A DNA stretch of 64,000 nt from Candidatus Thiodiazotropha endoloripes (GTDB taxonomy: Bacteria; Pseudomonadota; Gammaproteobacteria; Chromatiales; Chromatiaceae), in NCBI GenBank assembly GCA_001709035.1, contig LVKA01000008.1:868001-932000 (forward strand), read 5' to 3'. The notes beneath the pieces are model-generated. The model was not told the origin of the DNA. It saw only the letters and a list, made by a program, of their open reading frames with translations, and ran no database searches. Shown one piece after another: positions 1 through 64,000 of this stretch; within the stretch, counting starts at the first letter, position 1; every line of letters begins with the position of its first letter. The position numbers and the translations under genes are program-made.

Positions 1-236
1 TCAATGGTCTCGAACAGCTCGGCAATCTGTTGATCATCGGTGACATCGAGGGGCGCCACAATCGAAGCCGAGAATTTTTCAGCAGCATCATCAACCCGTT
101 TTTTCAATTTCTCAGTCTGGTAGGTCAGGGCGAGTTCTGCGCCCTCCCTGTGCATGGCTTCGGCAACCCCCCAGGCGATGGAGCGGTTGCTGGCAATGCC
201 AACGATGAGAAAGCGTTTATCTTGTAAAAAACCCAT
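1..236 (-). CDS. fabI: Enoyl-[acyl-carrier-protein] reductase FabI (5' part only)
   Basis: This is the first 78 codons of an NADH-dependent enoyl-ACP reductase, which carries out the last reduction of each fatty acid elongation cycle in the cytoplasm. The ATG is at 236 and the gene runs off the left edge of the window. The visible N-terminus MGFLQDKRFLIVGIASNRSI is the characteristic FabI start: a short-chain-dehydrogenase Rossmann strand followed by the GIASNRSIAWG cofactor loop. It continues with 'GAELALTYQ' and 'APLDVTDDQQI', both typical of the family. The catalytic Tyr/Lys lie outside the window. It is transcribed away from the ABC importer genes that follow. Identification is confident; completeness cannot be judged. 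Confidence 0.93.
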   Translation of the reverse strand, partial: MGFLQDKRFLIVGIASNRSIAWGVAEAMHREGAELALTYQTEKLKKRVDDAAEKFSASIVAPLDVTDDQQIAELFETI

Positions 237-618
237 TGAAAATTCCTTACTGGCGTCGTTGTTTAGTGAATAAACAGGAGCGGTAGGATAATTCCCCTGT
301 CTAATTGGGACGTCTTATTGTCGAGAAAAGTGTAACTTACCGGAAAACCCAACCAGCAAATAGCATAGCATGCTGAGGCTATGGCCACATCTCAGCTAAC
401 CATAGCCCGATCAAACCATGCTCAGATCAGGAGTAGCCCGGCCTGAGTTGTTACCGGTTCAATAAAATCTGTCGTCCGGTCAGTGCCGCTCCATTGACTC
501 CAATTGGCTAACCCGGCAACCTTACGCCATTACCAATGCAGATTGGATCGATTTGAAGAATTAAGATAGGCCGATCTGGGTTTCGGATAGGTTAAACCTG
601 GATCACAGGAGAACATTC
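237..618. other. Intergenic region between fabI and the peptide importer
   Basis: This gene-free stretch separates two divergent genes and should hold both promoters. The one structure I see is an 8-bp inverted repeat (GGCTATGG at 377-384, CCATAGCC at 400-407, 15-nt loop), with a third similar word (CATAGCATG) just upstream near 364. There is no T-run, so it is not an obvious terminator. The ribosome-binding site of the downstream gene (AGGAG, about 607-611) lies at the right end. Confidence 0.4.
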
Positions 619-2490
619 ATGCAGCGTCGTTTGAACGGTCGTGACATCCTCTATTTCGGTGGTCTCGCCGTGGTACTCATCACCATTATTCTGGCTATGT
701 ACATGGTCGACCGGCAGTGGCAGAAGATGGCGCAGATGGAGCAGTTGATGCGGGAGCAGGCGGCGGATATCCGGAATATTGGCATACAGCTCAGAACATT
801 GGGCAGACGTGTGGAGAGCGGTGTCAATCTCTCCAGCCAATCCCAGACGGATGAAACCGAGTCTGTTCCGGCGGCCTTTGAGCGGGCCTACCAGGCCAGC
901 CAAAAAGAGGATTTTGCCGAAGGGGACTGGCTGGTCAGGGCATTCGGGGTCAATCTGAAATCCCTCACACCGTTTATTTCTGAGGATGCCTATGCCTCCA
1001 CCGTACAGGGCTATATTCTGGAAAGTCTGCTGGTGCGCAACGCGGATACCCTGGAGTGGGAAGGATTGTTGGCCAGGGAGTGGCAGGTTAGCGATGACGG
1101 ATTAACCTTTGTCTTCAAGCTGCGGCAAGGTTTACGCTTTTCAGACGGTAAACCGCTCACCGCCGAGGATGTGGCGTTCACCTTCAGTTTCATCATGAAT
1201 CCGGCGATTCAAGCCCCCAGGGAGCGGGCCTACTACGCCAAGATTGAATCCGTTGAGGCGCTGGACCGGCTGACCGTCCGGTTTCAATTTGCCGAACCCT
1301 ATTTCAACGCCCTCGCACTGGCGGGGGGAATCTCGGTGATGCCCAAGCACTTCTATGAGCCCTATCTGGAAGAGCCGAACAGCTATAACCAGTCGAAGGG
1401 ATTGCTACTGGGATCCGGCCCCTACCGGCTGGAGGATCCGAGCAACTGGTCACCGGATAAAGGCATCATCGAACTGCAGCGTAACCCCCGCTACTGGGGG
1501 CCGGTACAGCCGGCCTACAATCGCCTGTTGTGGCGAATCATTGAGAATGACAGTGCCCGTATGACAACTTTCCGCAATGGTGAGATCGATACATATGTCA
1601 TCCGTCCGCTGGAGTTTCAGAAACTGGTGGATGACGAGGATCTGGCGAAGAAAGCAGAACACTGGGAGTACATGAGCCCTGTTGCTGGATATAGTTATAT
1701 TGGGTGGAATCAGCAGAAAGGTGAAATAGCCACACGCTTTGCTGATCTCAGGGTAAGGCAAGCCATGACCTATCTGATCGATCGAGAGCGGATCAATAAA
1801 GAGATCTTTCTCGGTTATGCGGAAGTGGCAATGAGCCCCTTTACTAGTACAAGTAAACAACACAATCCTGACTTGCTGCCCAGGCCCTACGATCAGAGCA
1901 AAGCCATGGCACTGCTTAAAGAGGCGGGCTATTCCGATCGGGATGGAGACGGGATACTCGAAGATGAGTCAGGTGCACCGTTTCAATTCGAATTAGTTTA
2001 TTTTCAAGGAAATGATGATACAAGTCGCATGGTGCTGTTCCTAAAGGACCTGTTGGCTAGGGCAGGGATACTTCTGGAACCTAAACCAACAGAGTGGTCA
2101 GTGATGATCGACCTGATGAAAAAGCGGGATTTTGATGCCATCACCCTGGGCTGGACCAGTGGTCTCGAAACCGATCTCTATCAGATGTTTCACAGCAGTC
2201 AGATTGCCGATGCCGGTAATAACTTCATCAGCTATCGCAACGAGAAACTGGATCAACTGATCGATGAGGCGAGGGCGACGGTGGATGATGAGACCCGCAT
2301 GCCCCTGTGGCAGGCTGCGGAGCGGGAACTCTACAACGATCAGCCCTATACCTTCCTGAAACGCAGTAAAAGCCTGGTGTTCATCGACCGGCGGATTCGC
2401 AATATTGTGCAGACCAAATTGGGTTTGAATCTGAACAGTCTGCCGGTTGAGACCTATGTGCCGGCAGATCAACATCGCTATAACCAGTAA
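619..2490 (+). CDS. Peptide ABC transporter substrate-binding protein (SBP_bac_5 family), membrane-anchored
   Basis: This is an extracytoplasmic solute-binding protein of the dipeptide/oligopeptide family (DppA/OppA/YejA type), 623 residues. The start is supported by AGGAG seven bases upstream. It has no cleavable signal peptide: a charged N-terminus (MQRRLNGRD) leads into one hydrophobic helix (about residues 10-28), then a heptad-like helical stretch (about 29-68), then the binding fold from about residue 95. Family features visible include 'FSDGKPLTAEDVAFTF', 'GSGPYRLED' and 'QNPRYWG'-like text near 290, and 'VRQAMTYLIDRERI' near 380. It precedes two permeases and a double ATPase, so it should feed peptides to that importer while tethered to the outer face of the inner membrane. 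Substrate cannot be read from sequence. Confidence 0.9.
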   Translation: MQRRLNGRDILYFGGLAVVLITIILAMYMVDRQWQKMAQMEQLMREQAADIRNIGIQLRTLGRRVESGVNLSSQSQTDETESVPAAFERAYQASQKEDFAEGDWLVRAFGVNLKSLTPFISEDAYASTVQGYILESLLVRNADTLEWEGLLAREWQVSDDGLTFVFKLRQGLRFSDGKPLTAEDVAFTFSFIMNPAIQAPRERAYYAKIESVEALDRLTVRFQFAEPYFNALALAGGISVMPKHFYEPYLEEPNSYNQSKGLLLGSGPYRLEDPSNWSPDKGIIELQRNPRYWGPVQPAYNRLLWRIIENDSARMTTFRNGEIDTYVIRPLEFQKLVDDEDLAKKAEHWEYMSPVAGYSYIGWNQQKGEIATRFADLRVRQAMTYLIDRERINKEIFLGYAEVAMSPFTSTSKQHNPDLLPRPYDQSKAMALLKEAGYSDRDGDGILEDESGAPFQFELVYFQGNDDTSRMVLFLKDLLARAGILLEPKPTEWSVMIDLMKKRDFDAITLGWTSGLETDLYQMFHSSQIADAGNNFISYRNEKLDQLIDEARATVDDETRMPLWQAAERELYNDQPYTFLKRSKSLVFIDRRIRNIVQTKLGLNLNSLPVETYVPADQHRYNQ

Positions 2491-2494
2491 TGCA

Positions 2495-2690
2495 AGTGTA
2501 GTGTCCGATACAAATCATACATTCAGACGAGGCCTATCATGTGTTGGCGTTTAAATCGCTTACCTCGCCCTGCGGGAAGCCCTCAAGCCACGATTGCGAT
2601 GTTGCCCCCCTTGGAAAGGGCGCGGCCATTCCCTGCGGGTTGCGCTTTGCACTCGCGGCTTGAGTGGCTTTTTATATAGGACGCTACACT
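2495..2690. mobile_element. MITE-like element with terminal inverted repeats
   Basis: This non-coding 196-bp segment fills the gap between the binding-protein gene and the first permease gene. Its ends are 16-bp imperfect inverted repeats: AGTGTAGTGTCCGATA at 2495-2510 against the reverse complement of 2675-2690, AGTGTAGCGTCCTATA, 14 of 16 identical. A second inverted repeat lies inside (2578-2592 against 2654-2669), and the interior is GC-rich with short repeated words (CCCTGCGGG twice). No transposase is encoded and I cannot define a target-site duplication. The right end stops two bases before the permease ATG, so it has supplied that gene's leader. Element family unknown. Confidence 0.6.
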
Positions 2691-2692
2691 AG

Positions 2693-4078
2693 ATGCTGAC
2701 CTACCTGATCCGAAGAGTGCTGCTGATGGTGCCCACCCTGTTGGGGATCACGCTGGTGGTGTTCGTGGTGATGGCCTCATCACCCGGCGGGATCAGCGCC
2801 CAGAGTCTGGTGGAGGGGCAGAACCTGGATCCGGAGGCGAAGCAGGAGATCGAGGCCTACTACAATCGGCTCTACGGTCTGGATGATCCCCCCTATCTGC
2901 AATATCTGCGCTGGCTGAATAATGTCTCCCCGATCGGTTTTGTGTTCGATGAAGAGAATCAGATGAGTGGATTCTCCTTCAGTAAAGGGGCCGACTTCGG
3001 TCGCAGTTTTCGTTATGGTCGCCCGGTAACCGATCTGCTGGCGGAACGGGTGCCGATAACGGTATTACTGAATGTGCTGAGCATTCCCCTGGTCTATATG
3101 TTTGCGCTGCTGGTGGGGGTGCGGGCGGCGGTGGAGCGGGGGCGCTCATTCGATGTCAGCAGTGGTATCGTGATGCTGGCCCTCTGGTCGGTGCCGACCA
3201 TGCTGGCCGGGGTGTTGTTGATCGGCTTCTTTGCCAATCAGCAGTATTGGCACTGGTTTCCCACCGCCGGTCTGAGCGACCGCCTGGTGCTGGATCAGGT
3301 GTTCCTGCCCCACTGGTCGAGTCTCTGGGATGTGGGATTGCTGTTTATCTGCCTGGTGCTCTCAGTGGCCCTGTTCATGACGATCGCACGCAGTGGCTCC
3401 AAGCCCCTGCGCATCGTTTTTCTCGCACTCTGCTGGGCCGTGTTGGGCTATATGATGGTTGAGGCCCTGCCGCAGACCCAGCAATCGATCACCCTGTTTA
3501 TCCTGATGCCGCTGCTGTTTGCCCTGATGGCCGGCTGGCTGGCCAGCACCGACTATCTGCTGATGCGTCAGCTGGGTTTTCTCAGCAGTGCTCTGTTGAT
3601 CGGACTGCTGCTGGCCGTATATGGCATGCAGGGGAGTTGGCTGAGGGGCTTTCTGTTCGATCGGCTCTGGCATCTGGCTCTACCGGTATTGTGTCTCTCT
3701 TACGGCGGATTTGCCGGTCTGGCAAAGCTGACCCGTACCTCAGTGCTGGAAAACCTGCTCTCCGACTATGCCCGCACCGCCAGGGCTAAGGGGCTGGCCG
3801 AATCGGTGGTACTTTGGCGGCATGTATTTCGCAACAGCCTGCTGCCACTGATCACGGTGGCCGCCAGTCTGCTGCCCAGCCTGCTGGCGGGTTCGATCAT
3901 CGTGGAGAGTATCTTCAGTATCGAGGGGATGGGCAAACTGGCCGTCGAGGCGGTGCAGACCCGGGACCGGGAGCTGGTGCTTTCGATTACTTTGATCGGC
4001 GGTATGCTGACCCTGCTGGGTTATCTGCTTGCCGATTTGCTCTATGCACTGGCCGATCCGAGGGTGAGCTATGACTGA
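2693..4078 (+). CDS. Peptide ABC transporter permease (YejB/DppB type)
   Basis: This is an inner-membrane permease of the binding-protein-dependent peptide importer, 461 residues. The N-terminus (MLTYLIRRVLLMVPTLLGIT) is the standard DppB/YejB opening helix. The ATPase-coupling EAA loop is visible at about residues 358-385 (DYARTARAKGLAESVVLWRH). E. coli YejB has about 364 residues. Here the extra length sits mainly between about residues 215 and 315, a hydrophobic stretch that could add two or three helices between the usual segments. The ATG follows directly after the end of the MITE-like element, and only a weak GGA-type ribosome-binding site is seen. It overlaps the next gene by 8 bases, so the two are translationally coupled. 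Confidence 0.9.
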   Translation: MLTYLIRRVLLMVPTLLGITLVVFVVMASSPGGISAQSLVEGQNLDPEAKQEIEAYYNRLYGLDDPPYLQYLRWLNNVSPIGFVFDEENQMSGFSFSKGADFGRSFRYGRPVTDLLAERVPITVLLNVLSIPLVYMFALLVGVRAAVERGRSFDVSSGIVMLALWSVPTMLAGVLLIGFFANQQYWHWFPTAGLSDRLVLDQVFLPHWSSLWDVGLLFICLVLSVALFMTIARSGSKPLRIVFLALCWAVLGYMMVEALPQTQQSITLFILMPLLFALMAGWLASTDYLLMRQLGFLSSALLIGLLLAVYGMQGSWLRGFLFDRLWHLALPVLCLSYGGFAGLAKLTRTSVLENLLSDYARTARAKGLAESVVLWRHVFRNSLLPLITVAASLLPSLLAGSIIVESIFSIEGMGKLAVEAVQTRDRELVLSITLIGGMLTLLGYLLADLLYALADPRVSYD

Positions 4079-5243
4079 TCAACCGTCCCATCGTCAAAGC
4101 TACTGGCGCCGGATTCTCAGTCAGACCTTCCTCCGCTGGGGGGCCAGGTTAGGCCTGGGATGGGTTGCCCTGCTGGCGATGATCGGTGTTTTTGCACCGT
4201 TTCTGGCCAGCAGTTTTCCACTCTTGCTCAGTCAGAATGGTGAGTGGATTAGTCCGGTGCTGACCTATCTTCAGGCCGAGGATGTGCTGTTTCTGGTCGC
4301 CTTTTTCAGCCTGCTGTTGCTGTTACCCTGGCGAATCAGCGGAGCCCGTAAACTGGGCCTGTTTGTAATGATGGTAAGTATCGGCGGTGGCTTGGCTTAC
4401 AGCTATGTGGATCCGCCCAAGCTCGTGATCTATGAGCAGTATCGGGTCGCCGAGCGTGAAGGCGCCTATGACTGGGTTATCTTTGCTCCGGTTCCCTATT
4501 CACCCAAGGACTATCAGCGAGATCTGGGGGATACCGGGCTTGAAGCACCCTTATCTCAGGCCGAGCGCTCGCACTTGTTCGGCACCGAACAGAATGGCGC
4601 GGATGTGCTCAGCCGGATGATCCATGCCTCCCGGATCGCCCTCGGCATCGGTTTTGTCGCCACCGGTATCGCCATGGTGATCGGTGTGATTATCGGTGGA
4701 TTGATGGGCTATTTTTCCGGTATCGTGGATATTCTGGGGATGCGTCTGGTGGAGATCTTCGAAGCGGTACCCACCCTGTTTCTGCTGCTCACCTTTGTTG
4801 CATTTTTCGGTCGCAGTCTCTACATCATGATGGTGATTATCGGCATCACCAGCTGGCCCGGTTTTGCCCGCTATGTGCGAGCCGAGTTTCTGCGTCTGCG
4901 TAAGCAGGATTTCGTACAGGCGGCCGAGGCGGCGGGTCTGCCATTGTCCTCCATACTCTTCAGGCACATGCTGCCCAATGGTATGGGGCCCGTGCTGGTG
5001 GCGGCGAGTTTCGGCGTCGCTTCGGCGATCCTGGCGGAGGCGACCCTGAGTTTTCTCGGACTGGGTCTGGTGGATGATCCCTCCTGGGGGGAGATGCTCA
5101 ACCAGGCGGTACAGTCCTCCCGTTTCAACTGGTGGATGGCAGCCTTTCCCGGCGGTGCGATCTTCTTCACGGTGTTTGCCTATAACCTGATCGGTGAATC
5201 CTTGAGAGATGCCATCGATCCCTACCTGAGCAAGTCGAACTGA
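4071..5243 (+). CDS. Peptide ABC transporter permease (YejE/DppC type)
   Basis: This is the second permease subunit of the importer, 390 residues. It has an N-terminal helix around 25-45, extra hydrophobic segments near 65-110 that are longer than in E. coli YejE (341 residues), and the transport domain from about residue 165. 'GTEQNGADVLSRMIHASRIA' is the classic DppC-type entry motif. The EAA loop is at about residues 280-300 (DFVQAAEAAGLPLSSILFRH). The C-terminus contains 'LRDAIDPYL', conserved in this subfamily. Its start overlaps the preceding permease by 8 bases, and its TGA overlaps the ATG of the ATPase gene by one base, so the three form one translational unit. Confidence 0.92.
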   Translation: MTDQPSHRQSYWRRILSQTFLRWGARLGLGWVALLAMIGVFAPFLASSFPLLLSQNGEWISPVLTYLQAEDVLFLVAFFSLLLLLPWRISGARKLGLFVMMVSIGGGLAYSYVDPPKLVIYEQYRVAEREGAYDWVIFAPVPYSPKDYQRDLGDTGLEAPLSQAERSHLFGTEQNGADVLSRMIHASRIALGIGFVATGIAMVIGVIIGGLMGYFSGIVDILGMRLVEIFEAVPTLFLLLTFVAFFGRSLYIMMVIIGITSWPGFARYVRAEFLRLRKQDFVQAAEAAGLPLSSILFRHMLPNGMGPVLVAASFGVASAILAEATLSFLGLGLVDDPSWGEMLNQAVQSSRFNWWMAAFPGGAIFFTVFAYNLIGESLRDAIDPYLSKSN

Positions 5244-6871
5244 TGCTGTTGTCAGTCAAAGCCCTGCATACCTGGTTTAAACACCAACCGGATCCGATCA
5301 AGGCGGTGGATGGAATCGACTTCGAGATCGAGCGGGGGGAGACTTTCTGTCTGGTCGGCGAGTCGGGTAGCGGTAAATCGATCACCGCACTCTCCATCAT
5401 GCGTTTACTGCCCCAGTCCGGTCTGCAGAAACAGAACGGTCAGGTGCTGTTCAAGAGCGGGCAGGGGGACGCGGTTGATCTGAGCGCATTGAAAGAGTCG
5501 AAGATGCGAGAGATTCGGGGTGGCCGGATTGCCATGATCTTCCAGGAGCCGATGAGTTCACTCAACCCGGTATTCACCATCGGTGAGCAGATCCTTGAGG
5601 CGGTCAAGCTGCATTTTCCGCAACTTTCGGCAAGCGAGGCTTGGGAGAGGGTGATGAAGGCGCTTATTGATGTACAGCTGCCCGATCCCGAAACCCGGGT
5701 CAACAGTTATCCCCATCAGCTCTCCGGTGGTCAGCGTCAGCGAGTGATGATCGCCATGGCCATGGCCTGTGAACCCGATCTGTTGATCGCGGATGAACCG
5801 ACAACCGCTCTGGATGTGACGGTGCAGCGTGAAATATTGCGTCTGATGAAGGCGCTGCAGCAGCGTACCGGGATGGCGATTCTCTTCATCACGCACGACT
5901 TTGGTGTGGTTTCGGAGATCGCAGACCGGGTCGCGGTAATGCAGCAGGGTAAGCTGGTAGAGACCGGCACCACAGATCAGATCATCCACAAACCTGAGCA
6001 TGTCTATACTCAGTCACTGATTGCGGCGTTACCGGAAAACCTGGCGCGTCAAGTGACCCATCAGGTCGTGCAGGATCAGCCGCCACTGATTCGATTGAAT
6101 GATCTGGCGATCCATTTTCCGGTACGAAAGGGCCTGTTGCGTCGGGTCGTCGATCAGGTACGTGCGGTGGACGGGGTCGATCTGGAGATCCCGCGGGGGC
6201 AGATACTCGCACTGGTGGGCGAGTCGGGCAGCGGCAAGACAACCCTGGGGCGTGGCATCCTCAGATTGACTGAACCGACGGCTGGCCAGATCACCTTTGA
6301 CAACACCGATATCACCGAGATGAAACCGGCTCAGCTAAGGCAATTCCGGCGCAATATGCAGATCATCTTTCAGGATCCGATCTCCTCATTGAATCCGCGT
6401 TTGAGTATTGCCGCAATCCTTACCGAACCGATGAAGGTGCATGGTATTGGTGAGAACCGGGAGGAGCGACTTGAGCTCGCCAGGAACTTGCTGCAGCAGG
6501 TACAGATGGAGGAGGATACCCTTTGGCGTTATCCCCATGAGTTTTCCGGTGGCCAGCGTCAGCGTATCGGTATCGCCCGAGCGTTATCCCTGGAACCCTC
6601 ATTCATTGTGTGTGACGAGATCACCAGTGCATTGGATGTCTCGGTACAGGCTGAGATCCTGAAAATGTTGTTGGAGCTTCGCCGGCAACACAACCTTACC
6701 CTGTTGTTCATTACACATAACATCGGCGTTGTTGAATATGTCAGTGATCGAACTGCCGTGATGTATCAGGGGCAGATTGTTGAACAGGGAAGAACCGAAG
6801 ATATCGTCAATAATCCTCAAAACGACTATACCCAACAACTGATTGCAGCAGTTCCTAGAGTGCCTCTCTAG
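5243..6871 (+). CDS. Peptide ABC transporter ATPase with two fused nucleotide-binding domains (YejF type)
   Basis: This is the cytoplasmic ATPase of the importer, 542 residues. Two complete ABC domains are fused in tandem. Domain 1 has Walker A GESGSGKS at about residues 38-45, signature LSGGQRQRV near 157, and Walker B LLIADEPTTALD. Domain 2 has Walker A GESGSGKTT near 326, signature FSGGQRQRI near 435, and Walker B 'FIVCDEITSALD'. In the second domain the usual ADEP is CDEI, but the glutamate follows the aspartate as needed. Fused ATPases of this kind pair with YejB/YejE-type permeases. The gene is the last of the operon; the cyclase gene starts 34 bases downstream. Confidence 0.93.
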   Translation: MLLSVKALHTWFKHQPDPIKAVDGIDFEIERGETFCLVGESGSGKSITALSIMRLLPQSGLQKQNGQVLFKSGQGDAVDLSALKESKMREIRGGRIAMIFQEPMSSLNPVFTIGEQILEAVKLHFPQLSASEAWERVMKALIDVQLPDPETRVNSYPHQLSGGQRQRVMIAMAMACEPDLLIADEPTTALDVTVQREILRLMKALQQRTGMAILFITHDFGVVSEIADRVAVMQQGKLVETGTTDQIIHKPEHVYTQSLIAALPENLARQVTHQVVQDQPPLIRLNDLAIHFPVRKGLLRRVVDQVRAVDGVDLEIPRGQILALVGESGSGKTTLGRGILRLTEPTAGQITFDNTDITEMKPAQLRQFRRNMQIIFQDPISSLNPRLSIAAILTEPMKVHGIGENREERLELARNLLQQVQMEEDTLWRYPHEFSGGQRQRIGIARALSLEPSFIVCDEITSALDVSVQAEILKMLLELRRQHNLTLLFITHNIGVVEYVSDRTAVMYQGQIVEQGRTEDIVNNPQNDYTQQLIAAVPRVPL

Positions 6872-6905
6872 CCGCGCTGTAAGAAGATAGCTAGAACGCT
6901 TCCCT

Positions 6906-8321
6906 ATGAGATTCACCATCCAGACCAAACTGTTTTTAAGCCACTTTGCTGCCATTATTCTGGTTTCCGGAAGTGTCGGCAGCTACTTCTACCATAGCGC
7001 CATCGAAAATCTGATGCATGCCCTGCAGTCGCGGTTAATGAATAGTGCTTCCCTGATCAGCAGCAGTCTGCAGGATGCACAGTTGGATCAGATCAGGGAA
7101 GAGAAGGATATGACATCACCCAACTATCAGCACTACGTCAATCAACTCCGCAGTTATGTGAAAACCAATCCCGATATCGCCTTTATCTATGTGATGAGAA
7201 AGGTGGATGACAAGGCGGCCTTTGTACTGGATTCGGACATGCAGGAACCGGCCTTCCCGGGTGAAATCTATGAGCCTGATATCGCTACCCTGATGGAAGG
7301 ATTTCTTCGTCCCTCGGTCGACAAGGAGCTGGCAGAAGATCGTTGGGGAGTGTTCCTATCTGGATACTCTCCGGTACAGGCGGGTAATGATGACTATCTG
7401 GTCGGTATCGATATGCGAGCCGATGAGGTGAAGAAGAAGTTCGAACAGATTCGACTCGCCGGCTTTTTGTCACTGGCTCTGTCTGTGATCCTGGCGATGA
7501 TATTCAGCCGGCTTTTATCGCAAAATCTAACACGTCGGATCACCGATCTGACCACCCGTTTTGCCAGGATAGCCCCCGATGAGCAGTCAAATGGTAATCA
7601 GGCCAATGGTGATGAAATCGATCAGTTGGCGCGTGCTTTTGATTTGATGTCGCAAAGACTGGAGGTCAAACAGCAACAGATCGAGACCAACCAGATGGCA
7701 CTTCGCAACGCTCACGATGACCTGGAGGAACGGGTCGAGAGCCGTACCATGGAACTGGTGCAAACGAATCAAAAGCTGTTGAGGGAGATCGCAGAAAGAA
7801 AGCATGTTGAACAGATGCTTGAAGAGACTTCACGCATCGATTATCTGACCAACTCTCTGAACCGCCGCGCCATGACCCGGCGTCTGGATCAGGTGGTCTC
7901 ACAGACCGAACGGGGTTCAGAGAGCTTCTGCATCATCCTGCTGGATGTGGATCATTTCAAGCAGATCAATGACAGCTACGGTCATGATATCGGCGATCAG
8001 GTATTGAAATATATCGTCAAACAACTCAAAAGCCGGATTCGTGAGGCGGATGAGCTGGGTCGCTGGGGTGGTGAAGAGTTTATGATTCTCTGCCCGGAAA
8101 CCCAACTGGCGGAAGCCAGACTGTTGGCTCAACGTCTGTGTGATGATCTGTCCGGCAATCCGATGACACTGATTGATAAACAGCTGGTGGTAACCGCCAG
8201 TTTCGGTGTCTCCCTGTACCAGCCCGGTGAGGTTTTGGACAACTGTCTGAAACGTACTGACTACGCACTCTATGAGGCCAAGGCAAAAGGGCGAAACTGT
8301 GTTGTGGTAGCGGATCAGTAA
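6906..8321 (+). CDS. Membrane-bound diguanylate cyclase (sensor-HAMP-GGDEF)
   Basis: This 471-residue protein makes cyclic di-GMP in response to an extracytoplasmic cue. A first transmembrane helix (about 9-30) and a second (about 183-202) bracket a periplasmic sensor region of about 150 residues. A HAMP segment follows (about 203-258), then a long coiled coil (about 255-310, with 'DDLEERVESRTMELVQTNQK'). The GGDEF domain occupies about 315-470. The catalytic loop reads GRWGGEEF near residue 385, an active-type GGEEF, and 'LLDVDHFKQINDSYGHDIGD' gives the metal-binding Asp. No EAL domain is present. The gene follows the peptide importer on the same strand; a functional link is possible but not shown. 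The ligand is unknown. Confidence 0.93.
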   Translation: MRFTIQTKLFLSHFAAIILVSGSVGSYFYHSAIENLMHALQSRLMNSASLISSSLQDAQLDQIREEKDMTSPNYQHYVNQLRSYVKTNPDIAFIYVMRKVDDKAAFVLDSDMQEPAFPGEIYEPDIATLMEGFLRPSVDKELAEDRWGVFLSGYSPVQAGNDDYLVGIDMRADEVKKKFEQIRLAGFLSLALSVILAMIFSRLLSQNLTRRITDLTTRFARIAPDEQSNGNQANGDEIDQLARAFDLMSQRLEVKQQQIETNQMALRNAHDDLEERVESRTMELVQTNQKLLREIAERKHVEQMLEETSRIDYLTNSLNRRAMTRRLDQVVSQTERGSESFCIILLDVDHFKQINDSYGHDIGDQVLKYIVKQLKSRIREADELGRWGGEEFMILCPETQLAEARLLAQRLCDDLSGNPMTLIDKQLVVTASFGVSLYQPGEVLDNCLKRTDYALYEAKAKGRNCVVVADQ

Positions 8322-8359
8322 CAGCTGAACTTTTTATTCAGAGCCCCGCTTAAGCGTCA

Positions 8360-8605
8360 TCAGGACTGATCATCGCCCAGATGTTTGGCAATGCGCGCCT
8401 CATGTTTCTTGATACGTTTCCGCAAGGCTGGAAATCGTCTGAGCAGGTGCATGATCCAGCGCCGACCGGTCGGGGAGTGACGCATGATGATCGGCGTGCC
8501 GATCAAGAGCAGTGGCACCCCGATGGGCACCGGCAGCAGGAAGGTGATCAGGCCACTCAGGATGGATAGTGAGCCAATAGATAGGTAGAGCCATTTCATG
8601 ATCAT
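8360..8605 (-). CDS. Small inner-membrane protein of unknown function
   Basis: This is an 81-residue protein with two hydrophobic segments (about residues 4-22 and 25-42) separated by a short proline-rich turn (LPVPIGVPLLLIG). A strongly basic C-terminal half follows, with 'RRWIMHLLRRFPALRKRIKK', ending acidic (LGDDQS). Such proline/glycine-turn hairpin proteins occur as short conserved hypotheticals in Proteobacteria. I do not recognise a named family with certainty. The next Met (residue 3, MKWLYL) is an equally good start. It is transcribed towards the cyclase gene, ending 38 bases from it. Confidence 0.65.
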   Translation of the reverse strand: MIMKWLYLSIGSLSILSGLITFLLPVPIGVPLLLIGTPIIMRHSPTGRRWIMHLLRRFPALRKRIKKHEARIAKHLGDDQS

Positions 8606-8810
8606 TCAAACGGGTTGGTGAAGTCTCTCTACCTGCCGCAATTCTTCGGTTAGAGTTGAATTCTAACCTGTGGAATGTGAAGCTTTGATGAAAGCTCCGA
8701 GCAATGGTCTGTGTCACGGATAGTCGGAGATCCATGTGATGGGTATGAGCGTTGGTTTGGTAATAAGGATCGGTTGAAGCAACCCTTCCATAACATAAGG
8801 TGACTGAATC

Positions 8811-9593
8811 ATGTCGATTGACTGGCAGAAGATCAATGCCGCTGTCTGGCGTCCGCGCAAAGGCTACCTGCGAGGGATTGAGCGCATCGATCCAATCATG
8901 CTCTCCCAGTTGGTTGGTATCGATGAGCAGAAACGCCAGTTGATCAAGAATACCGAACGGTTTCTCAACGGTGATGGAGCCAATAATGCTCTGCTCTGGG
9001 GCTCTCGTGGTACTGGTAAATCTTCGTTGATCAAAGCTCTGTTGAACAACTATTGGCGCCAGGGTTTGCGATTGATTCAAGTGGATCGAAACGATTTGGT
9101 GGAGTTACCGGAAATCGTCGATGAGATCAGGGATCTGCCGCAAAAGTTCATCGTGTTTTGTGACGATATGACATTTGAACAGGGTGAAGCCTCCTACCGG
9201 GCATTGAAGAGCGTGCTCGATGGGTCAATTGAAGCACCACCGGAGAATGTACTGATCTATGCAACCTCGAATCGCCGCCATTTGCTACCGGAGTCGATGC
9301 AGGATAACCAGGATGCGGTGCTGGTAGGGCGGGATCTTCACCTGGGCGATACTGTGGAGGAGAAACTGGCGCTTTCTGATCGGTTCGGCTTATGGCTCTC
9401 TTTCTATCCGGTCAATTGGCAGGGTTACCTGGCTATTATCGATCACTATTTCAAGGATTTTACCGGTGACCGAGAGCGGCTGCACGAAGCCGCTAAACAT
9501 TTTGCCATGGCGAGAGGAGGCTCAAAGAGCGGGCGGGCTGCACTGCAGTTTTACAAAGCCTACTTGGGCAGTGAACAGCTGGAAGATTGTTGA
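8811..9593 (+). CDS. DUF815-family AAA ATPase
   Basis: This 260-residue P-loop ATPase belongs to the DUF815 group, predicted cytoplasmic proteins of unknown function. The start is supported by AAGGTGA about seven bases upstream. Walker A is GSRGTGKSS (about residues 63-71), and the Walker B region is 'FIVFCDDMTFE' near 113-123, followed by 'IYATSNRRHLLPESM', the family signature that resembles sensor 1. The N-terminus opens 'WQKINAAVWRP', usual for the family. The stop codon directly abuts the end of convergent dsbB with no gap, and no terminator is visible between them. Confidence 0.88.
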   Translation: MSIDWQKINAAVWRPRKGYLRGIERIDPIMLSQLVGIDEQKRQLIKNTERFLNGDGANNALLWGSRGTGKSSLIKALLNNYWRQGLRLIQVDRNDLVELPEIVDEIRDLPQKFIVFCDDMTFEQGEASYRALKSVLDGSIEAPPENVLIYATSNRRHLLPESMQDNQDAVLVGRDLHLGDTVEEKLALSDRFGLWLSFYPVNWQGYLAIIDHYFKDFTGDRERLHEAAKHFAMARGGSKSGRAALQFYKAYLGSEQLEDC

Positions 9594-10103
9594 TTATGCT
9601 GTTCTGGTAACTCTGGCACGTATGTCCAAAAAGATAAAAAGCGAGAGTAACAGCAGGTAGCCTGCCATGATGACGATCAACCACTGGGCCATGCTGAGGC
9701 CGATGAATTGCCACTGTATATCATCGCAGAAACCCGACGCTTGAAAGATGGTGGGAAACCACTCATCAAGTTTCAGCCAATCCGGGAATTTGGCGTTCAC
9801 ATCACAGCTCATGGATGGTGGAATGATACCCAGCTGAAGCCCGGACTGTTTGAGTGCCAGATAGAGCCCCCAGAGTGCCCCCGCAGACCAGATGAGATAG
9901 CTGAACCCACGTACGATTGAAAGATGGGGGGCGATGGCGCCGGTCAGGAAAGCGATGAAGAGTATGCCTACAGCGACACGCTGATAGATGCATAACACAC
10001 AGGGTTCAAGTGACATGACATGCTGGAAATAGAGTGCCGCGAGTTCCAGCGTCAGCGTGGTTGCCGCGAGGAATAGCCAGCTAAGAGTACGATGGTGAGT
10101 CAT
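9594..10103 (-). CDS. dsbB: Disulfide bond formation protein DsbB
   Basis: This is an inner-membrane quinone reductase that reoxidises DsbA, 169 residues with four hydrophobic helices. The first periplasmic redox pair is C35/C38 (EPCVLC followed by the family motif IYQR). The second pair is C100 and C126 (MSCDVN... and GFCDD). I chose the ATG at 10103 because translation from there gives the short cytoplasmic N-terminus (MTHHRTLSW) usual for DsbB. Upstream in-frame starts would add 39 residues unlike the family. It matters here because the DsrJ cytochrome and other exported proteins may need oxidative folding. Confidence 0.9.
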   Translation of the reverse strand: MTHHRTLSWLFLAATTLTLELAALYFQHVMSLEPCVLCIYQRVAVGILFIAFLTGAIAPHLSIVRGFSYLIWSAGALWGLYLALKQSGLQLGIIPPSMSCDVNAKFPDWLKLDEWFPTIFQASGFCDDIQWQFIGLSMAQWLIVIMAGYLLLLSLFIFLDIRARVTRTA

Positions 10104-10308
10104 GACAGCTTCTGATTTATGAACGATTTCAATGGTTGAGGATTCTATATTTTGTGAATCTGATCTGTTAATTTTTGTCATTGTATACGGCAGTCGGTTC
10201 GGGCCTGTTAACCCTGCCATGATGACTATGGAAACTTTTTAAATGCTTCGCTCTCTTTTGTCACACATTTCTCATCATTGTTCCATAACAATGCTTTATA
10301 GAGTGTGG

Positions 10309-10478
10309 CTTAAAGGAACCTCGGAACAAGTCATGAACCGACATCTTGTGGTCAAAAAGCACCGCTTCTGCGTTACAGATCTTTGCAATAGCCGGCTACT
10401 AGGTGCGATCTGTACCTCGAACCGGCACGTTTTGATCGACAATCTGTTCGGCTCAGACTTAGTCAGAGGTTCCTTAAG
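10309..10478. mobile_element. Putative MITE or insertion-sequence remnant
   Basis: This 170-bp non-coding segment is bounded by imperfect inverted repeats. The left arm starts CTTAAAGGAACCTCGGAAC (10309-10332). The right arm (10456-10478), read on the other strand, starts CTTAAGGAACCTCTGAC. They match at about 20 positions with one gap. No transposase is encoded. It lies in the 500-bp gap between dsbB and the TIGR00266 gene. A weak 82-codon open frame crosses the element, but it has no ribosome-binding site and starts outside the left repeat, so I do not call it. Confidence 0.5.
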
Positions 10479-10604
10479 GATTACAGGTTGAAGAAGACAC
10501 TGACTATGATATAGGGATGCTTTGATTGATTCACCAGGTTGGTAAATGGTGGATTCATTGAAGATAACTGATTTTGCGAGCGAATAATTACAGGAGTTTT
10601 GCCA

Positions 10605-11393
10605 ATGCGCTGTCACGAAGTTGACTATGAGATTCTGGGTTCGGAGATGCAACTGGTCGAGGTGGAACTCGATCCGGGAGAGACGGTGATAGCCGAAGCA
10701 GGTGCGATGACCTATCTGGAGGAGGGTGTCGATTTCGAAACCAAAATGGGGGATGGCTCCAATCCGGATGAGGGGTTTATGGGTAAGCTGTTTTCTGCCG
10801 GCAAGCGGGTGTTTACCGGTGAGTCCATATTCACCACTCACTTTACCAACCGTGGATCAGGCAAGCAGCGGGTAGCTTTTTCGGCGCCCTATCCAGGCAA
10901 TATCGTCGCCCTGGATATGGCAAAGCTGGGTGAGAAGGTGACCTGTCAGAAAGATGCATTTCTCTGCGCCGCGCTCGGCACTAAGGTGGATATCGCTTTC
11001 AATCGTCGGATTGGCACCGGTCTGTTTGGTGGTGAGGGTTTCATTCTGCAGTCCCTGGAAGGTGACGGCATGGCGTTTATCCAGGCCGGGGGAACCATCG
11101 TGGAAAAACAGCTTAACGGTGAGACCTTGCGTGTGGATACCGGGTGTCTGGTGGGATTTACCGATGGCATCGACTATGACATACAGCGTGCTGGTAATTT
11201 GAAGTCAATGGTGTTCGGTGGGGAAGGGCTGTTTCTTGCCACCCTCAAGGGGCATGGCAGAGTCTGGTTGCAGAGCCTGCCTTTCTCACGCATGGCGGAT
11301 CGTATCCTGGCCAATGCGCCTTCTGGCGGAGGTTCAGACAAGGGTGAAGGATCCGTGCTTGGTGGAATCGGCCGGGTTTTTGATGGTGATTGA
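10605..11393 (+). CDS. TIGR00266/AIM24-family protein
   Basis: This 262-residue protein belongs to the TIGR00266 (AIM24-like) family, a beta-rich fold of unknown molecular function found across bacteria, archaea and mitochondria. The ATG at 10605 is preceded by AGGAG with eight-base spacing, which decides it over an upstream TTG. Family landmarks are '[20 protein letters not shown]', '[13 protein letters not shown]', '[20 protein letters not shown]', '[17 protein letters not shown]' and the C-terminal '[18 protein letters not shown]'. No signal peptide or membrane helix is visible, so it is probably cytoplasmic. A glycine-rich tail ends the protein. Confidence 0.87.
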
Positions 11394-11547
11394 GTCACCG
11401 ATCCGGTTCTAAGATTTGATATTAGTGTCGCTGCAATCTTAGCTAAGCCTGTGATTTCAAGAAGGCTTTTAGCGCAAGCTATGACTTCCCCCGTGGTTCA
11501 AATAGGTCCACCTTGCCTGGGTGTGGCTTAGCGTTAGTAAAGTTTTA

Positions 11548-11608
11548 GGTGGGTCATGGCCCCACCCTACACTGTGAATTAACCGGTAGGGTGGGGCCAT
11601 GCCCCACC
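11548..11608. terminator. Long GC-rich hairpin between convergent genes
   Basis: Two 23-base arms, 11548-11570 and 11586-11608, are inverted copies with a single mismatch (core ATGGCCCCACCCTAC / GTAGGGTGGGGCCAT) around a 15-base spacer. It lies between the convergent TIGR00266 gene and cobO. There is no clear T-run on either side, so it may act as a bidirectional stop or as a repetitive extragenic palindrome rather than a classical intrinsic terminator. Confidence 0.6.
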
Positions 11609-11679
11609 GAATGCTCAACCGGCACCACCAGGTCAGAGTTATCAGAGCTCAGAATAGGATCCTGCCCCACAAAATGCCG

Positions 11680-12216
11680 CTAAAACTCGATCCCCTGTTC
11701 CGCTTTGATTCCTTGCTCGAAGGCGTGTTTGACCAGCCCCATCTCCGTCACTGTGTCAGCAACCTCAATCACCTCCTCCGGTGCTTGCCGTCCGGTCAGT
11801 ACCAGATGCACCCATTTGGGTTTTGAGTGTTTGATGAAATCGGCAATCTCCTCACCGCTGAGCCAGCCATAGCTGCAGCAATAGTTGATCTCATCCAGGA
11901 CCACCAGGTCATAGGCTTCCGAGAGGATTTTCTGTTGGCAGAATGACCAGATCTCCCGGCTCGTCTGCTGGTCCTGTTGTGGATTGTTGGTATCCCAGGT
12001 AAAGCCGTCTCCCAAGGCGTGCCACTCGATATTGTCAAACCGGGAAGCAGCTTGCTGTTCCCCGGTTTTCCATTTGCCCTTGATGAACTGAATCACCAAT
12101 ACCTTCATGTCCCAACCGGCAGCGCGAAACACCATGCCGAAGGCACTGGAAGATTTACCTTTTCCGTCACCGGTGTGAACCAGGGTCAGACCGTTGCGCT
12201 TTTCTCGCTGTTTCAT
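11680..12216 (-). CDS. cobO: Cob(I)yrinic acid a,c-diamide adenosyltransferase (CobO/BtuR type)
   Basis: This enzyme transfers the adenosyl group of ATP to cob(I)alamin or its precursors and has 178 residues. The N-terminal P-loop reads HTGDGKGKSS (about residues 15-24), the permuted Walker A of this family. 'VIQFIKGKWKTGEQQA', 'VVLDEINYCCSYGWL' and 'WVHLVLTGRQAPEEVIEVAD' are further landmarks. The C-terminus ends 'FEQGIKAEQGIEF', the usual family ending. The gene is divergent from the iron importer. No other cobalamin biosynthesis genes lie next to it, so it could serve salvage. Confidence 0.92.
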   Translation of the reverse strand: MKQREKRNGLTLVHTGDGKGKSSSAFGMVFRAAGWDMKVLVIQFIKGKWKTGEQQAASRFDNIEWHALGDGFTWDTNNPQQDQQTSREIWSFCQQKILSEAYDLVVLDEINYCCSYGWLSGEEIADFIKHSKPKWVHLVLTGRQAPEEVIEVADTVTEMGLVKHAFEQGIKAEQGIEF

Positions 12217-12291
12217 GCTTATCTACCGATCCTCAACGCCGTTTCTGTGGTGGTTGGCAAATTTGGGAGGGGGGGATGTTGCGAAATCAAA

Positions 12292-12306
12292 TGAAAATCG
12301 TTATCA
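12292..12306. promoter_or_regulatory. Predicted Fur box
   Basis: TGAAAAT-C-GTTATCA matches the 7-1-7 Fur consensus TGATAAT-N-ATTATCA at 12 of 14 positions, and the flanks (AAA / TTT) extend the symmetry. It lies 43 bases upstream of the Fe(III) binding-protein start, where a core promoter would be. Iron-dependent repression of the importer is expected from established Fur biology. An effect on divergent cobO, 76 bases away, is possible but not shown. Confidence 0.75.
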
Positions 12307-12348
12307 TTTGCATATACCATTCAAAATACTCCCAAAGGAGACCTTATC

Positions 12349-13371
12349 GTGTCAATTTTTTCCAAACTCATCCTTGCTCCCCTGGTGCTGAGTCTATTGC
12401 TACCTGTGGTGGCCAGCGCTGATGAGGTTAATCTCTACTCTGCACGTAAAGAGAAGCTTATCAAACCACTATTGGACAGGTTTACTCAAGAGACAGGTAT
12501 CGAGGTCAACCTGGTGACCGGGAAGGCGGACGCTCTGCTGCAGCGGCTGCAGAGTGAAGGACGAAATACCCCAGCGGATCTGCTGATCACCACCGATGCA
12601 GGCCGTTTGCACCGGGCCAAAGCGGCCGGCGTGACTCAGACTGTAGATTCTGAATTGCTGAATAAGGTCGTACCCAGTAACTATCGGGATCCGCAAGGTC
12701 ACTGGTTCGGTCTCTCCTTGCGAGCAAGGCCGATACTGTATGTCAAAGGCAAGGTGGACCCAGCCACGCTCTCGTCCTATGAGGCGCTGACCGACCCTCA
12801 ATGGAAGGGCCGGATCTGCATCCGTTCCTCAGGCAATATCTATAATCAGTCCCTGGTGGCCTCGATGATCGAAGCGAACGGTCTTGAAGCGACCGAGGCC
12901 TGGGCCAAATCATTCGTCAAACAGTTTGCCCGTCCCCCCAAAGGTGGTGACCGGGATCAGATCAAGGCGGCAGCAGCCGGCCTCTGTGATATCGCGGTGG
13001 CCAACACTTACTATCTGGCGGGAATGTTGAAATCAAAGGATCAAGCGCAACGTCAGGCTGCTGAGAAGATGGGTGTGTTCTGGCCCAATCAGGCTGGACG
13101 CGGAGCCCATGTGAATATCAGTGGCGCGGCCCTGATCAAGACCGCCAAACACAAACAGGCAGCGATAAAACTGCTCGAGTTCCTGCTCGGTGAATCCGCC
13201 CAGGCATGGTACGCAGAGACCAATGGTGAGTATCCGGTTCGCAGTAATGTGGCAGCGGGAGAGACATTGCAGGCCTGGGGAAAGTTCAGCATGGATGGCC
13301 TCAACCTGAGTCGCCTGGGTGAGCTCAATCCTGAAGCGCTTAAATTGATGGATCGCGCCGGTTGGAAATAA
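12349..13371 (+). CDS. Fe(III) ABC transporter periplasmic binding protein
   Basis: This is a ferric-iron binding protein of the FbpA/FutA/IdiA family, 340 residues. It begins with GTG, supported by AAAGGAG eight bases upstream. The Sec signal peptide covers about residues 1-24, with cleavage likely after VASA. The mature protein starts DEVNLYSARKEKLIKPLLDR, typical of the family. Further landmarks are 'TDAGRLHRAKAAGV', 'RICIRSSGNIYNQSLVASMI' and the iron-ligand tyrosine pair in 'VANTYYLAGML' near 220. It is first in a three-gene importer behind a Fur box, which fits uptake of free ferric iron across the inner membrane. The high iron demand of the Dsr proteins is a plausible beneficiary. Confidence 0.93.
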   Translation: MSIFSKLILAPLVLSLLLPVVASADEVNLYSARKEKLIKPLLDRFTQETGIEVNLVTGKADALLQRLQSEGRNTPADLLITTDAGRLHRAKAAGVTQTVDSELLNKVVPSNYRDPQGHWFGLSLRARPILYVKGKVDPATLSSYEALTDPQWKGRICIRSSGNIYNQSLVASMIEANGLEATEAWAKSFVKQFARPPKGGDRDQIKAAAAGLCDIAVANTYYLAGMLKSKDQAQRQAAEKMGVFWPNQAGRGAHVNISGAALIKTAKHKQAAIKLLEFLLGESAQAWYAETNGEYPVRSNVAAGETLQAWGKFSMDGLNLSRLGELNPEALKLMDRAGWK

Positions 13372-13509
13372 CTGGCATGATTAGCCGATCTTTGGCTGAT
13401 TTGTTGCGGAGTATGTGGTTGGGTGTTGAGAAGGTCAACAGGGTGTCACCGGTCGGCTTGATGGGCTGTGTCGGTGGTCTTCCCCTGGCTGTTGTTGAGG
13501 CAGGTTGTT

Positions 13510-15186
13510 ATGCAATTGGTCTCTGACAAGCGGCTACTGCCACGTCTCCCGTTCCATACCAATGGCTGGAGCCTGGGAGTGATCAGCATCGCCCTACTGC
13601 TGGCGGTGCCGGTGTTGGTCGTGCTCAGCTATCTGTTGGAACCGGCGGGAGAGGTGTGGGAGCATCTGGCGGCCACGGTGCTTCAGGACTATGTGATCAA
13701 CTCCCTGCTGTTGATGGTGGGTGTTGCAATCGGTGTGTTGCTGCTGGGCGTCAGTACCGCTTGGCTTACCAGTATGTGCCAGTTTCCGGGGCGTTGGTTG
13801 TTTGAGTGGGCGCTGCTGCTGCCAATGGCCATACCGGCCTATATCATCGCTTATACCTATACCGGGCTTTTCGATTTTGCCGGCCCGGTACAGACCCTGC
13901 TCAGGGAGCTCACCGGCTGGGGCTACGGAGACTACTGGTTTCCAGAGATCCGCTCCATAGAGGGTGCCGCACTGATGCTGGCGTTGGTGCTCTACCCCTA
14001 TGTCTATCTACTCTCCAGGGCGGCCTTCATGGGCCAGTCGATCTGTGTGTTGGACGTCAGCAGAACCCTTGGCAACGGTCCCTGGCGGACCTTTTTCATG
14101 GTTGCTCTGCCACTGGCGAGACCCGCCATCGTGGCCGGTCTCTCCCTGGCGCTGATGGAGACTTTGGCCGATTACGGCACAGTGCAGTACTTTGGCGTTT
14201 CGACCTTTACCACCGGAATTTTCCGTACCTGGTACGGATTGAACAATGCAGCAGCAGCAGCCCAGTTGTCTGCCATGTTGCTGCTGGTGGTATTTACCTT
14301 GATATTGATCGAGAAGGGCTCCCGCAGGCAGGCCCGCTACCATCACACCACCCAACGACACCAGTCATTGACACGCTTTCAATTGACCCGCCTGCAATCT
14401 TTTATGGCCTTTATGATCTGCTTCGGCGCCCTGTTTTTCGGTTTTTTACTGCCTGCAGGTCAGCTGCTCTGGTGGGCATTGACCACGGCCGAGGAGAGCC
14501 TGGATGGGCGTTTTCTGAGTCTGATCAGCCACAGTCTGTTACTGGCCGCATCGGCTTCGGGTCTGGCCCTGTTGCTGGCTCTGTTTCTCAGTTATGGCAA
14601 GCGCCAGTATGGCAGTTGGCCGGTGGTGCTGGCGGTGCGAACCGCTGGTATGGGCTACGCCATACCAGGGACTGTGATTGCGATCGGTGTGATGATCCCC
14701 TTTGCCGCCTTCGACAATGCCCTGGATGATTGGATGCGGACCCAGTTTGGCTGGTCCACGGGTCTGCTGCTCAGTGGTACCCTGGTGGCGCTGATTTTTG
14801 CCTATCTGGTGCGGTTTCTCGCTGTCTCGCTACAGACCGTGGAGGCGGGGCTGGGTAAAATCCGGCCGACCATGGATGAAGTCGCCCTCTCCATGGGGGT
14901 GGGCTCCAAGGAGATCATTCACCGGGTGCATATGCCGATGTTGAAAGGCAGTTTGATGACCGCCCTGCTGTTGGTCTTCGTTGACGTATTGAAAGAGTTG
15001 CCGGCTACCCTGATACTAAGGCCCTTCAACTACAACACCCTCGCGGTCAGGGCTTATGAGCTGGCTTCAGATGAACGGCTGGCGGATGCTTCCTACGCCT
15101 CTCTGACCATTGTGGCTGTTGGAATACTGCCCGTAATTTTATTAAGCCGATCGATTACCCGGTCCCGTCATGCCGAACCAACTTAG
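13510..15186 (+). CDS. Fe(III) ABC transporter permease (fused double domain)
   Basis: This is the permease of the ferric importer, 558 residues, built as two homologous six-helix halves, as in FbpB/FutB. Each half shows an ABC-permease coupling loop: 'LDVSRTLGNGPWRTFFMVAL' near 195 and 'MDEVALSMGVGSKEIIHRVH' near 455. I chose the ATG at 13510 because a GAGG lies about nine bases upstream. A GTG at 13468 would add 14 residues (the frame is open there). The end overlaps the ATPase gene by 17 bases, which couples their translation. The 138 bases between the binding-protein gene and this gene hold no other gene. Confidence 0.9.
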   Translation: MQLVSDKRLLPRLPFHTNGWSLGVISIALLLAVPVLVVLSYLLEPAGEVWEHLAATVLQDYVINSLLLMVGVAIGVLLLGVSTAWLTSMCQFPGRWLFEWALLLPMAIPAYIIAYTYTGLFDFAGPVQTLLRELTGWGYGDYWFPEIRSIEGAALMLALVLYPYVYLLSRAAFMGQSICVLDVSRTLGNGPWRTFFMVALPLARPAIVAGLSLALMETLADYGTVQYFGVSTFTTGIFRTWYGLNNAAAAAQLSAMLLLVVFTLILIEKGSRRQARYHHTTQRHQSLTRFQLTRLQSFMAFMICFGALFFGFLLPAGQLLWWALTTAEESLDGRFLSLISHSLLLAASASGLALLLALFLSYGKRQYGSWPVVLAVRTAGMGYAIPGTVIAIGVMIPFAAFDNALDDWMRTQFGWSTGLLLSGTLVALIFAYLVRFLAVSLQTVEAGLGKIRPTMDEVALSMGVGSKEIIHRVHMPMLKGSLMTALLLVFVDVLKELPATLILRPFNYNTLAVRAYELASDERLADASYASLTIVAVGILPVILLSRSITRSRHAEPT

Positions 15187-16222
15187 CGTCAAACATGCAA
15201 GCGTCAAATACGGTCGTCAGACTGTGGTTGATGATGTCAGTTTCGAACTGCAACGCGGGGTGATCGGCTGTCTGCTGGGGCCCAGCGGTTGTGGCAAAAC
15301 CAGTCTGCTCAGGGCAATCGCAGGTTTTGAGCCGCTGGCCAAGGGAGAGATACTGCTGCATGGCCGATGTGTATCCCGTCCTGGTGAGACCATGGCGCCG
15401 GAGAAACGGCGGGTTGGCATGGTGTTTCAGGATTTCGCACTCTATCCCCACCTGAACATTGAAGACAATATCGCCTTTGGCCTGCGTGGACAGAGTCAGG
15501 CGCAACGAAGAGAGCGGGTCAAATCCCTGTTGGCCCTGGTGGGTCTGTCCGGTACGCAGAAGAAGTATCCTCATCAGTTATCTGGTGGTCAGCAGCAGCG
15601 GGTGGCACTGGTACGGGCGATGGCGCCCCAACCCGATATTCTGTTGCTGGACGAGCCCTTCTCCGGATTGGATGTGGAGTTACGGGAACAGCTTGCCCGT
15701 GAGGTCAGGGATATATTGAAGCGTGAGGAGGTGACCGCCATTCTGGTGACCCACGATCAACTGGAGGCCTTTGCCCTGGCTGATGCTATTGGCGTACTGG
15801 GTGATGGGCGGTTACGCCAGTGGGATAACGGTTACTCCCTCTACCATCGTCCCAACGACCGGTTCGTTGCCGATTTTATCGGTCAGGGTGCGATGATCCC
15901 CGGTAAGGTGACTCAGGATGGTGATATTCAGTCCGCGCTGGGTAAGATCCATGGGGAGTTTGTCAAACAACCCACTGCCGGTGAGCGGGTGGAGTTACTG
16001 ATTCGCCCCGATGATGTGGTGCATGATGACGACAGTGATTTCAAGCTGAGGATTGTCGACAAGGTATTCCAGGGGGCCGAATATCTCTATACCCTGGCAC
16101 TCGAGGATGGCACTGAGTTGCTCTGTCTGGTGCAGAGTCACCATGATCACGATGTGGGTGAGATGATCGGTATACGCCTCTATGTGGACCATGTGGTGGC
16201 CTTTCCTGTCGTGGCCGATTAG
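15170..16222 (+). CDS. Fe(III) ABC transporter ATPase
   Basis: This is the ATP-binding subunit of the ferric importer, 350 residues (FbpC/FutC type). Walker A is GPSGCGKTS near residues 38-46, the signature is [14 protein letters not shown] near 139, and Walker B is '[12 protein letters not shown]'. The switch histidine is in '[15 protein letters not shown]'. A C-terminal regulatory domain of the TOBE type follows residue 240 ('[15 protein letters not shown]'), as in FbpC. It is the third gene of the Fur-box-preceded operon. No terminator with a T-run is obvious directly after it. Confidence 0.93.
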
Positions 16223-18696
<2,474 letters not shown>

Positions 18697-18700
18697 ACAG

Positions 18701-18738
18701 AAAAAACACCCAGGCCTGGTTAAACCGGCCTGGGTGTT
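18701..18738 (-). terminator. Intrinsic terminator for the rhlE-type gene, shared with katG
   Basis: A perfect 12-bp stem, AACACCCAGGCC (18705-18716) with GGCCTGGGTGTT (18727-18738), encloses a 10-base loop. On the minus strand it is followed by a run of Ts (complement of the A-run at 18701-18706), so it is a standard terminator for the helicase gene, 13 bases past its stop. On the plus strand it follows the katG stop but has no T-run. Confidence 0.85.
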
Positions 18739-18751
18739 ACGCTTCAACTGT

Positions 18752-20170
18752 TCAGCCACCCAATAAGGCCGCGGTCTCTTTTTTTCGTTTGACCGCTGAA
18801 TGGCGACGGGGCTTGGCGGCTTCCTCAGTCTGAGTGGCCCGATTGTGTTTACGTGGGTTCTTGCCTTTTTGCTGATCCTTGTCGGCATGTCGTTTAGCCG
18901 ATTGTTGAGACTTTCCGGTTGATCCTTTTTTACCGTCTCTTGAGCGATTGTTGCTGCCAGCTGCTCTTCTATCGTTATTGCGAGGATTGTTGTTTCTCTG
19001 TTTCTGAACAGGCTCCGCTTTAATGGTCGGATCCGGTTCATAGCCTTCAACCGTCACTTGTGGAATCCTGCCTTTCAAAAGACGTTCGATATCCTTCAGC
19101 AATTTGTGCTCATCGACACAGACCAGGGAGATGGCTTCACCTTCATTACCGGCACGACCGGTACGACCGATACGGTGCACATAATCCTCAGGCACGTTGG
19201 GTAGCTCGTAGTTCACCACGTGGGGAAGCTGATCGATATCCAGGCCGCGGGCCGCAATGTCGGTTGCCACCAACACCCGGACCTGACCGTTTTTGAAACC
19301 GGCCAGCGCACGGGTTCGCGCACCCTGGCTTTTGTTGCCATGGATTGCCGCCGCTGTAAGGCCGTCTCTTTCCAGCTGCTGCGCCAGACGATTCGCCCCA
19401 TGCTTGGTGCGGGTGAAGACCAGTACCTGTTGCCAGTTTCCAGAGCCGATCATATGGCTGAGCATCTCCCGTTTACGGCGTTTGTCGACGGGGTGAATCA
19501 CCTGTTTGATTCGCTCAGCGGTGGTATTTCGCCGGGCGACCTCGATCAGCTCGGGATGATCCAACAGTTGTCCGGCCAGCTTCTTGATCTCATTGGAGAA
19601 GGTTGCGGAGAAGAGCAGGTTCTGTCTTGTGCCATTGGCGGGCAACAGTGAAAGCACCTTGCGGATGTCATGGATGAAGCCCATGTCCAGCATCCGGTCC
19701 GCTTCATCCAGCACCAGTATATCAACCCGGGAAAGATCAACCGTGCCCTGTGAGGCGTGATCCAGAAGTCTGCCTGGTGTGGCGATCAGGATGTCGACAC
19801 CCTGGCGCAGTTTGGCGATCTGGGGATTGATCTTGACCCCGCCGAAGATGACCGTGGAGCGCAGTGATGTATGCCGACCGTAGGTATCGACACTCTCACC
19901 GACCTGGGCGGCCAGCTCCCGGGTGGGGGTTAATACCAGAGCGCGAACTGGGCGTTTGCCTTTGGTGGTCGGTTTATCCGCAAGCCTTTGCAGCAGCGGA
20001 AGCGTGAAGCCGGCCGTTTTTCCCGTACCGGTTTGTGCGCCGGCCATGACATCTTTACCTGACAGGATAATCGGGATTGCCTTACGCTGAATTGGGGTGG
20101 GTTCTGTATAACCCTGCTCACCAACGGCGCGCAGGAGATCGGTCGACAGACCGAGACTATCGAATGACAT
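18752..20170 (-). CDS. rhlE: DEAD-box ATP-dependent RNA helicase, RhlE-like
   Basis: This is an RNA helicase of 472 residues. The ATG at 20170 gives the family N-terminus ([20 protein letters not shown]), and GGAG lies about ten bases upstream. Visible motifs in order are the Q motif ('[10 protein letters not shown]'), Walker A AQTGTGKT, 'PTRELAAQV', [20 protein letters not shown], '[18 protein letters not shown]' and [11 protein letters not shown] basic, low-complexity tail of about 90 residues (Lys/Arg/Asn/Gln-rich) follows from about 380, as in RhlE proteins. It is a monocistronic gene with its own terminator. Typical roles are ribosome assembly and mRNA turnover; the specific target is unknown. 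Confidence 0.9.
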
Positions 20171-20829
20171 AAAAATTCTACTCCGTAACCACCGAACCAT
20201 AGATGCTAAGCAAGTGGGTCAAGTGGCCACATTCTATAAATTTAGGTATTCCAGAGAGGAGTTTTCCTTCCCGGCGACAGCAATGCTGGCGGGAGCCGGT
20301 CGGCTGGAAAAGTATCTGATATCTTAAGCGGGAGGCTCTGTTCCCGAAGGGGAGAAGCGAACGGCTCTAGGTATTCTGAACGACTAATTGATCGTTGTTA
20401 AGCGCTAACCGGTCAAGCGCAAGCCGTGCACATTAACACAAAAGAACTCAGAAATCATTTCGCATGGCTCGGATTAGCCAATTCCTCCTTTTCACAACAA
20501 TCCTGTTTAAAAATCAGAACAGTATTAAATGATCCTCTTAATCTGTTGGCAGCAGGCTAATATCACAACATGGAACCGATGCTGGACTTGGACCCAGGCT
20601 GACTATATTCTTGAGTTCACTGCAACTGTTCTTTGCAACGGATTGGCAAATTAGAAAAGGATTTTCCGTTTGACCCCTCTTCTTCCCCTGAGAATCTGTC
20701 ACGACACCATTTATTTCATGGCTCGACCTATATTGGGCGTTGCCAGGTTTGCTCTGTTGCAGATAAAAAGTCTCAGATGAATAGGGAGTGATTCTCATAA
20801 TCTTCGACCGTTACTAAAGGGAGAGTGTA
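20171..20829. other. Intergenic region before the first PqaA-like gene
   Basis: In this 659-base gap I find no RNA gene, no repeat with clear ends and no credible coding frame. A minus-strand 86-codon frame at 20538-20798 lacks a ribosome-binding site and has no protein-like features. The only useful site is the strong ribosome-binding sequence AGGGAGA just before the ATG at 20830. Confidence 0.45.
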
Positions 20830-22572
20830 ATGATTAGAGTGATTAGAAAGTCTATGTTGTCAGTCGTTTGGTTGTTGCTAACTACCGGACTGCTCCACGC
20901 CCAACAGATCAACCCACTCAAGGATTATGTCTACCAGGATGACCCTGCCTACACCTACCGGGTGATCGGCCAACTGCCCGGCGCAGGATACGACGCCTAT
21001 TTTCTCAATATGGATTCCCAGAACTGGCGCAGCGAGGAGGAGGTGACGCCAACCCTGTGGAATCACTGGGTGACCCTGATCGTGCCCCATCAATTGACCA
21101 CCACCACGGCGAACCTGACCATCGTCGGTGGCAGCTTCTCCACCACGCCACCTGAACCCGAGGATCTGGTCCTGTTCGTGCCGCTGGCAACAGCCACCGG
21201 TAGCATTCAGGTGGTGATCAGTCAGGTGCCCGGTCAGAAGCTGCAGTTTGCCGATCTCGATGCACCGGTCAGGGAGGATGCCCTGGTGGCCTACAGCTGG
21301 CGTAAAAGCATGGAGACCGGCGATCCCACCTGGGCGGCCTATCTGCCGATGACCAAGGCGGCGGTACGTGCCATGGATACCGCTCAGGATTTCGTCGCTG
21401 CTTCACTGGGGCTGGTGGTGAATGATTTTATCGTCACCGGTTTTTCCAAGCGTGGCGCTACCGCCTGGCTGACCGCTGCTGTGGATCCAAGGGTGGTGGC
21501 CGTAGTGCCCGGTGTGTTCAATGTGCTGCATATGGCGGATCAGTTTGAGCACCATTTCAACAGTTACGGTTTCTATTCCGATGCGGTGTCGGACTATGAA
21601 GAGAACGGGGTTTTACAACAGATCCGCTCTCCGGAGGGCGAGGTGCTGGAACAACTGATCGATCCGATCAGTTACAAGCAGGCGCTGACCATGCCCCATC
21701 TGTTGCTCAACGCCACCGGTGATGAGTTTTTTCTGCCGGATGCCTCCGAGTTCTATGTCGATGAACTCCCGGGAGAGACTCTACAGCGCATCGTGCCGAA
21801 TACCGATCACTCCATGGAGAACGGATTTGAAGAGACGATGCTGGGCCTGATCGCCTGGTATCAGGTACAGCTCTATGGTGTTGCCAGACCGGAGATCGAA
21901 TGGGAACTGGAGGATAATGGCGAGCTGGTGGTGAGCAGCGATCAGACCCCGCTGGTTGCCAAGCTCTGGCAGGCCAGCAATCCCGATGCGAGGGATTTTC
22001 GTCTGGAAATTCTCGGTGATCAGGCCTGGAATGACAGCATTATCGGTCCCGATGCTGACGGTAAATACCGGGTCACGGTACCACCACCTGCAAACGGTTG
22101 GAGTGCCTATCTGGTCGAGCTGACCTATCCGGGAATGACCGGCATTCCCCAGACCTATACCACCTCAGTCTTTGTAACGCCGGATGAACTGCCGTTCGAA
22201 GTGGAGGACCCCCTGGGTGACCCAAAGAAACCTGCCTATTGGCAGCGTCAGGTCAACCGGGCATTGGCGGGAAGACCGCTCGATTACGATCTGGATGCCC
22301 TGCAGGGGATGTTGCCGATCCGGGTACTGGGGGAGTATATCCGGGATCCGCAAACCCTCGCTGAAAACCTCAATCGGTGGGGCGCAAAACGCAGCTGCAC
22401 TGCAGCCAGGCTTAATGTAGAGGCGGAGCAGCAGGGTTGGTATACAACGCTCTATGCTGTTGGTGATCGGAATATCAAGTTCTGGCAGACCTACCAGCTG
22501 GCTGAGCGTCTCTATGCTGAAGACCGTCAACTATTGGCGGCGGGCATCTGTCAGGCTTTGACCCGGCAGTAG
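20830..22572 (+). CDS. PhoPQ-activated pathogenicity-related protein (PqaA-like), copy 1
   Basis: This exported protein belongs to the PhoPQ-activated pathogenicity-related family, 580 residues, preceded by AGGGAGA. The Sec signal peptide covers about residues 1-25 (LLLTTGLLHA, cleavage before QQ). The body has an alpha/beta-hydrolase-like layout. The candidate nucleophile Ser is in 'FIVTGFSKRGATAWLTAA', the acid in 'LNATGDEFFLPD' and the His in 'IVPNTDHSMENGF'. A beta-rich C-terminal part follows from about 355. The family is named after a PhoP-regulated Salmonella gene, but its enzymatic substrate is not established. A close paralogue lies 874 bases downstream on the same strand, so this is a tandem duplication. 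Peptidase or amidase activity is only a guess. Confidence 0.85.
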   Translation: MIRVIRKSMLSVVWLLLTTGLLHAQQINPLKDYVYQDDPAYTYRVIGQLPGAGYDAYFLNMDSQNWRSEEEVTPTLWNHWVTLIVPHQLTTTTANLTIVGGSFSTTPPEPEDLVLFVPLATATGSIQVVISQVPGQKLQFADLDAPVREDALVAYSWRKSMETGDPTWAAYLPMTKAAVRAMDTAQDFVAASLGLVVNDFIVTGFSKRGATAWLTAAVDPRVVAVVPGVFNVLHMADQFEHHFNSYGFYSDAVSDYEENGVLQQIRSPEGEVLEQLIDPISYKQALTMPHLLLNATGDEFFLPDASEFYVDELPGETLQRIVPNTDHSMENGFEETMLGLIAWYQVQLYGVARPEIEWELEDNGELVVSSDQTPLVAKLWQASNPDARDFRLEILGDQAWNDSIIGPDADGKYRVTVPPPANGWSAYLVELTYPGMTGIPQTYTTSVFVTPDELPFEVEDPLGDPKKPAYWQRQVNRALAGRPLDYDLDALQGMLPIRVLGEYIRDPQTLAENLNRWGAKRSCTAARLNVEAEQQGWYTTLYAVGDRNIKFWQTYQLAERLYAEDRQLLAAGICQALTRQ

Positions 22573-23446
22573 TGTTGTCATCGAGGCCGGCATTTATCCG
22601 ATACTACTGTTCCATTAACTTCGAAGGTTATACCGTTTGCGGATGAATTGTCTTTAGCTTTTCTTGCAGATTGGGAGTTGAAACATGAAAAGCATCGTGC
22701 AGCAGGGAATAAAAGCTGGAAAGAGTCGAATTTCATCTGTGTGCCAAATAGGCGGGAAGAATAGCTCCCCTCTCCCCTTGCGGGAGAGGGGCCGGGGGAG
22801 AGGGGGAGAATAAACGGTATCATTTAACCAAGAATCATCCTGATGAAAACAAAAGGTTAAAGCGGTTTTAGCTTTCACATGAAACGCTTCGCGTACACCC
22901 TCTCCCCAACCCCTCTCCCGTAAAGGGAGAGGGGCTTTAAGATATGTGCGCGTTAGACTGAAAGTTAGTGGGGCAGCAATGATCCGATGCGATAAAAACA
23001 GGTCGTAGTGAGCTCGTCTGCATGCTTGGTTTTTAAAAGTTGTTGTAGATTATTGCAACACGATTATTCCAATCGTGTCAGACAAGCTCTCTGCCGCTGA
23101 AAACAGATATTGTTCAGACGTTGAGTTTTTACCTGTTTCGGGTTCACAGTTTCGACTTTATCAGCTGTCGTTTAATTAACGGTAACTGGACCTGGGTATA
23201 AAGGTTGTTTATTCTTTTACCCTGAGCTGTAACGCTTGAATGGAATGTTGTATTAGGCAGGGGCCGCTCGATCGATCCGCCACCTTCCCTTGAGCCCACG
23301 GATTCAGATTGAATCCTTTGTACAACCGATGCATCTCGGTTGGACGCTATGCGTGTGGTTTAAGGAATACCTTCCACTGTTTTATCCGCCCTGATCGAGG
23401 CAGGGTCGTGGCTATTTGTATCTGCTGTTAGTTGTTGGAGTAGTAA
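22573..23446. other. Intergenic region between the two PqaA-like genes
   Basis: This 874-base gap contains the inverted REP pair described separately (22765-22807 and 22897-22936). The remaining sequence, including 22937-23446, has no credible open frame, RNA gene or terminator that I can defend. GGAG six bases before the ATG at 23447 is the ribosome-binding site of the second paralogue. The two genes are probably transcribed separately. Confidence 0.45.
22765..22936. repeat. Inverted pair of REP-like palindromes (BIME-like)
   Basis: Two GC-rich units of about 40 bases, 22765-22807 and 22897-22936, are inverted copies of each other. Each contains an internal hairpin CCCCTCTCCC...GGGAGAGGGG followed by a GGGGGAGAGGG-type tail. 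They flank about 90 bases without coding capacity. This is the organisation of a bacterial interspersed mosaic element. REP units of this composition occur in many Proteobacteria and are usually mobilised by a RAYT transposase, which is not in this window. Confidence 0.75.
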
Positions 23447-25186
23447 ATGAATGGACTCTTTCGTCGGGCTGTTGCGGTCACCGGCCTGGTTCTGTTGTTT
23501 GCCGGTCTGCTGCATGCCGAGCAGTCGGCCCCGCTTAAAGCTTATGTCTATCAGGATGATCCGGCTTACGCCTATCGGTTGATCGAAGAGCGTCCGGGGC
23601 AGGATTATGATATCTATTTTCTGAAGATGGTCTCGCAGAGTTGGCGTACCGAGCAGGAGGTAACGCCAACACTTTGGGATCATTGGCTGACTGTCATCGT
23701 ACCTCATCAATTGAGCGGCACCACAGCGAATCTGACTATTTTTGGCGGTGGGGCGACCGATTCGCCACCTTCTGTTGAATCCTTCGATCAGCTTATGCCT
23801 CTGGCGACCGCTACCGGGAGTATTCAGGTGATCATCAGTCAGGTACTTGGCCATCCGTTGAAGTTCAAGGAGCTGGATCAGCCACTCGAGGAGGATGCGC
23901 TGGTTGCCTACAGCTGGCGTAAAAGTATGCAGACCGGTGATCCCACCTGGTCGGCCTTTCTGCCGATGACCAAGGCCAGCGTTCGCGCCATGGATACAAC
24001 ACAGGCGTTTGTTGCCGAATCCCTGGGTCTGGTGGTGGATGAGTTCATCGTCAACGGGTTTTCCAAATATGGTGCCATCGCTTGGTTGACGGCAGCGATC
24101 GATCCCCGGGTGGTTGCTGTGGCGCCTGGGGTGTTCAATGTACTGCGTCTGGCCGATCAGTTTGAGCGTCACTACAACAGCTACGGTTTCTACTCCGACA
24201 CCCTGTCGGCTTATGAACAGAACGGCATCATGAAAAATATCCGCTCACCGGAAGGCAGACTGCTGCAGCAGCTGGTCGATCCGATCAGCTACAAACAGGC
24301 GCTGACCATGCCCCATCTGCTGCTCAGTGCCACCGGTGACGAATTCTTTCTACCGGATGCCTCGGAAGCCTATATCCATGACATACCCGGAGAGACGCTG
24401 CAGCGTATCATGCCGAACACCAACCACTCGGTTGAGAACAAACTGCAGGAGATGATCCAGGGGCTGGTCGCCTGGAATCAGACGCATCTCAACGGGGTTG
24501 CAAGACCGGTTATCGAGTGGCAGCTGGGTAAAACCGGCGAGTTGATCGTCAGCAGCGATCAGATACCGCTGGTGGCCAAACTCTGGCAGGCGAATAATCC
24601 CGATGGCAGGGACTTCCGCCAGGAGACCCTGGGTGATCAGGCGTGGCGTGAAAGCATCATCGAAGCTATGGATGATGGTGATTATCATGTCAGCGTCGCC
24701 AAGCCGGAAACAGGATGGACAGCCTATCTGGTGGAATTGACCTATTCGGGCATAGCAGGCATTCCCCAGGTCTATACCACCTCGGTGTTTGTCACGCCGG
24801 ACGAACATCCCTTCGAAGTGGAGGATCCCCTGGACAGTCCGAAAGCCATTTACTACTGGCAGGAACAAGTCAACCAGGCCATGGTCGGCTCTCCGCTGGA
24901 ATACGATCTACCCGCACTGCAGGCGATGTTGCCATTTCGGGTGTTCGGCGAGTACATTCGAGATATACAGACCCTGAGTGGCTACCTCAACACACCTGGA
25001 CCTGAGCGTAACTGTATCGCCGCCAGGTTGAGTGTCGAAGCGGATCAGCAGGGTTGGTATACCACCCTCTATGCCTATGAGGATCAAAACTTCAAATTCT
25101 GGCAGATCTATGAATTGGCAGAGCACCTTTACGCGACAGATCAGCCGCGCCTCGCCGGAGGGGTTTGTCAGCTATTGACTCGATAA
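23447..25186 (+). CDS. PhoPQ-activated pathogenicity-related protein (PqaA-like), copy 2
   Basis: This 579-residue paralogue matches copy 1 across its full length (for example 'KAYVYQDDPAYAYRLIEERP', 'EEDALVAYSWRKSMQTGDPT', 'QALTMPHLLLSATGDEFFLP'). The Sec signal peptide covers about residues 1-24 (LLFAGLLHA, cleavage before EQ). The candidate catalytic residues are kept: Ser in 'GFSKYGAIAWL', Asp in 'ATGDEFFLPD', His in 'MPNTNHSVENK'. The Arg after the nucleophile motif in copy 1 (GFSKRG) is Tyr here (GFSKYG), and the N-terminal catalytic region is generally more conserved than the C-terminal part. Both copies are probably periplasmic or secreted. Function is unknown. Confidence 0.85.
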   Translation: MNGLFRRAVAVTGLVLLFAGLLHAEQSAPLKAYVYQDDPAYAYRLIEERPGQDYDIYFLKMVSQSWRTEQEVTPTLWDHWLTVIVPHQLSGTTANLTIFGGGATDSPPSVESFDQLMPLATATGSIQVIISQVLGHPLKFKELDQPLEEDALVAYSWRKSMQTGDPTWSAFLPMTKASVRAMDTTQAFVAESLGLVVDEFIVNGFSKYGAIAWLTAAIDPRVVAVAPGVFNVLRLADQFERHYNSYGFYSDTLSAYEQNGIMKNIRSPEGRLLQQLVDPISYKQALTMPHLLLSATGDEFFLPDASEAYIHDIPGETLQRIMPNTNHSVENKLQEMIQGLVAWNQTHLNGVARPVIEWQLGKTGELIVSSDQIPLVAKLWQANNPDGRDFRQETLGDQAWRESIIEAMDDGDYHVSVAKPETGWTAYLVELTYSGIAGIPQVYTTSVFVTPDEHPFEVEDPLDSPKAIYYWQEQVNQAMVGSPLEYDLPALQAMLPFRVFGEYIRDIQTLSGYLNTPGPERNCIAARLSVEADQQGWYTTLYAYEDQNFKFWQIYELAEHLYATDQPRLAGGVCQLLTR

Positions 25187-25243
25187 TAAAAACTTAGCAT
25201 TAACATCTGGAACTGTGCTGCTTGTGGTGTTTGTTAAAAACCT

Positions 25244-26107
25244 CTAAACAAGATCCTCAAGGTTGTTTTGGATATGCGCTCTTGTAATCTTCTCAAGGGC
25301 GTCCAGTGGGGCAGGCGTGGCTTGAGGATTACGGTAGACCGCCAGTTCCACCGGTTGCAGTTCTGGCAGACTCGCGACAGGATTTCTGTTTCTGTTTCTG
25401 TTTCTGTTTGACAGGCGGGCTGTAACCCCCAGACCGGCCTCCACTGCAGCCAGAAGGCCAGGAAGACTTGGGCTGGTGTAGACGATTCTCCAACTCATTG
25501 ATGCCTTCTCCAATGCGTTGATCACTCGATCACGAAACACGCAAGGCGGTTCGAATAGAACCAGCTTCAAGGGTTGATCATTCGGTTCATTGAACGGTTC
25601 CGGGACAATCCAGGAGAGTTGGAGTTTTCCCAGAGAATCACCGCTATCGCCACGTTCCTGAAAGGCGACGGCGAGATCGAGTTTACCCTTGGCGATTTCC
25701 TGTTTCAGTTCACAGCTCGGATTGACCCGAACATCGAGCCGTACCCCCGGGTGGCTATCGGCGAACCGGGCCAGCACTGCAGCCAGACCTCGGTCGGCAA
25801 AATCCTGGGTCACTCCGAATCGGATCTGTCCCTGCAGAGGGATCGGTTTCAGTGCGGCGGCAGCCTCATCGTTCAATGAAAGAATCCGCCGGGCATAGTT
25901 GAGTAATAACTCACCGGATTCGGTGAGCAGCTGTCGCCGACCGGCTTTGCGAAACAGTTTCGAGCCACTCTGCGCTTCCAGGCGTTTCATCTGCAGGCTG
26001 ATTGCCGACTGGGTTTTGTGCAGATGCCGTCCGGCTTTTGCAAAGCCGCCCAGGTCTGCAATGGCGACAAAGGTTCGCAACAGGTCGATATCGAGGTTTT
26101 TAAACAT
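25244..26107 (-). CDS. LysR-family transcriptional regulator
   Basis: This 287-residue regulator has a winged helix-turn-helix at about residues 5-63 ('DLLRTFVAIADLGGFAKAGR', 'AISLQMKRLEAQSG') and a periplasmic-binding-protein-like effector domain from about 90. It is divergent from the tautomerase gene across a 105-base AT-rich gap, the standard arrangement for a LysR regulator and its target. An unusual stretch at about residues 232-241 reads NRNRNRNRNP and is encoded by a perfect tandem hexanucleotide (TTTCTG on the plus strand, about 25382-25408). The inducer is unknown; a small aromatic or unsaturated acid would suit the tautomerase neighbour, but that is inference. Confidence 0.92.
   Translation of the reverse strand: MFKNLDIDLLRTFVAIADLGGFAKAGRHLHKTQSAISLQMKRLEAQSGSKLFRKAGRRQLLTESGELLLNYARRILSLNDEAAAALKPIPLQGQIRFGVTQDFADRGLAAVLARFADSHPGVRLDVRVNPSCELKQEIAKGKLDLAVAFQERGDSGDSLGKLQLSWIVPEPFNEPNDQPLKLVLFEPPCVFRDRVINALEKASMSWRIVYTSPSLPGLLAAVEAGLGVTARLSNRNRNRNRNPVASLPELQPVELAVYRNPQATPAPLDALEKITRAHIQNNLEDLV
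25382..25408. repeat. Hexanucleotide tandem repeat inside the LysR gene
   Basis: About four and a half consecutive units of TTTCTG (plus strand) encode alternating Asn-Arg in the effector domain of the regulator. The unit is a multiple of three, so slippage would change the protein by two residues per unit without shifting the frame. Confidence 0.85.
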
Positions 26108-26212
26108 AATAAATAGATTAGCATTTTAAATGAATAATATAAAAAAGATTCAATTTATTTATTAATATAGGCGGGCTATCTTGACCGGCAAATGGACCCA
26201 AGGAGAAACAAC
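26108..26212. promoter_or_regulatory. Divergent promoter region of the LysR and tautomerase genes
   Basis: This 105-base segment is markedly AT-rich and contains short palindromic words such as ATTTTAAAT. LysR proteins usually bind imperfect T-N11-A dyads in such gaps. I cannot single out one convincing site by eye. Confidence 0.45.
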
Positions 26213-26611
26213 ATGCCGGTTATCAAGATTCAACACAGCGGTGAGCCACTATCCAACGACACTTGCAGCATGCTTCAGCGGCAGGTGACCGGGCTGATCA
26301 ATCGGGTGCTGGGAAAAGCGGTACCGGTTACTGCGGTTCTGATCAGTTCACTGCCGAATCAACACTGGTCGGTGGGAGGCGATGCCATCACTTACCACCG
26401 ATCGGCATTGATGGAGATCTACATCACTTCCGACACAAACAGTGAAGATGAAAAACGGTTGATGATCAGTGAGGCCTATTCACTGTTGGAGGCCAGTCTT
26501 GGTCCTCTGGTCGAGGCAAGCTATGTGGTGATTCAAGAACTGGCGCCAACCGACTGGGGGTATGGGGGGGTAACACAGGACGAACGCCGTCACATAACGG
26601 CCCAAACATGA
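26213..26611 (+). CDS. Tautomerase-superfamily protein with two fused 4-oxalocrotonate-tautomerase-like units
   Basis: This 132-residue protein belongs to the tautomerase superfamily. The ATG at 26213 is chosen because AAGGAG lies seven bases upstream and because it places Pro directly after Met (MPVIKIQ), so removal of Met exposes the catalytic amino-terminal proline. The length is about twice that of 4-oxalocrotonate tautomerase (about 62 residues). A second beta-alpha-beta unit begins near residue 63 ('SALMEIYITSDTNSEDEKRL'), without its own terminal Pro. Family endings with 'APTDWGYGGVTQDER' are common in bacterial tautomerase-like proteins. It is divergent from a LysR gene that probably controls it. 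The substrate is unknown. Confidence 0.8.
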   Translation: MPVIKIQHSGEPLSNDTCSMLQRQVTGLINRVLGKAVPVTAVLISSLPNQHWSVGGDAITYHRSALMEIYITSDTNSEDEKRLMISEAYSLLEASLGPLVEASYVVIQELAPTDWGYGGVTQDERRHITAQT

Positions 26612-26752
26612 ATGGCCATCCATATCGGTTACCTCGGCGCCTCGAAGATGGGTCGATTGATCTGGCGTTCTACAAAGATCGGGCACTCGAGCTACGCTCG
26701 AATGTTTTCTTCTGTCTGTTTGGCAGGCTGGTGAATCTATTGAGAGGGTTGG

Positions 26753-26941
26753 TTAGCAGTTGAACAACCGGTGGATGGCATCCAATCCCTCCTGCACCAC
26801 CTCATCCAGCTCTTCCGGGTCATCGTCATGCTCATAGGCCAGCATCGAATAGACCGATAGGGATTTCAGAGCCAAAGCGATTTTTTCAACGTCGGGTAGA
26901 TTGAGCTCAACCCCGTCTCTCAGTCGGCAATCCTCACTCAT
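26753..26941 (-). CDS. Small acidic protein of unknown function
   Basis: This 62-residue protein starts at an ATG (26941) with AGAGGG eight bases upstream; a TTG two codons earlier is less likely. It is helical and acidic, with 'HDDDPEELDEVVQEGLDAI' and two cysteines (near residues 5 and 62). There is no signal peptide or membrane helix. I recognise no family. It stands alone between the tautomerase gene and mltD on the same strand as mltD. Confidence 0.55.
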   Translation of the reverse strand: MSEDCRLRDGVELNLPDVEKIALALKSLSVYSMLAYEHDDDPEELDEVVQEGLDAIHRLFNC

Positions 26942-27096
26942 GGTCAAAACCCTCTTACTGACATGGATTTATAGACTGGGATGGTCAGCCAGGATCGGCA
27001 GGCTGTCAAAAAAGAAGTGTGATTCTTTGATCTGAATCAATATCCCCTGGCCACTTTGGGCAAGGTATTTTCAATCTGGATAGGCTTCAGCCCGGC

Positions 27097-28776
27097 TCAC
27101 AAGGTCTGTTCGGTGACATCCACATACAGCTTGATTCGCTGGCCAGGCTGTAGATATTTACCCTTGATGGTGTTCCAGCGCTTCAGATCCGCAACCGACA
27201 CTTTGAACCTCTGGGCGATTCTGGAGAGAGAGTCTCCCCGTCTGACCTTGTAGTGCAATCGGCTCTGGGTGCCTGTGGGTTGCAGATCCAATAGGGAGGC
27301 GCTGGTCTGGTTGCGGGCGGTCCAGATGACTAAGGTCTGGCCCGTTTTAAGCGGGTCGCCGGGGGCCATACCGTTCCAGGCGGCAAGCTTTTTGTAACTC
27401 ACATTATGCGCTCTGGCAATGGTCCAGAGGCTGTCCCCGGATTGAACCCGGTAGTGTTGCTTGGTGCCTTTTCTGGAGCGGTTTTGAATCGCCGCTTTGC
27501 GCTGGTCCTGGGCGTAGACATAGTGATCGATCTTTTTGCTCGATACCGGAATCAGCAGGTGTTTGCCGGCGCGAATCTTGTTGCCTCGCAGTTTGTTGAC
27601 CTGCCTGATGAGCTTTGCGGTGGTGCCATGTCGACTGGCAATCACGCTCAGTGAGTCACCGGACTTGATTTTGTAGCGTTTCCAGGTGAGCCGCTTCTCC
27701 TGGGGCAGGGCGGCGAGCTTCTGTTTGAACGGTTCAACCCGGTCGAGGGGCAGGGTCAGCTTATGGGGGCCGTCCGGATCGGTGGCCCAGCGGTTGAAGC
27801 CCGCATTCAGCAGATAGAGCTCCTGGATGGGTAGCTCCGCCATCTCGGCGGCCAGCGCCAGATCGAGCTGGGATTTGATATCCACGGTGGCAAAATAGGC
27901 CTCGTCGGCGATTGGGTCCAGTGGCATGCCGTAGGCTTCCGCGTCCTTGAAGATCTTTGCCAGTGCGAGCAGGCGGGGTACATAGGCGCTGGTCTCATCC
28001 GGCAGCTTCAGCGACCAGTAGTCGGTCGGCTTAGCCTTTTTGCGGTTGCGTTTGATGGCGCTGCGTACGGTGCCGGCACCCGAGTTATAGGCGGCCAGGG
28101 CCAGCTCCCAGTCACCGTCGAACTGCTTGTTGAGGCGCTGCAGATAGTCGAGTGCAGCGCGGGTCGAGCTGACGACATCCCGGCGCCCGTCGTACCACCA
28201 GTTCTGTTTCAGGCCGAAATAGCGTCCGGTGGAGGGGATGAACTGCCAGATGCCGGCGGCACGGCCAGGGGAGTAGGCAAACGGCTGAAAAGCGCTCTCA
28301 ACGGCCGGTAACAGGGCGATCTCCGCGGGAATGTCCCGCCTGTCGATCTCTTCAAGAATGAAAAACAGAAACGGGGCGGCCCGCTCTTGGATACGCTGCA
28401 GATATTTCGGGTGTTTCTGATACCAGCTCAGCTCTTTGCCGATACGGCTGTTGCTGGGGATGGTGAGGGCAAAATTCTGCCGCATTCTGTCCCAGGCGTG
28501 GGCCGGTGTCGGGTCGGGCAGAGAGGCAACCACTTCGGAGAGTTGTTCGGCCACCTCCGGCATCGACTCAGGTTTTACCTGTTCACTGCCGGCCAGGGGT
28601 TGGGTCTGTACGGTTTCGGTGGAGAGGCTGTCCAGAGGGACCTCGGTCAAGGCCGACTCCTCGGTGCCGTTCGGCAGAGACTGACAAGCCGCCAACAGAC
28701 AGGTGAGTATTAGGTTCATTGCGAGCAGGTAGGGCTTGCTGAGAAGTGTTGCCGATCTGTTAAGTGACTTTGACAT
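27097..28776 (-). CDS. mltD: Membrane-bound lytic murein transglycosylase D with three LysM domains
   Basis: This lipoprotein cleaves the glycan strands of peptidoglycan; it has 559 residues from the ATG at 28776. The signal peptide ends in the lipobox LLAAC (Cys near residue 34), so the mature protein is anchored by lipid. The SLT domain spans about 130-270, with the catalytic Glu in 'ALLPAVESAFQPFAYSPGRA' and the motifs 'GIWQFIPSTGRYFGL' and 'LALAAYNSGAGTVRSA'. Three LysM repeats follow ('YKIKSGDSLSVIASRHG', 'YRVQSGDSLWTIARAHN', 'YKVRRGDSLSRIAQRFK'). E. coli MltD has fewer LysM units. An earlier in-frame ATG at 28860 would add 28 residues and bury the signal peptide, so I reject it. Confidence 0.93.
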   Translation of the reverse strand: MSKSLNRSATLLSKPYLLAMNLILTCLLAACQSLPNGTEESALTEVPLDSLSTETVQTQPLAGSEQVKPESMPEVAEQLSEVVASLPDPTPAHAWDRMRQNFALTIPSNSRIGKELSWYQKHPKYLQRIQERAAPFLFFILEEIDRRDIPAEIALLPAVESAFQPFAYSPGRAAGIWQFIPSTGRYFGLKQNWWYDGRRDVVSSTRAALDYLQRLNKQFDGDWELALAAYNSGAGTVRSAIKRNRKKAKPTDYWSLKLPDETSAYVPRLLALAKIFKDAEAYGMPLDPIADEAYFATVDIKSQLDLALAAEMAELPIQELYLLNAGFNRWATDPDGPHKLTLPLDRVEPFKQKLAALPQEKRLTWKRYKIKSGDSLSVIASRHGTTAKLIRQVNKLRGNKIRAGKHLLIPVSSKKIDHYVYAQDQRKAAIQNRSRKGTKQHYRVQSGDSLWTIARAHNVSYKKLAAWNGMAPGDPLKTGQTLVIWTARNQTSASLLDLQPTGTQSRLHYKVRRGDSLSRIAQRFKVSVADLKRWNTIKGKYLQPGQRIKLYVDVTEQTL

Positions 28777-29210
28777 ACCGAATACTGAAAGAAAATGTAA
28801 CCAAAGCCGTGTATGATTTCCATGTAGTGTGAACTCCTGACAAACGGCCGCCTGTTGCAATCTGTGATCGTTACGGCCTCGTTACGCGTGGCATCACATA
28901 TCACTGGGCGGGGCTGCTCGGTTGCACAGCAAATCCTTGATTTGCTTAGTGATGGTACGCCGGCCCAATGTTTCTATCCAGGCGCAGGCAATAACCTTCT
29001 AGTGCATGACAACCGCCGGGACATCGGTTAGCAATATGAGACGCTACACCTGAATCCTGCACAAACCAGGGCCGCTCCTTCGCCTCTTTGAGGTGCCATA
29101 CTGATAGACAATCGAGTCGGATGCCACAACAGTAGGTTTAAGAGCGGCGCTCAAAAAGAAACACAGATTACCTGACAGTAGTGTCGGTAGCAAAGCCGAT
29201 AGCTTGACAG
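28777..29210. other. Intergenic region between mltD and the yafS-like gene
   Basis: In this 434-base divergent gap, the position held by gloB in E. coli has no gloB here. Short words resembling the ends of the MITE-like element at 2495-2690 occur near 28822 (TGTAGTGT) and 29041 (ACGCTACAC), but the interior does not match and I do not call an element. No RNA gene or credible frame is seen. Confidence 0.4.
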
Positions 29211-29972
29211 ATGAGAGAATATAGGCGGCTAAAACTGCGATCTTGCCAACAGAATCACATTCAGGAGTGGTTCGATACCCATCTTGGAGCGAATCTTATC
29301 GCCCAGGAACGGATCCCGCTTGAGCGCCATCTCTCTGCCATGTTCGGCTACCATCTGGTGCAGATCGGTCATCAGGGGGTGGGTGAGGAGCTGTTGCAGT
29401 TCAGTCCAGCCCGTAACCGGCTAGTGATGGGGATCGGCAACTCCGGTCAACCGAGTGAATTACAGGCTGATCCAAGCCATCTGCCGTTTGCCACCGACAG
29501 TGTGGATGGGGTGCTGTTGCCCCATACCCTCGATTTTTCCCTCGATCCGCACCAGGTGTTGCGCGAAGTTGAGCGGATTCTGATACCCGAGGGAAAGCTG
29601 CTACTGAGTGGTTTCAACCCCTGGAGTCTTTGGGGTGGGGTGAGGTTGCTGCGCATGCGCTCATCCAATCCACCCTGGTGTGGCCACTTTTTCAGCAGTC
29701 GGCGGGTACTGGATTGGCTGGCACTGCTGGGCTTCGATCTGCTGGAGATCCAGTATCTGAACTACCGGCCTCCGATCCAGCACCAGGGTGTGATGCAGAA
29801 GTTGCAGTTTATGGAACAGATCGGTGACAAGGTCTATCCGAATTTTGGTGGTGTGTATATCATACTGGCGGTGAAGCGCGTGGTGACGATTACACCGATC
29901 CGGCCGAAATGGTCGGTGAAGAAGCGGGTCATTCCCACCGCAGCGGAACCCACAATCAGAAACGGTGCCTGA
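29211..29972 (+). CDS. SAM-dependent methyltransferase, YafS-like
   Basis: This class I methyltransferase-like protein of 253 residues is similar in layout to E. coli YafS, which also sits next to rnhA and dnaQ. The core reads '[20 protein letters not shown]' (degenerate glycine loop), '[20 protein letters not shown]' (acidic motif) and '[20 protein letters not shown]', the typical post-core segment of methyltransferase type 11 proteins. The ATG at 29211 has only a weak ribosome-binding site, and the true start could be a few codons downstream. The target molecule is not known for YafS. The neighbouring rnhA starts 32 bases after its stop. Confidence 0.8.
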
Positions 29973-30004
29973 ATTACCCCTACCATGGATTGCAACAGAA
30001 TTCG

Positions 30005-30439
30005 ATGACACAGCATGTAGAACTCTTTACGGACGGCGCCTGCAAGGGAAACCCCGGGCCTGGCGGCTGGGGCGTGGTCTTGCGCTATGGCGATCATGAG
30101 AAGCACCTCTATGGGGGGGAGGCCACCACCACCAATAACCGTATGGAGCTGCTGGCGGTCATCAAGGGGTTGCAGCAGCTGAAACGGTCCAGTCGTGTCG
30201 CTGTGACCACCGACTCCCAGTATGTCAAAAACGGCATTACCCAATGGATTCACAACTGGAAAAAGAATGGCTGGAAGACGGCTGCCAGGAAGGCGGTGAA
30301 AAATGCCGATCTGTGGCAGATCCTCGACAGCGAGGTTAACAAGCACCAGGTGGATTGGTACTGGGTGAAAGGGCATGCAGGGCATCCCGGCAATGAGTTG
30401 GCGGACCAGCTGGCCAACAAGGGCATCCAGGAGCTGTAG
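30005..30439 (+). CDS. rnhA: Ribonuclease HI
   Basis: This endonuclease cuts the RNA strand of RNA-DNA hybrids, 144 residues. Catalytic residues fall at the same numbers as in E. coli: D10 (ELFTDGAC), E48 (NNRMELLA), D70 (VTTDSQYV), H124 ([10 protein letters not shown]) and D134 (ELADQLA). The ATG at 30005 gives the normal N-terminus; longer in-frame extensions upstream overlap the yafS-like gene and are not family-like. It is followed by dnaQ with a single base between stop and start. The rnhA-dnaQ pairing is conserved in Gammaproteobacteria, though divergent in E. coli. Confidence 0.97.
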
Positions 30440-30440
30440 G

Positions 30441-31148
30441 ATGATGCGTCAGATCGTACTCGATACGGAAACCACAGGTCTGGAGCCTGAACAGGGCCAC
30501 AGGATCATTGAGATCGGCTGTGTCGAGCTGGTTGACAGACGGCTGACCGGTAACAATTTTCATCAGTTTCTCCAACCGGATCGGGAGATCGATGCCGGGG
30601 CCATCGAGGTGCATGGCATCACCAACGAGTTTCTTGCCGATAAACCTAAATTTTGCGATGTGGCCCAGGATTTTGTGGAGTATGTACGCGGCGCCGAGCT
30701 GATCATCCACAACGCCCCGTTTGACGTGGGATTCCTCGATAATGAGCTGAAACTGATGCATGATTCCCAGCGTATTGACAGCCTTTGCGCGGTTACCGAT
30801 ACCCTGGTGATGGCAAAGAAGATGCATCCGGGGCAGAGGAACAGCCTCGATGCCCTGTGTAAACGCTACGATATCGACAACTCTCATCGTGAGCTCCATG
30901 GAGCGCTACTCGATGCGGAGATACTGGCGGATGTCTATCTGATGATGACCGGCGGTCAGGCAGCGCTGGTGTTGGATGATGAGCTGGGTCGGCAGGGTGG
31001 TGAGGAGCGCGCGGCCGACAATATCCGTCGTTTGGCCACCGATCGTCCACCTCTGAAGGTGATCCAGGCGGTTGAGTCCGAGTTGGAAGCTCATCAGCGG
31101 CAGCTTGAAGCGATGGGTGAAGCCTGTATCTGGCACAAACAGCCGTAG
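30441..31148 (+). CDS. dnaQ: DNA polymerase III epsilon subunit (proofreading 3'-5' exonuclease)
   Basis: This is the proofreading subunit of the replicative polymerase, 235 residues. The start at 30441 is placed by AGGAG within the end of rnhA, eight bases upstream; a second ATG follows immediately. The DEDDh exonuclease motifs are present: ExoI 'IVLDTETTGLE' (residues 5-15), ExoII 'IIHNAPFDVGFLDNE' (near 95), and ExoIII 'HGALLDAEILADVYL' (near 155), with His before Asp. The C-terminal tail that binds the alpha subunit is the usual length. It lies directly behind rnhA in the same transcription unit. Confidence 0.96.
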   Translation: MMRQIVLDTETTGLEPEQGHRIIEIGCVELVDRRLTGNNFHQFLQPDREIDAGAIEVHGITNEFLADKPKFCDVAQDFVEYVRGAELIIHNAPFDVGFLDNELKLMHDSQRIDSLCAVTDTLVMAKKMHPGQRNSLDALCKRYDIDNSHRELHGALLDAEILADVYLMMTGGQAALVLDDELGRQGGEERAADNIRRLATDRPPLKVIQAVESELEAHQRQLEAMGEACIWHKQP

Positions 31149-31175
31149 CAGTCGTATCGGCTAACAGACCCTTCG

Positions 31176-31934
31176 TCAGACCCTCGATTGACTCGATTTG
31201 GCGCTGTCGCAGCCCTGCACGATGTCGTAGAGTCTGGGGATGTCGAGCAACTGAACGTGCTTGCGCTCCACTCTCAGCAGATTTTCATCCTGAAAACGGG
31301 TAAACAGCCGGCTGACTGTTTCAACGGCCAGGCCAAGATAGTTACCGATTTCATGACGGGACATACTCAGAAAGAAGTCGCTGGCTGAAAATCCCCGTTG
31401 CTTGAATCGCTCCGAGAAACTGAGCAGAAAGGTGGCCAGGCGCTCTTCGGCACTCTTTTTACCCAGCAGGGTCAGCATTTCCGTATCCTGGCCGATCTCC
31501 CGGCTCAGCAGGCGGTACATCTGGTGCTGCAGGCTGGGCATGATGGCGCTCAGGGACTCCAGCTGGGAGAAGGGGATCTCGCACACCGCTGTGGTCTCAA
31601 GGGCGATCGCCGAGCAGGTGTGGCAATCATCCTGAATGGCATCCAGGCCGATCAGCTCACCCGGAAGGTGGAAGCCCAGTACCTGTTCTCCACCATCTTC
31701 GTTGGGGCTGTAGGTTTTTACCGAGCCGCTGGTAATGACCCGCAGGCTGTGGAACTTGTCACCGCCACGGTAGAGGTGGTCCCCCCGATGGTAGGGCCGC
31801 CCCCGTTTAATGATGCAGTCAAGGCGCTCCACGTCATCCGGTGTCAATCCCATCGGTAGACAGAGAGTGGCCAGACTGCAGTTCTTGCAGGCTACCTTGA
31901 TATTTTCAAATGAGACAACTTTTCTGCTAGTCAA
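31176..31934 (-). CDS. fnr: Fumarate/nitrate reductase regulator FNR (oxygen-sensing [4Fe-4S] activator)
   Basis: This is a CRP-family regulator of 252 residues as called here. The cluster ligands are C16, C19, C25 (ACKNCSLATLC) and C118 (AVCEIPF). The spacing of 93 between the last two equals that of E. coli C29-C122. The helix-turn-helix reads 'SRHEIGNYLGLAVETVSRLF', keeping the Glu and Ser-Arg that read TTGAT. No ATG is available. I chose the TTG at 31934 because GGAG lies seven bases upstream; a TTG at 31970 would add 12 residues without a ribosome-binding site. A perfect FNR box lies 273 bases upstream. It probably switches respiratory genes at low oxygen, possibly including sulfur metabolism. 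Confidence 0.92.
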   Translation of the reverse strand: MTSRKVVSFENIKVACKNCSLATLCLPMGLTPDDVERLDCIIKRGRPYHRGDHLYRGGDKFHSLRVITSGSVKTYSPNEDGGEQVLGFHLPGELIGLDAIQDDCHTCSAIALETTAVCEIPFSQLESLSAIMPSLQHQMYRLLSREIGQDTEMLTLLGKKSAEERLATFLLSFSERFKQRGFSASDFFLSMSRHEIGNYLGLAVETVSRLFTRFQDENLLRVERKHVQLLDIPRLYDIVQGCDSAKSSQSRV

Positions 31935-32206
31935 GTGATCGCTCCGGCATGCGGGGTGCTTTGATATCAACGCTTGGTAAAGACGGTTTACGCTTAAGGG
32001 GTATCATTTCCTTTCCGAGATGACCTCAATTTCCTCAATGGCGTTACAGCTCCCAGAGGTTGGTGTTTAAACCACTGGAGCCACTTATACCGCTATTCCC
32101 GACAAACAGCCTGTCGGAGCGGATAGCTTGTCTCCCCATCCTACAACCACATCCGTGTCTCTCAATTTTTTGTGAACCAGCACCCGGCCTATTTTTCCAG
32201 AAATTC

Positions 32207-32220
32207 TTGATGTTGATCAA
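32207..32220. promoter_or_regulatory. Perfect FNR-binding site
   Basis: TTGAT-GTTG-ATCAA is an exact match to the FNR consensus TTGAT-N4-ATCAA. It lies after the terminator of the upstream minus-strand gene and 273 bases before the fnr start codon, so fnr is the only gene it can plausibly serve. Autoregulation by FNR is known in E. coli; whether it activates or represses here depends on the promoter position, which I cannot fix. Confidence 0.75.
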
Positions 32221-32283
32221 GTCGTTTTAGTTTTTTTATTACTTTGGATCATTGCAGGACTTGTATCCAGGGTGGCTGGGAGC

Positions 32284-32313
32284 AAAAAAAAGCCGGCCAG
32301 AAGGCCGGCTTTT
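32284..32313 (-). terminator. Intrinsic terminator of the sulfur-globule-like gene
   Basis: The perfect stem AGCCGGCC (32291-32298) with GGCCGGCT (32303-32310) has an AGAA loop and is extended by A-T pairs. On the minus strand it ends in a run of seven Ts (complement of 32284-32290). It starts 20 bases after the gene's stop. Confidence 0.88.
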
Positions 32314-32329
32314 CTGCACATGGGTAGGC

Positions 32330-32680
32330 TTATTGAGCCGGTGCAGCTGGTGCAGGTGCTGCAGCTGGAGGCGCAGGATAGCCGTATGGAGCACCGTAAG
32401 GAGCGCCATAAGGAGCACCATAGCCGTATGGAGCGCCGTAACCATAAGGTCCATAGCCACCATAGTCACGGTAGTAGTTGTTACCCCGGCCATAGCCAGA
32501 ACCGCGGGCATTACCACTCATGCCGAAGCTGAAATCACCGGAGCCATCACCCCAACCATCGCCCCAACCGTCATTGTTCCAGCCGCGGTTACCATAGCCA
32601 GGACCGCCCCACCAGGCAGAAGCGCTGGTAGACGCAGCTACAAGAGCAGCGATGCTCAGAACTTTAGCAAATTTAGTCAT
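32330..32680 (-). CDS. Secreted Gly/Tyr-rich protein resembling sulfur globule proteins
   Basis: This 116-residue protein has a Sec signal peptide (about 1-23, cleavage after ASASA) and a strong ribosome-binding site (GAGGAAG). The mature part begins [12 protein letters not shown], continues with Trp/Gly/Asp-rich segments ([13 protein letters not shown]), and then has tandem GYGAPYG/GAPYG units from about residue 78, ending in a Pro/Ala tail. Composition and repeat style resemble the SgpA/SgpB proteins that coat periplasmic sulfur globules in Allochromatium vinosum. Those likewise are exported and rich in Gly, Tyr and aromatic residues. With dsr in the same window, a globule-envelope role is a reasonable reading. 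Low complexity makes homology hard to prove; a generic Gly-rich envelope protein is the alternative. Confidence 0.7.
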
Positions 32681-35494
<2,814 letters not shown>

Positions 35495-35537
35495 GCCTGC
35501 CCAGTCATCTTCATGTAAAATGCAGCGATGATAATAG

Positions 35538-36860
<1,323 letters not shown>

Positions 36861-37036
36861 TCTGACTCACATCCTATCCTCCCTGGTTGGGCAAGGCGTC
36901 ACTGGGTATGCTATAGGTTGTGCTCAGGGCGCCTGGAGCGATCCCGGACCGGGGAGGCCTAGTCCTCCGCCACGCTGAATCGATGAATATTCAGGGCTGC
37001 TCTGAATCCATACACTTTCACGTTCTTGATTGATCG

Positions 37037-37333
37037 ATGCGCATCATTATTGCCATTTTGGTTGCCTTGCTGATGTTTCTGCAATATCGCCTCTGGGTGG
37101 GTGAGGGGAGTCTTGCCGAGGTTAACAATCTGAAGGATGAAATTGGTGCGTTGCAGCAGGAGTTGATCGGATTGCGCAAACGAAATCATGCCCTGCAGGC
37201 CGAGGTGGAAGATTTGCGCAGTGGCCAGGCCGCCATCGAGGAGCGTGCCCGCAGTGAGCTCGGCATGATCAAAGAGGGTGAGACTTTCTATCAGGTAGTC
37301 ACCCCAGCGGGGACTGAGACAAATGAGCAATAG
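37037..37333 (+). CDS. ftsB: Cell division protein FtsB
   Basis: This small bitopic divisome protein works with FtsL and FtsQ, 98 residues. One transmembrane helix (about residues 2-18, IIIAILVALLMFLQYRLW) is followed by the family's GEGS motif, then a periplasmic leucine-zipper coiled coil (about 25-70). The C-terminal part has 'EERARSELGMIKEGETFYQV', a strongly conserved FtsB ending. The 3' end overlaps ispD by 11 bases. The eno-ftsB-ispD order is the common gammaproteobacterial one. Confidence 0.94.
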   Translation: MRIIIAILVALLMFLQYRLWVGEGSLAEVNNLKDEIGALQQELIGLRKRNHALQAEVEDLRSGQAAIEERARSELGMIKEGETFYQVVTPAGTETNEQ

Positions 37334-38027
37334 ATGCTGGGCAGTAGTACCGGCCGCCGGTGTCGGTCGACGGATGGGTGGGGCGGTGCCAAAACAGTAT
37401 CTGGATCTGTGTGGTCGCAAGATCATCGATCACACCCTGGAGAGGCTGTTGAATCACCCGCGCATCTCCGGGGTCTGTGTGGCCTTGTCGGCCGAGGATG
37501 GCTATTGGGAAAGCTGTGAACACCACAATCACCCGAATGTGATTCGGGCCGCCGGTGGGGCAGAGCGCTACCACTCAGTGCGCAATGCACTGGCAAGTCT
37601 CGCCGAATTGGCCGACGAGGCTGATTGGGTGCTGGTGCATGACGCCGCCCGCCCCTGTCTCTCTAGCGACGATCTGGACCGTTTGATCGAGACATTGCAG
37701 AGCCATCCGGTCGGAGGGCTGCTCGGTATCCCGGTCGCTGACACCCTGAAACGGGTCGATGATACCAATCAAATCGACGCCACAGTCTCACGGGAGCGTC
37801 TCTGGCGCGCCTTTACCCCTCAGATGTTTCGGCTTGGTCTGTTGAACCGCAGCCTGCAACAGGCGATTGAAAATGGTGCGGCCGTTACTGATGAGGCGAG
37901 TGCTGTGGAGCTGTCAGGCCATCGGCCCTTGATGGTGGAGGGTGACGGTACAAACATCAAAATCACCCATCAACACGATCTGCTGCTGGCCGAGCACTAT
38001 CTCAAACTGGTCAAAGGTAAGGAGTGA
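37323..38027 (+). CDS. ispD: 2-C-methyl-D-erythritol 4-phosphate cytidylyltransferase
   Basis: This is the third enzyme of the non-mevalonate isoprenoid pathway, 234 residues. The N-terminal nucleotide-binding loop reads 'VVPAAGVGRRMGGAVPKQYL'. Other motifs are 'GGAERYHSVRNAL', 'VLVHDAARPCLSSDDLDRL', 'PVADTLKRVDD' and 'TDEASAVELSGHRPLMVEGD', all diagnostic. Its start overlaps ftsB by 11 bases. IspF, acting two steps later, is encoded 1.5 kb downstream, with the unrelated HDOD gene between them on the opposite strand; in many relatives ispD and ispF are adjacent. Confidence 0.97.
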   Translation: MSNRCWAVVPAAGVGRRMGGAVPKQYLDLCGRKIIDHTLERLLNHPRISGVCVALSAEDGYWESCEHHNHPNVIRAAGGAERYHSVRNALASLAELADEADWVLVHDAARPCLSSDDLDRLIETLQSHPVGGLLGIPVADTLKRVDDTNQIDATVSRERLWRAFTPQMFRLGLLNRSLQQAIENGAAVTDEASAVELSGHRPLMVEGDGTNIKITHQHDLLLAEHYLKLVKGKE

Positions 38028-38032
38028 TCCGC

Positions 38033-39286
38033 TTACAGTGCTAGCAGATCACGCAGCTCACGGATCTGATCCCGGGCATTTTCAATGATGCCGATCGAAT
38101 GTCTGGGGGTTAGTTTGCCCAGCGCCAGTTTATGAAACGCGGGCACCAGGTCGAGACGGGGTAGTCTGGCCATCGCCGGAGTACCGATAAAGGCATGCAG
38201 TTGGGCTATTACCACCAGATCCACATAGTCCGGCTCGTGACTGATATCCTCCATCCAGTCCTCTGCGTGCAGTGCGGACTGGACAAAGTAGTCCGGAAAC
38301 TCCCATTTCCGCAATACCATCGCGCCGACTTCACCTTTCAGATTTTTCAGCACCCGATCAAGCAGTTCGGGGTTTTCGGCAAGTTCCGGCTTGCTGCGTG
38401 CAGCACCGATGATAGCCAGAGCACCGATATCGTGGAGTAGTCCACAGAGCAGCGCCTGGTCTGGGGCGAGTCCCGGGGTGACATTGGCCAGCTCATGACA
38501 GATCGGTGCCACATAGCTGACATGTTTCCAGAGGCTCAGCATCCGTTGCCGAAGTATCTTAGAACGGCTTTGAAACAGTTTCCCCAAGGCAAAACTGATC
38601 ACCAGGTTATGGGTTACCGATCGTCCCAGCCGGGTTACCGCGTCGGGTAGGTTGTCGATGGGCTGCTTACCCCGGTAGGCCGCACTGTTGACCACGCTGA
38701 TCACCCGGGCAGCCACTGTGGGATCCGCCTGTACCACATGAGCGATATCTTCGCTGTCGGAGTTGCTGTCATTGATCACCTTGGCAATGCGCATGGTGAT
38801 ATCCGGCATACTGGGAAGTTCCAGGGTGTTATTCTGCACGGCTTCATGGAACTCCCAGTAGAGCTCATCTTCCGGCCCTTCACTGTCCTGCAACTCGATG
38901 GTGTTGTTCGAGCGTTGATTGACCATCGGCGGCAGCCGTTTGATCGCATCGTAAAGCTCTCGTGGAATACTCAACAGGTCAACTGCAGTCAGACTGCCTA
39001 TAGAGACTTCACTGGGGTTTTTTTCCGCTAGTGCAACCAGGCTGCAGGGTTGATCCGCTTTACAGATGATCTGCTTGCCATCATTGAAACTGACCCGGAC
39101 TTCCCCGGCCATCAGGTAGAAGATCTGTTCATTCGCCTCTCCGGCTACAGCGATGCGGGTATCCGCATTGCAATGTTCAATATGGGTTTCAGATAGAACA
39201 TAGTTTTGCACCCGTTTCGGCAGGTGTCTGAGGATCTCAATCTTCTTGACCCTGTTTTGAGTCACTGCGGTTACACGTTGAATCAT
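38033..39286 (-). CDS. HDOD-domain protein with N-terminal cyclic-nucleotide-binding-like domain
   Basis: This is a 417-residue putative signalling protein. Residues about 20-125 resemble a cNMP-binding beta-roll ('TRIAVAGEANEQIFYLMAGE', 'KQIICKADQPCSLVALAEKN'). Residues about 155-350 form an HDOD domain ('LELPSMPDITMRIAKVINDS', 'VAARVISVVNSAAYRG', 'LLCGLLHDIGALAIIGA'), with the HD of the metal-dependent superfamily present as LLHDIG. No output domain such as EAL or GGDEF is attached. HDOD proteins usually act as signalling scaffolds. It lies five bases from convergent ispD and interrupts the ispD-ispF pair. The ligand of the N-terminal domain is unknown. Confidence 0.87.
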   Translation of the reverse strand: MIQRVTAVTQNRVKKIEILRHLPKRVQNYVLSETHIEHCNADTRIAVAGEANEQIFYLMAGEVRVSFNDGKQIICKADQPCSLVALAEKNPSEVSIGSLTAVDLLSIPRELYDAIKRLPPMVNQRSNNTIELQDSEGPEDELYWEFHEAVQNNTLELPSMPDITMRIAKVINDSNSDSEDIAHVVQADPTVAARVISVVNSAAYRGKQPIDNLPDAVTRLGRSVTHNLVISFALGKLFQSRSKILRQRMLSLWKHVSYVAPICHELANVTPGLAPDQALLCGLLHDIGALAIIGAARSKPELAENPELLDRVLKNLKGEVGAMVLRKWEFPDYFVQSALHAEDWMEDISHEPDYVDLVVIAQLHAFIGTPAMARLPRLDLVPAFHKLALGKLTPRHSIGIIENARDQIRELRDLLAL

Positions 39287-39489
39287 CTACTGGTTGCTCG
39301 ATCTATTTAAACTTAATCCCTAGCGATTGGCATTACCCGCAGAACCGAAATATACCCGATAGGGTGGGAATCCTGCCTGCTCCTGGCCGATATCTTTAAT
39401 CACCAAGTTAAATGTTGCTACAAAGCGTACAATGCTGTTTATTTATCGACCCGATCGGATAACTCTTAAGCGGCCAGGGTGAAAAAATT

Positions 39490-39969
39490 ATGCGTATAGG
39501 ACAGGGTTATGATGCTCACCGTTTCGAATCTGGCTCCCCGTTGGTGCTCGGTGGGGTCGAGGTGCCACACGATCAGGGCCTGAAGGCCCATTCCGATGGG
39601 GATGTGCTGATTCATGCGCTTTGCGATGCTCTCCTTGGTGCGGCTGCCCTGGGTGACATCGGGCGGCATTTTCCCGATAACGATCCAGCCTATGCGGGCA
39701 TTGACAGTCGGGAACTGCTTCGTCAGGTCATGCAGAAGCTGCGTGAGTTGGGCCTCAAGCTTGCCAATGCGGATATGACCATTATCGCTCAGAAACCCAA
39801 GCTGGCACCCTATATCGATGATATGAGGTCGCTACTGGCCGGGGATCTGCAAACCAATCTCGATCGGGTCAACATCAAGGCCACCACCACCGAGGGTATG
39901 GGTTTTACCGGTCGGGGGGAGGGCATTGCTGCACTGGCCACAGTATTGTTGGTGGAAAAGATCCAGTGA
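39490..39969 (+). CDS. ispF: 2-C-methyl-D-erythritol 2,4-cyclodiphosphate synthase
   Basis: This is the fifth enzyme of the non-mevalonate isoprenoid pathway, 159 residues, acting as a trimer. The zinc-binding motif 'GQGYDAHRF' (Asp8, His10) opens the protein, followed by '[19 protein letters not shown]' with the third zinc ligand, '[17 protein letters not shown]' and the C-terminal '[20 protein letters not shown]'. All catalytic landmarks are intact. Its TGA overlaps the GTG of truD by four bases. The 203-base gap upstream separates it from the divergent HDOD gene and should hold both promoters. Confidence 0.97.
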
Positions 39970-41027
39970 ACGATCAATCCTGGATAACCCTGGCGCAGAT
40001 GCCCTACGCCCATGGCAGTCCCGTTGGCGATGGTGTGATCAGATCCTGCGCAGATGATTTTCAGGTGGATGAAGAGCTTGGTTTCCTGCCGGACGATGAG
40101 GGGGAACACCTGCTGGTTCAGATCAGAAAAAGAGAGACCAATACCCAGTGGCTTGCCGGGCAGCTGGCGCGACTGGCCGGGATCGACAGAAGGGATGTGG
40201 GTTTCGCTGGTCTGAAAGACCGTCACGCCGTGACCACTCAGTGGTTCTCCCTGGGTATGGCGGGTCGACCTGAGCCGGATTGGCAGGCCCTGGATGACGA
40301 TCTGATCGAGGTGCTGGCGGTTCATCGGCACAGAAAGAAGCTGCGTCGGGGAAACCTGCGGGGTAACCGTTTCGTACTCAGAGTCCGGCAACTCACTGGA
40401 TTGCAACAGGCTATTGAAAAGCGTCTCCAGCAGCTGCAGGAAGCCGGAATGCCCAACTACTTTGGAGAGCAGCGCTTTGGCCATGATTACAGTAACCTGG
40501 ATCAGGCGAATCTCCTGTTTTCGCCATCCAGGCCGCGACTCAATCGATCGTTACGCGGGCTGATTATCTCAGCGGCCAGGTCGCAGCTGTTTAACCAGAT
40601 TCTGGCTGCCCGAATCGAACAGGGAAACTGGAACAGTCCGATACCAGGTGACTATTTTCAACTGGATGGTAGTCGGGGCGGTTTTGCAGACCATGAAGAG
40701 CAGCCCGATCGGTTGGTCAGCCGCTGTGCATCACTGGATATACATCCGACCGGTCCGCTCTGGGGGCGTGGCCGGAGTCTGGTCAAACAGGCGGCAGAGA
40801 GTTTGGAAGGGCAGGTGCTGGCCCCCTTCGAGCTGTGGCGAAATGGTCTGGAGCATGTAGGATTACAGCAGGAGCGGAGGCCGATGAGAGTCGCTCTGAA
40901 CGGCTTGGAGTGGCAGTTTCTTGAGGAGGGGGATCTGGAGCTGAGGTTTTTTCTGCCAGCCGGTTGTTATGCCACAGCCATGTTGCGTGAACTGCTTGTC
41001 TACGAACTTCCGAGCGTCCAGGAGTAA
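39966..41027 (+). CDS. truD: tRNA pseudouridine(13) synthase TruD
   Basis: This enzyme forms pseudouridine at position 13 of some tRNAs, 353 residues. It begins with GTG overlapping the ispF stop (GTGA). The TruD signature, with the catalytic Asp, is '[18 protein letters not shown]' near residues 78-95. Further conserved blocks are '[14 protein letters not shown]', '[18 protein letters not shown]' and the C-terminal '[17 protein letters not shown]'. The ispF-truD pairing is the usual gammaproteobacterial order; the commonly following surE-pcm-nlpD-rpoS genes are not present here. Confidence 0.95.
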
Positions 41028-41155
41028 TTTCAAATATAGTATAAAAAACAAGTGGTTGTGGTCATTCGGCAAGTCTGTATTACCCTGATTACTCGGGGGT
41101 GGTAAAAGAGATTCTAAAATATAGGATTGTTAACAGGCCCTAAGAAGGTGACTCG

Positions 41156-42199
41156 ATGAAAGGTACACTCAGGCAACTCTGTTGCACGGTACAACGTAAT
41201 TGCCATATCTCTGATGCCCGTCATGGCACCGATTATGGTCTCTGTACCTACCTTTTAAAGATGCGGGAGTACTACCGCTGGGAGAACGGACTCGACTACG
41301 AGACCTCTCTGGCCAATGAATCCGTCGGCGATTGGCTTACAGCGCGGGAAGCGCTCTGGGAGTCCCTGGTGGATGACAACTTCGACTCCCTGCCGATTGA
41401 TGGCCAAGTCTACGATCCTTTCGATGTGGAAGCCATCAACCAATCACTTGAACCCTTGGGGCTGGTCTACAGCGCGGGCTATGGTGCGAAAAACAAACCG
41501 CTGTTTTTTCTTGGGCACCTGGAACGTCGTGAAGAGCCGGAGGGTATCTCGGTCTGGGTTGCCGGACGTGAGCTCGCCAGAGATTTATCCGCACCAGCGG
41601 CGATGAATCAGGGGGGACGCATCTATATCAGACGGGAGTCCTTTCGCCGGCTGCTGTGGGAGAAGTTTGAGAATTGGCGATGGCAGCAGGCCGATAATGC
41701 CCTGGGGCGAGCCTTCTCTCACTACGATTTTGAAAATCAGCTTCAAAGCTCCCTTGATCTGATGGTGGAAAAAGAGCTGGCGGCCGTCTTGCTGCATGAG
41801 AAGGGAGAGTATCAGGCGGGACGGATACTGGGGGATCAGTGGAATGAGATGGTTCTGGAGCTCGGTCATTCCGCTGCCGAGCTGATGGTTCGTGCAGTCA
41901 GGGATCATTGGGCCGATTGTCAGGTGACACTGCCTCAATTGCTGGAAGATGAGGATGAAGCCTCTCTGCATTTCTATATCGGCGGGTTGACCGGGATGCG
42001 TAAATCTCTCTTCCCGGCGTTGATCTCAGCCTATGAAGGCTGGTATCAGGATAGAGACTGGCAACGTTTCTATCAGCTGGTATCCGATGGACAGGCCCAC
42101 TGGTCTGGATTGGCGACCCGACTGCTCGACTGTTACCGGAGTCGACCGGTCGATACCCGCTCAGCGGTCAAACAGATGGTGGAAGAGAGTATTTTCTGA
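41156..42199 (+). CDS. Conserved protein of unknown function with CxxNCHxSDARH motif
   Basis: This soluble protein of 347 residues has AAGGTGA before the ATG. The N-terminus is distinctive: 'QLCCTVQRNCHISDARHGTD' followed by 'LCTYLLKMREYYRWENGL'. It has clustered Cys (residues 9, 10, 16, 28) and His, which could bind metal. The centre contains 'HYDFENQLQSSLDLMVEKEL' and the C-terminus 'DCYRSRPVDTRSAVKQMVEE', largely helical. I have a weak recollection that such proteins are catalogued as Sfum_1244-family, function unknown, but cannot confirm it here. It follows truD on the same strand after 128 bases and appears to be its own unit. Confidence 0.7.
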   Translation: MKGTLRQLCCTVQRNCHISDARHGTDYGLCTYLLKMREYYRWENGLDYETSLANESVGDWLTAREALWESLVDDNFDSLPIDGQVYDPFDVEAINQSLEPLGLVYSAGYGAKNKPLFFLGHLERREEPEGISVWVAGRELARDLSAPAAMNQGGRIYIRRESFRRLLWEKFENWRWQQADNALGRAFSHYDFENQLQSSLDLMVEKELAAVLLHEKGEYQAGRILGDQWNEMVLELGHSAAELMVRAVRDHWADCQVTLPQLLEDEDEASLHFYIGGLTGMRKSLFPALISAYEGWYQDRDWQRFYQLVSDGQAHWSGLATRLLDCYRSRPVDTRSAVKQMVEESIF

Positions 42200-42447
42200 A
42201 ATAAGCAATAGACACTTCAGCTGTGCAGAATCTGTTGTGTGTTGAGCTGGGTCGTCATGTTTTATGAAACTTGTGAATCAGGTCATGCTGATTGAGGTGT
42301 TAATTTCCCAAGTCATTCCGAATTTCATTGTATATATCTTTACTACCTGGACTGCATCGATTTCAGATCGTTTTGTATTGATCATAGCGGGGTAGATGCA
42401 ATCCAAGGTTGATTAAATTAAGCAGGATAGTGTTAAAAGGGAGCAGC

Positions 42448-43041
42448 ATGAGTCAGGTCAATCCAAAATTACTGATCGCATTGGCAGTAGTCATACTGTT
42501 TGCGGTTTATCTGAAAGTTTCCAATCCACATCGAAAATTCAGTACTCAGGAGTACTGGGCCGATGCAACGCTTCAGTCCGTTGCCGAGGTGCCCGATGAG
42601 GCTTTGGAACCAGGCAATAAAAATGGTGGTGTGCTGATGTGGGCGGCAATGGCTGTGGAGGATCCGCAGATCATCGAGGCGTTGGTGGCGCGTGGTGCGG
42701 AGGTCAATGAGGCCGATTCAATTTTCAAAGGTACTCCATTGACCGGTGCGGCGGGTTACAGCTCGAATCCGGCGGTGATCGATAAACTGATCGATCTGGG
42801 GGCGGATATCAATCAGCTGGTGAACAACGGTGAAGATGCTCTGATGATCGCTGCTCAGTATAACCACCATGGGCCTGTTGTTGATCGCTTGATCCATCAT
42901 GGAGCCGATACCGAGAGGAAAAACAGTCGTGGCATGCGTGCTGAGGATCTGGCGATAAAGAACAACAATCAACCGGCCATCAAGGTTTTTCAGGCCCGTT
43001 CCGACAAAGCGGGACAGGCTGGCCAACGCTATGGTTTGTAG
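42448..43041 (+). CDS. Membrane-anchored ankyrin-repeat protein
   Basis: This 197-residue protein starts at 42448, supported by AGGGAG five bases upstream. A single transmembrane helix at about residues 8-22 (LLIALAVVILFAVYL) is followed by ankyrin-type repeats from about residue 55: 'GGVLMWAAMAVEDPQIIEAL', 'GTPLTGAAGYSSNPAVIDKL', 'EDALMIAAQYNHHGPVVDRL', each ending in a GA(D/E) turn. The repeats therefore face the periplasm or the cytoplasm depending on topology; positive charge before the helix is weak. The partner is unknown. Confidence 0.75.
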   Translation: MSQVNPKLLIALAVVILFAVYLKVSNPHRKFSTQEYWADATLQSVAEVPDEALEPGNKNGGVLMWAAMAVEDPQIIEALVARGAEVNEADSIFKGTPLTGAAGYSSNPAVIDKLIDLGADINQLVNNGEDALMIAAQYNHHGPVVDRLIHHGADTERKNSRGMRAEDLAIKNNNQPAIKVFQARSDKAGQAGQRYGL

Positions 43042-43249
43042 GTGGTCAGATAACAGTGATCATGTAAAAAGTCTTTAATTTCAGGGGGTACTCGGCCTGG
43101 TTGGTCTATGCTCTTAAGCTGTGAATTCAGATAGTGTCATTGGTTGATTTTCTGCCTCTATCGCTTGCGAAAAGCAGCTGATGTTTTTCCTCTGACAACT
43201 CTGAAATTCCAGTCAATCGAGATTGAGAACAACGACAGGGAGTACCACA

Positions 43250-43435
43250 ATGCAATTCATGGATGCCAAGGCGATGTTCTTTTCTCAAAACTGGGAAGAT
43301 GCTGCCCGCTCCTCTCTGAAAAAACACAGGTTTCGGACGCATACCAAACTTGAACTTGAGGCATTTGAAAGCAAATTCGGCAAAGGGGCAGGTTTGTTAA
43401 CGCGTTCACTCTTACTTATAAGAGGCAGTCGCTGA
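43250..43435 (+). CDS. Short protein of unknown function, ribosome-binding-site supported
   Basis: This 61-residue open frame has AGGGAG seven bases before its ATG, the best initiation signal in the gap between the ankyrin gene and the next minus-strand gene. The product is basic and mixed in character ('AKAMFFSQNWEDAARSSLKK', then 'FESKFGKGAGLLTRSLLLIR'). There is no signal peptide or recognised domain. It could be real or a chance frame; the ribosome-binding site is the only direct support. Confidence 0.45.
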   Translation: MQFMDAKAMFFSQNWEDAARSSLKKHRFRTHTKLELEAFESKFGKGAGLLTRSLLLIRGSR

Positions 43436-43601
43436 TCAAATCCGACAGTCCGTAGGGAGAGACCGAACCGGTTTGACAGATTTTACACTTCAATAGCATG
43501 CGGTTTTGTAACCGAGTTTATGTCGATTGGTGCTGTCAATCTGGTGTGAGACTGGATCGATGGCCAATCGAGTGATTGATCCTGATCGCAAGATTGATGG
43601 A

Positions 43602-43919
43602 TTACTGGAATGAGGTCTCTTCCGGCTCCCCGGTGTTATCGATGACCACCTGCCTGACACCCTGCATACGGGAGACGATATAAGCCCCCATCATCAATGC
43701 CAACTGTTCATTGTCGGTCTCCAGGGCGGTGAGCAGTTTTCCTGCAACCAATTGGCAGCGCTGGGTATTGTCCGGATTTTTTACCCACTTCTGGCCAATT
43801 TGCCAGCCCTTGTTCATATCCTGATCCATTTTTTCGAAAGACTCATTCATGGCGTCAATATAGCCATCAGGTATTTCAAGGTTCATTGACCAGTCATCGA
43901 TAATAAGATTTAGTTGCAT
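43602..43919 (-). CDS. Conserved small protein of unknown function
   Basis: This is a 105-residue soluble acidic protein. Visible features are 'LNLIIDDWSMNLEIPDGYID', 'FEKMDQDMNKGWQIGQKWVK' and 'RCQLVAGKLLTALETDNEQL', a helical pattern with two cysteine-poor halves. No signal peptide, membrane helix or known motif is seen. It is divergent from the receiver-like gene at 44028 across a 108-base gap. I do not recognise a family. Confidence 0.65.
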   Translation of the reverse strand: MQLNLIIDDWSMNLEIPDGYIDAMNESFEKMDQDMNKGWQIGQKWVKNPDNTQRCQLVAGKLLTALETDNEQLALMMGAYIVSRMQGVRQVVIDNTGEPEETSFQ

Positions 43920-44027
43920 GGTACAGATCGACGGTTTACAAAATACTAAGATCCAAAACAGAGAGCCTCGGCGTTCAATTCGTCCGAGGGGATTATAATC
44001 AGGTCTTCGAAAGGTAAAATCAAGCGT

Positions 44028-44402
44028 ATGGAAGATCAGGAATTACTCGCCGTGGTTGAATTGGGTGGTTACCCGAATTTCATACCGCTCTATCAACGTC
44101 TGAACTTCAAGGTGGAGATGGTCAACTCGGTGCGCAAGGCCCAATCCTGGCTTAAGAAGCATCGTCCTCAGGTGGTTGTTGCAGAGTTCTATTCCGATCC
44201 GCAGTTCAGGGATCGTATGAGTAATCTGGAATCCCTGTTGGCAACCCTGCAACGTTACGATATCGAAGCTGGTATCGTTGTGCTGATCGACGCTAAATAT
44301 TTACAGCGACTGGAGGAGGTCAAATCCCGTTATGCGGTGCATGCGGTGCTGACATTTCCGGTCGACGAACAAGCAATGCAAACGGCTCTGGAATCACTAT
44401 AG
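44028..44402 (+). CDS. Degenerate receiver-like protein
   Basis: This 124-residue protein has the strand/helix pattern of a CheY-like receiver: 'LLAVVELGGYPNFIPLYQRL', 'VVVAEFYSDPQFRDRM', 'GIVVLIDAKYLQRL', 'HAVLTFPVDEQAMQTALESL'. The catalytic set is missing. There is no acidic pair after strand 1. The phosphoacceptor position reads Ala/Glu (VVVAEF) rather than Asp, and the conserved Lys before Pro is Phe (LTFPVD). It would not be phosphorylated in the usual way. It ends nine bases before the PiuC-type dioxygenase gene, so the two form a pair. The receiver assignment is from fold pattern only. Confidence 0.6.
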   Translation: MEDQELLAVVELGGYPNFIPLYQRLNFKVEMVNSVRKAQSWLKKHRPQVVVAEFYSDPQFRDRMSNLESLLATLQRYDIEAGIVVLIDAKYLQRLEEVKSRYAVHAVLTFPVDEQAMQTALESL

Positions 44403-44411
44403 GAGTTTCTG

Positions 44412-45086
44412 ATGTTGTTGGAAATTGAAGGTCTACTCGACTCAGCACTGTTACAGAAGATCGATCAGATACTGGCCGATGCGGAGTTTGTCGATGGCAA
44501 GCTGACGGCCGGTATGGCCGCACAGAAAGTCAAAAACAACCAGGAACTGAAAGGTTCACCAAAACAGATGGAATTGTTGATTCGGATTCTGACCAGTGCC
44601 ATGGGGCAGAATGGTACCTTTCGTTCAGCGGTTCTCCCTTTCCGGATGGCTGATCCGATCTTCGCCCGATACCATTCGGGGATGACCTATGGTGATCATG
44701 TGGATGATCCCATCATGGGGTTGAGTGGTCAGCGATTTCGCAGCGATATCTCGATGACCATTTTCCTTCGGGAGCCAGAAACATACGAAGGGGGCGAGCT
44801 GGTGATCCGCACCACATTCGGCGAAAAGAAGGTCAAGCTGGCGGCGGGCAGTGCGGTGATCTATCCCTCGTCAAGTCTGCATCATGTTGCCGAGGTGACC
44901 CGGGGTGAAAGGTTGGTGGCACTAGCCTGGATACAGAGTTATGTGCGCGATCCAGCGCGGCGAGAGCTGCTTTTCGAACTTGATCAGGCGCGGGAGGATC
45001 TCTTGATAAATCGTCCTGAAGAGTCGACTACCGGATTGGTGGATAAGTCCTATGCCAATCTGCTGCGGATGTGGAGTGATGTTTGA
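44412..45086 (+). CDS. Fe(II)/2-oxoglutarate-dependent dioxygenase, PiuC/YbiX type
   Basis: This is a 224-residue PKHD-type hydroxylase. The iron-binding facial triad is H96-x-D98 ('MTYGDHVDD') and H157 ('YPSSSLHHVAEVTRGERLVA'), and the 2-oxoglutarate-binding Arg is in the same segment. The length fits YbiX/PiuC proteins, which in other bacteria are iron-starvation-induced and sit with TonB receptors. No siderophore receptor is seen here. It follows the degenerate receiver-like gene by nine bases. The substrate is not established for the family. Confidence 0.9.
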   Translation: MLLEIEGLLDSALLQKIDQILADAEFVDGKLTAGMAAQKVKNNQELKGSPKQMELLIRILTSAMGQNGTFRSAVLPFRMADPIFARYHSGMTYGDHVDDPIMGLSGQRFRSDISMTIFLREPETYEGGELVIRTTFGEKKVKLAAGSAVIYPSSSLHHVAEVTRGERLVALAWIQSYVRDPARRELLFELDQAREDLLINRPEESTTGLVDKSYANLLRMWSDV

Positions 45087-45103
45087 TTATTGTGGGGTGA
45101 CTA

Positions 45104-45140
45104 GCTTACCAGGGTAAGGGTGATCCTTACCCTGGTAAGC
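45104..45140. terminator. Bidirectional hairpin between dioxygenase gene and DsrC-like gene
   Basis: A perfect 16-bp stem (45104-45119 with 45125-45140, core TTACCAGGGTAAGG) encloses a five-base loop between two convergent genes. Neither side has a strong T-run, but the stem stability and location suggest transcription termination for both genes. Confidence 0.72.
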
Positions 45141-45162
45141 GTCAGTAACTTAGCCGATCGGC

Positions 45163-45507
45163 TTAATAACCGCCCTTGCGCTTGGTTTCTGGCAGGCCGG
45201 CAATTTTACTTGCCTGCTTTGCCGGACCTTTGGGGAAGTGGATATAGAGTGCTTTCGCATCCACCTTGCCCTCATCGGTCCAGACGCCTTTGAAGTGCTT
45301 GACCATATTACGTTCGTTAGGCTGATTGCCACTGTTATTAATATATTCATCGCGCAGGAAGTTGATGATTTCCCATGCCTTTTCAGACAGGCTCACTCCT
45401 TCTTGCTCAGCAATGGCCTTGGCCACATCTTCACTCCAATCGGTCAGATTGACCAGATAACCGTTCGCATCAGCTTCGACTGTATTACCGTTTACTTCAT
45501 ATGACAT
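45163..45507 (-). CDS. DsrC/TusE-family paralogue without cysteines
   Basis: This 114-residue protein clearly belongs to the DsrC/TusE family ('MSYEVNGNTVEADANGYLVN', 'SEKAWEIINFLRDEY'; ending ASKIAGLPETKRKGGY). True DsrC here (51363-51695) ends CRFAGLPKPTGCI with the two redox cysteines. In this paralogue the first position is Ser100, the second is absent, and no cysteine occurs anywhere. It therefore cannot carry sulfur as a persulfide or trisulfide. It is the last gene of the minus-strand group divergent from dsrA. A regulatory or protein-binding role, for example at DsrAB or DsrK, is inference. Confidence 0.88.
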   Translation of the reverse strand: MSYEVNGNTVEADANGYLVNLTDWSEDVAKAIAEQEGVSLSEKAWEIINFLRDEYINNSGNQPNERNMVKHFKGVWTDEGKVDAKALYIHFPKGPAKQASKIAGLPETKRKGGY

Positions 45508-45658
45508 TGATCTCTCCTAACTAAATCACGAGACACGCTATCCCGTTAAATCAAATTTTGCTTTTGGAATTCTCTGTTCCGATCAGCGCCTGGATCATCT
45601 TCCAGGGTTGGTGTCTCGATAGAAACCCTGCTGACCGGTGAATTTGCAGCCTGTAATC

Positions 45659-46324
45659 TTAAACAGTCTTGTGTGGATTAAACAAGCCAAAGCCGCGAGT
45701 ACGCAGTGGGCCCAGTCCCTCCTCCTGCAGTGTGACGGCATCGTCCAGGGGTAGGCCAGCCACCATCAGGCTTTTTGTCATCAGTGCGCCGTCCGGCGTC
45801 TCAAACTGCTCGCCTTTGCCGCAAAGCACCTTGTTAAACCTCAACTTAAGTGCTTTCAGTTGTTCGACGGAGTGGTGCAGAAACTCATCTTCCGACTGAT
45901 TCTCCGCAGCGATCAAATGGCGGCAATAGAGGGTGGTCGTCATACCCAGCAGACGGGTATGACTTTTTCCCACTTCCAGACTGTGTCCATCGATATCCAG
46001 GATCTTGCCGGTCAGTGCGCCCGCGTCCTCAACTCGACGGTTGGGTAGACGTAGTATCAGCGGCGTACGTCTCGACAGATAGAGTAATTGGTCACTGCCC
46101 GAGGGGCGCTCCCAGCCGTTACCTGAATCCGCCCCGTAGATCAGATGCAGGCCGGTATTGGGTTCATCGGCAATCCAGGGCAATGCCTGCTGGATCGCCT
46201 GTGCCAGGGCCCAGGCGTGGTCGATGGGTAGGGTGGCGCATTTGATTTTAAACAGTAGATCCAGCACATTGTCCGGGACTACAAAACGCTCCTCATCTTC
46301 CTCTTCTTGCCAGAACATATTCAA
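45659..46324 (-). CDS. Cas6-like (Cmx6-type) RAMP-fold protein without CRISPR array
   Basis: This 221-residue protein has the layout of the Cas6/Cmx6 group. An N-terminal ferredoxin-like half has 'LLFKIKCATLPIDHAWALAQ', including a His in the LPxDHAWAL motif, and 'GLHLIYGADSGNGW'. Basic strands follow (LYLSRRTPLILRLPNRRVED). The C-terminal glycine-rich loop, 'LGPLRTRGFGLFNPHK', is typical of RAMP-family RNA-binding proteins. I see no repeat-spacer array and no other cas gene in 64 kb. It lies between a helical protein gene (7 bases away) and the DsrC-like gene on the minus strand, next to dsr. RNA binding is likely from the fold; cleavage activity is uncertain. Family recognition is by eye. 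Confidence 0.7.
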   Translation of the reverse strand: MNMFWQEEEDEERFVVPDNVLDLLFKIKCATLPIDHAWALAQAIQQALPWIADEPNTGLHLIYGADSGNGWERPSGSDQLLYLSRRTPLILRLPNRRVEDAGALTGKILDIDGHSLEVGKSHTRLLGMTTTLYCRHLIAAENQSEDEFLHHSVEQLKALKLRFNKVLCGKGEQFETPDGALMTKSLMVAGLPLDDAVTLQEEGLGPLRTRGFGLFNPHKTV

Positions 46325-46331
46325 CTCCAGA

Positions 46332-47042
46332 TCAGGCTACTGCGGGGATTTTGCTGCGCAGCGCTTCCCGGTCGTACCACCACTCCCCGTCAACGATCAC
46401 CTCGAGCACCGTTGCCAAACGGGGCAGGAATTTGGCGGGATCGTCCAGTTCCATGCGTTCCACCCAGAAATCGAAAATCTCCTGCTCTTCCACCTGGCTA
46501 TGGCGTCTGGCAACCTGGCCCATCAATTGGTTGGTGAAAAACCTGAGGTCTTCCTGGGCCTGACCCTCGGCACGCAGATCGACGATGTAGCAGGCGGTTG
46601 CCGCTGCCACCGCAGCACCATCCGAGTTATCCGGCGTTTCGTCGATCAGATGTTGCAGCATGGCGACACTGAGTTCAGGATCGATGGGAAAAGTGACCCC
46701 CAGCCAGATGCCGTGAGCCAGTGCTTTGGCACCATCTTCCTTCTCCGCCTGATAAAGCACATCACAAGCCTCCACCGCAGCCAGCCAGCTTTCTGAGTCA
46801 AGCGCCCTGTCAAACACGCTCTTGGCGATTTGCCAGGCTTCATCGTTGCGGTCCAGATCGAGCAGGATATAGCAGCTCTCAATCTCCATTGAGAGGCGCT
46901 GCTCAGAGGCGCTGTCTGTATCGAGCGCCTCCAGTTGTTGACGGAGCTCCTGCAGCTTTACTTCGAGAAGCTTGCTTGATTTGACAGCATCTTCAGCACT
47001 TTCGCTGTCTCCGAGAAAAGTTTCTGATTCCAAATACTTCAC
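46332..47042 (-). CDS. Helical-repeat protein of unknown function
   Basis: This 236-residue protein begins with GTG. It is almost entirely amphipathic helix with TPR- or SEL1-like periodicity: 'LEVKLQELRQQLEALDTDSA', 'AWQIAKSVFDRALDSESWLA', 'ALAHGIWLGVTFPIDPELSV', 'MLQHLIDETPDNSDGAAVAA'. It ends 'DGEWWYDREALRSKIPAVA'. There is no signal peptide. It ends 7 bases before the Cas6-like gene, so they are very likely co-transcribed. A scaffold role for the neighbouring RNA-binding-like protein is only a suggestion. Confidence 0.75.
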   Translation of the reverse strand: MKYLESETFLGDSESAEDAVKSSKLLEVKLQELRQQLEALDTDSASEQRLSMEIESCYILLDLDRNDEAWQIAKSVFDRALDSESWLAAVEACDVLYQAEKEDGAKALAHGIWLGVTFPIDPELSVAMLQHLIDETPDNSDGAAVAAATACYIVDLRAEGQAQEDLRFFTNQLMGQVARRHSQVEEQEIFDFWVERMELDDPAKFLPRLATVLEVIVDGEWWYDREALRSKIPAVA

Positions 47043-47088
47043 AGATCTCTACCCTGATTACTATTTTTGCCTTTGCTTACCCTGGAGC

Positions 47089-47265
47089 CTAGGTAAAGGC
47101 CGCTTCAAGGCGATCTTCCCAATTGTCCGGGGTATCCGCAAAGGGTGGTTTGACGTCGATACGGAAGAATACCTCCGTTTTCGAACGCTCTTTGACAACA
47201 TTCAGCAGTTGCTCAAAATTATCAACCTCTGGATGTTGCATCATGATCTCGCTCAGGTACAGCAT
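47089..47265 (-). CDS. Small protein (58 residues) at the head of the divergent cluster
   Basis: The open frame reads MLYLSEIMMQHPEVDNFEQL at the start and ends 'PPFADTPDNWEDRLEAAFT'. The composition is protein-like and acidic, and includes 'KTEVFFRIDVKPPF', which suggests a beta strand. It ends 46 bases before the GTG of the helical-repeat gene on the same strand. An AGG lies about ten bases before the ATG; a second in-frame start at Met8 or Met9 is possible. It is too short for many gene finders. Function unknown. Confidence 0.6.
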   Translation of the reverse strand: MLYLSEIMMQHPEVDNFEQLLNVVKERSKTEVFFRIDVKPPFADTPDNWEDRLEAAFT

Positions 47266-47720
47266 ACTTTATTTGCCTGTTTAAATACTTAGTAAAACGC
47301 TAGGATATTACTATTGAACAATATGCTTAAGCTGGGTTCAAGTCCTATCTGCAGTTAAATCGTGCAAATCTCTCCCTTGCAGAAAAAATGGGATATTCAC
47401 TTAATTGAGTAAATTGGGAATGGTTTATAACTCGCTGTGATTGCAGTAGTTATACCGGTAATAGTGTTTAAAATATGGCTGTTGAACAGCGATTATATAT
47501 CCCATTTGGGATAGATGTTTCTATCCCTGTCTCTCCCATCGGAAGGATATGGGTCAGCATTAGGAAACTCTAAACTTGCTGCCCAGTAGAAGCAGGCCCT
47601 GCCTGTGAGGTTAAGATTGCGGGTCGGTGGCCAGATTCTACAACTTGGTTTTCAGCCAAGAATAATTAGGATGTGCAAAATGCTGACGACCTCGATAAAC
47701 GACCATTGGGAGAAACAGTG
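47266..47720. other. Divergent regulatory region of dsrA and the accessory cluster
   Basis: This 455-base AT-rich gap has no credible gene. It holds the palindrome listed separately (47498-47513), further TGGGATA/TATCCC words at 47399-47405 and 47522-47527, and a small hairpin (CTTGG...CCAAG, about 47644-47661) in the probable dsrA leader. The dsrA ribosome-binding site GGGAG is at 47708-47712. Confidence 0.6.
47498..47513. promoter_or_regulatory. Candidate operator palindrome upstream of dsrA
   Basis: TATCCCA-TT-TGGGATA is a perfect 16-base palindrome about 207 bases before dsrA and 232 bases before the divergent small gene. The half-site recurs in the same gap: TGGGATA at 47399-47405 and TATCCC at 47522-47527. 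Such repeated dyads usually mark a dimeric regulator's binding site. I cannot name the regulator. Confidence 0.55.
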
Positions 47721-48962
47721 ATGGCAAAACAGATGCATGATACCCCCATGCTTGATCAGCTGGAGAGTGGCCCTTGGCCCTCATTCGTTACCGGCCTCAA
47801 GCGCCTCGCCAAAGACAACGATATGATGGTTGACCTACTTGGTCAGCTGGAGACTTCTTACGAAACCCGCAAAGGCTACTGGAAAGGTGGTACTGTGGGC
47901 GTTATCGGCTACGGCGGTGGTATCATTCCCCGTTTTACCGAATTGAAGGGTGATGACGGCCAGGCTCTATTCCCTGCCGCTGCGGAATTCCACACCCTGC
48001 GTGTTATGCCTCCTCCAGGCATGCACTATGACACCGACACCATTCGCAAATTCTGCGATATCTGGGAAAAGTACGGTTCCGGTTTGATTGCGTTCCATGG
48101 TCAGTCTGGCGACATCATGTTCCAGGGTTGTTCCACTGACAATGTTCAGCCTGCATTCGATGAGATCAACGAAATGGGTTTTGATCTCGGTGGTGCCGGT
48201 CCTGCGGTACGTACCGGTATGTCCTGTGTTGGTGCAGCACGTTGCGAAAACTCCTGCTTCGACGAGGGTCGTACCATGCGCATGCTGGTCAACAACGCCC
48301 TTGACGATATGCACCGTCCGGCGCTGCCCTACAAGTTCAAATATAAAGTCTCCGGTTGCCCGAATGACTGCATGAACTCTGTACAGCGCGCTGACCTGGC
48401 TACCATCGGTACCTGGCGCGATGACATGAAAGTCGATCAGGACGAAGTGAAAAGCTTCGTCGCTGAGAAAGGTCGCAAGTATGTCATCGACAATGTGATC
48501 ACCCGTTGCCCAACCCAGGCACTGTCATTGAATGATGACGACACCCTGGCGGTGGACAACCCCTCCTGCGTCCGTTGCATGCACTGTATCAACGTGATGA
48601 ACAAAGCGCTCTCTCCCGGCGACGACAAAGGCGTTACCCTGCTGTGCGGCGGTAAACGTACTCTGAAGATCGGCGACCTGATGGGTACTGTTATCGTGCC
48701 TTTCATGAAGCTTGAGTCTGATGAGGACTTTGAAACCCTGGAGGAGCTGGCTACCGAGATCCTCGATTTCTTCGCAGAGAATGCGCTGGAGCACGAGCGT
48801 ACCGGTGAGATGATCGAGCGTATCGGTCTGGTCAACTTCCTCGAAGGCGTCGGCCTGGAGATCGATCCGAACATGATCGAGCGTCCGCGTATGAATCCTT
48901 ATGTCCGCATGGATGGTTGGGATGAAGAAGCGAGCAAGTGGGCTGAACGCAAAGCGCAATAA
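47721..48962 (+). CDS. dsrA: Reverse dissimilatory sulfite reductase alpha subunit
   Basis: DsrA pairs with DsrB to oxidise reduced sulfur, delivered by DsrC, to sulfite in the cytoplasm; 413 residues. I chose the ATG at 47721 because GGGAG lies eight bases upstream. Landmarks are 'TPMLDQLESGPWPSFVTGLK', 'KGGTVGVIGYGGGIIPRF', the siroheme-cluster cysteines in 'CVGAARCENSC' and 'SGCPNDCMNSV', and the inserted ferredoxin-like segment with 'CPTQAL' and 'CVRCMHCINVMNKAL'. The neighbours dsrEFH and dsrL mark this as the oxidative (reverse) type, since sulfate reducers lack dsrEFH. It is first in the dsr cluster. A hairpin separates it from dsrB. Confidence 0.97.
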   Translation: MAKQMHDTPMLDQLESGPWPSFVTGLKRLAKDNDMMVDLLGQLETSYETRKGYWKGGTVGVIGYGGGIIPRFTELKGDDGQALFPAAAEFHTLRVMPPPGMHYDTDTIRKFCDIWEKYGSGLIAFHGQSGDIMFQGCSTDNVQPAFDEINEMGFDLGGAGPAVRTGMSCVGAARCENSCFDEGRTMRMLVNNALDDMHRPALPYKFKYKVSGCPNDCMNSVQRADLATIGTWRDDMKVDQDEVKSFVAEKGRKYVIDNVITRCPTQALSLNDDDTLAVDNPSCVRCMHCINVMNKALSPGDDKGVTLLCGGKRTLKIGDLMGTVIVPFMKLESDEDFETLEELATEILDFFAENALEHERTGEMIERIGLVNFLEGVGLEIDPNMIERPRMNPYVRMDGWDEEASKWAERKAQ

Positions 48963-48997
48963 TTCTATCTTCTGCTGATTGACAGCAGGTTGAAAGG

Positions 48998-49024
48998 GGG
49001 GCATCGGGTACGCCCGAATGCCCC
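48998..49024 (+). terminator. Hairpin between dsrA and dsrB (attenuator or processing site)
   Basis: GGGGCATCGGG-TACG-CCCGAATGCCCC forms an 11-bp stem with one bulged base. No T-run follows, so complete termination is unlikely. A role in partial termination or protection of the dsrA message is more plausible. Confidence 0.6.
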
Positions 49025-49063
49025 TTAAAACGAATCAATTACCCTATTTTTTTGGAGGTAGGT

Positions 49064-50134
49064 ATGTCGGAACCTCGTATGCCGATTGAGAGTGGCGTCC
49101 CGGAGATGGAGCCCTACTTGCACCCCGTCCTGAAGAAGAACTATGGCGAATGGGCCTGGCATGAGCGCCTGCGTCCTGGTGTCCTTCGTCACGTTGCCAA
49201 GAGTGGTGACAGTATCTGGACAGTGCGTGCCGGTACTCAGCGTCAGATGGACCTCTACACCATTCGTAAGTTGATGGATATTGCTGATGAGTTTGCTGAA
49301 GGCTACGTCCGCTTCACCATCCGTTCCAATATCGAGTACATGGTCGGTGATGAATCCAAGGTTCAACCACTGATCGACAAGCTGAATGCGGAAGGTTTTC
49401 CGATCGGTGGTACCGGTCCTTCGGTCTCCATGATCTCTCACACCCAGGGTTGGTTGCACTGCGACATCCCGGGTACCGACGCATCCGGTGCTGTTAAAGC
49501 ACTGATGGATGACCTCTACGACGATTTCGTAAAGGAAGAGATGCCCAACCGTGTACGTATCACCACCTCTTGCTGCCAGATCAACTGTGGTGGCCAGGGC
49601 GATATCGCAATCAACATCCAGCACACCAAGCCGCCTAAGATTGACCACAGCCAGGTGGCCAATGTTTGTGAGCGTCCTTCGGTTGTTGCTCGTTGTCCGG
49701 TTGCTGCGATCCGTCCTGCAATGGTTAACGGTAAGCCTTCTCTGGAAGTCGACGAAAAGAAATGTATCTGCTGTGGCGCCTGCTTTCCGCCATGTCCGCC
49801 GATGCAGATCAACGATCCAGAGCACTCCAAGTTCGCAATCTGGGTGGGTGGTAAGAACTCCAATGCCCGTTCCAAGCCGACCTTCCATAAACTGGTTGCT
49901 GCCGGTGTACCGAACAACCCCCCACGTTGGCCGGAGGTTTCCACCGTCGTCAAGCAGATCCTCAGCGCTTATAAAGAAGACGCCAAGGATTGGGAGCGCA
50001 TCGGTGAGTGGGCTGATCGTATCGGTTGGCCGAAATTCTTCGAAAAGACCGGTCTGCCTTTCACCAAGTATCACATCGATAACTGGCGTGGTGGTCGTAG
50101 CAACCTGAATGCCTCTGCTCACATCCGTTTCTAA
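49064..50134 (+). CDS. dsrB: Reverse dissimilatory sulfite reductase beta subunit
   Basis: DsrB completes the alpha2beta2 sulfite reductase, 356 residues. TTGGAGG supports the ATG at 49064. Siroheme-cluster cysteines are visible in 'TTSCCQINCGGQGDIAINIQ', and the ferredoxin segment in 'CICCGACFPPCPPMQI' and 'VARCPVAAIRP'. The N-terminal 'GVPEMEPYLHPVLKKNYGEW' and C-terminal 'WPKFFEKTGLPFTKYHIDNW' are typical. Together with DsrA it holds siroheme that DsrN amidates. The 101-base gap from dsrA contains the hairpin described separately. Confidence 0.97.
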   Translation: MSEPRMPIESGVPEMEPYLHPVLKKNYGEWAWHERLRPGVLRHVAKSGDSIWTVRAGTQRQMDLYTIRKLMDIADEFAEGYVRFTIRSNIEYMVGDESKVQPLIDKLNAEGFPIGGTGPSVSMISHTQGWLHCDIPGTDASGAVKALMDDLYDDFVKEEMPNRVRITTSCCQINCGGQGDIAINIQHTKPPKIDHSQVANVCERPSVVARCPVAAIRPAMVNGKPSLEVDEKKCICCGACFPPCPPMQINDPEHSKFAIWVGGKNSNARSKPTFHKLVAAGVPNNPPRWPEVSTVVKQILSAYKEDAKDWERIGEWADRIGWPKFFEKTGLPFTKYHIDNWRGGRSNLNASAHIRF

Positions 50135-50178
50135 TAACGGTTGCAGTTGTATAGGCGATTAACAGGAAGGTCATACTG

Positions 50179-50571
50179 ATGAAATTTGCGATTCAGGTAA
50201 ACGAAGGTCCGTACCAACATCAGGCTACGGACTCAGCGTACCAGTTCACCAAAGCCGCGCTGGAAGGCGGGCACGAAGTGATGCGTGTCTTTTTCTATCA
50301 CGACGGTGTGAATAACGGTACCAAACTAACAACCCCGCCACAGGACGATCGTAATATCGTCAACCGGTGGTCGGAACTGGCGAAAAAATACGATCTCGAC
50401 ATGGTTGTCTGCGTGGCAGCAGCCCAGCGTCGAGGCATCGTTGATGAAGGCGAGATGCAGCGTAACGGAAAGGACGCTGAAAATATCGCTGACAATTTTC
50501 GTATCTCCGGTCTCGGGCAACTGGTCGAAGCGGGCATTCAGTCCGAACGACTGGTGGTTTTCGGTGATTAA
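50179..50571 (+). CDS. dsrE: Sulfur relay protein DsrE
   Basis: This subunit of the hexameric DsrE2F2H2 sulfurtransferase passes sulfur to DsrC; 130 residues. The active-site cysteine is C78 in 'DMVVCVAAAQRRGI', the same number as in A. vinosum DsrE. The N-terminus 'MKFAIQVNEGPYQHQATDSA' is typical of the DsrE/TusD family. Presence of dsrEFH separates sulfur oxidisers from sulfate reducers. It is 44 bases after dsrB and 16 bases before dsrF. Confidence 0.96.
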   Translation: MKFAIQVNEGPYQHQATDSAYQFTKAALEGGHEVMRVFFYHDGVNNGTKLTTPPQDDRNIVNRWSELAKKYDLDMVVCVAAAQRRGIVDEGEMQRNGKDAENIADNFRISGLGQLVEAGIQSERLVVFGD

Positions 50572-50587
50572 AGCATAGAGGTTGATC

Positions 50588-50998
50588 ATGTCTGAGCAGA
50601 TAAAAAAATTCATGTACCTCAACCGCCGTGCACCCTATGGCACCATCTACGCCTGGGAGTCACTGGAAGTTGTGTTGATCGGGGCAGCGTTTGACCAGGA
50701 TGTAAGTTTGGCTTTCCTGGATGATGGTGTGTTTCAGTTGGTTAAGGGGCAGGACACCGCTGAGGTGGATATGAAGAATTTCTCCCCCACCTATCAGGCA
50801 CTGGGTGACTACGATGTGACCAAGCTTTTCGTCGAGAAAGAGTCTCTGGAAGAGCGTGGTTTAACGCTCGATGATCTGATGCCGCTCACCTATGAGGACG
50901 AAGACGATGATTGGGCCGAGAAGGATTCAATCAAAGTTGTGAGTCGTGCTGAACTGGCTGACATCATGGAAGAACAAGATGTCATGTTTAGCTTCTAA
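50588..50998 (+). CDS. dsrF: Sulfur relay protein DsrF
   Basis: This second subunit of the DsrEFH complex has 136 residues and is related to TusC. The ATG at 50588 has AGAGG six bases upstream. Family text is 'KKFMYLNRRAPYGTIYAWES', 'GAAFDQDVSLAFLDDGVFQL', 'DVTKLFVEKESLEERGL'. It lacks the DsrE-type active-site cysteine, as usual. It is structural in the heterohexamer. It lies between dsrE and dsrH with short gaps. Confidence 0.95.
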   Translation: MSEQIKKFMYLNRRAPYGTIYAWESLEVVLIGAAFDQDVSLAFLDDGVFQLVKGQDTAEVDMKNFSPTYQALGDYDVTKLFVEKESLEERGLTLDDLMPLTYEDEDDDWAEKDSIKVVSRAELADIMEEQDVMFSF

Positions 50999-51013
50999 TC
51001 CGGAGTATTGAAT

Positions 51014-51319
51014 ATGAGCACGCTACACACAGTCAATAAATCACCCTTCGAGAAGTCTTCCATGGACAGCTGTCTGGCCTACGCCAAACAGGGCAGCGCC
51101 GTGCTGATGTATGAAGATGGTATCTATGGTGCGATCAAGGGCACAGCGATTGCTGACAAGATTGCTGCGGCAAGCGGTGTCAGCTTCTATGTGCTGGGCC
51201 CCGACCTGAAAGCGCGCGGTGTCGCTGAAGACAAGGTCGTTGATGGTATCGAAATCGTGGACTATCCCAAGTTTGTCGCCCTCGCGGCTGAGAACGACAA
51301 AGTACAGGCTTGGGTCTGA
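51014..51319 (+). CDS. dsrH: Sulfur relay protein DsrH
   Basis: This third subunit of DsrEFH, related to TusB, has 101 residues. CGGAG eight bases upstream supports the ATG at 51014. The conserved cysteine is C20 ('SSMDSCLAYAKQGSAVLMYE'), matching the usual DsrH position. The C-terminus 'IEIVDYPKFVALAAENDKVQ' is typical. It completes the relay that loads DsrC, encoded 43 bases downstream. Confidence 0.95.
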   Translation: MSTLHTVNKSPFEKSSMDSCLAYAKQGSAVLMYEDGIYGAIKGTAIADKIAAASGVSFYVLGPDLKARGVAEDKVVDGIEIVDYPKFVALAAENDKVQAWV

Positions 51320-51362
51320 TTAGTTTACTGAACAACTCTGTAACGTAATTTGGAGAGAAAAT

Positions 51363-51695
51363 ATGGCTATCGAAGCAAACGGTAAGACCTTCGAAACTGA
51401 TGAAGAGGGTTACCTGACCAACTTGGGCGAATGGGAGCCTGCTGTTGCTGAAGTTATGGCGGCAGAGGATGACCTCGAGCTGACCAGTGAGCATTGGGAG
51501 ATCATCAACTTCCTGCGTGAGTACTATGAAGAGTACCAGATTGCTCCTGCCGTTCGCGTTCTGACCAAGGCTGTTGGTAAGAAACTGGGTAAGGAGAAAG
51601 GCAACTCTAAATATCTGTATGCCCTTTTCCCATATGGTCCTGGTAAGCAGGCTTGCCGTTTCGCCGGTCTGCCTAAGCCTACTGGCTGTATCTAA
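51363..51695 (+). CDS. dsrC: Sulfur carrier protein DsrC
   Basis: DsrC accepts sulfur from DsrE and presents it to DsrAB; its oxidised form is linked to the DsrMKJOP complex. It has 110 residues. The flexible C-terminal arm keeps both redox cysteines, C98 and C109 (ACRFAGLPKPTGCI), the penultimate Cys being diagnostic. The body matches the family ('ETDEEGYLTNLGEWEPAVAE', 'TSEHWEIINFLREYYEEYQI'). A hairpin with a GCGA loop follows the gene. A paralogue with no cysteines is encoded at 45163-45507. Confidence 0.97.
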   Translation: MAIEANGKTFETDEEGYLTNLGEWEPAVAEVMAAEDDLELTSEHWEIINFLREYYEEYQIAPAVRVLTKAVGKKLGKEKGNSKYLYALFPYGPGKQACRFAGLPKPTGCI

Positions 51696-51710
51696 GAGAC
51701 CTATACACTA

Positions 51711-51738
51711 GGCGGGTGAATGGCGACATTCATCCGCC
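51711..51738 (+). promoter_or_regulatory. Hairpin with GNRA tetraloop after dsrC
   Basis: GGCGGGTGAATG and CATTCATCCGCC pair over 12 bp (one G-U) around the loop GCGA, a stable GNRA tetraloop. It begins 15 bases after the dsrC stop and has no T-run. It may protect the 3' end of a processed dsrC message, which would raise DsrC over the downstream membrane genes; that effect is inference. Confidence 0.65.
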
Positions 51739-51773
51739 GGTGAATCAGACCAACACTAGAGGAACGCAGGAAC

Positions 51774-52496
51774 ATGTCATCTGTCTACGCGTTGCTGTTT
51801 ATCGTAGCGACCATCGTTCTGGTAATTGGCTTGACGAGAAAAATCGTCCAGTATGCCAAGACACCTGCACCACTAAAGATTCCCACGACTCCGGCGCCTG
51901 TGACTCAGACCGGGGTTGTATTCAGACTGTTTCGCGAAGTTGTACTCTTTGAAAGTCTGTTCAAGAGCACTAAGTGGACCTGGATATTTTCCTGGATGTT
52001 CCACATGGGCCTTTTCCTGGTCCTGCTGAGACATGTGCGCTACTTCATCGATCCTGTATGGCTGCCTATCCAGTTGATACAGCCCTTCGGTAAGTATGCT
52101 GCCTTTGCCATGGTGGCAGGTCTGGCGGGTCTGCTGGTTCGACGCATTTTCGTTGACCGGGTTCGCTACATCTCAGCGCCATCCGACTACCTTTGGTTGT
52201 TGATTCTGCTGACGATCGGCATGAGCGGCGCCATGATGACATTTGTCATCCACACCGATGTGGTGGCAGTGAAGCAATTTTTTATCGGATTCTGGACCTT
52301 AAGCGGTGGTGAGCTGCCGATGGATCCGATCCTGTTGATACATTTGACTCTGGTTGCTGTGCTGATGATCTTGCTGCCATTCAGCAAGCTGCTGCATATC
52401 CCCGGGGTCTTCTTCAGCCCAACCCGTAATCAAGTGGACAATCCGCGTGAGCGTCGTCACTTGGTCGAGTGGGCCAGAAAGTTTGAAGAGTCTTAA
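51774..52496 (+). CDS. dsrM: DsrMKJOP complex cytochrome b subunit DsrM
   Basis: This integral membrane cytochrome b of the NarI type has 240 residues. About five hydrophobic segments are seen (near 2-20, 72-90, 105-125, 142-165, 185-205). Histidines in 'MFHMGLFLVLLRHVRYF' and 'LIHLTLVAVLMILLPFSKLLH' are likely haem b ligands. It exchanges electrons between DsrK in the cytoplasm and the quinone pool. The ribosome-binding site is AGGAAC-type before the ATG. It is followed by dsrK with a 28-base gap. Confidence 0.93.
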   Translation: MSSVYALLFIVATIVLVIGLTRKIVQYAKTPAPLKIPTTPAPVTQTGVVFRLFREVVLFESLFKSTKWTWIFSWMFHMGLFLVLLRHVRYFIDPVWLPIQLIQPFGKYAAFAMVAGLAGLLVRRIFVDRVRYISAPSDYLWLLILLTIGMSGAMMTFVIHTDVVAVKQFFIGFWTLSGGELPMDPILLIHLTLVAVLMILLPFSKLLHIPGVFFSPTRNQVDNPRERRHLVEWARKFEES

Positions 52497-52524
52497 GTCC
52501 ACGCTTGGCCGATGAGGATTACTA

Positions 52525-54063
52525 ATGGCTGGAGCTGAATTCGAAACACCGGAACTGAGTGAACACATCGAAGTTCCTGAATTGGTCGAAGGTACCATGG
52601 AGCATATCACTTGCTTTGTGGCCAAACCTGAACATCAGACAGATTTGGGATTTCCCGGTGAGAAAGTAGAGAACTGGAAAGAGGTCGCTATCGACAAGAT
52701 GGGCGATCTGCTGAGCCGCTATCGCTCATTCCAGGTTTTCATGGATGCCTGTGTGAAATGTGGTTCCTGTACGGATAAATGCCACTATTTTCTCGGTACC
52801 CAGGATCCCAAGAATATGCCTGTGGGTCGTCAGGACCTGCTGCGTAAAGTCTATCGTCGCTACTTCACCTTCGCCGGAAAGTACTTTCCGAAACTTGTCG
52901 GCGCTGTCGATTTGAGCGAAGAGATCATCGACGATTGGTACAGCTATTTTCACCAGTGTTCACAATGCCGACGTTGCTCAGTGTTCTGTCCATATGGCAT
53001 CGATACTGCCGAGATCTCCATGGCTGCCAGAGAGATTCTCGATTCCATCGGTGTCGGTCAGAAGTACTGTAACGAGATCATCGGTAAGGTACACAAGATC
53101 GGTAACAACCTGGGCCTGCCCGGACCTGCTATCCTCGACACCCTTGAAGGTTTGGAGGAAGATGTTTACGAAGAGGATGAAGTCGCCGTTAAATATCCGC
53201 TTGATGTGAAAGGCGCCGACATTCTTCTGGTTACCCCTTCAGCTGACTTCTTTGCCGAGCCCCATGTGGATGGCTTGATTGGTTACGGAAAGGTCTTCCA
53301 TGAAGCCGGTGTCAGCTGGACATTGAGCACCAAAGCTTCAGAAGCCGGTAACTTCGGCATGTTCATCGGCAGCTATGAAAATATGCGCCGGGTATCGCTG
53401 AGAATCCGTGAAGCGGCTTTGGAGCTTGGTGTTAAACGCATCGTCTTTGGTGAGTGTGGTCACGCCTGGCGTATCGCCTACAGTTTCCTCAACACCCTGG
53501 CGGGTCCCTTCGATTTCCTCGATCCGGACTATCCGGTACCACAGCATATCTGTGAGTTCACCCTGAATGAGATCGAAAAGGGTACCCTGGAGTTCGACAA
53601 GTCTGAAAATGATGACATGTCGATCACCTTCCATGATTCATGCAACGTGGCCCGTGCTTCCCGTATGGGCGACACACCGGGCGGCCAGTTTGAGATTCCC
53701 CGTAAAGTCATCAAGGCAGTCGTCAACAACTACCACGACATGGAGTGGGACACCATCCATGAGCGCACCTTCTGCTGCGGCGGTGGTGGTGGTCTGCTGA
53801 CCGATGATTTGATGGAAGTGCGCGTCAAAGGGGCGAAGCCTCGGATGAGCGCCTTCAAAAATGTCATGGAAGAGAAAGGTGTTACCCATTTGGCTGCGAT
53901 TTGCGCCATCTGCAAGAGTCAGTTCACCAAGGTATTACCTTACTACGGTATGGATATGTTTCAGGTCGTCAGTGTTCACCAATTGGTCAGTAATGCCATT
54001 GTGTTGAACAGAAAAACGCCGCCCGAGGAAGCTCCGGGCTATGGCGAAGATGATGATGATTAA
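52525..54063 (+). CDS. dsrK: DsrMKJOP complex iron-sulfur subunit DsrK (HdrD-like)
   Basis: This is a cytoplasmic catalytic subunit of 512 residues, similar to heterodisulfide reductase HdrD, that is expected to oxidise reduced DsrC. Two [4Fe-4S] motifs are at C76, C79, C82, C86 ('DACVKCGSCTDKCHYF') and C145, C148, C151, C155 ('QCSQCRRCSVFCPYG'). The C-terminal part carries CCG-type motifs for a special catalytic cluster: 'FGECGHAWRI', 'HDSCNVARASR' and 'FCCGGGGGLLTDD', plus 'CAICKSQF'. Acidic residues end the protein. It is the usual partner of DsrM in the same operon. Confidence 0.95.
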   Translation: MAGAEFETPELSEHIEVPELVEGTMEHITCFVAKPEHQTDLGFPGEKVENWKEVAIDKMGDLLSRYRSFQVFMDACVKCGSCTDKCHYFLGTQDPKNMPVGRQDLLRKVYRRYFTFAGKYFPKLVGAVDLSEEIIDDWYSYFHQCSQCRRCSVFCPYGIDTAEISMAAREILDSIGVGQKYCNEIIGKVHKIGNNLGLPGPAILDTLEGLEEDVYEEDEVAVKYPLDVKGADILLVTPSADFFAEPHVDGLIGYGKVFHEAGVSWTLSTKASEAGNFGMFIGSYENMRRVSLRIREAALELGVKRIVFGECGHAWRIAYSFLNTLAGPFDFLDPDYPVPQHICEFTLNEIEKGTLEFDKSENDDMSITFHDSCNVARASRMGDTPGGQFEIPRKVIKAVVNNYHDMEWDTIHERTFCCGGGGGLLTDDLMEVRVKGAKPRMSAFKNVMEEKGVTHLAAICAICKSQFTKVLPYYGMDMFQVVSVHQLVSNAIVLNRKTPPEEAPGYGEDDDD

Positions 54064-54142
54064 AGATACGATTAACTAGCGCAACATAGATTCCTACCCT
54101 GTGTAGGGCACGACCAAGATAAGTTCTATAAGGAGACTGAAT

Positions 54143-56089
54143 ATGGCAACTCCTAGCGAAGAGATGAAAGAAGACGTTACTTGGCGTCGTTTTGAAGACG
54201 GCGACAATGAGTGGGATGATTGGGGTGATAAGATCTTCCAGGAAGATACATCCTACAAGTGCCCTACCTATATCAACCGTACGCCTCCCTGTCAGGGTGG
54301 CTGTCCGTCTGGTCACGACATCCGTGGCTGGCTGGCGATCGTACGTGAGCAGGAAAAACCTTCCGAAGGTATGGAGTGGGAACAGTATGCGTTCGAGCGT
54401 GCTGTCGAGGCCAACCCTTTTCCTTCCATGATGGGCCGTGTCTGTCCGGCACCCTGTCAGGATGGCTGTAACCGTAACGAGGTTGAAGACTTCGTCGGCA
54501 TCAACTCGGTTGAGCAGTACATCGGTGATACCGCCATCGAGAAAGGTTTCAAATTTACCCCTGGCGCCGATACCGGTAAAAAAGTCGCGGTAATCGGTGG
54601 TGGACCGGCTGGTATGGCTGCTGCCTTCCAGCTGCGTAAAATGGGTCACGGGGTTACCGTATTTGAAAAAGATCCTGAACTTGGCGGTATGATGCGTTAC
54701 GGCATCCCCAACTATCGTATTCCGCGCGATAAGCTGCAGGCTGAGATTCAGCGTATTTTGGATATGGGCGTAGAGACCCGTACCGGCGTCAAAATCGGTT
54801 CCGATGTTCCGGTTGCTGATCTCGAAAAAGAGTACGATGCCATTCTTTGGGCACTGGGTTGCCAGAATGGTCGTGATCTGCCGGTTGATGGCTGGGTCGG
54901 TACACCAAACTGTGTCTCAGGTGTCGCCTTCCTCAAGGCCTTCAACGAGGGTCGCATGAAGGTCACTGCGAAGAACGTGGTCTGTATCGGTGGTGGTGAT
55001 ACCTCCATCGACGTAATTTCAGTCGCCCGACGTCTCGGCACCAATGACGCGGCTGGTAAACCTGAAGATGTGGTTCTCGATATCACGATGAATCAGGATG
55101 ATGCACTGGCCGATGGGGCAGCACCTGCCAACGCCACATTGACCTCTCTGTTCACCAAGGACAAGATGTTTGCTGCACAGCACGAGATTCACGATGCACT
55201 GCATGAAGGCTGTGAGATTCTGGATGGTGTGATGCCTCTGGAAGTGATTCTCGGTGCTGACGGTCGTGCGACCGGACTGAAGGTTTGTGATTGTACAATG
55301 GACGGTATGACCCCGGTTCCAACTGAAGGTACCGAACGTGTACTGGAAGCTGACCTGATCGTATCCGCGATTGGCCAGAGTGCCGATATGGATGGCCTGG
55401 AAGATATGGCCAATGATCGTAACCTGATCGATGCGGACAAGTTCTATCAGGTACCCGGTAAAGAGGGTCACTTCGTCGCTGGTGATATCGTTCGTCCTCA
55501 TCTGCTGACCACCGCGATTGGTCAGGCATCCATTGCCTGCGAAAGCATCGATGCCTATATGACTAAGAAAACGATGGCCAAGCGTCCCAAGGTAGATGTA
55601 CACCACTTCGACCTGCTGGATAAGCTGAAAGAGGCCGATATGGCGCCCGAAGCCTTCGATAAGAATGAAGGTGATCTGCGTGGTACCAACTCTGCGAAAT
55701 TTGCTGTCCACAACTATGAGGATCGTTCCCGTCAGGAGGTTATTCCTGCCAACGATCTGTTCCTCGGCCACTTCGAATTCACACCGCGTCTGCTGCGTTC
55801 AGAAGATGTTCCTACCGCTGATGAAGTATTACACCACTTCAAAGAGCGTATGAATGGTCTTAACCAGGAACAGGTGCAGGAAGAGGCCAAACGCTGCATG
55901 AGCTGCGGCATGTGTTTCGAGTGTGACAACTGTGTGGTTTTCTGTCCTCAGGATGCGGTATTCCGTGTCAAGCGCAATGAGACCACCACGGGACGCTATG
56001 TGGACACAGACTACAACAAGTGTATCGGTTGTCATGTTTGTACCGATGTCTGCCCAACTGGTTATATCCAAATGGGGTTAGGTGAATAG
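54143..56089 (+). CDS. dsrL: DsrL, iron-sulfur flavoprotein NAD(P)H oxidoreductase
   Basis: DsrL is a 648-residue flavoprotein of the glutamate-synthase small-subunit family, essential for sulfur oxidation in A. vinosum, where it is the electron acceptor for rDsrAB. AAGGAG precedes the ATG. The N-terminal cluster motif is in 'TPPCQGGCPSGHDIRGWLAI' with 'CPAPCQDGCNRN'. The FAD loop 'VAVIGGGPAGMAAAFQLRKM' is near residue 150 and the NAD(P) loop 'NVVCIGGGDTSIDVISVARR' near 280. The C-terminus adds two [4Fe-4S] motifs ('CMSCGMCFECDNCVVFCPQD', 'CIGCHVCTDVCPTGY'). It is placed between dsrK and dsrJ, the oxidative-type order. Confidence 0.95.
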   Translation: MATPSEEMKEDVTWRRFEDGDNEWDDWGDKIFQEDTSYKCPTYINRTPPCQGGCPSGHDIRGWLAIVREQEKPSEGMEWEQYAFERAVEANPFPSMMGRVCPAPCQDGCNRNEVEDFVGINSVEQYIGDTAIEKGFKFTPGADTGKKVAVIGGGPAGMAAAFQLRKMGHGVTVFEKDPELGGMMRYGIPNYRIPRDKLQAEIQRILDMGVETRTGVKIGSDVPVADLEKEYDAILWALGCQNGRDLPVDGWVGTPNCVSGVAFLKAFNEGRMKVTAKNVVCIGGGDTSIDVISVARRLGTNDAAGKPEDVVLDITMNQDDALADGAAPANATLTSLFTKDKMFAAQHEIHDALHEGCEILDGVMPLEVILGADGRATGLKVCDCTMDGMTPVPTEGTERVLEADLIVSAIGQSADMDGLEDMANDRNLIDADKFYQVPGKEGHFVAGDIVRPHLLTTAIGQASIACESIDAYMTKKTMAKRPKVDVHHFDLLDKLKEADMAPEAFDKNEGDLRGTNSAKFAVHNYEDRSRQEVIPANDLFLGHFEFTPRLLRSEDVPTADEVLHHFKERMNGLNQEQVQEEAKRCMSCGMCFECDNCVVFCPQDAVFRVKRNETTTGRYVDTDYNKCIGCHVCTDVCPTGYIQMGLGE

Positions 56090-56097
56090 GAGCTGAG

Positions 56098-56574
56098 ATG
56101 CGTAGTTCTCTCATCAGCAACAGGTCTCTCTTGATCCTGCTGGCGGCGCTTTTGGCGCCTGCCATGCAGGTGTTCGCTGAGAGTCGCTTTGTGACCGAAA
56201 ATTCGGAAGCCGCTTCGCTTAAGAGTTGCGTGGCACCAACGGATCAGATGCGCAGGAATCATATGGACTACCTGCAGCATGGCAGAGATGACACCGTACT
56301 GGATGGTATTCGTGGCATCGATTACAGTCTGTCGGAATGCATCGACTGTCATGCTTCGAAGAACCCACAAGGTCAGGCGGTATCTGTAACCGATGAGGGT
56401 CAGTTTTGTCAGGCTTGTCACGAGTATGTTGCGGTGAGCCCTGCCTGTTTTCAGTGCCACAGAACAACGCCCGACACACAGGCCGGAGCTGCCAAATTAG
56501 GACATCATAGTGGTGACTCCGATCCGCATGAAGGCCTTGATATTCAACTGCCAGCTGGGATTCAGAGAGACTGA
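56098..56574 (+). CDS. dsrJ: DsrMKJOP complex triheme cytochrome DsrJ
   Basis: This periplasmic c-type cytochrome has 158 residues and an uncleaved or cleavable signal at about 1-27 (LLILLAALLAPAMQVFA). Three haem-binding motifs are at residues 81-85 (CIDCH), 104-108 (CQACH) and 117-121 (CFQCH). A further Cys at 44 in 'SCVAPTDQMRRNHMDYLQHG' is in the place where DsrJ of A. vinosum has the unusual cysteine haem ligand. The start is eight bases after the dsrL stop with GGAG upstream. It works with DsrO and DsrP on the periplasmic side. Confidence 0.95.
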   Translation: MRSSLISNRSLLILLAALLAPAMQVFAESRFVTENSEAASLKSCVAPTDQMRRNHMDYLQHGRDDTVLDGIRGIDYSLSECIDCHASKNPQGQAVSVTDEGQFCQACHEYVAVSPACFQCHRTTPDTQAGAAKLGHHSGDSDPHEGLDIQLPAGIQRD

Positions 56575-56576
56575 AG

Positions 56577-57329
56577 ATGAGTAATAAGTGTGACCAGCCG
56601 AATATGGATCGCCGCAAGATGATTGGCGGCGCCATTGCTGCAACCGGTGCCATGACCATCGCCCCTGGCGTTATTCTGCATGCTGCTTCTGTCAGTGATG
56701 AGGCTTCTTCAGGAGCCGATGCAAAACATCGTTGGGGCATGTTGATCGACAGTAACAAATGTGCTGACGGTTGTAGTGCCTGTGTCGACGCCTGTAATAC
56801 AGAGCATGGTCTGAAAGGCCATGGCAGACCGGCAACCGACGCCGTCTGGATTCGTCCGGTAAAACTGAAAGACAAGCAGACCGGCCGTGAAAACCGCCTG
56901 GTTATGATGTGTCAGCATTGTGAACATCCACCCTGTGTCGATGTCTGTCCGACCAACGCCTCATTCAAACGTGTCGATGGCATTGTGTTGGTGGATCGCC
57001 ACCGCTGCATCGGTTGTCGTTACTGCATGATGGCCTGTCCCTATAAAGCCAGGTCATTCATCCATGAAGCTCTGACTGAACAGTCGGTCAATGCGCCACG
57101 TGGTAAAGGCTGCGTTGAGTCCTGCACGCTCTGTGTGCATCGTGTCGATGATGGGGTTATGCAGACGGCCTGCCAGGAAGCCTGTGCCGAAGAGGGCCAC
57201 GCCGCCATTCTTTTCGGTGACTTGAATGATCCGAACAGCGAGATCAGCAAGACACTTAAATCCACCAACTCAGTACAGATCCGGGCCGACCTCGAGTTGA
57301 ATACCGGCGTGCGTTATCTCAACCTGTAA
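56577..57329 (+). CDS. dsrO: DsrMKJOP complex periplasmic ferredoxin DsrO
   Basis: This iron-sulfur subunit of 250 residues is exported by the Tat system, since a twin-arginine motif (NMDRRKMIGG, residues 9-18) precedes a hydrophobic stretch. Cysteine groups for about four [4Fe-4S] clusters are present: 'CADGCSACVDACNTEH', 'MMCQHCEHPPCVDVCPTN', 'CIGCRYCMMACPYKA' and 'CTLCVHRVDDGVMQTACQEA'. It overlaps nothing but lies two bases after dsrJ. It is expected to pass electrons between DsrJ and the membrane subunit DsrP. Confidence 0.95.
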   Translation: MSNKCDQPNMDRRKMIGGAIAATGAMTIAPGVILHAASVSDEASSGADAKHRWGMLIDSNKCADGCSACVDACNTEHGLKGHGRPATDAVWIRPVKLKDKQTGRENRLVMMCQHCEHPPCVDVCPTNASFKRVDGIVLVDRHRCIGCRYCMMACPYKARSFIHEALTEQSVNAPRGKGCVESCTLCVHRVDDGVMQTACQEACAEEGHAAILFGDLNDPNSEISKTLKSTNSVQIRADLELNTGVRYLNL

Positions 57330-57352
57330 TCTGAGGGGAGCTAGGATTCAAA

Positions 57353-58540
57353 ATGAGTAAGATGTATTACCGCGAACTCTATTGTGGCACGCCGGCAAGA
57401 TACTGGTCCGGGCTGGCCCTGTTGGGCGTGATCATCGCGATTGGTCTGGGCGCCGCCTACTACATGGAGCACAATGGCCACTGGGTTACCGGCATGTCCA
57501 ACCAGATTGTCTGGGGACTGCCTCATGTATTCGCCATCTTTCTGATTGTCGCCGCTTCCGGAGCGCTGAATGTGGCTTCCATCGGCTCAGTCTTCGGTGG
57601 TCCGCTGTATAAGCCTCTGGGTCGTTACTCCGGCTTGCTGGCTATCGGTCTGCTGGCAGGCGGCCTGATGGTGCTGGTACTTGATCTGGGGCGTCCCGAC
57701 CGTCTGATCGTTGCCATGACCGAGTACAACTTCAAATCAATATTCGCCTGGAACGTCATTCTCTACACCGGTTTCTTTGCGATCGTCGGTATCTATCTGT
57801 GGACCATGATCGACCGCAGCGTTAATAAGTATAATCGCACCGTCGGTTTTGCCGCCTTCTTCTGGCGTATTGCGCTGACCACCGGTACCGGTTCCATCTT
57901 CGGTTTTCTGGTCGCCCGGGAAGCCTACGATGCAGCGATCATGGCACCGATGTTCGTTATCATGTCGTTCAGCTATGGTCTGGCTTTCTTTATCATCACC
58001 CTGATTGCCGCTTATATCTGGGGTGACCGTGAACTGGGTGATTTCCGTCTGACCAAACTGAAAAACCTGTTGGGGGTTTTCGTTGGTGCAGTGTTTTATT
58101 TCACCCTGGCGTACAATCTGACCAATCTCTACATTACCCAGCATCATGGTATCGAGCGCTTTATCCTGCTCGATGGTGGTATCTATACCCAGATGTTCTG
58201 GATCGGTCAGATCTTCATCGGCAGTATCATTCCGCTGTTTCTGCTCTACTCACCGGCATTTGAAAAGTCCCGCTGGGCAATTGCAGCGGCATCCATTGCG
58301 GTGCTGATTGGTGGTTTCTTCCAGATCTATGTGATTGTGATCGGTGGACAGGCCTATCCGATGAATCTGTTCCCGGGTAAAGAGGTTGTGGAGAGCGGTT
58401 TCTACGACGGACAGGTGATGAGTTATGTGCCTACCCTGCCTGAAGCAGCACTCGGTGTTGCAGGTATCGCAGTTGCACTGACCATGGTTGCGGTTGGCGC
58501 CAGGGTTTTCAAGGTCTTTCCCGAGACTCTGGAAGACTAA
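57353..58540 (+). CDS. dsrP: DsrMKJOP complex integral membrane subunit DsrP (NrfD type)
   Basis: This is a quinone-interacting membrane protein of the NrfD/PsrC family, 395 residues, with about ten hydrophobic segments spread over the whole length. Family cues are 'GMSNQIVWGLPHVFAIFLIV', 'VLVLDLGRPDRLIVAMTEYN', 'SIFAWNVILYTGFFAIVGIY' and 'GTGSIFGFLVAREAYDAAIM'. It is the last gene before a strong terminator. With DsrMKJO it links DsrC redox state to the quinone pool. Confidence 0.94.
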   Translation: MSKMYYRELYCGTPARYWSGLALLGVIIAIGLGAAYYMEHNGHWVTGMSNQIVWGLPHVFAIFLIVAASGALNVASIGSVFGGPLYKPLGRYSGLLAIGLLAGGLMVLVLDLGRPDRLIVAMTEYNFKSIFAWNVILYTGFFAIVGIYLWTMIDRSVNKYNRTVGFAAFFWRIALTTGTGSIFGFLVAREAYDAAIMAPMFVIMSFSYGLAFFIITLIAAYIWGDRELGDFRLTKLKNLLGVFVGAVFYFTLAYNLTNLYITQHHGIERFILLDGGIYTQMFWIGQIFIGSIIPLFLLYSPAFEKSRWAIAAASIAVLIGGFFQIYVIVIGGQAYPMNLFPGKEVVESGFYDGQVMSYVPTLPEAALGVAGIAVALTMVAVGARVFKVFPETLED

Positions 58541-58580
58541 TCGATCTTTCATCCTCGAAAATCGAACAGGATTGATAGAG

Positions 58581-58612
58581 ATCCATCACCGCTTTGCGGT
58601 GGTGGATTTTTT
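58581..58612 (+). terminator. Intrinsic terminator after dsrP
   Basis: ATCCATCACCGC pairs with GCGGTGGTGGAT over 12 bp (one G-U) around a TTT loop (58581-58607) and is followed by TTTTTT. It starts 41 bases after the dsrP stop. It separates dsrA-to-dsrP from dsrNRS, which must be reached by read-through or by another promoter. Confidence 0.88.
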
Positions 58613-58663
58613 GTTTACAGCGTAGGATGTAGTCAGCTTACTTGAAAACCATTCCCATCAGCC

Positions 58664-60049
58664 GTGCCATCAATCTACATATCAGCCGCCCATAAATCTT
58701 CCGGCAAAACCACGCTCTCGATTGGACTTGTGCGCGCTCTGGTGGATAGGGGCTTGCAGGTCCAACCCTTCAAAAAGGGACCTGACTATATCGATCCCCT
58801 CTGGTTGAGTGCGGCGGCAGGCAGAGCTTGCTATAACCTGGATTTCTACACTCAGAGTCGGGATGAGATTACTGAGCGCTATATCAATCAGCAGCAGGAT
58901 TGCGATCTGGTGCTGATCGAGGGAAACAAAGGATTATATGACGGCGTTGATGTGGCCGGTTCCAATAGTAACGCAGCGATGGCTGTTCATCTCGGGACTC
59001 CGGTCGTATTGGTCATCAACTGTCGGGGTATGACCCGGGGTATTGCCCCGCTGTTGCTTGGCTATCGGGCATTCGACCGGAATATACGGATCGCCGGGGT
59101 GATTCTCAATCAGGTGGGTGGCAGTCGCCATCAGTCAAAACTGATTCAGGTGGTGGAGCACTACACGGATATTCCGGTATTGGGTGCCGTACAGGCGGAT
59201 CCTGAACTGCAGATCGTCGAACGCCATCTGGGCCTGATTCCGAGCAATGAAGAGCTGAGCTCGGAAAAGCTCATCAACAAGTTGGCAGAAACGGCCAAAA
59301 CCAATGTGGATCTTGATCGTTTTCTCGAAATCGCCAATGGTGCTGAGTCGATTGGCAGTGCATCCACACAAAATCCATTGAAATCAGATCGGCCTTATCA
59401 GGGGCTTAAAATTGGTCTGGCCAGGGATGAGGCGTTTGGCTTCTACTACCCGGATGACCTGGACAGGTTCCTGGAATTGGGTGCGGAGCTGCTTGAATTC
59501 AACACCCTGAAAGATCGGGAACTACCTGATGTGGATGGTATATTCCTTGGTGGTGGTTTTCCGGAAACGACCATGGAAAAGATCGAGAGCAATCCGGATA
59601 TGCAACAGGCCATAGTTGGTTTTATCGAACGGGGTGGGCCCGTATATGCTGAATGTGGCGGGTTAATCTATTTGACCCGGAGTCTGTCCTGGCAAGGGAA
59701 AAAATGTAGAATGGCAGGGGTGATACCAGCCGATACGGTGATGCATGAAAAGCCCCAGGGCAGAGGCTATGTGCGGCTGAGTGAAACCGGCAGGAGTCCA
59801 TGGCCAAACCTCGGAGTAGGGCATAAAGAGATCTTTGCCCATGAGTTTCACTACTCATCCCTGGTTGGATTGAAGGCGCAACAGGATGATTACGCCTACC
59901 GGGTGGAGCGGGGCTATGGTATCGATGGTAAAAATGATGGTTACGTCTATAAAAATCTGCTGGCAAGTTATACCCACAGACGCAGCGTAGGCGGTAACAA
60001 TTGGGTGGCGCGTTTTCTTGCGCTGGTAGCGTCAGTGAAAAACGTTTGA
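58664..60049 (+). CDS. dsrN: DsrN, siroheme amidase (cobyrinate a,c-diamide synthase-like)
   Basis: This is a glutamine-dependent amidotransferase of the CobB/CbiA type, 461 residues. In dsr clusters it makes the siroamide used by DsrAB. The start is GTG at 58664, the first possible start after an in-frame stop (TGA at about 58643); no good ribosome-binding site is visible. The P-loop is 'YISAAHKSSGKTTLSIGLVR'. The C-terminal amidotransferase domain has the Cys in 'GPVYAECGGLIYLTRS' and the His in 'GHKEIFAHEFHYSSL'. It opens the distal dsrNRS segment, beyond a terminator. Confidence 0.93.
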   Translation: MPSIYISAAHKSSGKTTLSIGLVRALVDRGLQVQPFKKGPDYIDPLWLSAAAGRACYNLDFYTQSRDEITERYINQQQDCDLVLIEGNKGLYDGVDVAGSNSNAAMAVHLGTPVVLVINCRGMTRGIAPLLLGYRAFDRNIRIAGVILNQVGGSRHQSKLIQVVEHYTDIPVLGAVQADPELQIVERHLGLIPSNEELSSEKLINKLAETAKTNVDLDRFLEIANGAESIGSASTQNPLKSDRPYQGLKIGLARDEAFGFYYPDDLDRFLELGAELLEFNTLKDRELPDVDGIFLGGGFPETTMEKIESNPDMQQAIVGFIERGGPVYAECGGLIYLTRSLSWQGKKCRMAGVIPADTVMHEKPQGRGYVRLSETGRSPWPNLGVGHKEIFAHEFHYSSLVGLKAQQDDYAYRVERGYGIDGKNDGYVYKNLLASYTHRRSVGGNNWVARFLALVASVKNV

Positions 60050-60069
60050 GAGCAAATAACAGGTGAGCG

Positions 60070-60390
60070 ATGTTTAAAATTACACCTCGAGCAGCTGAGC
60101 AGATAGTGCAGGCCGCGAAACTGGGCGGTACGGAAGGTATGGCGTTACGCTTCGCAGCACAGCAGAAGGAAGACGGCAGCTTTGATTATCTGATGGGATT
60201 CGATGACGCCAGCGAAGAGGATATTCAGTTCGACTCGGAAGGGGTCAGTATCATCATGACGCCTGAGTACTATTCATTGTTGGAAGAGACAACGATGGAC
60301 TTTGCCGAGCTGGATGATGGTGAGAGCCAGTTTATCTTTATCAATCCCAAGGATAGCAACTACTCATCACCCAATGAGCCAATACAGTAG
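60070..60390 (+). CDS. dsrR: DsrR, A-type-scaffold-like protein
   Basis: This 106-residue protein has the IscA/SufA fold pattern ('MFKITPRAAEQIVQAAKLGG', 'GMALRFAAQQKEDGSFDYLM') but no cysteine, so it cannot bind an iron-sulfur cluster as IscA does. That is exactly what is reported for A. vinosum DsrR, which affects dsr expression after transcription. The gene sits between dsrN and dsrS, as in that species. It has GTGAG-type upstream sequence, with the ATG at 60070. Confidence 0.9.
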   Translation: MFKITPRAAEQIVQAAKLGGTEGMALRFAAQQKEDGSFDYLMGFDDASEEDIQFDSEGVSIIMTPEYYSLLEETTMDFAELDDGESQFIFINPKDSNYSSPNEPIQ

Positions 60391-60416
60391 GTCATAACCC
60401 GCTGTCATCTGCCGAT

Positions 60417-61517
60417 ATGGATCTTTCAAGTGAAGATGCCTTGCGTCTGAATGTTCTGTTGGCGAATAAGCCACTGGCAATCCGCATTGATGAAGCATCC
60501 ATGACCCTGCATGCGTTGACGGAAAAAGGTGAAAGCTCCCTTTCACTGAATCCCAACTGCCGGGAAGACCTCTATCTTCGCAAGCTGAGGGAGACTCTGT
60601 CAGGCCATGTTCTGGGTTCACCCGGGGGCTATCCGATCTATCTCAAACGCTGGAGCCGCATGGGGCAGACCCGGGACGACAACCTGGAACAGTTGTTGTT
60701 GCTCGGGGAGCCGGAAGCGGTAGTCGCTATTACCTCCGCCAAGGGCCTGACCAACGAAGTCGCCAGACGTGCCTGGTGGACCTCCCAGGAGCCGGACAAT
60801 GCCAGAAGGATGCTGCAGAATTCTCTGGTTACTGGCGGGGGGATGGGGCCCGAACTGGCCCGTTTTCTGATTGAATACCTGCCTTTCGAGACAGAGCCTC
60901 TGAGTATCGTCGAGAGTCTTCGGCTGGTGCTGCAGCCCGGATTGATCAGTGAGGATGAGCGACAGGATCTGTGGCGGCGCTGCGCTCGAAAGCCCACCTA
61001 CTATCTGGGATTCCTTGCCAGCATCCCAGATGATCTGCCCCAATTACCGGTGCCCAGGGAGCTCGCTGAGGATGAGAGGTCAGCCTGGCAGAATCTGGCT
61101 GATCATGGCAATGCCTATGCACACCTGATGTTACGCATCAACAGCCCTCAGGGTCAGGGTTTTCTAAGAACTGTCCTGAAGGTGATGGAGAAGCCGGCCA
61201 ATCAGGATGTGGTGACCCTACTGCTGGATGTTCTGCAGGACTATTTTTCAGCACTGCGTCCGGAAGGGGATCCGGATCTGACTCTGCAACAGTTACAGCA
61301 AGAGTCCGACATCCTGGTTGATCCGCAATTAGATGCCTGTATTACTGAAACAGATGGCCGGGAGCAGGAGCTGCGTACCCTCTATCTGCTATCCGGTATG
61401 GGTTACGGTGTGGTACGTCCGGTATTTTGCAAAACGGATGCGATCGGTAGTCTGATGCGAAAAAAACTCGCACCGGTATTCGATCCCATAAAGCAGCGAC
61501 TGCAACTGTTACTGTAA
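60417..61517 (+). CDS. dsrS: DsrS, accessory protein of the dsr cluster
   Basis: This is a 366-residue cytoplasmic protein at the end of the dsr cluster. Position, length and the preceding dsrR support DsrS, whose deletion in A. vinosum has post-transcriptional effects on Dsr levels; its biochemical function is unknown. The sequence is mostly helical ('AVVAITSAKGLTNEVARRAW', 'RMLQNSLVTGGGMGPELARF', 'GFLRTVLKVMEKPANQDVVT'), with no recognisable catalytic motif or signal peptide. It is followed by 144 bases and the convergent operon ending in the Cys-rich gene. Confidence 0.88.
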   Translation: MDLSSEDALRLNVLLANKPLAIRIDEASMTLHALTEKGESSLSLNPNCREDLYLRKLRETLSGHVLGSPGGYPIYLKRWSRMGQTRDDNLEQLLLLGEPEAVVAITSAKGLTNEVARRAWWTSQEPDNARRMLQNSLVTGGGMGPELARFLIEYLPFETEPLSIVESLRLVLQPGLISEDERQDLWRRCARKPTYYLGFLASIPDDLPQLPVPRELAEDERSAWQNLADHGNAYAHLMLRINSPQGQGFLRTVLKVMEKPANQDVVTLLLDVLQDYFSALRPEGDPDLTLQQLQQESDILVDPQLDACITETDGREQELRTLYLLSGMGYGVVRPVFCKTDAIGSLMRKKLAPVFDPIKQRLQLLL

Positions 61518-61661
61518 CTACAGCAGCAGTTTATTCGATCGGGCCCATTGGCATCGCTCCATCGGATACTCAGAAACTCAATGGCCGAAAATTGACGCCC
61601 ATTCGCGGCCAGCAACCCGACAAGTCATTCACTCAAAGATTTTTTGAGTCGATGGTATGAA

Positions 61662-62111
61662 CTATCTCAACCGGCGACGGCCCTGATAGGCGGAGACATG
61701 CTGGATCAGGGTCTGGAAAGGCAGATTCTCCAGACTGTTGAATTCAGCCTTGGCCTGACTGATTAGCTGAAACACATCTTCGATGACTTCCGGAGTTGTC
61801 TGGCCCGGATAGAGTACGGAGAAGAGCCCACGTAAACCACCCACCTGGAGACGCATCGCCTTGCCGTGGGGCAGCACCTCATTATCATTGTTTGATTTCA
61901 GTGCAAAGCGGGCCTGGTGGCGCAGATTTTTCAACAGTTCGAGACATTGGGCGTTGGCTTCATCAGAGATACAGTGGACACCCTCTCTCTCAGCAATGCA
62001 GATCTTTTTCGCCTGGCTGCAATTGCAGTGACGGGAGAGCAGGCTTTTCTCATAGGCACAGAAACGCTCGTTCATCTCCCGATATGTACGACGGAAAGCG
62101 TCCTGGTCCAT
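61662..62111 (-). CDS. Cysteine-rich protein of unknown function
   Basis: This 149-residue protein has six cysteines in its first 56 residues (C18, C29, C31, C38, C47, C56; 'RHCNCSQAKKICIAEREGVH'), which suggests a zinc or iron-sulfur site. The C-terminal half is helical and basic ('GLRGLFSVLYPGQTTPEVIE', 'AYQGRRRLR'). There is no signal peptide. Its start is two bases after the hslR stop, so it is co-transcribed with grxC and hslR, two stress/thiol genes. It converges with dsrS. I do not know a family. Confidence 0.7.
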   Translation of the reverse strand: MDQDAFRRTYREMNERFCAYEKSLLSRHCNCSQAKKICIAEREGVHCISDEANAQCLELLKNLRHQARFALKSNNDNEVLPHGKAMRLQVGGLRGLFSVLYPGQTTPEVIEDVFQLISQAKAEFNSLENLPFQTLIQHVSAYQGRRRLR

Positions 62112-62113
62112 GA

Positions 62114-62518
62114 TTAATCCGATTTATTGGTGAAGCGGTGAATCATACGTCGATTCCGTTTGGAGGGCTTGCCATGAGCTGGCTGCGGCATGCTGGCGCG
62201 TTCCAACCGTTGTACTTCAATTACCTTCTCCCGCCTGGCGACACTCTCCGGGGTCTCTTCATAGAATAGTCGGGCCTCGGTCGCAGGTCGTCTTCGGTCT
62301 GCGGGTACACTCACCTGGATATCCCACTCCAGGGAGCCTTTGTGAATTCTCAAGTGGCTTCCAGCCTTAACCTCTTTACCCGGCTTGGTACGTTGTCCAT
62401 TGAGGTGTACCTTGCCGCCGTTGATCGCTTCAGCCGCGATCTGTCGGGTCTTGAAAAAACGTGCCGCCCAGAGCCACTTATCGAGCCGCACCTTTGCTGT
62501 TAGATCAAAGTTCGTCAT
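62114..62518 (-). CDS. hslR: Ribosome-associated heat shock protein Hsp15
   Basis: This is an S4-domain RNA-binding protein that rescues stalled 50S subunits carrying nascent chains, 134 residues. The S4 domain is 'VRLDKWLWAARFFKTRQIAA' followed by 'GGKVHLNGQRTKPGKEV'. The tail is basic (KPSKRNRRMIHRF), as in Hsp15. The ATG at 62518 lies inside the 3' end of grxC, so the genes overlap by 14 bases and are translationally coupled. Upstream in-frame starts would give a non-homologous extension. Confidence 0.93.
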   Translation of the reverse strand: MTNFDLTAKVRLDKWLWAARFFKTRQIAAEAINGGKVHLNGQRTKPGKEVKAGSHLRIHKGSLEWDIQVSVPADRRRPATEARLFYEETPESVARREKVIEVQRLERASMPQPAHGKPSKRNRRMIHRFTNKSD

Positions 62519-62774
62519 CCGTAATTCCCAGCAGCTGGTTGAGCTGCCCAGAGATCTCCATCGACGCCAGATCGTCATACCCACCCACATGAAAGTCATC
62601 GATGAAGATCTGCGGCACGGTATGTCGATTGCTGCGACGCATCATTTCCTGCATGATTTCCCGATCATGATCGATCCTGATCTCCTCATAGGTGACGCCC
62701 TTGTTCTCCAACAGATGTTTCGCGCGAACACAGTAGGGACAGATCGCTGTGGAATACATGACGACTTGTGGCAT
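62505..62774 (-). CDS. grxC: Glutaredoxin 3
   Basis: This small thiol-disulfide oxidoreductase has 89 residues. The active site CPYC lies in 'VVMYSTAICPYCVRAKHLLE', and the glutathione-binding 'HTVPQIFIDDFHVGGYDDL' with the cis-proline is present. The ATG at 62774 is set by GAGGAG eight bases upstream. It is the first gene of grxC-hslR-Cys-rich protein. It uses glutathione; glutathione genes are not in the window. Confidence 0.95.
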   Translation of the reverse strand: MPQVVMYSTAICPYCVRAKHLLENKGVTYEEIRIDHDREIMQEMMRRSNRHTVPQIFIDDFHVGGYDDLASMEISGQLNQLLGITDDEL

Positions 62775-63163
62775 TAACGGACTCCTCATGCTAACTGATT
62801 GTAATAGCGATAAAAATAGTTTTTTATAATGGAGTAGTATCCTAACAGCAGGCTGATCACACTTCTACCGGAGGATAGCCTGAATCTGTTGATATGCCAT
62901 GAAATCTGCTGGGTTGCTGAGTTCGTCACAACAAGCTATTGGGTTAGTGTTAACAGGCCCTATTTGGAAATAATAGACCCGGCGAGCCACGCCTCAAGCA
63001 AGGGCTGATTTGAAGCCCCGAGCAGGATTTGCTCTGTCACATAATGAATGGCATGAGATAATTGCGGAACGCCATTGTTGCTTTCAACTCGCGGCCGTAG
63101 ACTGCTCAAGATAAACGATCAATAGTCAACCGTCGGGCTGTTGACCAACAGACAGGAATTTCA
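62775..63163. other. Divergent intergenic region between grxC and pepN
   Basis: This 389-base gap has no credible gene. It contains TGTTAACAGGCCCTA (62948-62962), an exact copy of a 15-base word at 41128-41142. The rest is unremarkable. The ribosome-binding site of pepN (AGGA) lies at the right end. Confidence 0.45.
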
Positions 63164-64000
63164 ATGCGAACAGATAACGCCAAGTCCATCTATCTCAAAG
63201 ACTATCAGCCACCACACTTTCTGGTTGATCAGGTCTCCCTGGAGTTCGATCTGCAGCAGGAGAGGACATTGGTAACCAGTCACCTGAAGATGCGACGCAA
63301 TCCTGCCTCGACTGAGCAAAACCCGGAACTGGTGCTGGATGGTGAGAAGTTGAAACTCCTGCGCCTCGCCATTGATGACCAAGCGTTGAACGAGGCGGCC
63401 TATCAGCTTGATGATCGCACTCTGACCATTGCTGACGTTAAACAGCAATTCACCCTGTCGACCCAGGTAGAGATCAGGCCACAAGAGAATACCGCACTGG
63501 AAGGGCTCTATCGGTCGGGAAAGATGTACTGTACCCAGTGTGAGGCGGAAGGATTCAGGCGGATCACCTATTTTCCCGACCGACCCGATGTGATGGCCAG
63601 CTTCGAAACAACCATCATGGCCGATAAAGCGGCCTATCCGGTACTCCTCTCCAACGGTAACTGTGTCCATCAGCAGGATCTGCCGGAGGGGCGCCATCTG
63701 GTTCGTTGGGAGGATCCCTTTCCAAAACCCTGTTATCTGTTTGCCTTGGTTGCCGGCGATCTGAGGTTTCAGCAGGACAGCTATACCACCGGTTCAGGCC
63801 GTCAGGTCGATCTGCGTATCTATGTGGAACCGGAAAACATCGATAAGTGCGACCATGCAATGGTTTCGTTAAAACATGCCATGGCCTGGGATGAGGAGCA
63901 GTATGGCCGGGAGTACGATCTCGATATCTTCATGATCGTCGCTGTCAACGATTTCAACATGGGGGCGATGGAGAACAAGGGACTGAATATCTTTAATTCG
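63164..64000 (+). CDS. pepN: Aminopeptidase N (5' part)
   Basis: These are the first 279 codons of a zinc aminopeptidase (M1 family) that trims peptides in the cytoplasm. AGGA about seven bases before the ATG at 63164 supports the start. The N-terminus MRTDNAKSIYLKDYQPP, the middle 'QCEAEGFRRITYFPDRPDVM' and the substrate-binding GAMEN motif ('NFNMGAMENKGLNIFNS') at the window edge are diagnostic of PepN. The HExxH zinc site lies beyond the window. The gene is cut by the right edge and could process peptides brought in by the importer at 619-6871; that link is only suggestive. Confidence 0.95.
   Translation, partial: MRTDNAKSIYLKDYQPPHFLVDQVSLEFDLQQERTLVTSHLKMRRNPASTEQNPELVLDGEKLKLLRLAIDDQALNEAAYQLDDRTLTIADVKQQFTLSTQVEIRPQENTALEGLYRSGKMYCTQCEAEGFRRITYFPDRPDVMASFETTIMADKAAYPVLLSNGNCVHQQDLPEGRHLVRWEDPFPKPCYLFALVAGDLRFQQDSYTTGSGRQVDLRIYVEPENIDKCDHAMVSLKHAMAWDEEQYGREYDLDIFMIVAVNDFNMGAMENKGLNIFNS

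Follow-up and report, generated by a model that had tools for sequence, protein, structure and literature searches.

Organization of the gene group upstream of dsrA

In Candidatus Thiodiazotropha endoloripes, four genes stand back to back with dsrA, and one of them encodes a relative of the CRISPR protein Cas6. Do these genes serve dsr, do they serve CRISPR, or are they neighbours by inheritance only? We examined this question starting from a 64,000-nucleotide stretch of the genome, called the window below. The original prediction had described the four genes as a divergent group, and an ORF check confirmed all of the ORFs, strands, and positions: the minus strand carries the four genes, and dsrA (47721..48962), the head of the dsr cluster, is oriented in the opposite direction. 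The first gene of the group encodes a 58-residue protein, p58 (47089..47265), for which a family alignment was built. It is followed by the gene for a 236-residue all-helical protein, p236 (46332..47042), with a GTG start, and by the gene for a Cas6-like protein (45659..46318). The ORF of the latter extends to a TTG at 46324 (221 residues), whereas the first residue of the homologues corresponds to the ATG at 46318; residue numbers below are counted from the TTG. The last gene encodes a cysteine-free DsrC paralogue of 114 residues with the C-terminus RKGGY (45163..45507).

The dsrA start is likely the ATG at 47721, judging from the conserved stretch preceding ATGGCAAAA, and the intergenic region between p58 and dsrA is therefore about 455 bp long (47266..47720). 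On the other side, the group converges with a plus-strand gene encoding a PKHD-type Fe(II)/2OG hydroxylase (44412..45086), whose membership in the group is doubtful. A perfect 16-bp inverted repeat between the two convergent ends (45104..45140) is probably a two-way terminator. The arrangement is not a matter of chance, because the neighbourhood recurs in dozens of genomes and the Cas6-like gene and p58 track dsrA throughout the class. Sedimenticola selenatireducens (L065), for example, carries the complete group.

Association of the group with dsr in Gammaproteobacteria

The class and phylum samples were drawn from genomes at least 90% complete. Among 370 gammaproteobacterial genomes, the Cas6-like gene was found in 128 and dsrA in 123, with both in 120; p58 was found in 114, together with dsrA in 109, and together with dsrA and the Cas6-like gene in 108. 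The Fisher values for these co-occurrences count genomes as independent. The eight genomes with a Cas6-like gene and no full dsrA comprised one with a CRISPR Cas6, two with a partial dsrA, four in which the group lies close to the end of a contig, and one (G298) that was unexplained. Conversely, G220 had dsrA and the paralogue without a Cas6-like gene, and in G304 and G388, which have the Cas6-like gene, p58, and dsrA, no match reached an RKGGY end.

The association did not depend on adjacency to dsrA. In three single-contig genomes (G129, G320, and G386), the four genes have all been retained but are dispersed at a distance from dsrA: p58 lies with p236, the Cas6-like gene is found 6.6–8.3 kb from the RKGGY paralogue at a second locus, and the distance from the Cas6-like gene to dsrA is at least 42 kb. 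In addition, six genomes of about 1.0–1.1 Mb (G071, G160, G260, G288, G339, and G403) retain the Cas6-like gene, p58, and dsrA, and the paralogue adjoins the Cas6-like gene in the four of them that were checked. Outside the class, 32 dsrA-bearing genomes had no Cas6-like gene, indicating that Dsr as such can do without it.

The four-gene group is thus linked to dsr. The predicted link is strongly supported by the class-wide co-occurrence with dsrA and the recurring linkage, and so is the reading of the group as an accessory system; the genes are not found mostly in dsr-free organisms, and they are linked to each other.

Properties of the encoded proteins

The Cas6-like protein scored 173.8 bits against Pfam PF09559 (cut-off, 26.7) and 96.9 bits against NCBIfam TIGR02807, just below the cut-off of 98.85, and was matched by six PADLOC Cas6 models. 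Its closest solved relative was a type I-B Cas6 (8FCJ chain B; E = 2e-22). H36, G211, G213, and F215, which include glycines of a C-terminal glycine-rich loop, were invariant across 48 aligned rows, and we take the position of H36, in the first helix, to be that of the catalytic histidine of other Cas6 proteins.

The paralogue scored 114.1 bits against PF04358 (cut-off, 24.9) and was 43% identical to the canonical DsrC encoded in the same window (51363..51695, plus strand), which has both C-terminal cysteines (..KPTGCI). The window's paralogue has no cysteine at all. The first DsrC cysteine column held no cysteine in any of 84 paralogues, and the second was replaced by glycine, although these paralogues were chosen by their GGY end, which by itself rules out the last cysteine. 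The score with PRK11508 (TusE) was 93.2 against 191, and the penultimate cysteine of TusE was absent. The protein presumably fits the cysteine-free DsrC-like class reportedly named RspA in a review of 2014. In A. vinosum, Alvin_1508, a gene of the TusE/DsrC family, decreases together with dsrAB on pyrite according to the available text of PMC11267869. A viral DsrC as its origin was rejected: six phage records matched, with identities of at most 45%, and the available text of PMC4164917 describes a viral group in which just the second cysteine is missing.

The AlphaFold2 model of p236 was all helical (mean pLDDT, 90). The best Foldseek E value was 0.021; the 50 VIA-align matches listed, many of them TPR-like solenoids, had Z scores of 9.8–13.8, which helical repeats easily reach. 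No sequence relative of p236 was found in Pfam, NCBIfam, or PDB, and its gene was present in only 49 of 72 dsr-linked loci. For p58, no match was obtained in Pfam, NCBIfam, PADLOC, or, by profile, PDB, and a fold search gave nothing at E ≤ 0.001.

Proposed role of the group

We tentatively propose, with somewhat less than even confidence, that the group forms an accessory module dedicated to dsr in Gammaproteobacteria, consisting of a Cas6-family RNA-processing hub and a non-transferring DsrC mimic. The hub would be a Cas6-family protein retained for sulfur oxidation outside CRISPR immunity. Most likely it has retained the ability to bind and cut structured RNA, with a transcript related to dsr as the probable substrate, and this cutting may determine how much of the Dsr proteins is made or in what ratio. 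The mimic would dock on DsrAB, DsrEFH, DsrK, or the Cas6-like protein and would thereby couple the module to sulfur flow, and in such a complex the TPR-like p236 may serve as scaffold, with p58 as a small partner. For the role, the original prediction had pointed to control over dsr expression or over the partners of DsrC, which likewise is an inference. The presence of the group alongside the sulfur genes almost throughout the class suggests that a CRISPR-type RNA enzyme was recruited into sulfur metabolism. A more specific history, in which a Cas6 endoribonuclease left CRISPR immunity early in Gammaproteobacteria and became an RNA-processing switch of reverse Dsr gated by a sulfur-blind DsrC mimic, is possible and is put forward with greater reserve.

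Palindromic operator in the divergent region

The divergent control region contains a palindrome, TATCCCATTTGGGATA (47498..47513), which was the only site of the exact form TATCCC-N4-GGGATA found in the genome. A palindromic operator upstream of dsrA was conserved in 67 of 80 loci, a set that includes close relatives and from which L001-L030, L039, and L044 were left out (duplicates or range). Its half-sites, with TATCCCA and TACCCCA among the commonest, are spaced by 2 bp. NarL/FixJ-type operators (7-2-7) consist of inverted TACYYMT-like heptamers 2 bp apart. An RNA hairpin for Cas6 was rejected at this site because, of 48 altered pair cells, 35 broke the pair, 12 gave a wobble, and one was compensatory; this pattern fits a DNA site. 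One split family was checked on both sides; there, the operator has remained with dsrA, and none lies upstream of the p58 and Cas6-like genes. It therefore belongs at least to dsrA, and its use as the module's own switch was not supported in that family. The regulation of dsr in A. vinosum was the subject of a 2010 study (Grimm et al., as cited in the available text of PMC3397948).

Search for an RNA target

No RNA target for the Cas6-like protein was found in the dsr gaps, the dsrA leaders, or a comparison with Rfam, in which positions 43000-60000 of the window gave no match at E values up to 1. Strong stems (z < -2) occurred in the dsrA-dsrB gap, the most apparent candidate, in 67% of 69 class loci and in the dsrC-dsrM gap in 78% of 64, whereas they were rare in the remaining dsr gaps (0–18%). 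In other classes, the dsrA-dsrB stem was present in 33% of 18 operons, namely in five of six dsrEFH-bearing operons, which have no Cas6-like gene, and in one of 12 operons without dsrEFH in the sequence examined. Neither stem was present in 5 of 63 class loci. The dsr stems were not accepted as the target because five of six such operons have the dsrA-dsrB stem without a Cas6-like gene and five class loci have no stem.

The dsrC-dsrM stem is a better lead than the dsrA-dsrB stem, passing in just one of five operons of other classes, but it also passed in G130 (z = -3.1) and nearly did so in G220 (z = -1.9), the two checked class genomes without a Cas6-like match; these cases are too few to decide. 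At the genus level, an alignment of the dsrA leader (19 sequences) gave a better fold than its column-shuffled versions did (z = -11), although the control is weak, as local order is lost on shuffling. As judged by eye, the leaders had no hairpin sequence in common and the stem was not common across families, and a structured dsrA leader was not retained.

Alternative explanations

The group may instead be a maturation or assembly factor acting on DsrAB or DsrC at the protein level, with the paralogue filling the DsrC dock of DsrAB or guiding a partner. The TPR-like protein would be its scaffold, and the Cas6 fold would have become a non-catalytic protein-binding part; we regard this explanation as rather unlikely. 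TPR-like solenoids bind proteins, and their combination with a DsrC paralogue points to protein contacts. The SGNGWxRP insert of the main dsr-type Cas6 clade and the iron/2OG oxygenase genes that often adjoin the group (TauD-like in 40 and PKHD-type in 33 of 83 loci) are also consistent with an assembly factor, which, however, has no need for an invariant active-site histidine and glycine-rich loop, and the DsrAB of other classes manages without the Cas6-like gene.

A module linked to tRNA or translation is improbable. It would have the TusE-like fold meet tRNA-modifying enzymes while the Cas6-like protein handles tRNA or a small RNA during sulfur oxidation. The Cas6 fold binds RNA, TusE acts in tRNA 2-thiolation, and the paralogue scored 99.2 bits against the TusE/DsrC/DsvC family (TIGR03342). 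Having no cysteine, however, the window's paralogue cannot act in sulfur relay, and the link of the group is to dsrA.

The four-gene group is not a CRISPR part, because no Cas1 was found in the window's genome (G000) and the dsr-type proteins are split from CRISPR Cas6, a 99/92 branch separating 25 rows of the former from three of the latter in the tree. A CRISPR remnant, or a Cas6 acting in trans on CRISPR arrays, as the name of TIGR02807 (type I-MYXAN Cas6) would imply, is accordingly very unlikely. That model was matched by all 48 aligned rows (E ≤ 1e-5), and of 38 relatives that carry the Cas6-like gene, 17 have Cas1 somewhere in the genome, whereas the other 21 lack it; across 56 relatives, the two genes showed a slight lean against independence (odds ratio, 4; p = 0.07). 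At one locus (L141), an array of 19 copies lies some 3 kb away from the Cas6-like gene. Array-like repeats were found in 2 of 148 related loci, by a weak scan in which many loci were short or overlapping and which gave nothing in two true CRISPR plasmid stretches either. A homologue from a true CRISPR system (L132), next to genes that by eye have the sizes of cas3 and cas8, scored only 121 bits, and the presence of the Cas6-like gene follows dsrA.

Least probable of all is that the four are merely old genes inherited beside dsrA with no shared work, since the genes were retained with dsrA both after scattering in single-contig genomes and where the whole genome measures about 1 Mb, even though the arrangement occurs widely in the class and could date far back.

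Implications and comparison with known systems

Reverse Dsr drives much of the sulfur oxidation in sediments, at vents, and in animal symbioses, and its parts list is usually regarded as settled. Of the 123 dsrA-bearing class genomes, 120 carry the Cas6-like gene and 109 carry p58, but the available literature text names neither of them among the dsr genes; a probably important step or control has therefore been missed. To our knowledge, a Cas6 working wholly outside CRISPR is rare, and the group, if our proposal is true, would be such a case. For sulfur bacteria, annotation as CRISPR Cas6 may also be functionally wrong. No report of a Cas6-dsr link was found in the open-licence literature, although one elsewhere is possible; of the protein families involved, those of Cas6 and DsrC are already known.

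The reverse Dsr sulfur oxidation cluster of Allochromatium vinosum is given as dsrABEFHCMKLJOPNRS in the available text of PMC3368242, and none of the four genes is among the named dsr genes there or in the available text of PMC10504309 and PMC6397845. The group stands head to head with a cluster of this same type and follows it throughout the class. The Cas6-like protein is homologous over its whole length to CRISPR Cas6 (TIGR02807 Cas6/Cmx6, type I-MYXAN / I-B). In the alignment, it shares with two cyanobacterial CRISPR Cas6 proteins P33, D35, the active-site H36, L40, and the glycines of the C-terminal loop, whereas both of them lack the SGNGWxRP insert, and 8FCJ has N at the position equivalent to His36. 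Its gene neighbours are dsrA, p58, and the DsrC paralogue, in contrast to the cas genes that surround CRISPR Cas6. The model of p236 aligns with TPR-like scaffolds (Rap proteins, KLC, and LGN) over about 130–190 residues. The paralogue belongs by profile to the same family as the sulfur relay proteins DsrC, TusE, and DsvC, but the relay cysteines of these proteins are missing from it.

Association of the four-gene group with dsrA

The four-gene group, consisting of the genes for p58 (58 aa), p236 (236 aa), a Cas6-like protein, and a cysteine-free DsrC paralogue, occupied the minus strand between 47265 and 45163, and dsrA started at about 47721 on the opposite strand. This arrangement bore out the original observation that the four genes are encoded in one direction, back to back with dsrA. 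The predicted link to dsr was also upheld by a co-occurrence check in 370 gammaproteobacterial genomes, each at least 90% complete, which served as one set for the Cas6 profile, dsrA (called above its curated cut-off), and p58. The Cas6 profile was found in 128 genomes and dsrA in 123, with both in 120 and neither in 239; the Cas6-like gene was thus present in 120 of the 123 dsrA genomes, and in 90 of the 128 no more than 10 kb separated it from dsrA. p58 was found in 114 genomes, of which 109 also carried dsrA and 113 the Cas6-like gene; 14 dsrA genomes had no p58.

Eight genomes had the Cas6-like gene without full dsrA. G229 and G269 carried a partial dsrA. In G095, G116, G146, and G314, the contig ended no more than 2.3 kb from the group on the side facing dsrA, and dsrA may therefore have been lost to a contig break. 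No explanation was found for G298 (91% complete), and the Cas6 of G389 was a real CRISPR Cas6; judged by eye, its neighbors were genes of cas3 and cas8 size and a probable WYL regulator. Among the three dsrA genomes with no Cas6-like match, G142 had p58, and G130 a partial RKGGY-ending paralogue gene, in each case at a contig edge beyond which the Cas6-like gene would be expected, and G220, with dsrA and the paralogue, looks like a true exception.

In a sample of 299 Pseudomonadota genomes, dsrA was found in 36, four of this class and 32 of other classes. The Cas6-like gene was present in all four of the former and in none of the latter. The module characterizes a single class rather than Dsr in general.

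Gene neighborhood in related loci

Every one of the 22 genomes of the genus carried the Cas6-like gene, as did 38 of the 56 genomes of the relatives search, including that of the window. The same neighborhood recurred across 98 related loci (L031–L128) read with purpose-built profiles. Linkage was counted in the 83 loci for which 1.9 kb or more of upstream sequence was available, after exclusion of 11 shorter loci and 4 duplicates or fragments. dsrAB was nearby in 72 of them, and these contained p58 (69/72), the GGY-ending paralogue (69/72), p236 (49/72), a TauD-like oxygenase gene (38/72), and either of the last two (71/72). Among the 11 loci without dsrAB in the available stretch, seven had p58 together with the Cas6-like gene but nothing else of the set counted; they include loci of named Thiotrichaceae such as Thiomargarita, Thioploca, and Marithrix. 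Three more distant genomes had dsrA, the Cas6-like gene, a GKGGY-ending paralogue, and a TauD-like gene, with no match to the p58 profile. Based on these counts and on the distant genomes without p58, the group appears to center on the Cas6-like gene, which p58, p236, and the paralogue frequently accompany.

The TauD-like Fe(II)/2OG oxygenase gene (PF02668; e.g., L078:8870-9790) was near 40 of the 83 loci, often heading the group, and occurred alongside p236 or in its place; the window contained no match at E ≤ 1e-4. Convergent with the four-gene group, a PKHD-type Fe(II)/2OG hydroxylase gene was found at 44412–45086, with relatives near 33 of the 83 loci. The gene at 44028–44402 encodes a 124-residue protein with a weak VpsR-domain match under the cut-off (E 0.006) and adjoins the PKHD-type gene in several loci.

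Module genes were also retained where scattered or in small genomes. In three single-contig genomes of 1.2–1.5 Mb (G129, G320, and G386; that of the window is 4.87 Mb), p58 and p236 were paired at one locus, the Cas6-like gene and the paralogue were 6.6–8.3 kb apart at a second, and dsrA was at least 42 kb from the Cas6-like gene. Six genomes of about 1.0–1.1 Mb retained p58, the Cas6-like gene, and dsrA, and in G160, dsrA, p58, the Cas6-like gene, and the paralogue followed in this order inside 3.5 kb. The RKGGY end was found in 13 of the 15 genomes checked for the paralogue (the gene of G130 being partial); G304 and G388 had no match extending to it.

Operator upstream of dsrA

The palindrome TATCCC-N4-GGGATA was located at 47498–47513, in the control region between p58 and dsrA, and its exact form was found only once in the whole genome. 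With up to two mismatches, it was present within 420 bp upstream of dsrA in 67 of 80 non-independent loci, compared to about 2 expected from shuffles. As changes broke pairing far more often than they kept it (35 broken, 12 wobble, and 1 compensatory), the sequence reads as a DNA site rather than an RNA stem. Four genomes of the family with scattered module genes retained the operator upstream of dsrA with 0–2 mismatches, and upstream of p58 and the Cas6-like gene in three of them, the best match had at least four. Among 15 upstream stretches of unlinked or second dsrA copies, it was found with up to two mismatches in nine and was absent from six (e.g., G361, G304, and G120). A second dsrAB in the window's genome (G000:C14:15310-16509; L202 and L221) was preceded by a copy with two mismatches, and no dsrC, dsrEFH, or four-gene-group match was found within the 19 kb examined.

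Module proteins and proposed action

All 84 paralogues selected by their GGY end terminated in RKGGY, and the first DsrC cysteine column was free of cysteine in every one; 76 were entirely cysteine-free, seven had one cysteine elsewhere, and one had two. p58 and p236 had no significant match in Pfam, NCBIfam, or PADLOC, or in profile searches against the PDB. The p236 model (mean pLDDT 90) was helical and may form a TPR-like solenoid; the p58 model (mean pLDDT 90, pTM 0.69) had no likeness in the PDB at E ≤ 0.001.

We tentatively propose, as a best guess, that the module would process RNA under gating by a putative DsrC mimic; a role in protein assembly, ranked behind it, is rather unlikely. 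PMC3397948, citing Grimm et al. 2010, describes dsrEFH and dsrC transcripts exceeding those of dsrA in A. vinosum on sulfide, a pattern that an RNA-processing enzyme could produce. Stems were scored in L031–L128, L129–L131, and L148. Strong stems of varying sequence were observed in the dsrA–dsrB and dsrC–dsrM gaps of most dsr operons of the class and were rare in other dsr gaps. The dsr operon stems, although genuine, were not accepted as a Cas6 target: they also occur in genomes that lack the Cas6-like gene. The best lead is the dsrC–dsrM stem, found in 78% of 64 cases in the class vs. one of five outside it, the outsiders being too few to decide. No common hairpin was seen in dsrA leaders.

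Relationship to CRISPR Cas6

The Cas6-like protein matched PF09559 with 173.8 bits (cut-off, 26.7) and fell narrowly under the cut-off of the NCBI model TIGR02807 (96.9 vs. 98.85). TIGR02807 matched all 48 aligned rows at E ≤ 1e-5, and public annotation may therefore label many of these proteins CRISPR Cas6, overstating CRISPR in sulfur bacteria. No Cas1 was found in the window's genome, and of the 38 genomes of the relatives search that carried the Cas6-like gene, 21 lacked Cas1 and 17 had it (odds ratio 4, p 0.07). Array-like repeats were found in 2 of 148 related loci, a weak test since many loci were short or overlapping and two true CRISPR plasmid stretches gave none. In G361, about 3 kb separated a 19-copy CRISPR-like array (L141:3487-4655) from the Cas6-like gene, with no cas genes recognized by eye between them. 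A branch with 99/92 support set the 25 dsr-type rows apart from the 3 of CRISPR type in a 28-row tree. There is good support both for the link to dsr and for independence from CRISPR, and both very probably hold.

Two cyanobacterial plasmid relatives are located in type I-MYXAN CRISPR operons; they and the distant L129 lack the insert around GWxRP of the main dsr clade. H36, at the position of the catalytic histidine of other Cas6 proteins, was identical in all 48 aligned rows; in 8FCJ, a type I-B relative of solved structure, the residue there is N. Both cyanobacterial CRISPR Cas6 proteins share H36 with these rows, together with the C-terminal loop glycines, which were the same in all 48.
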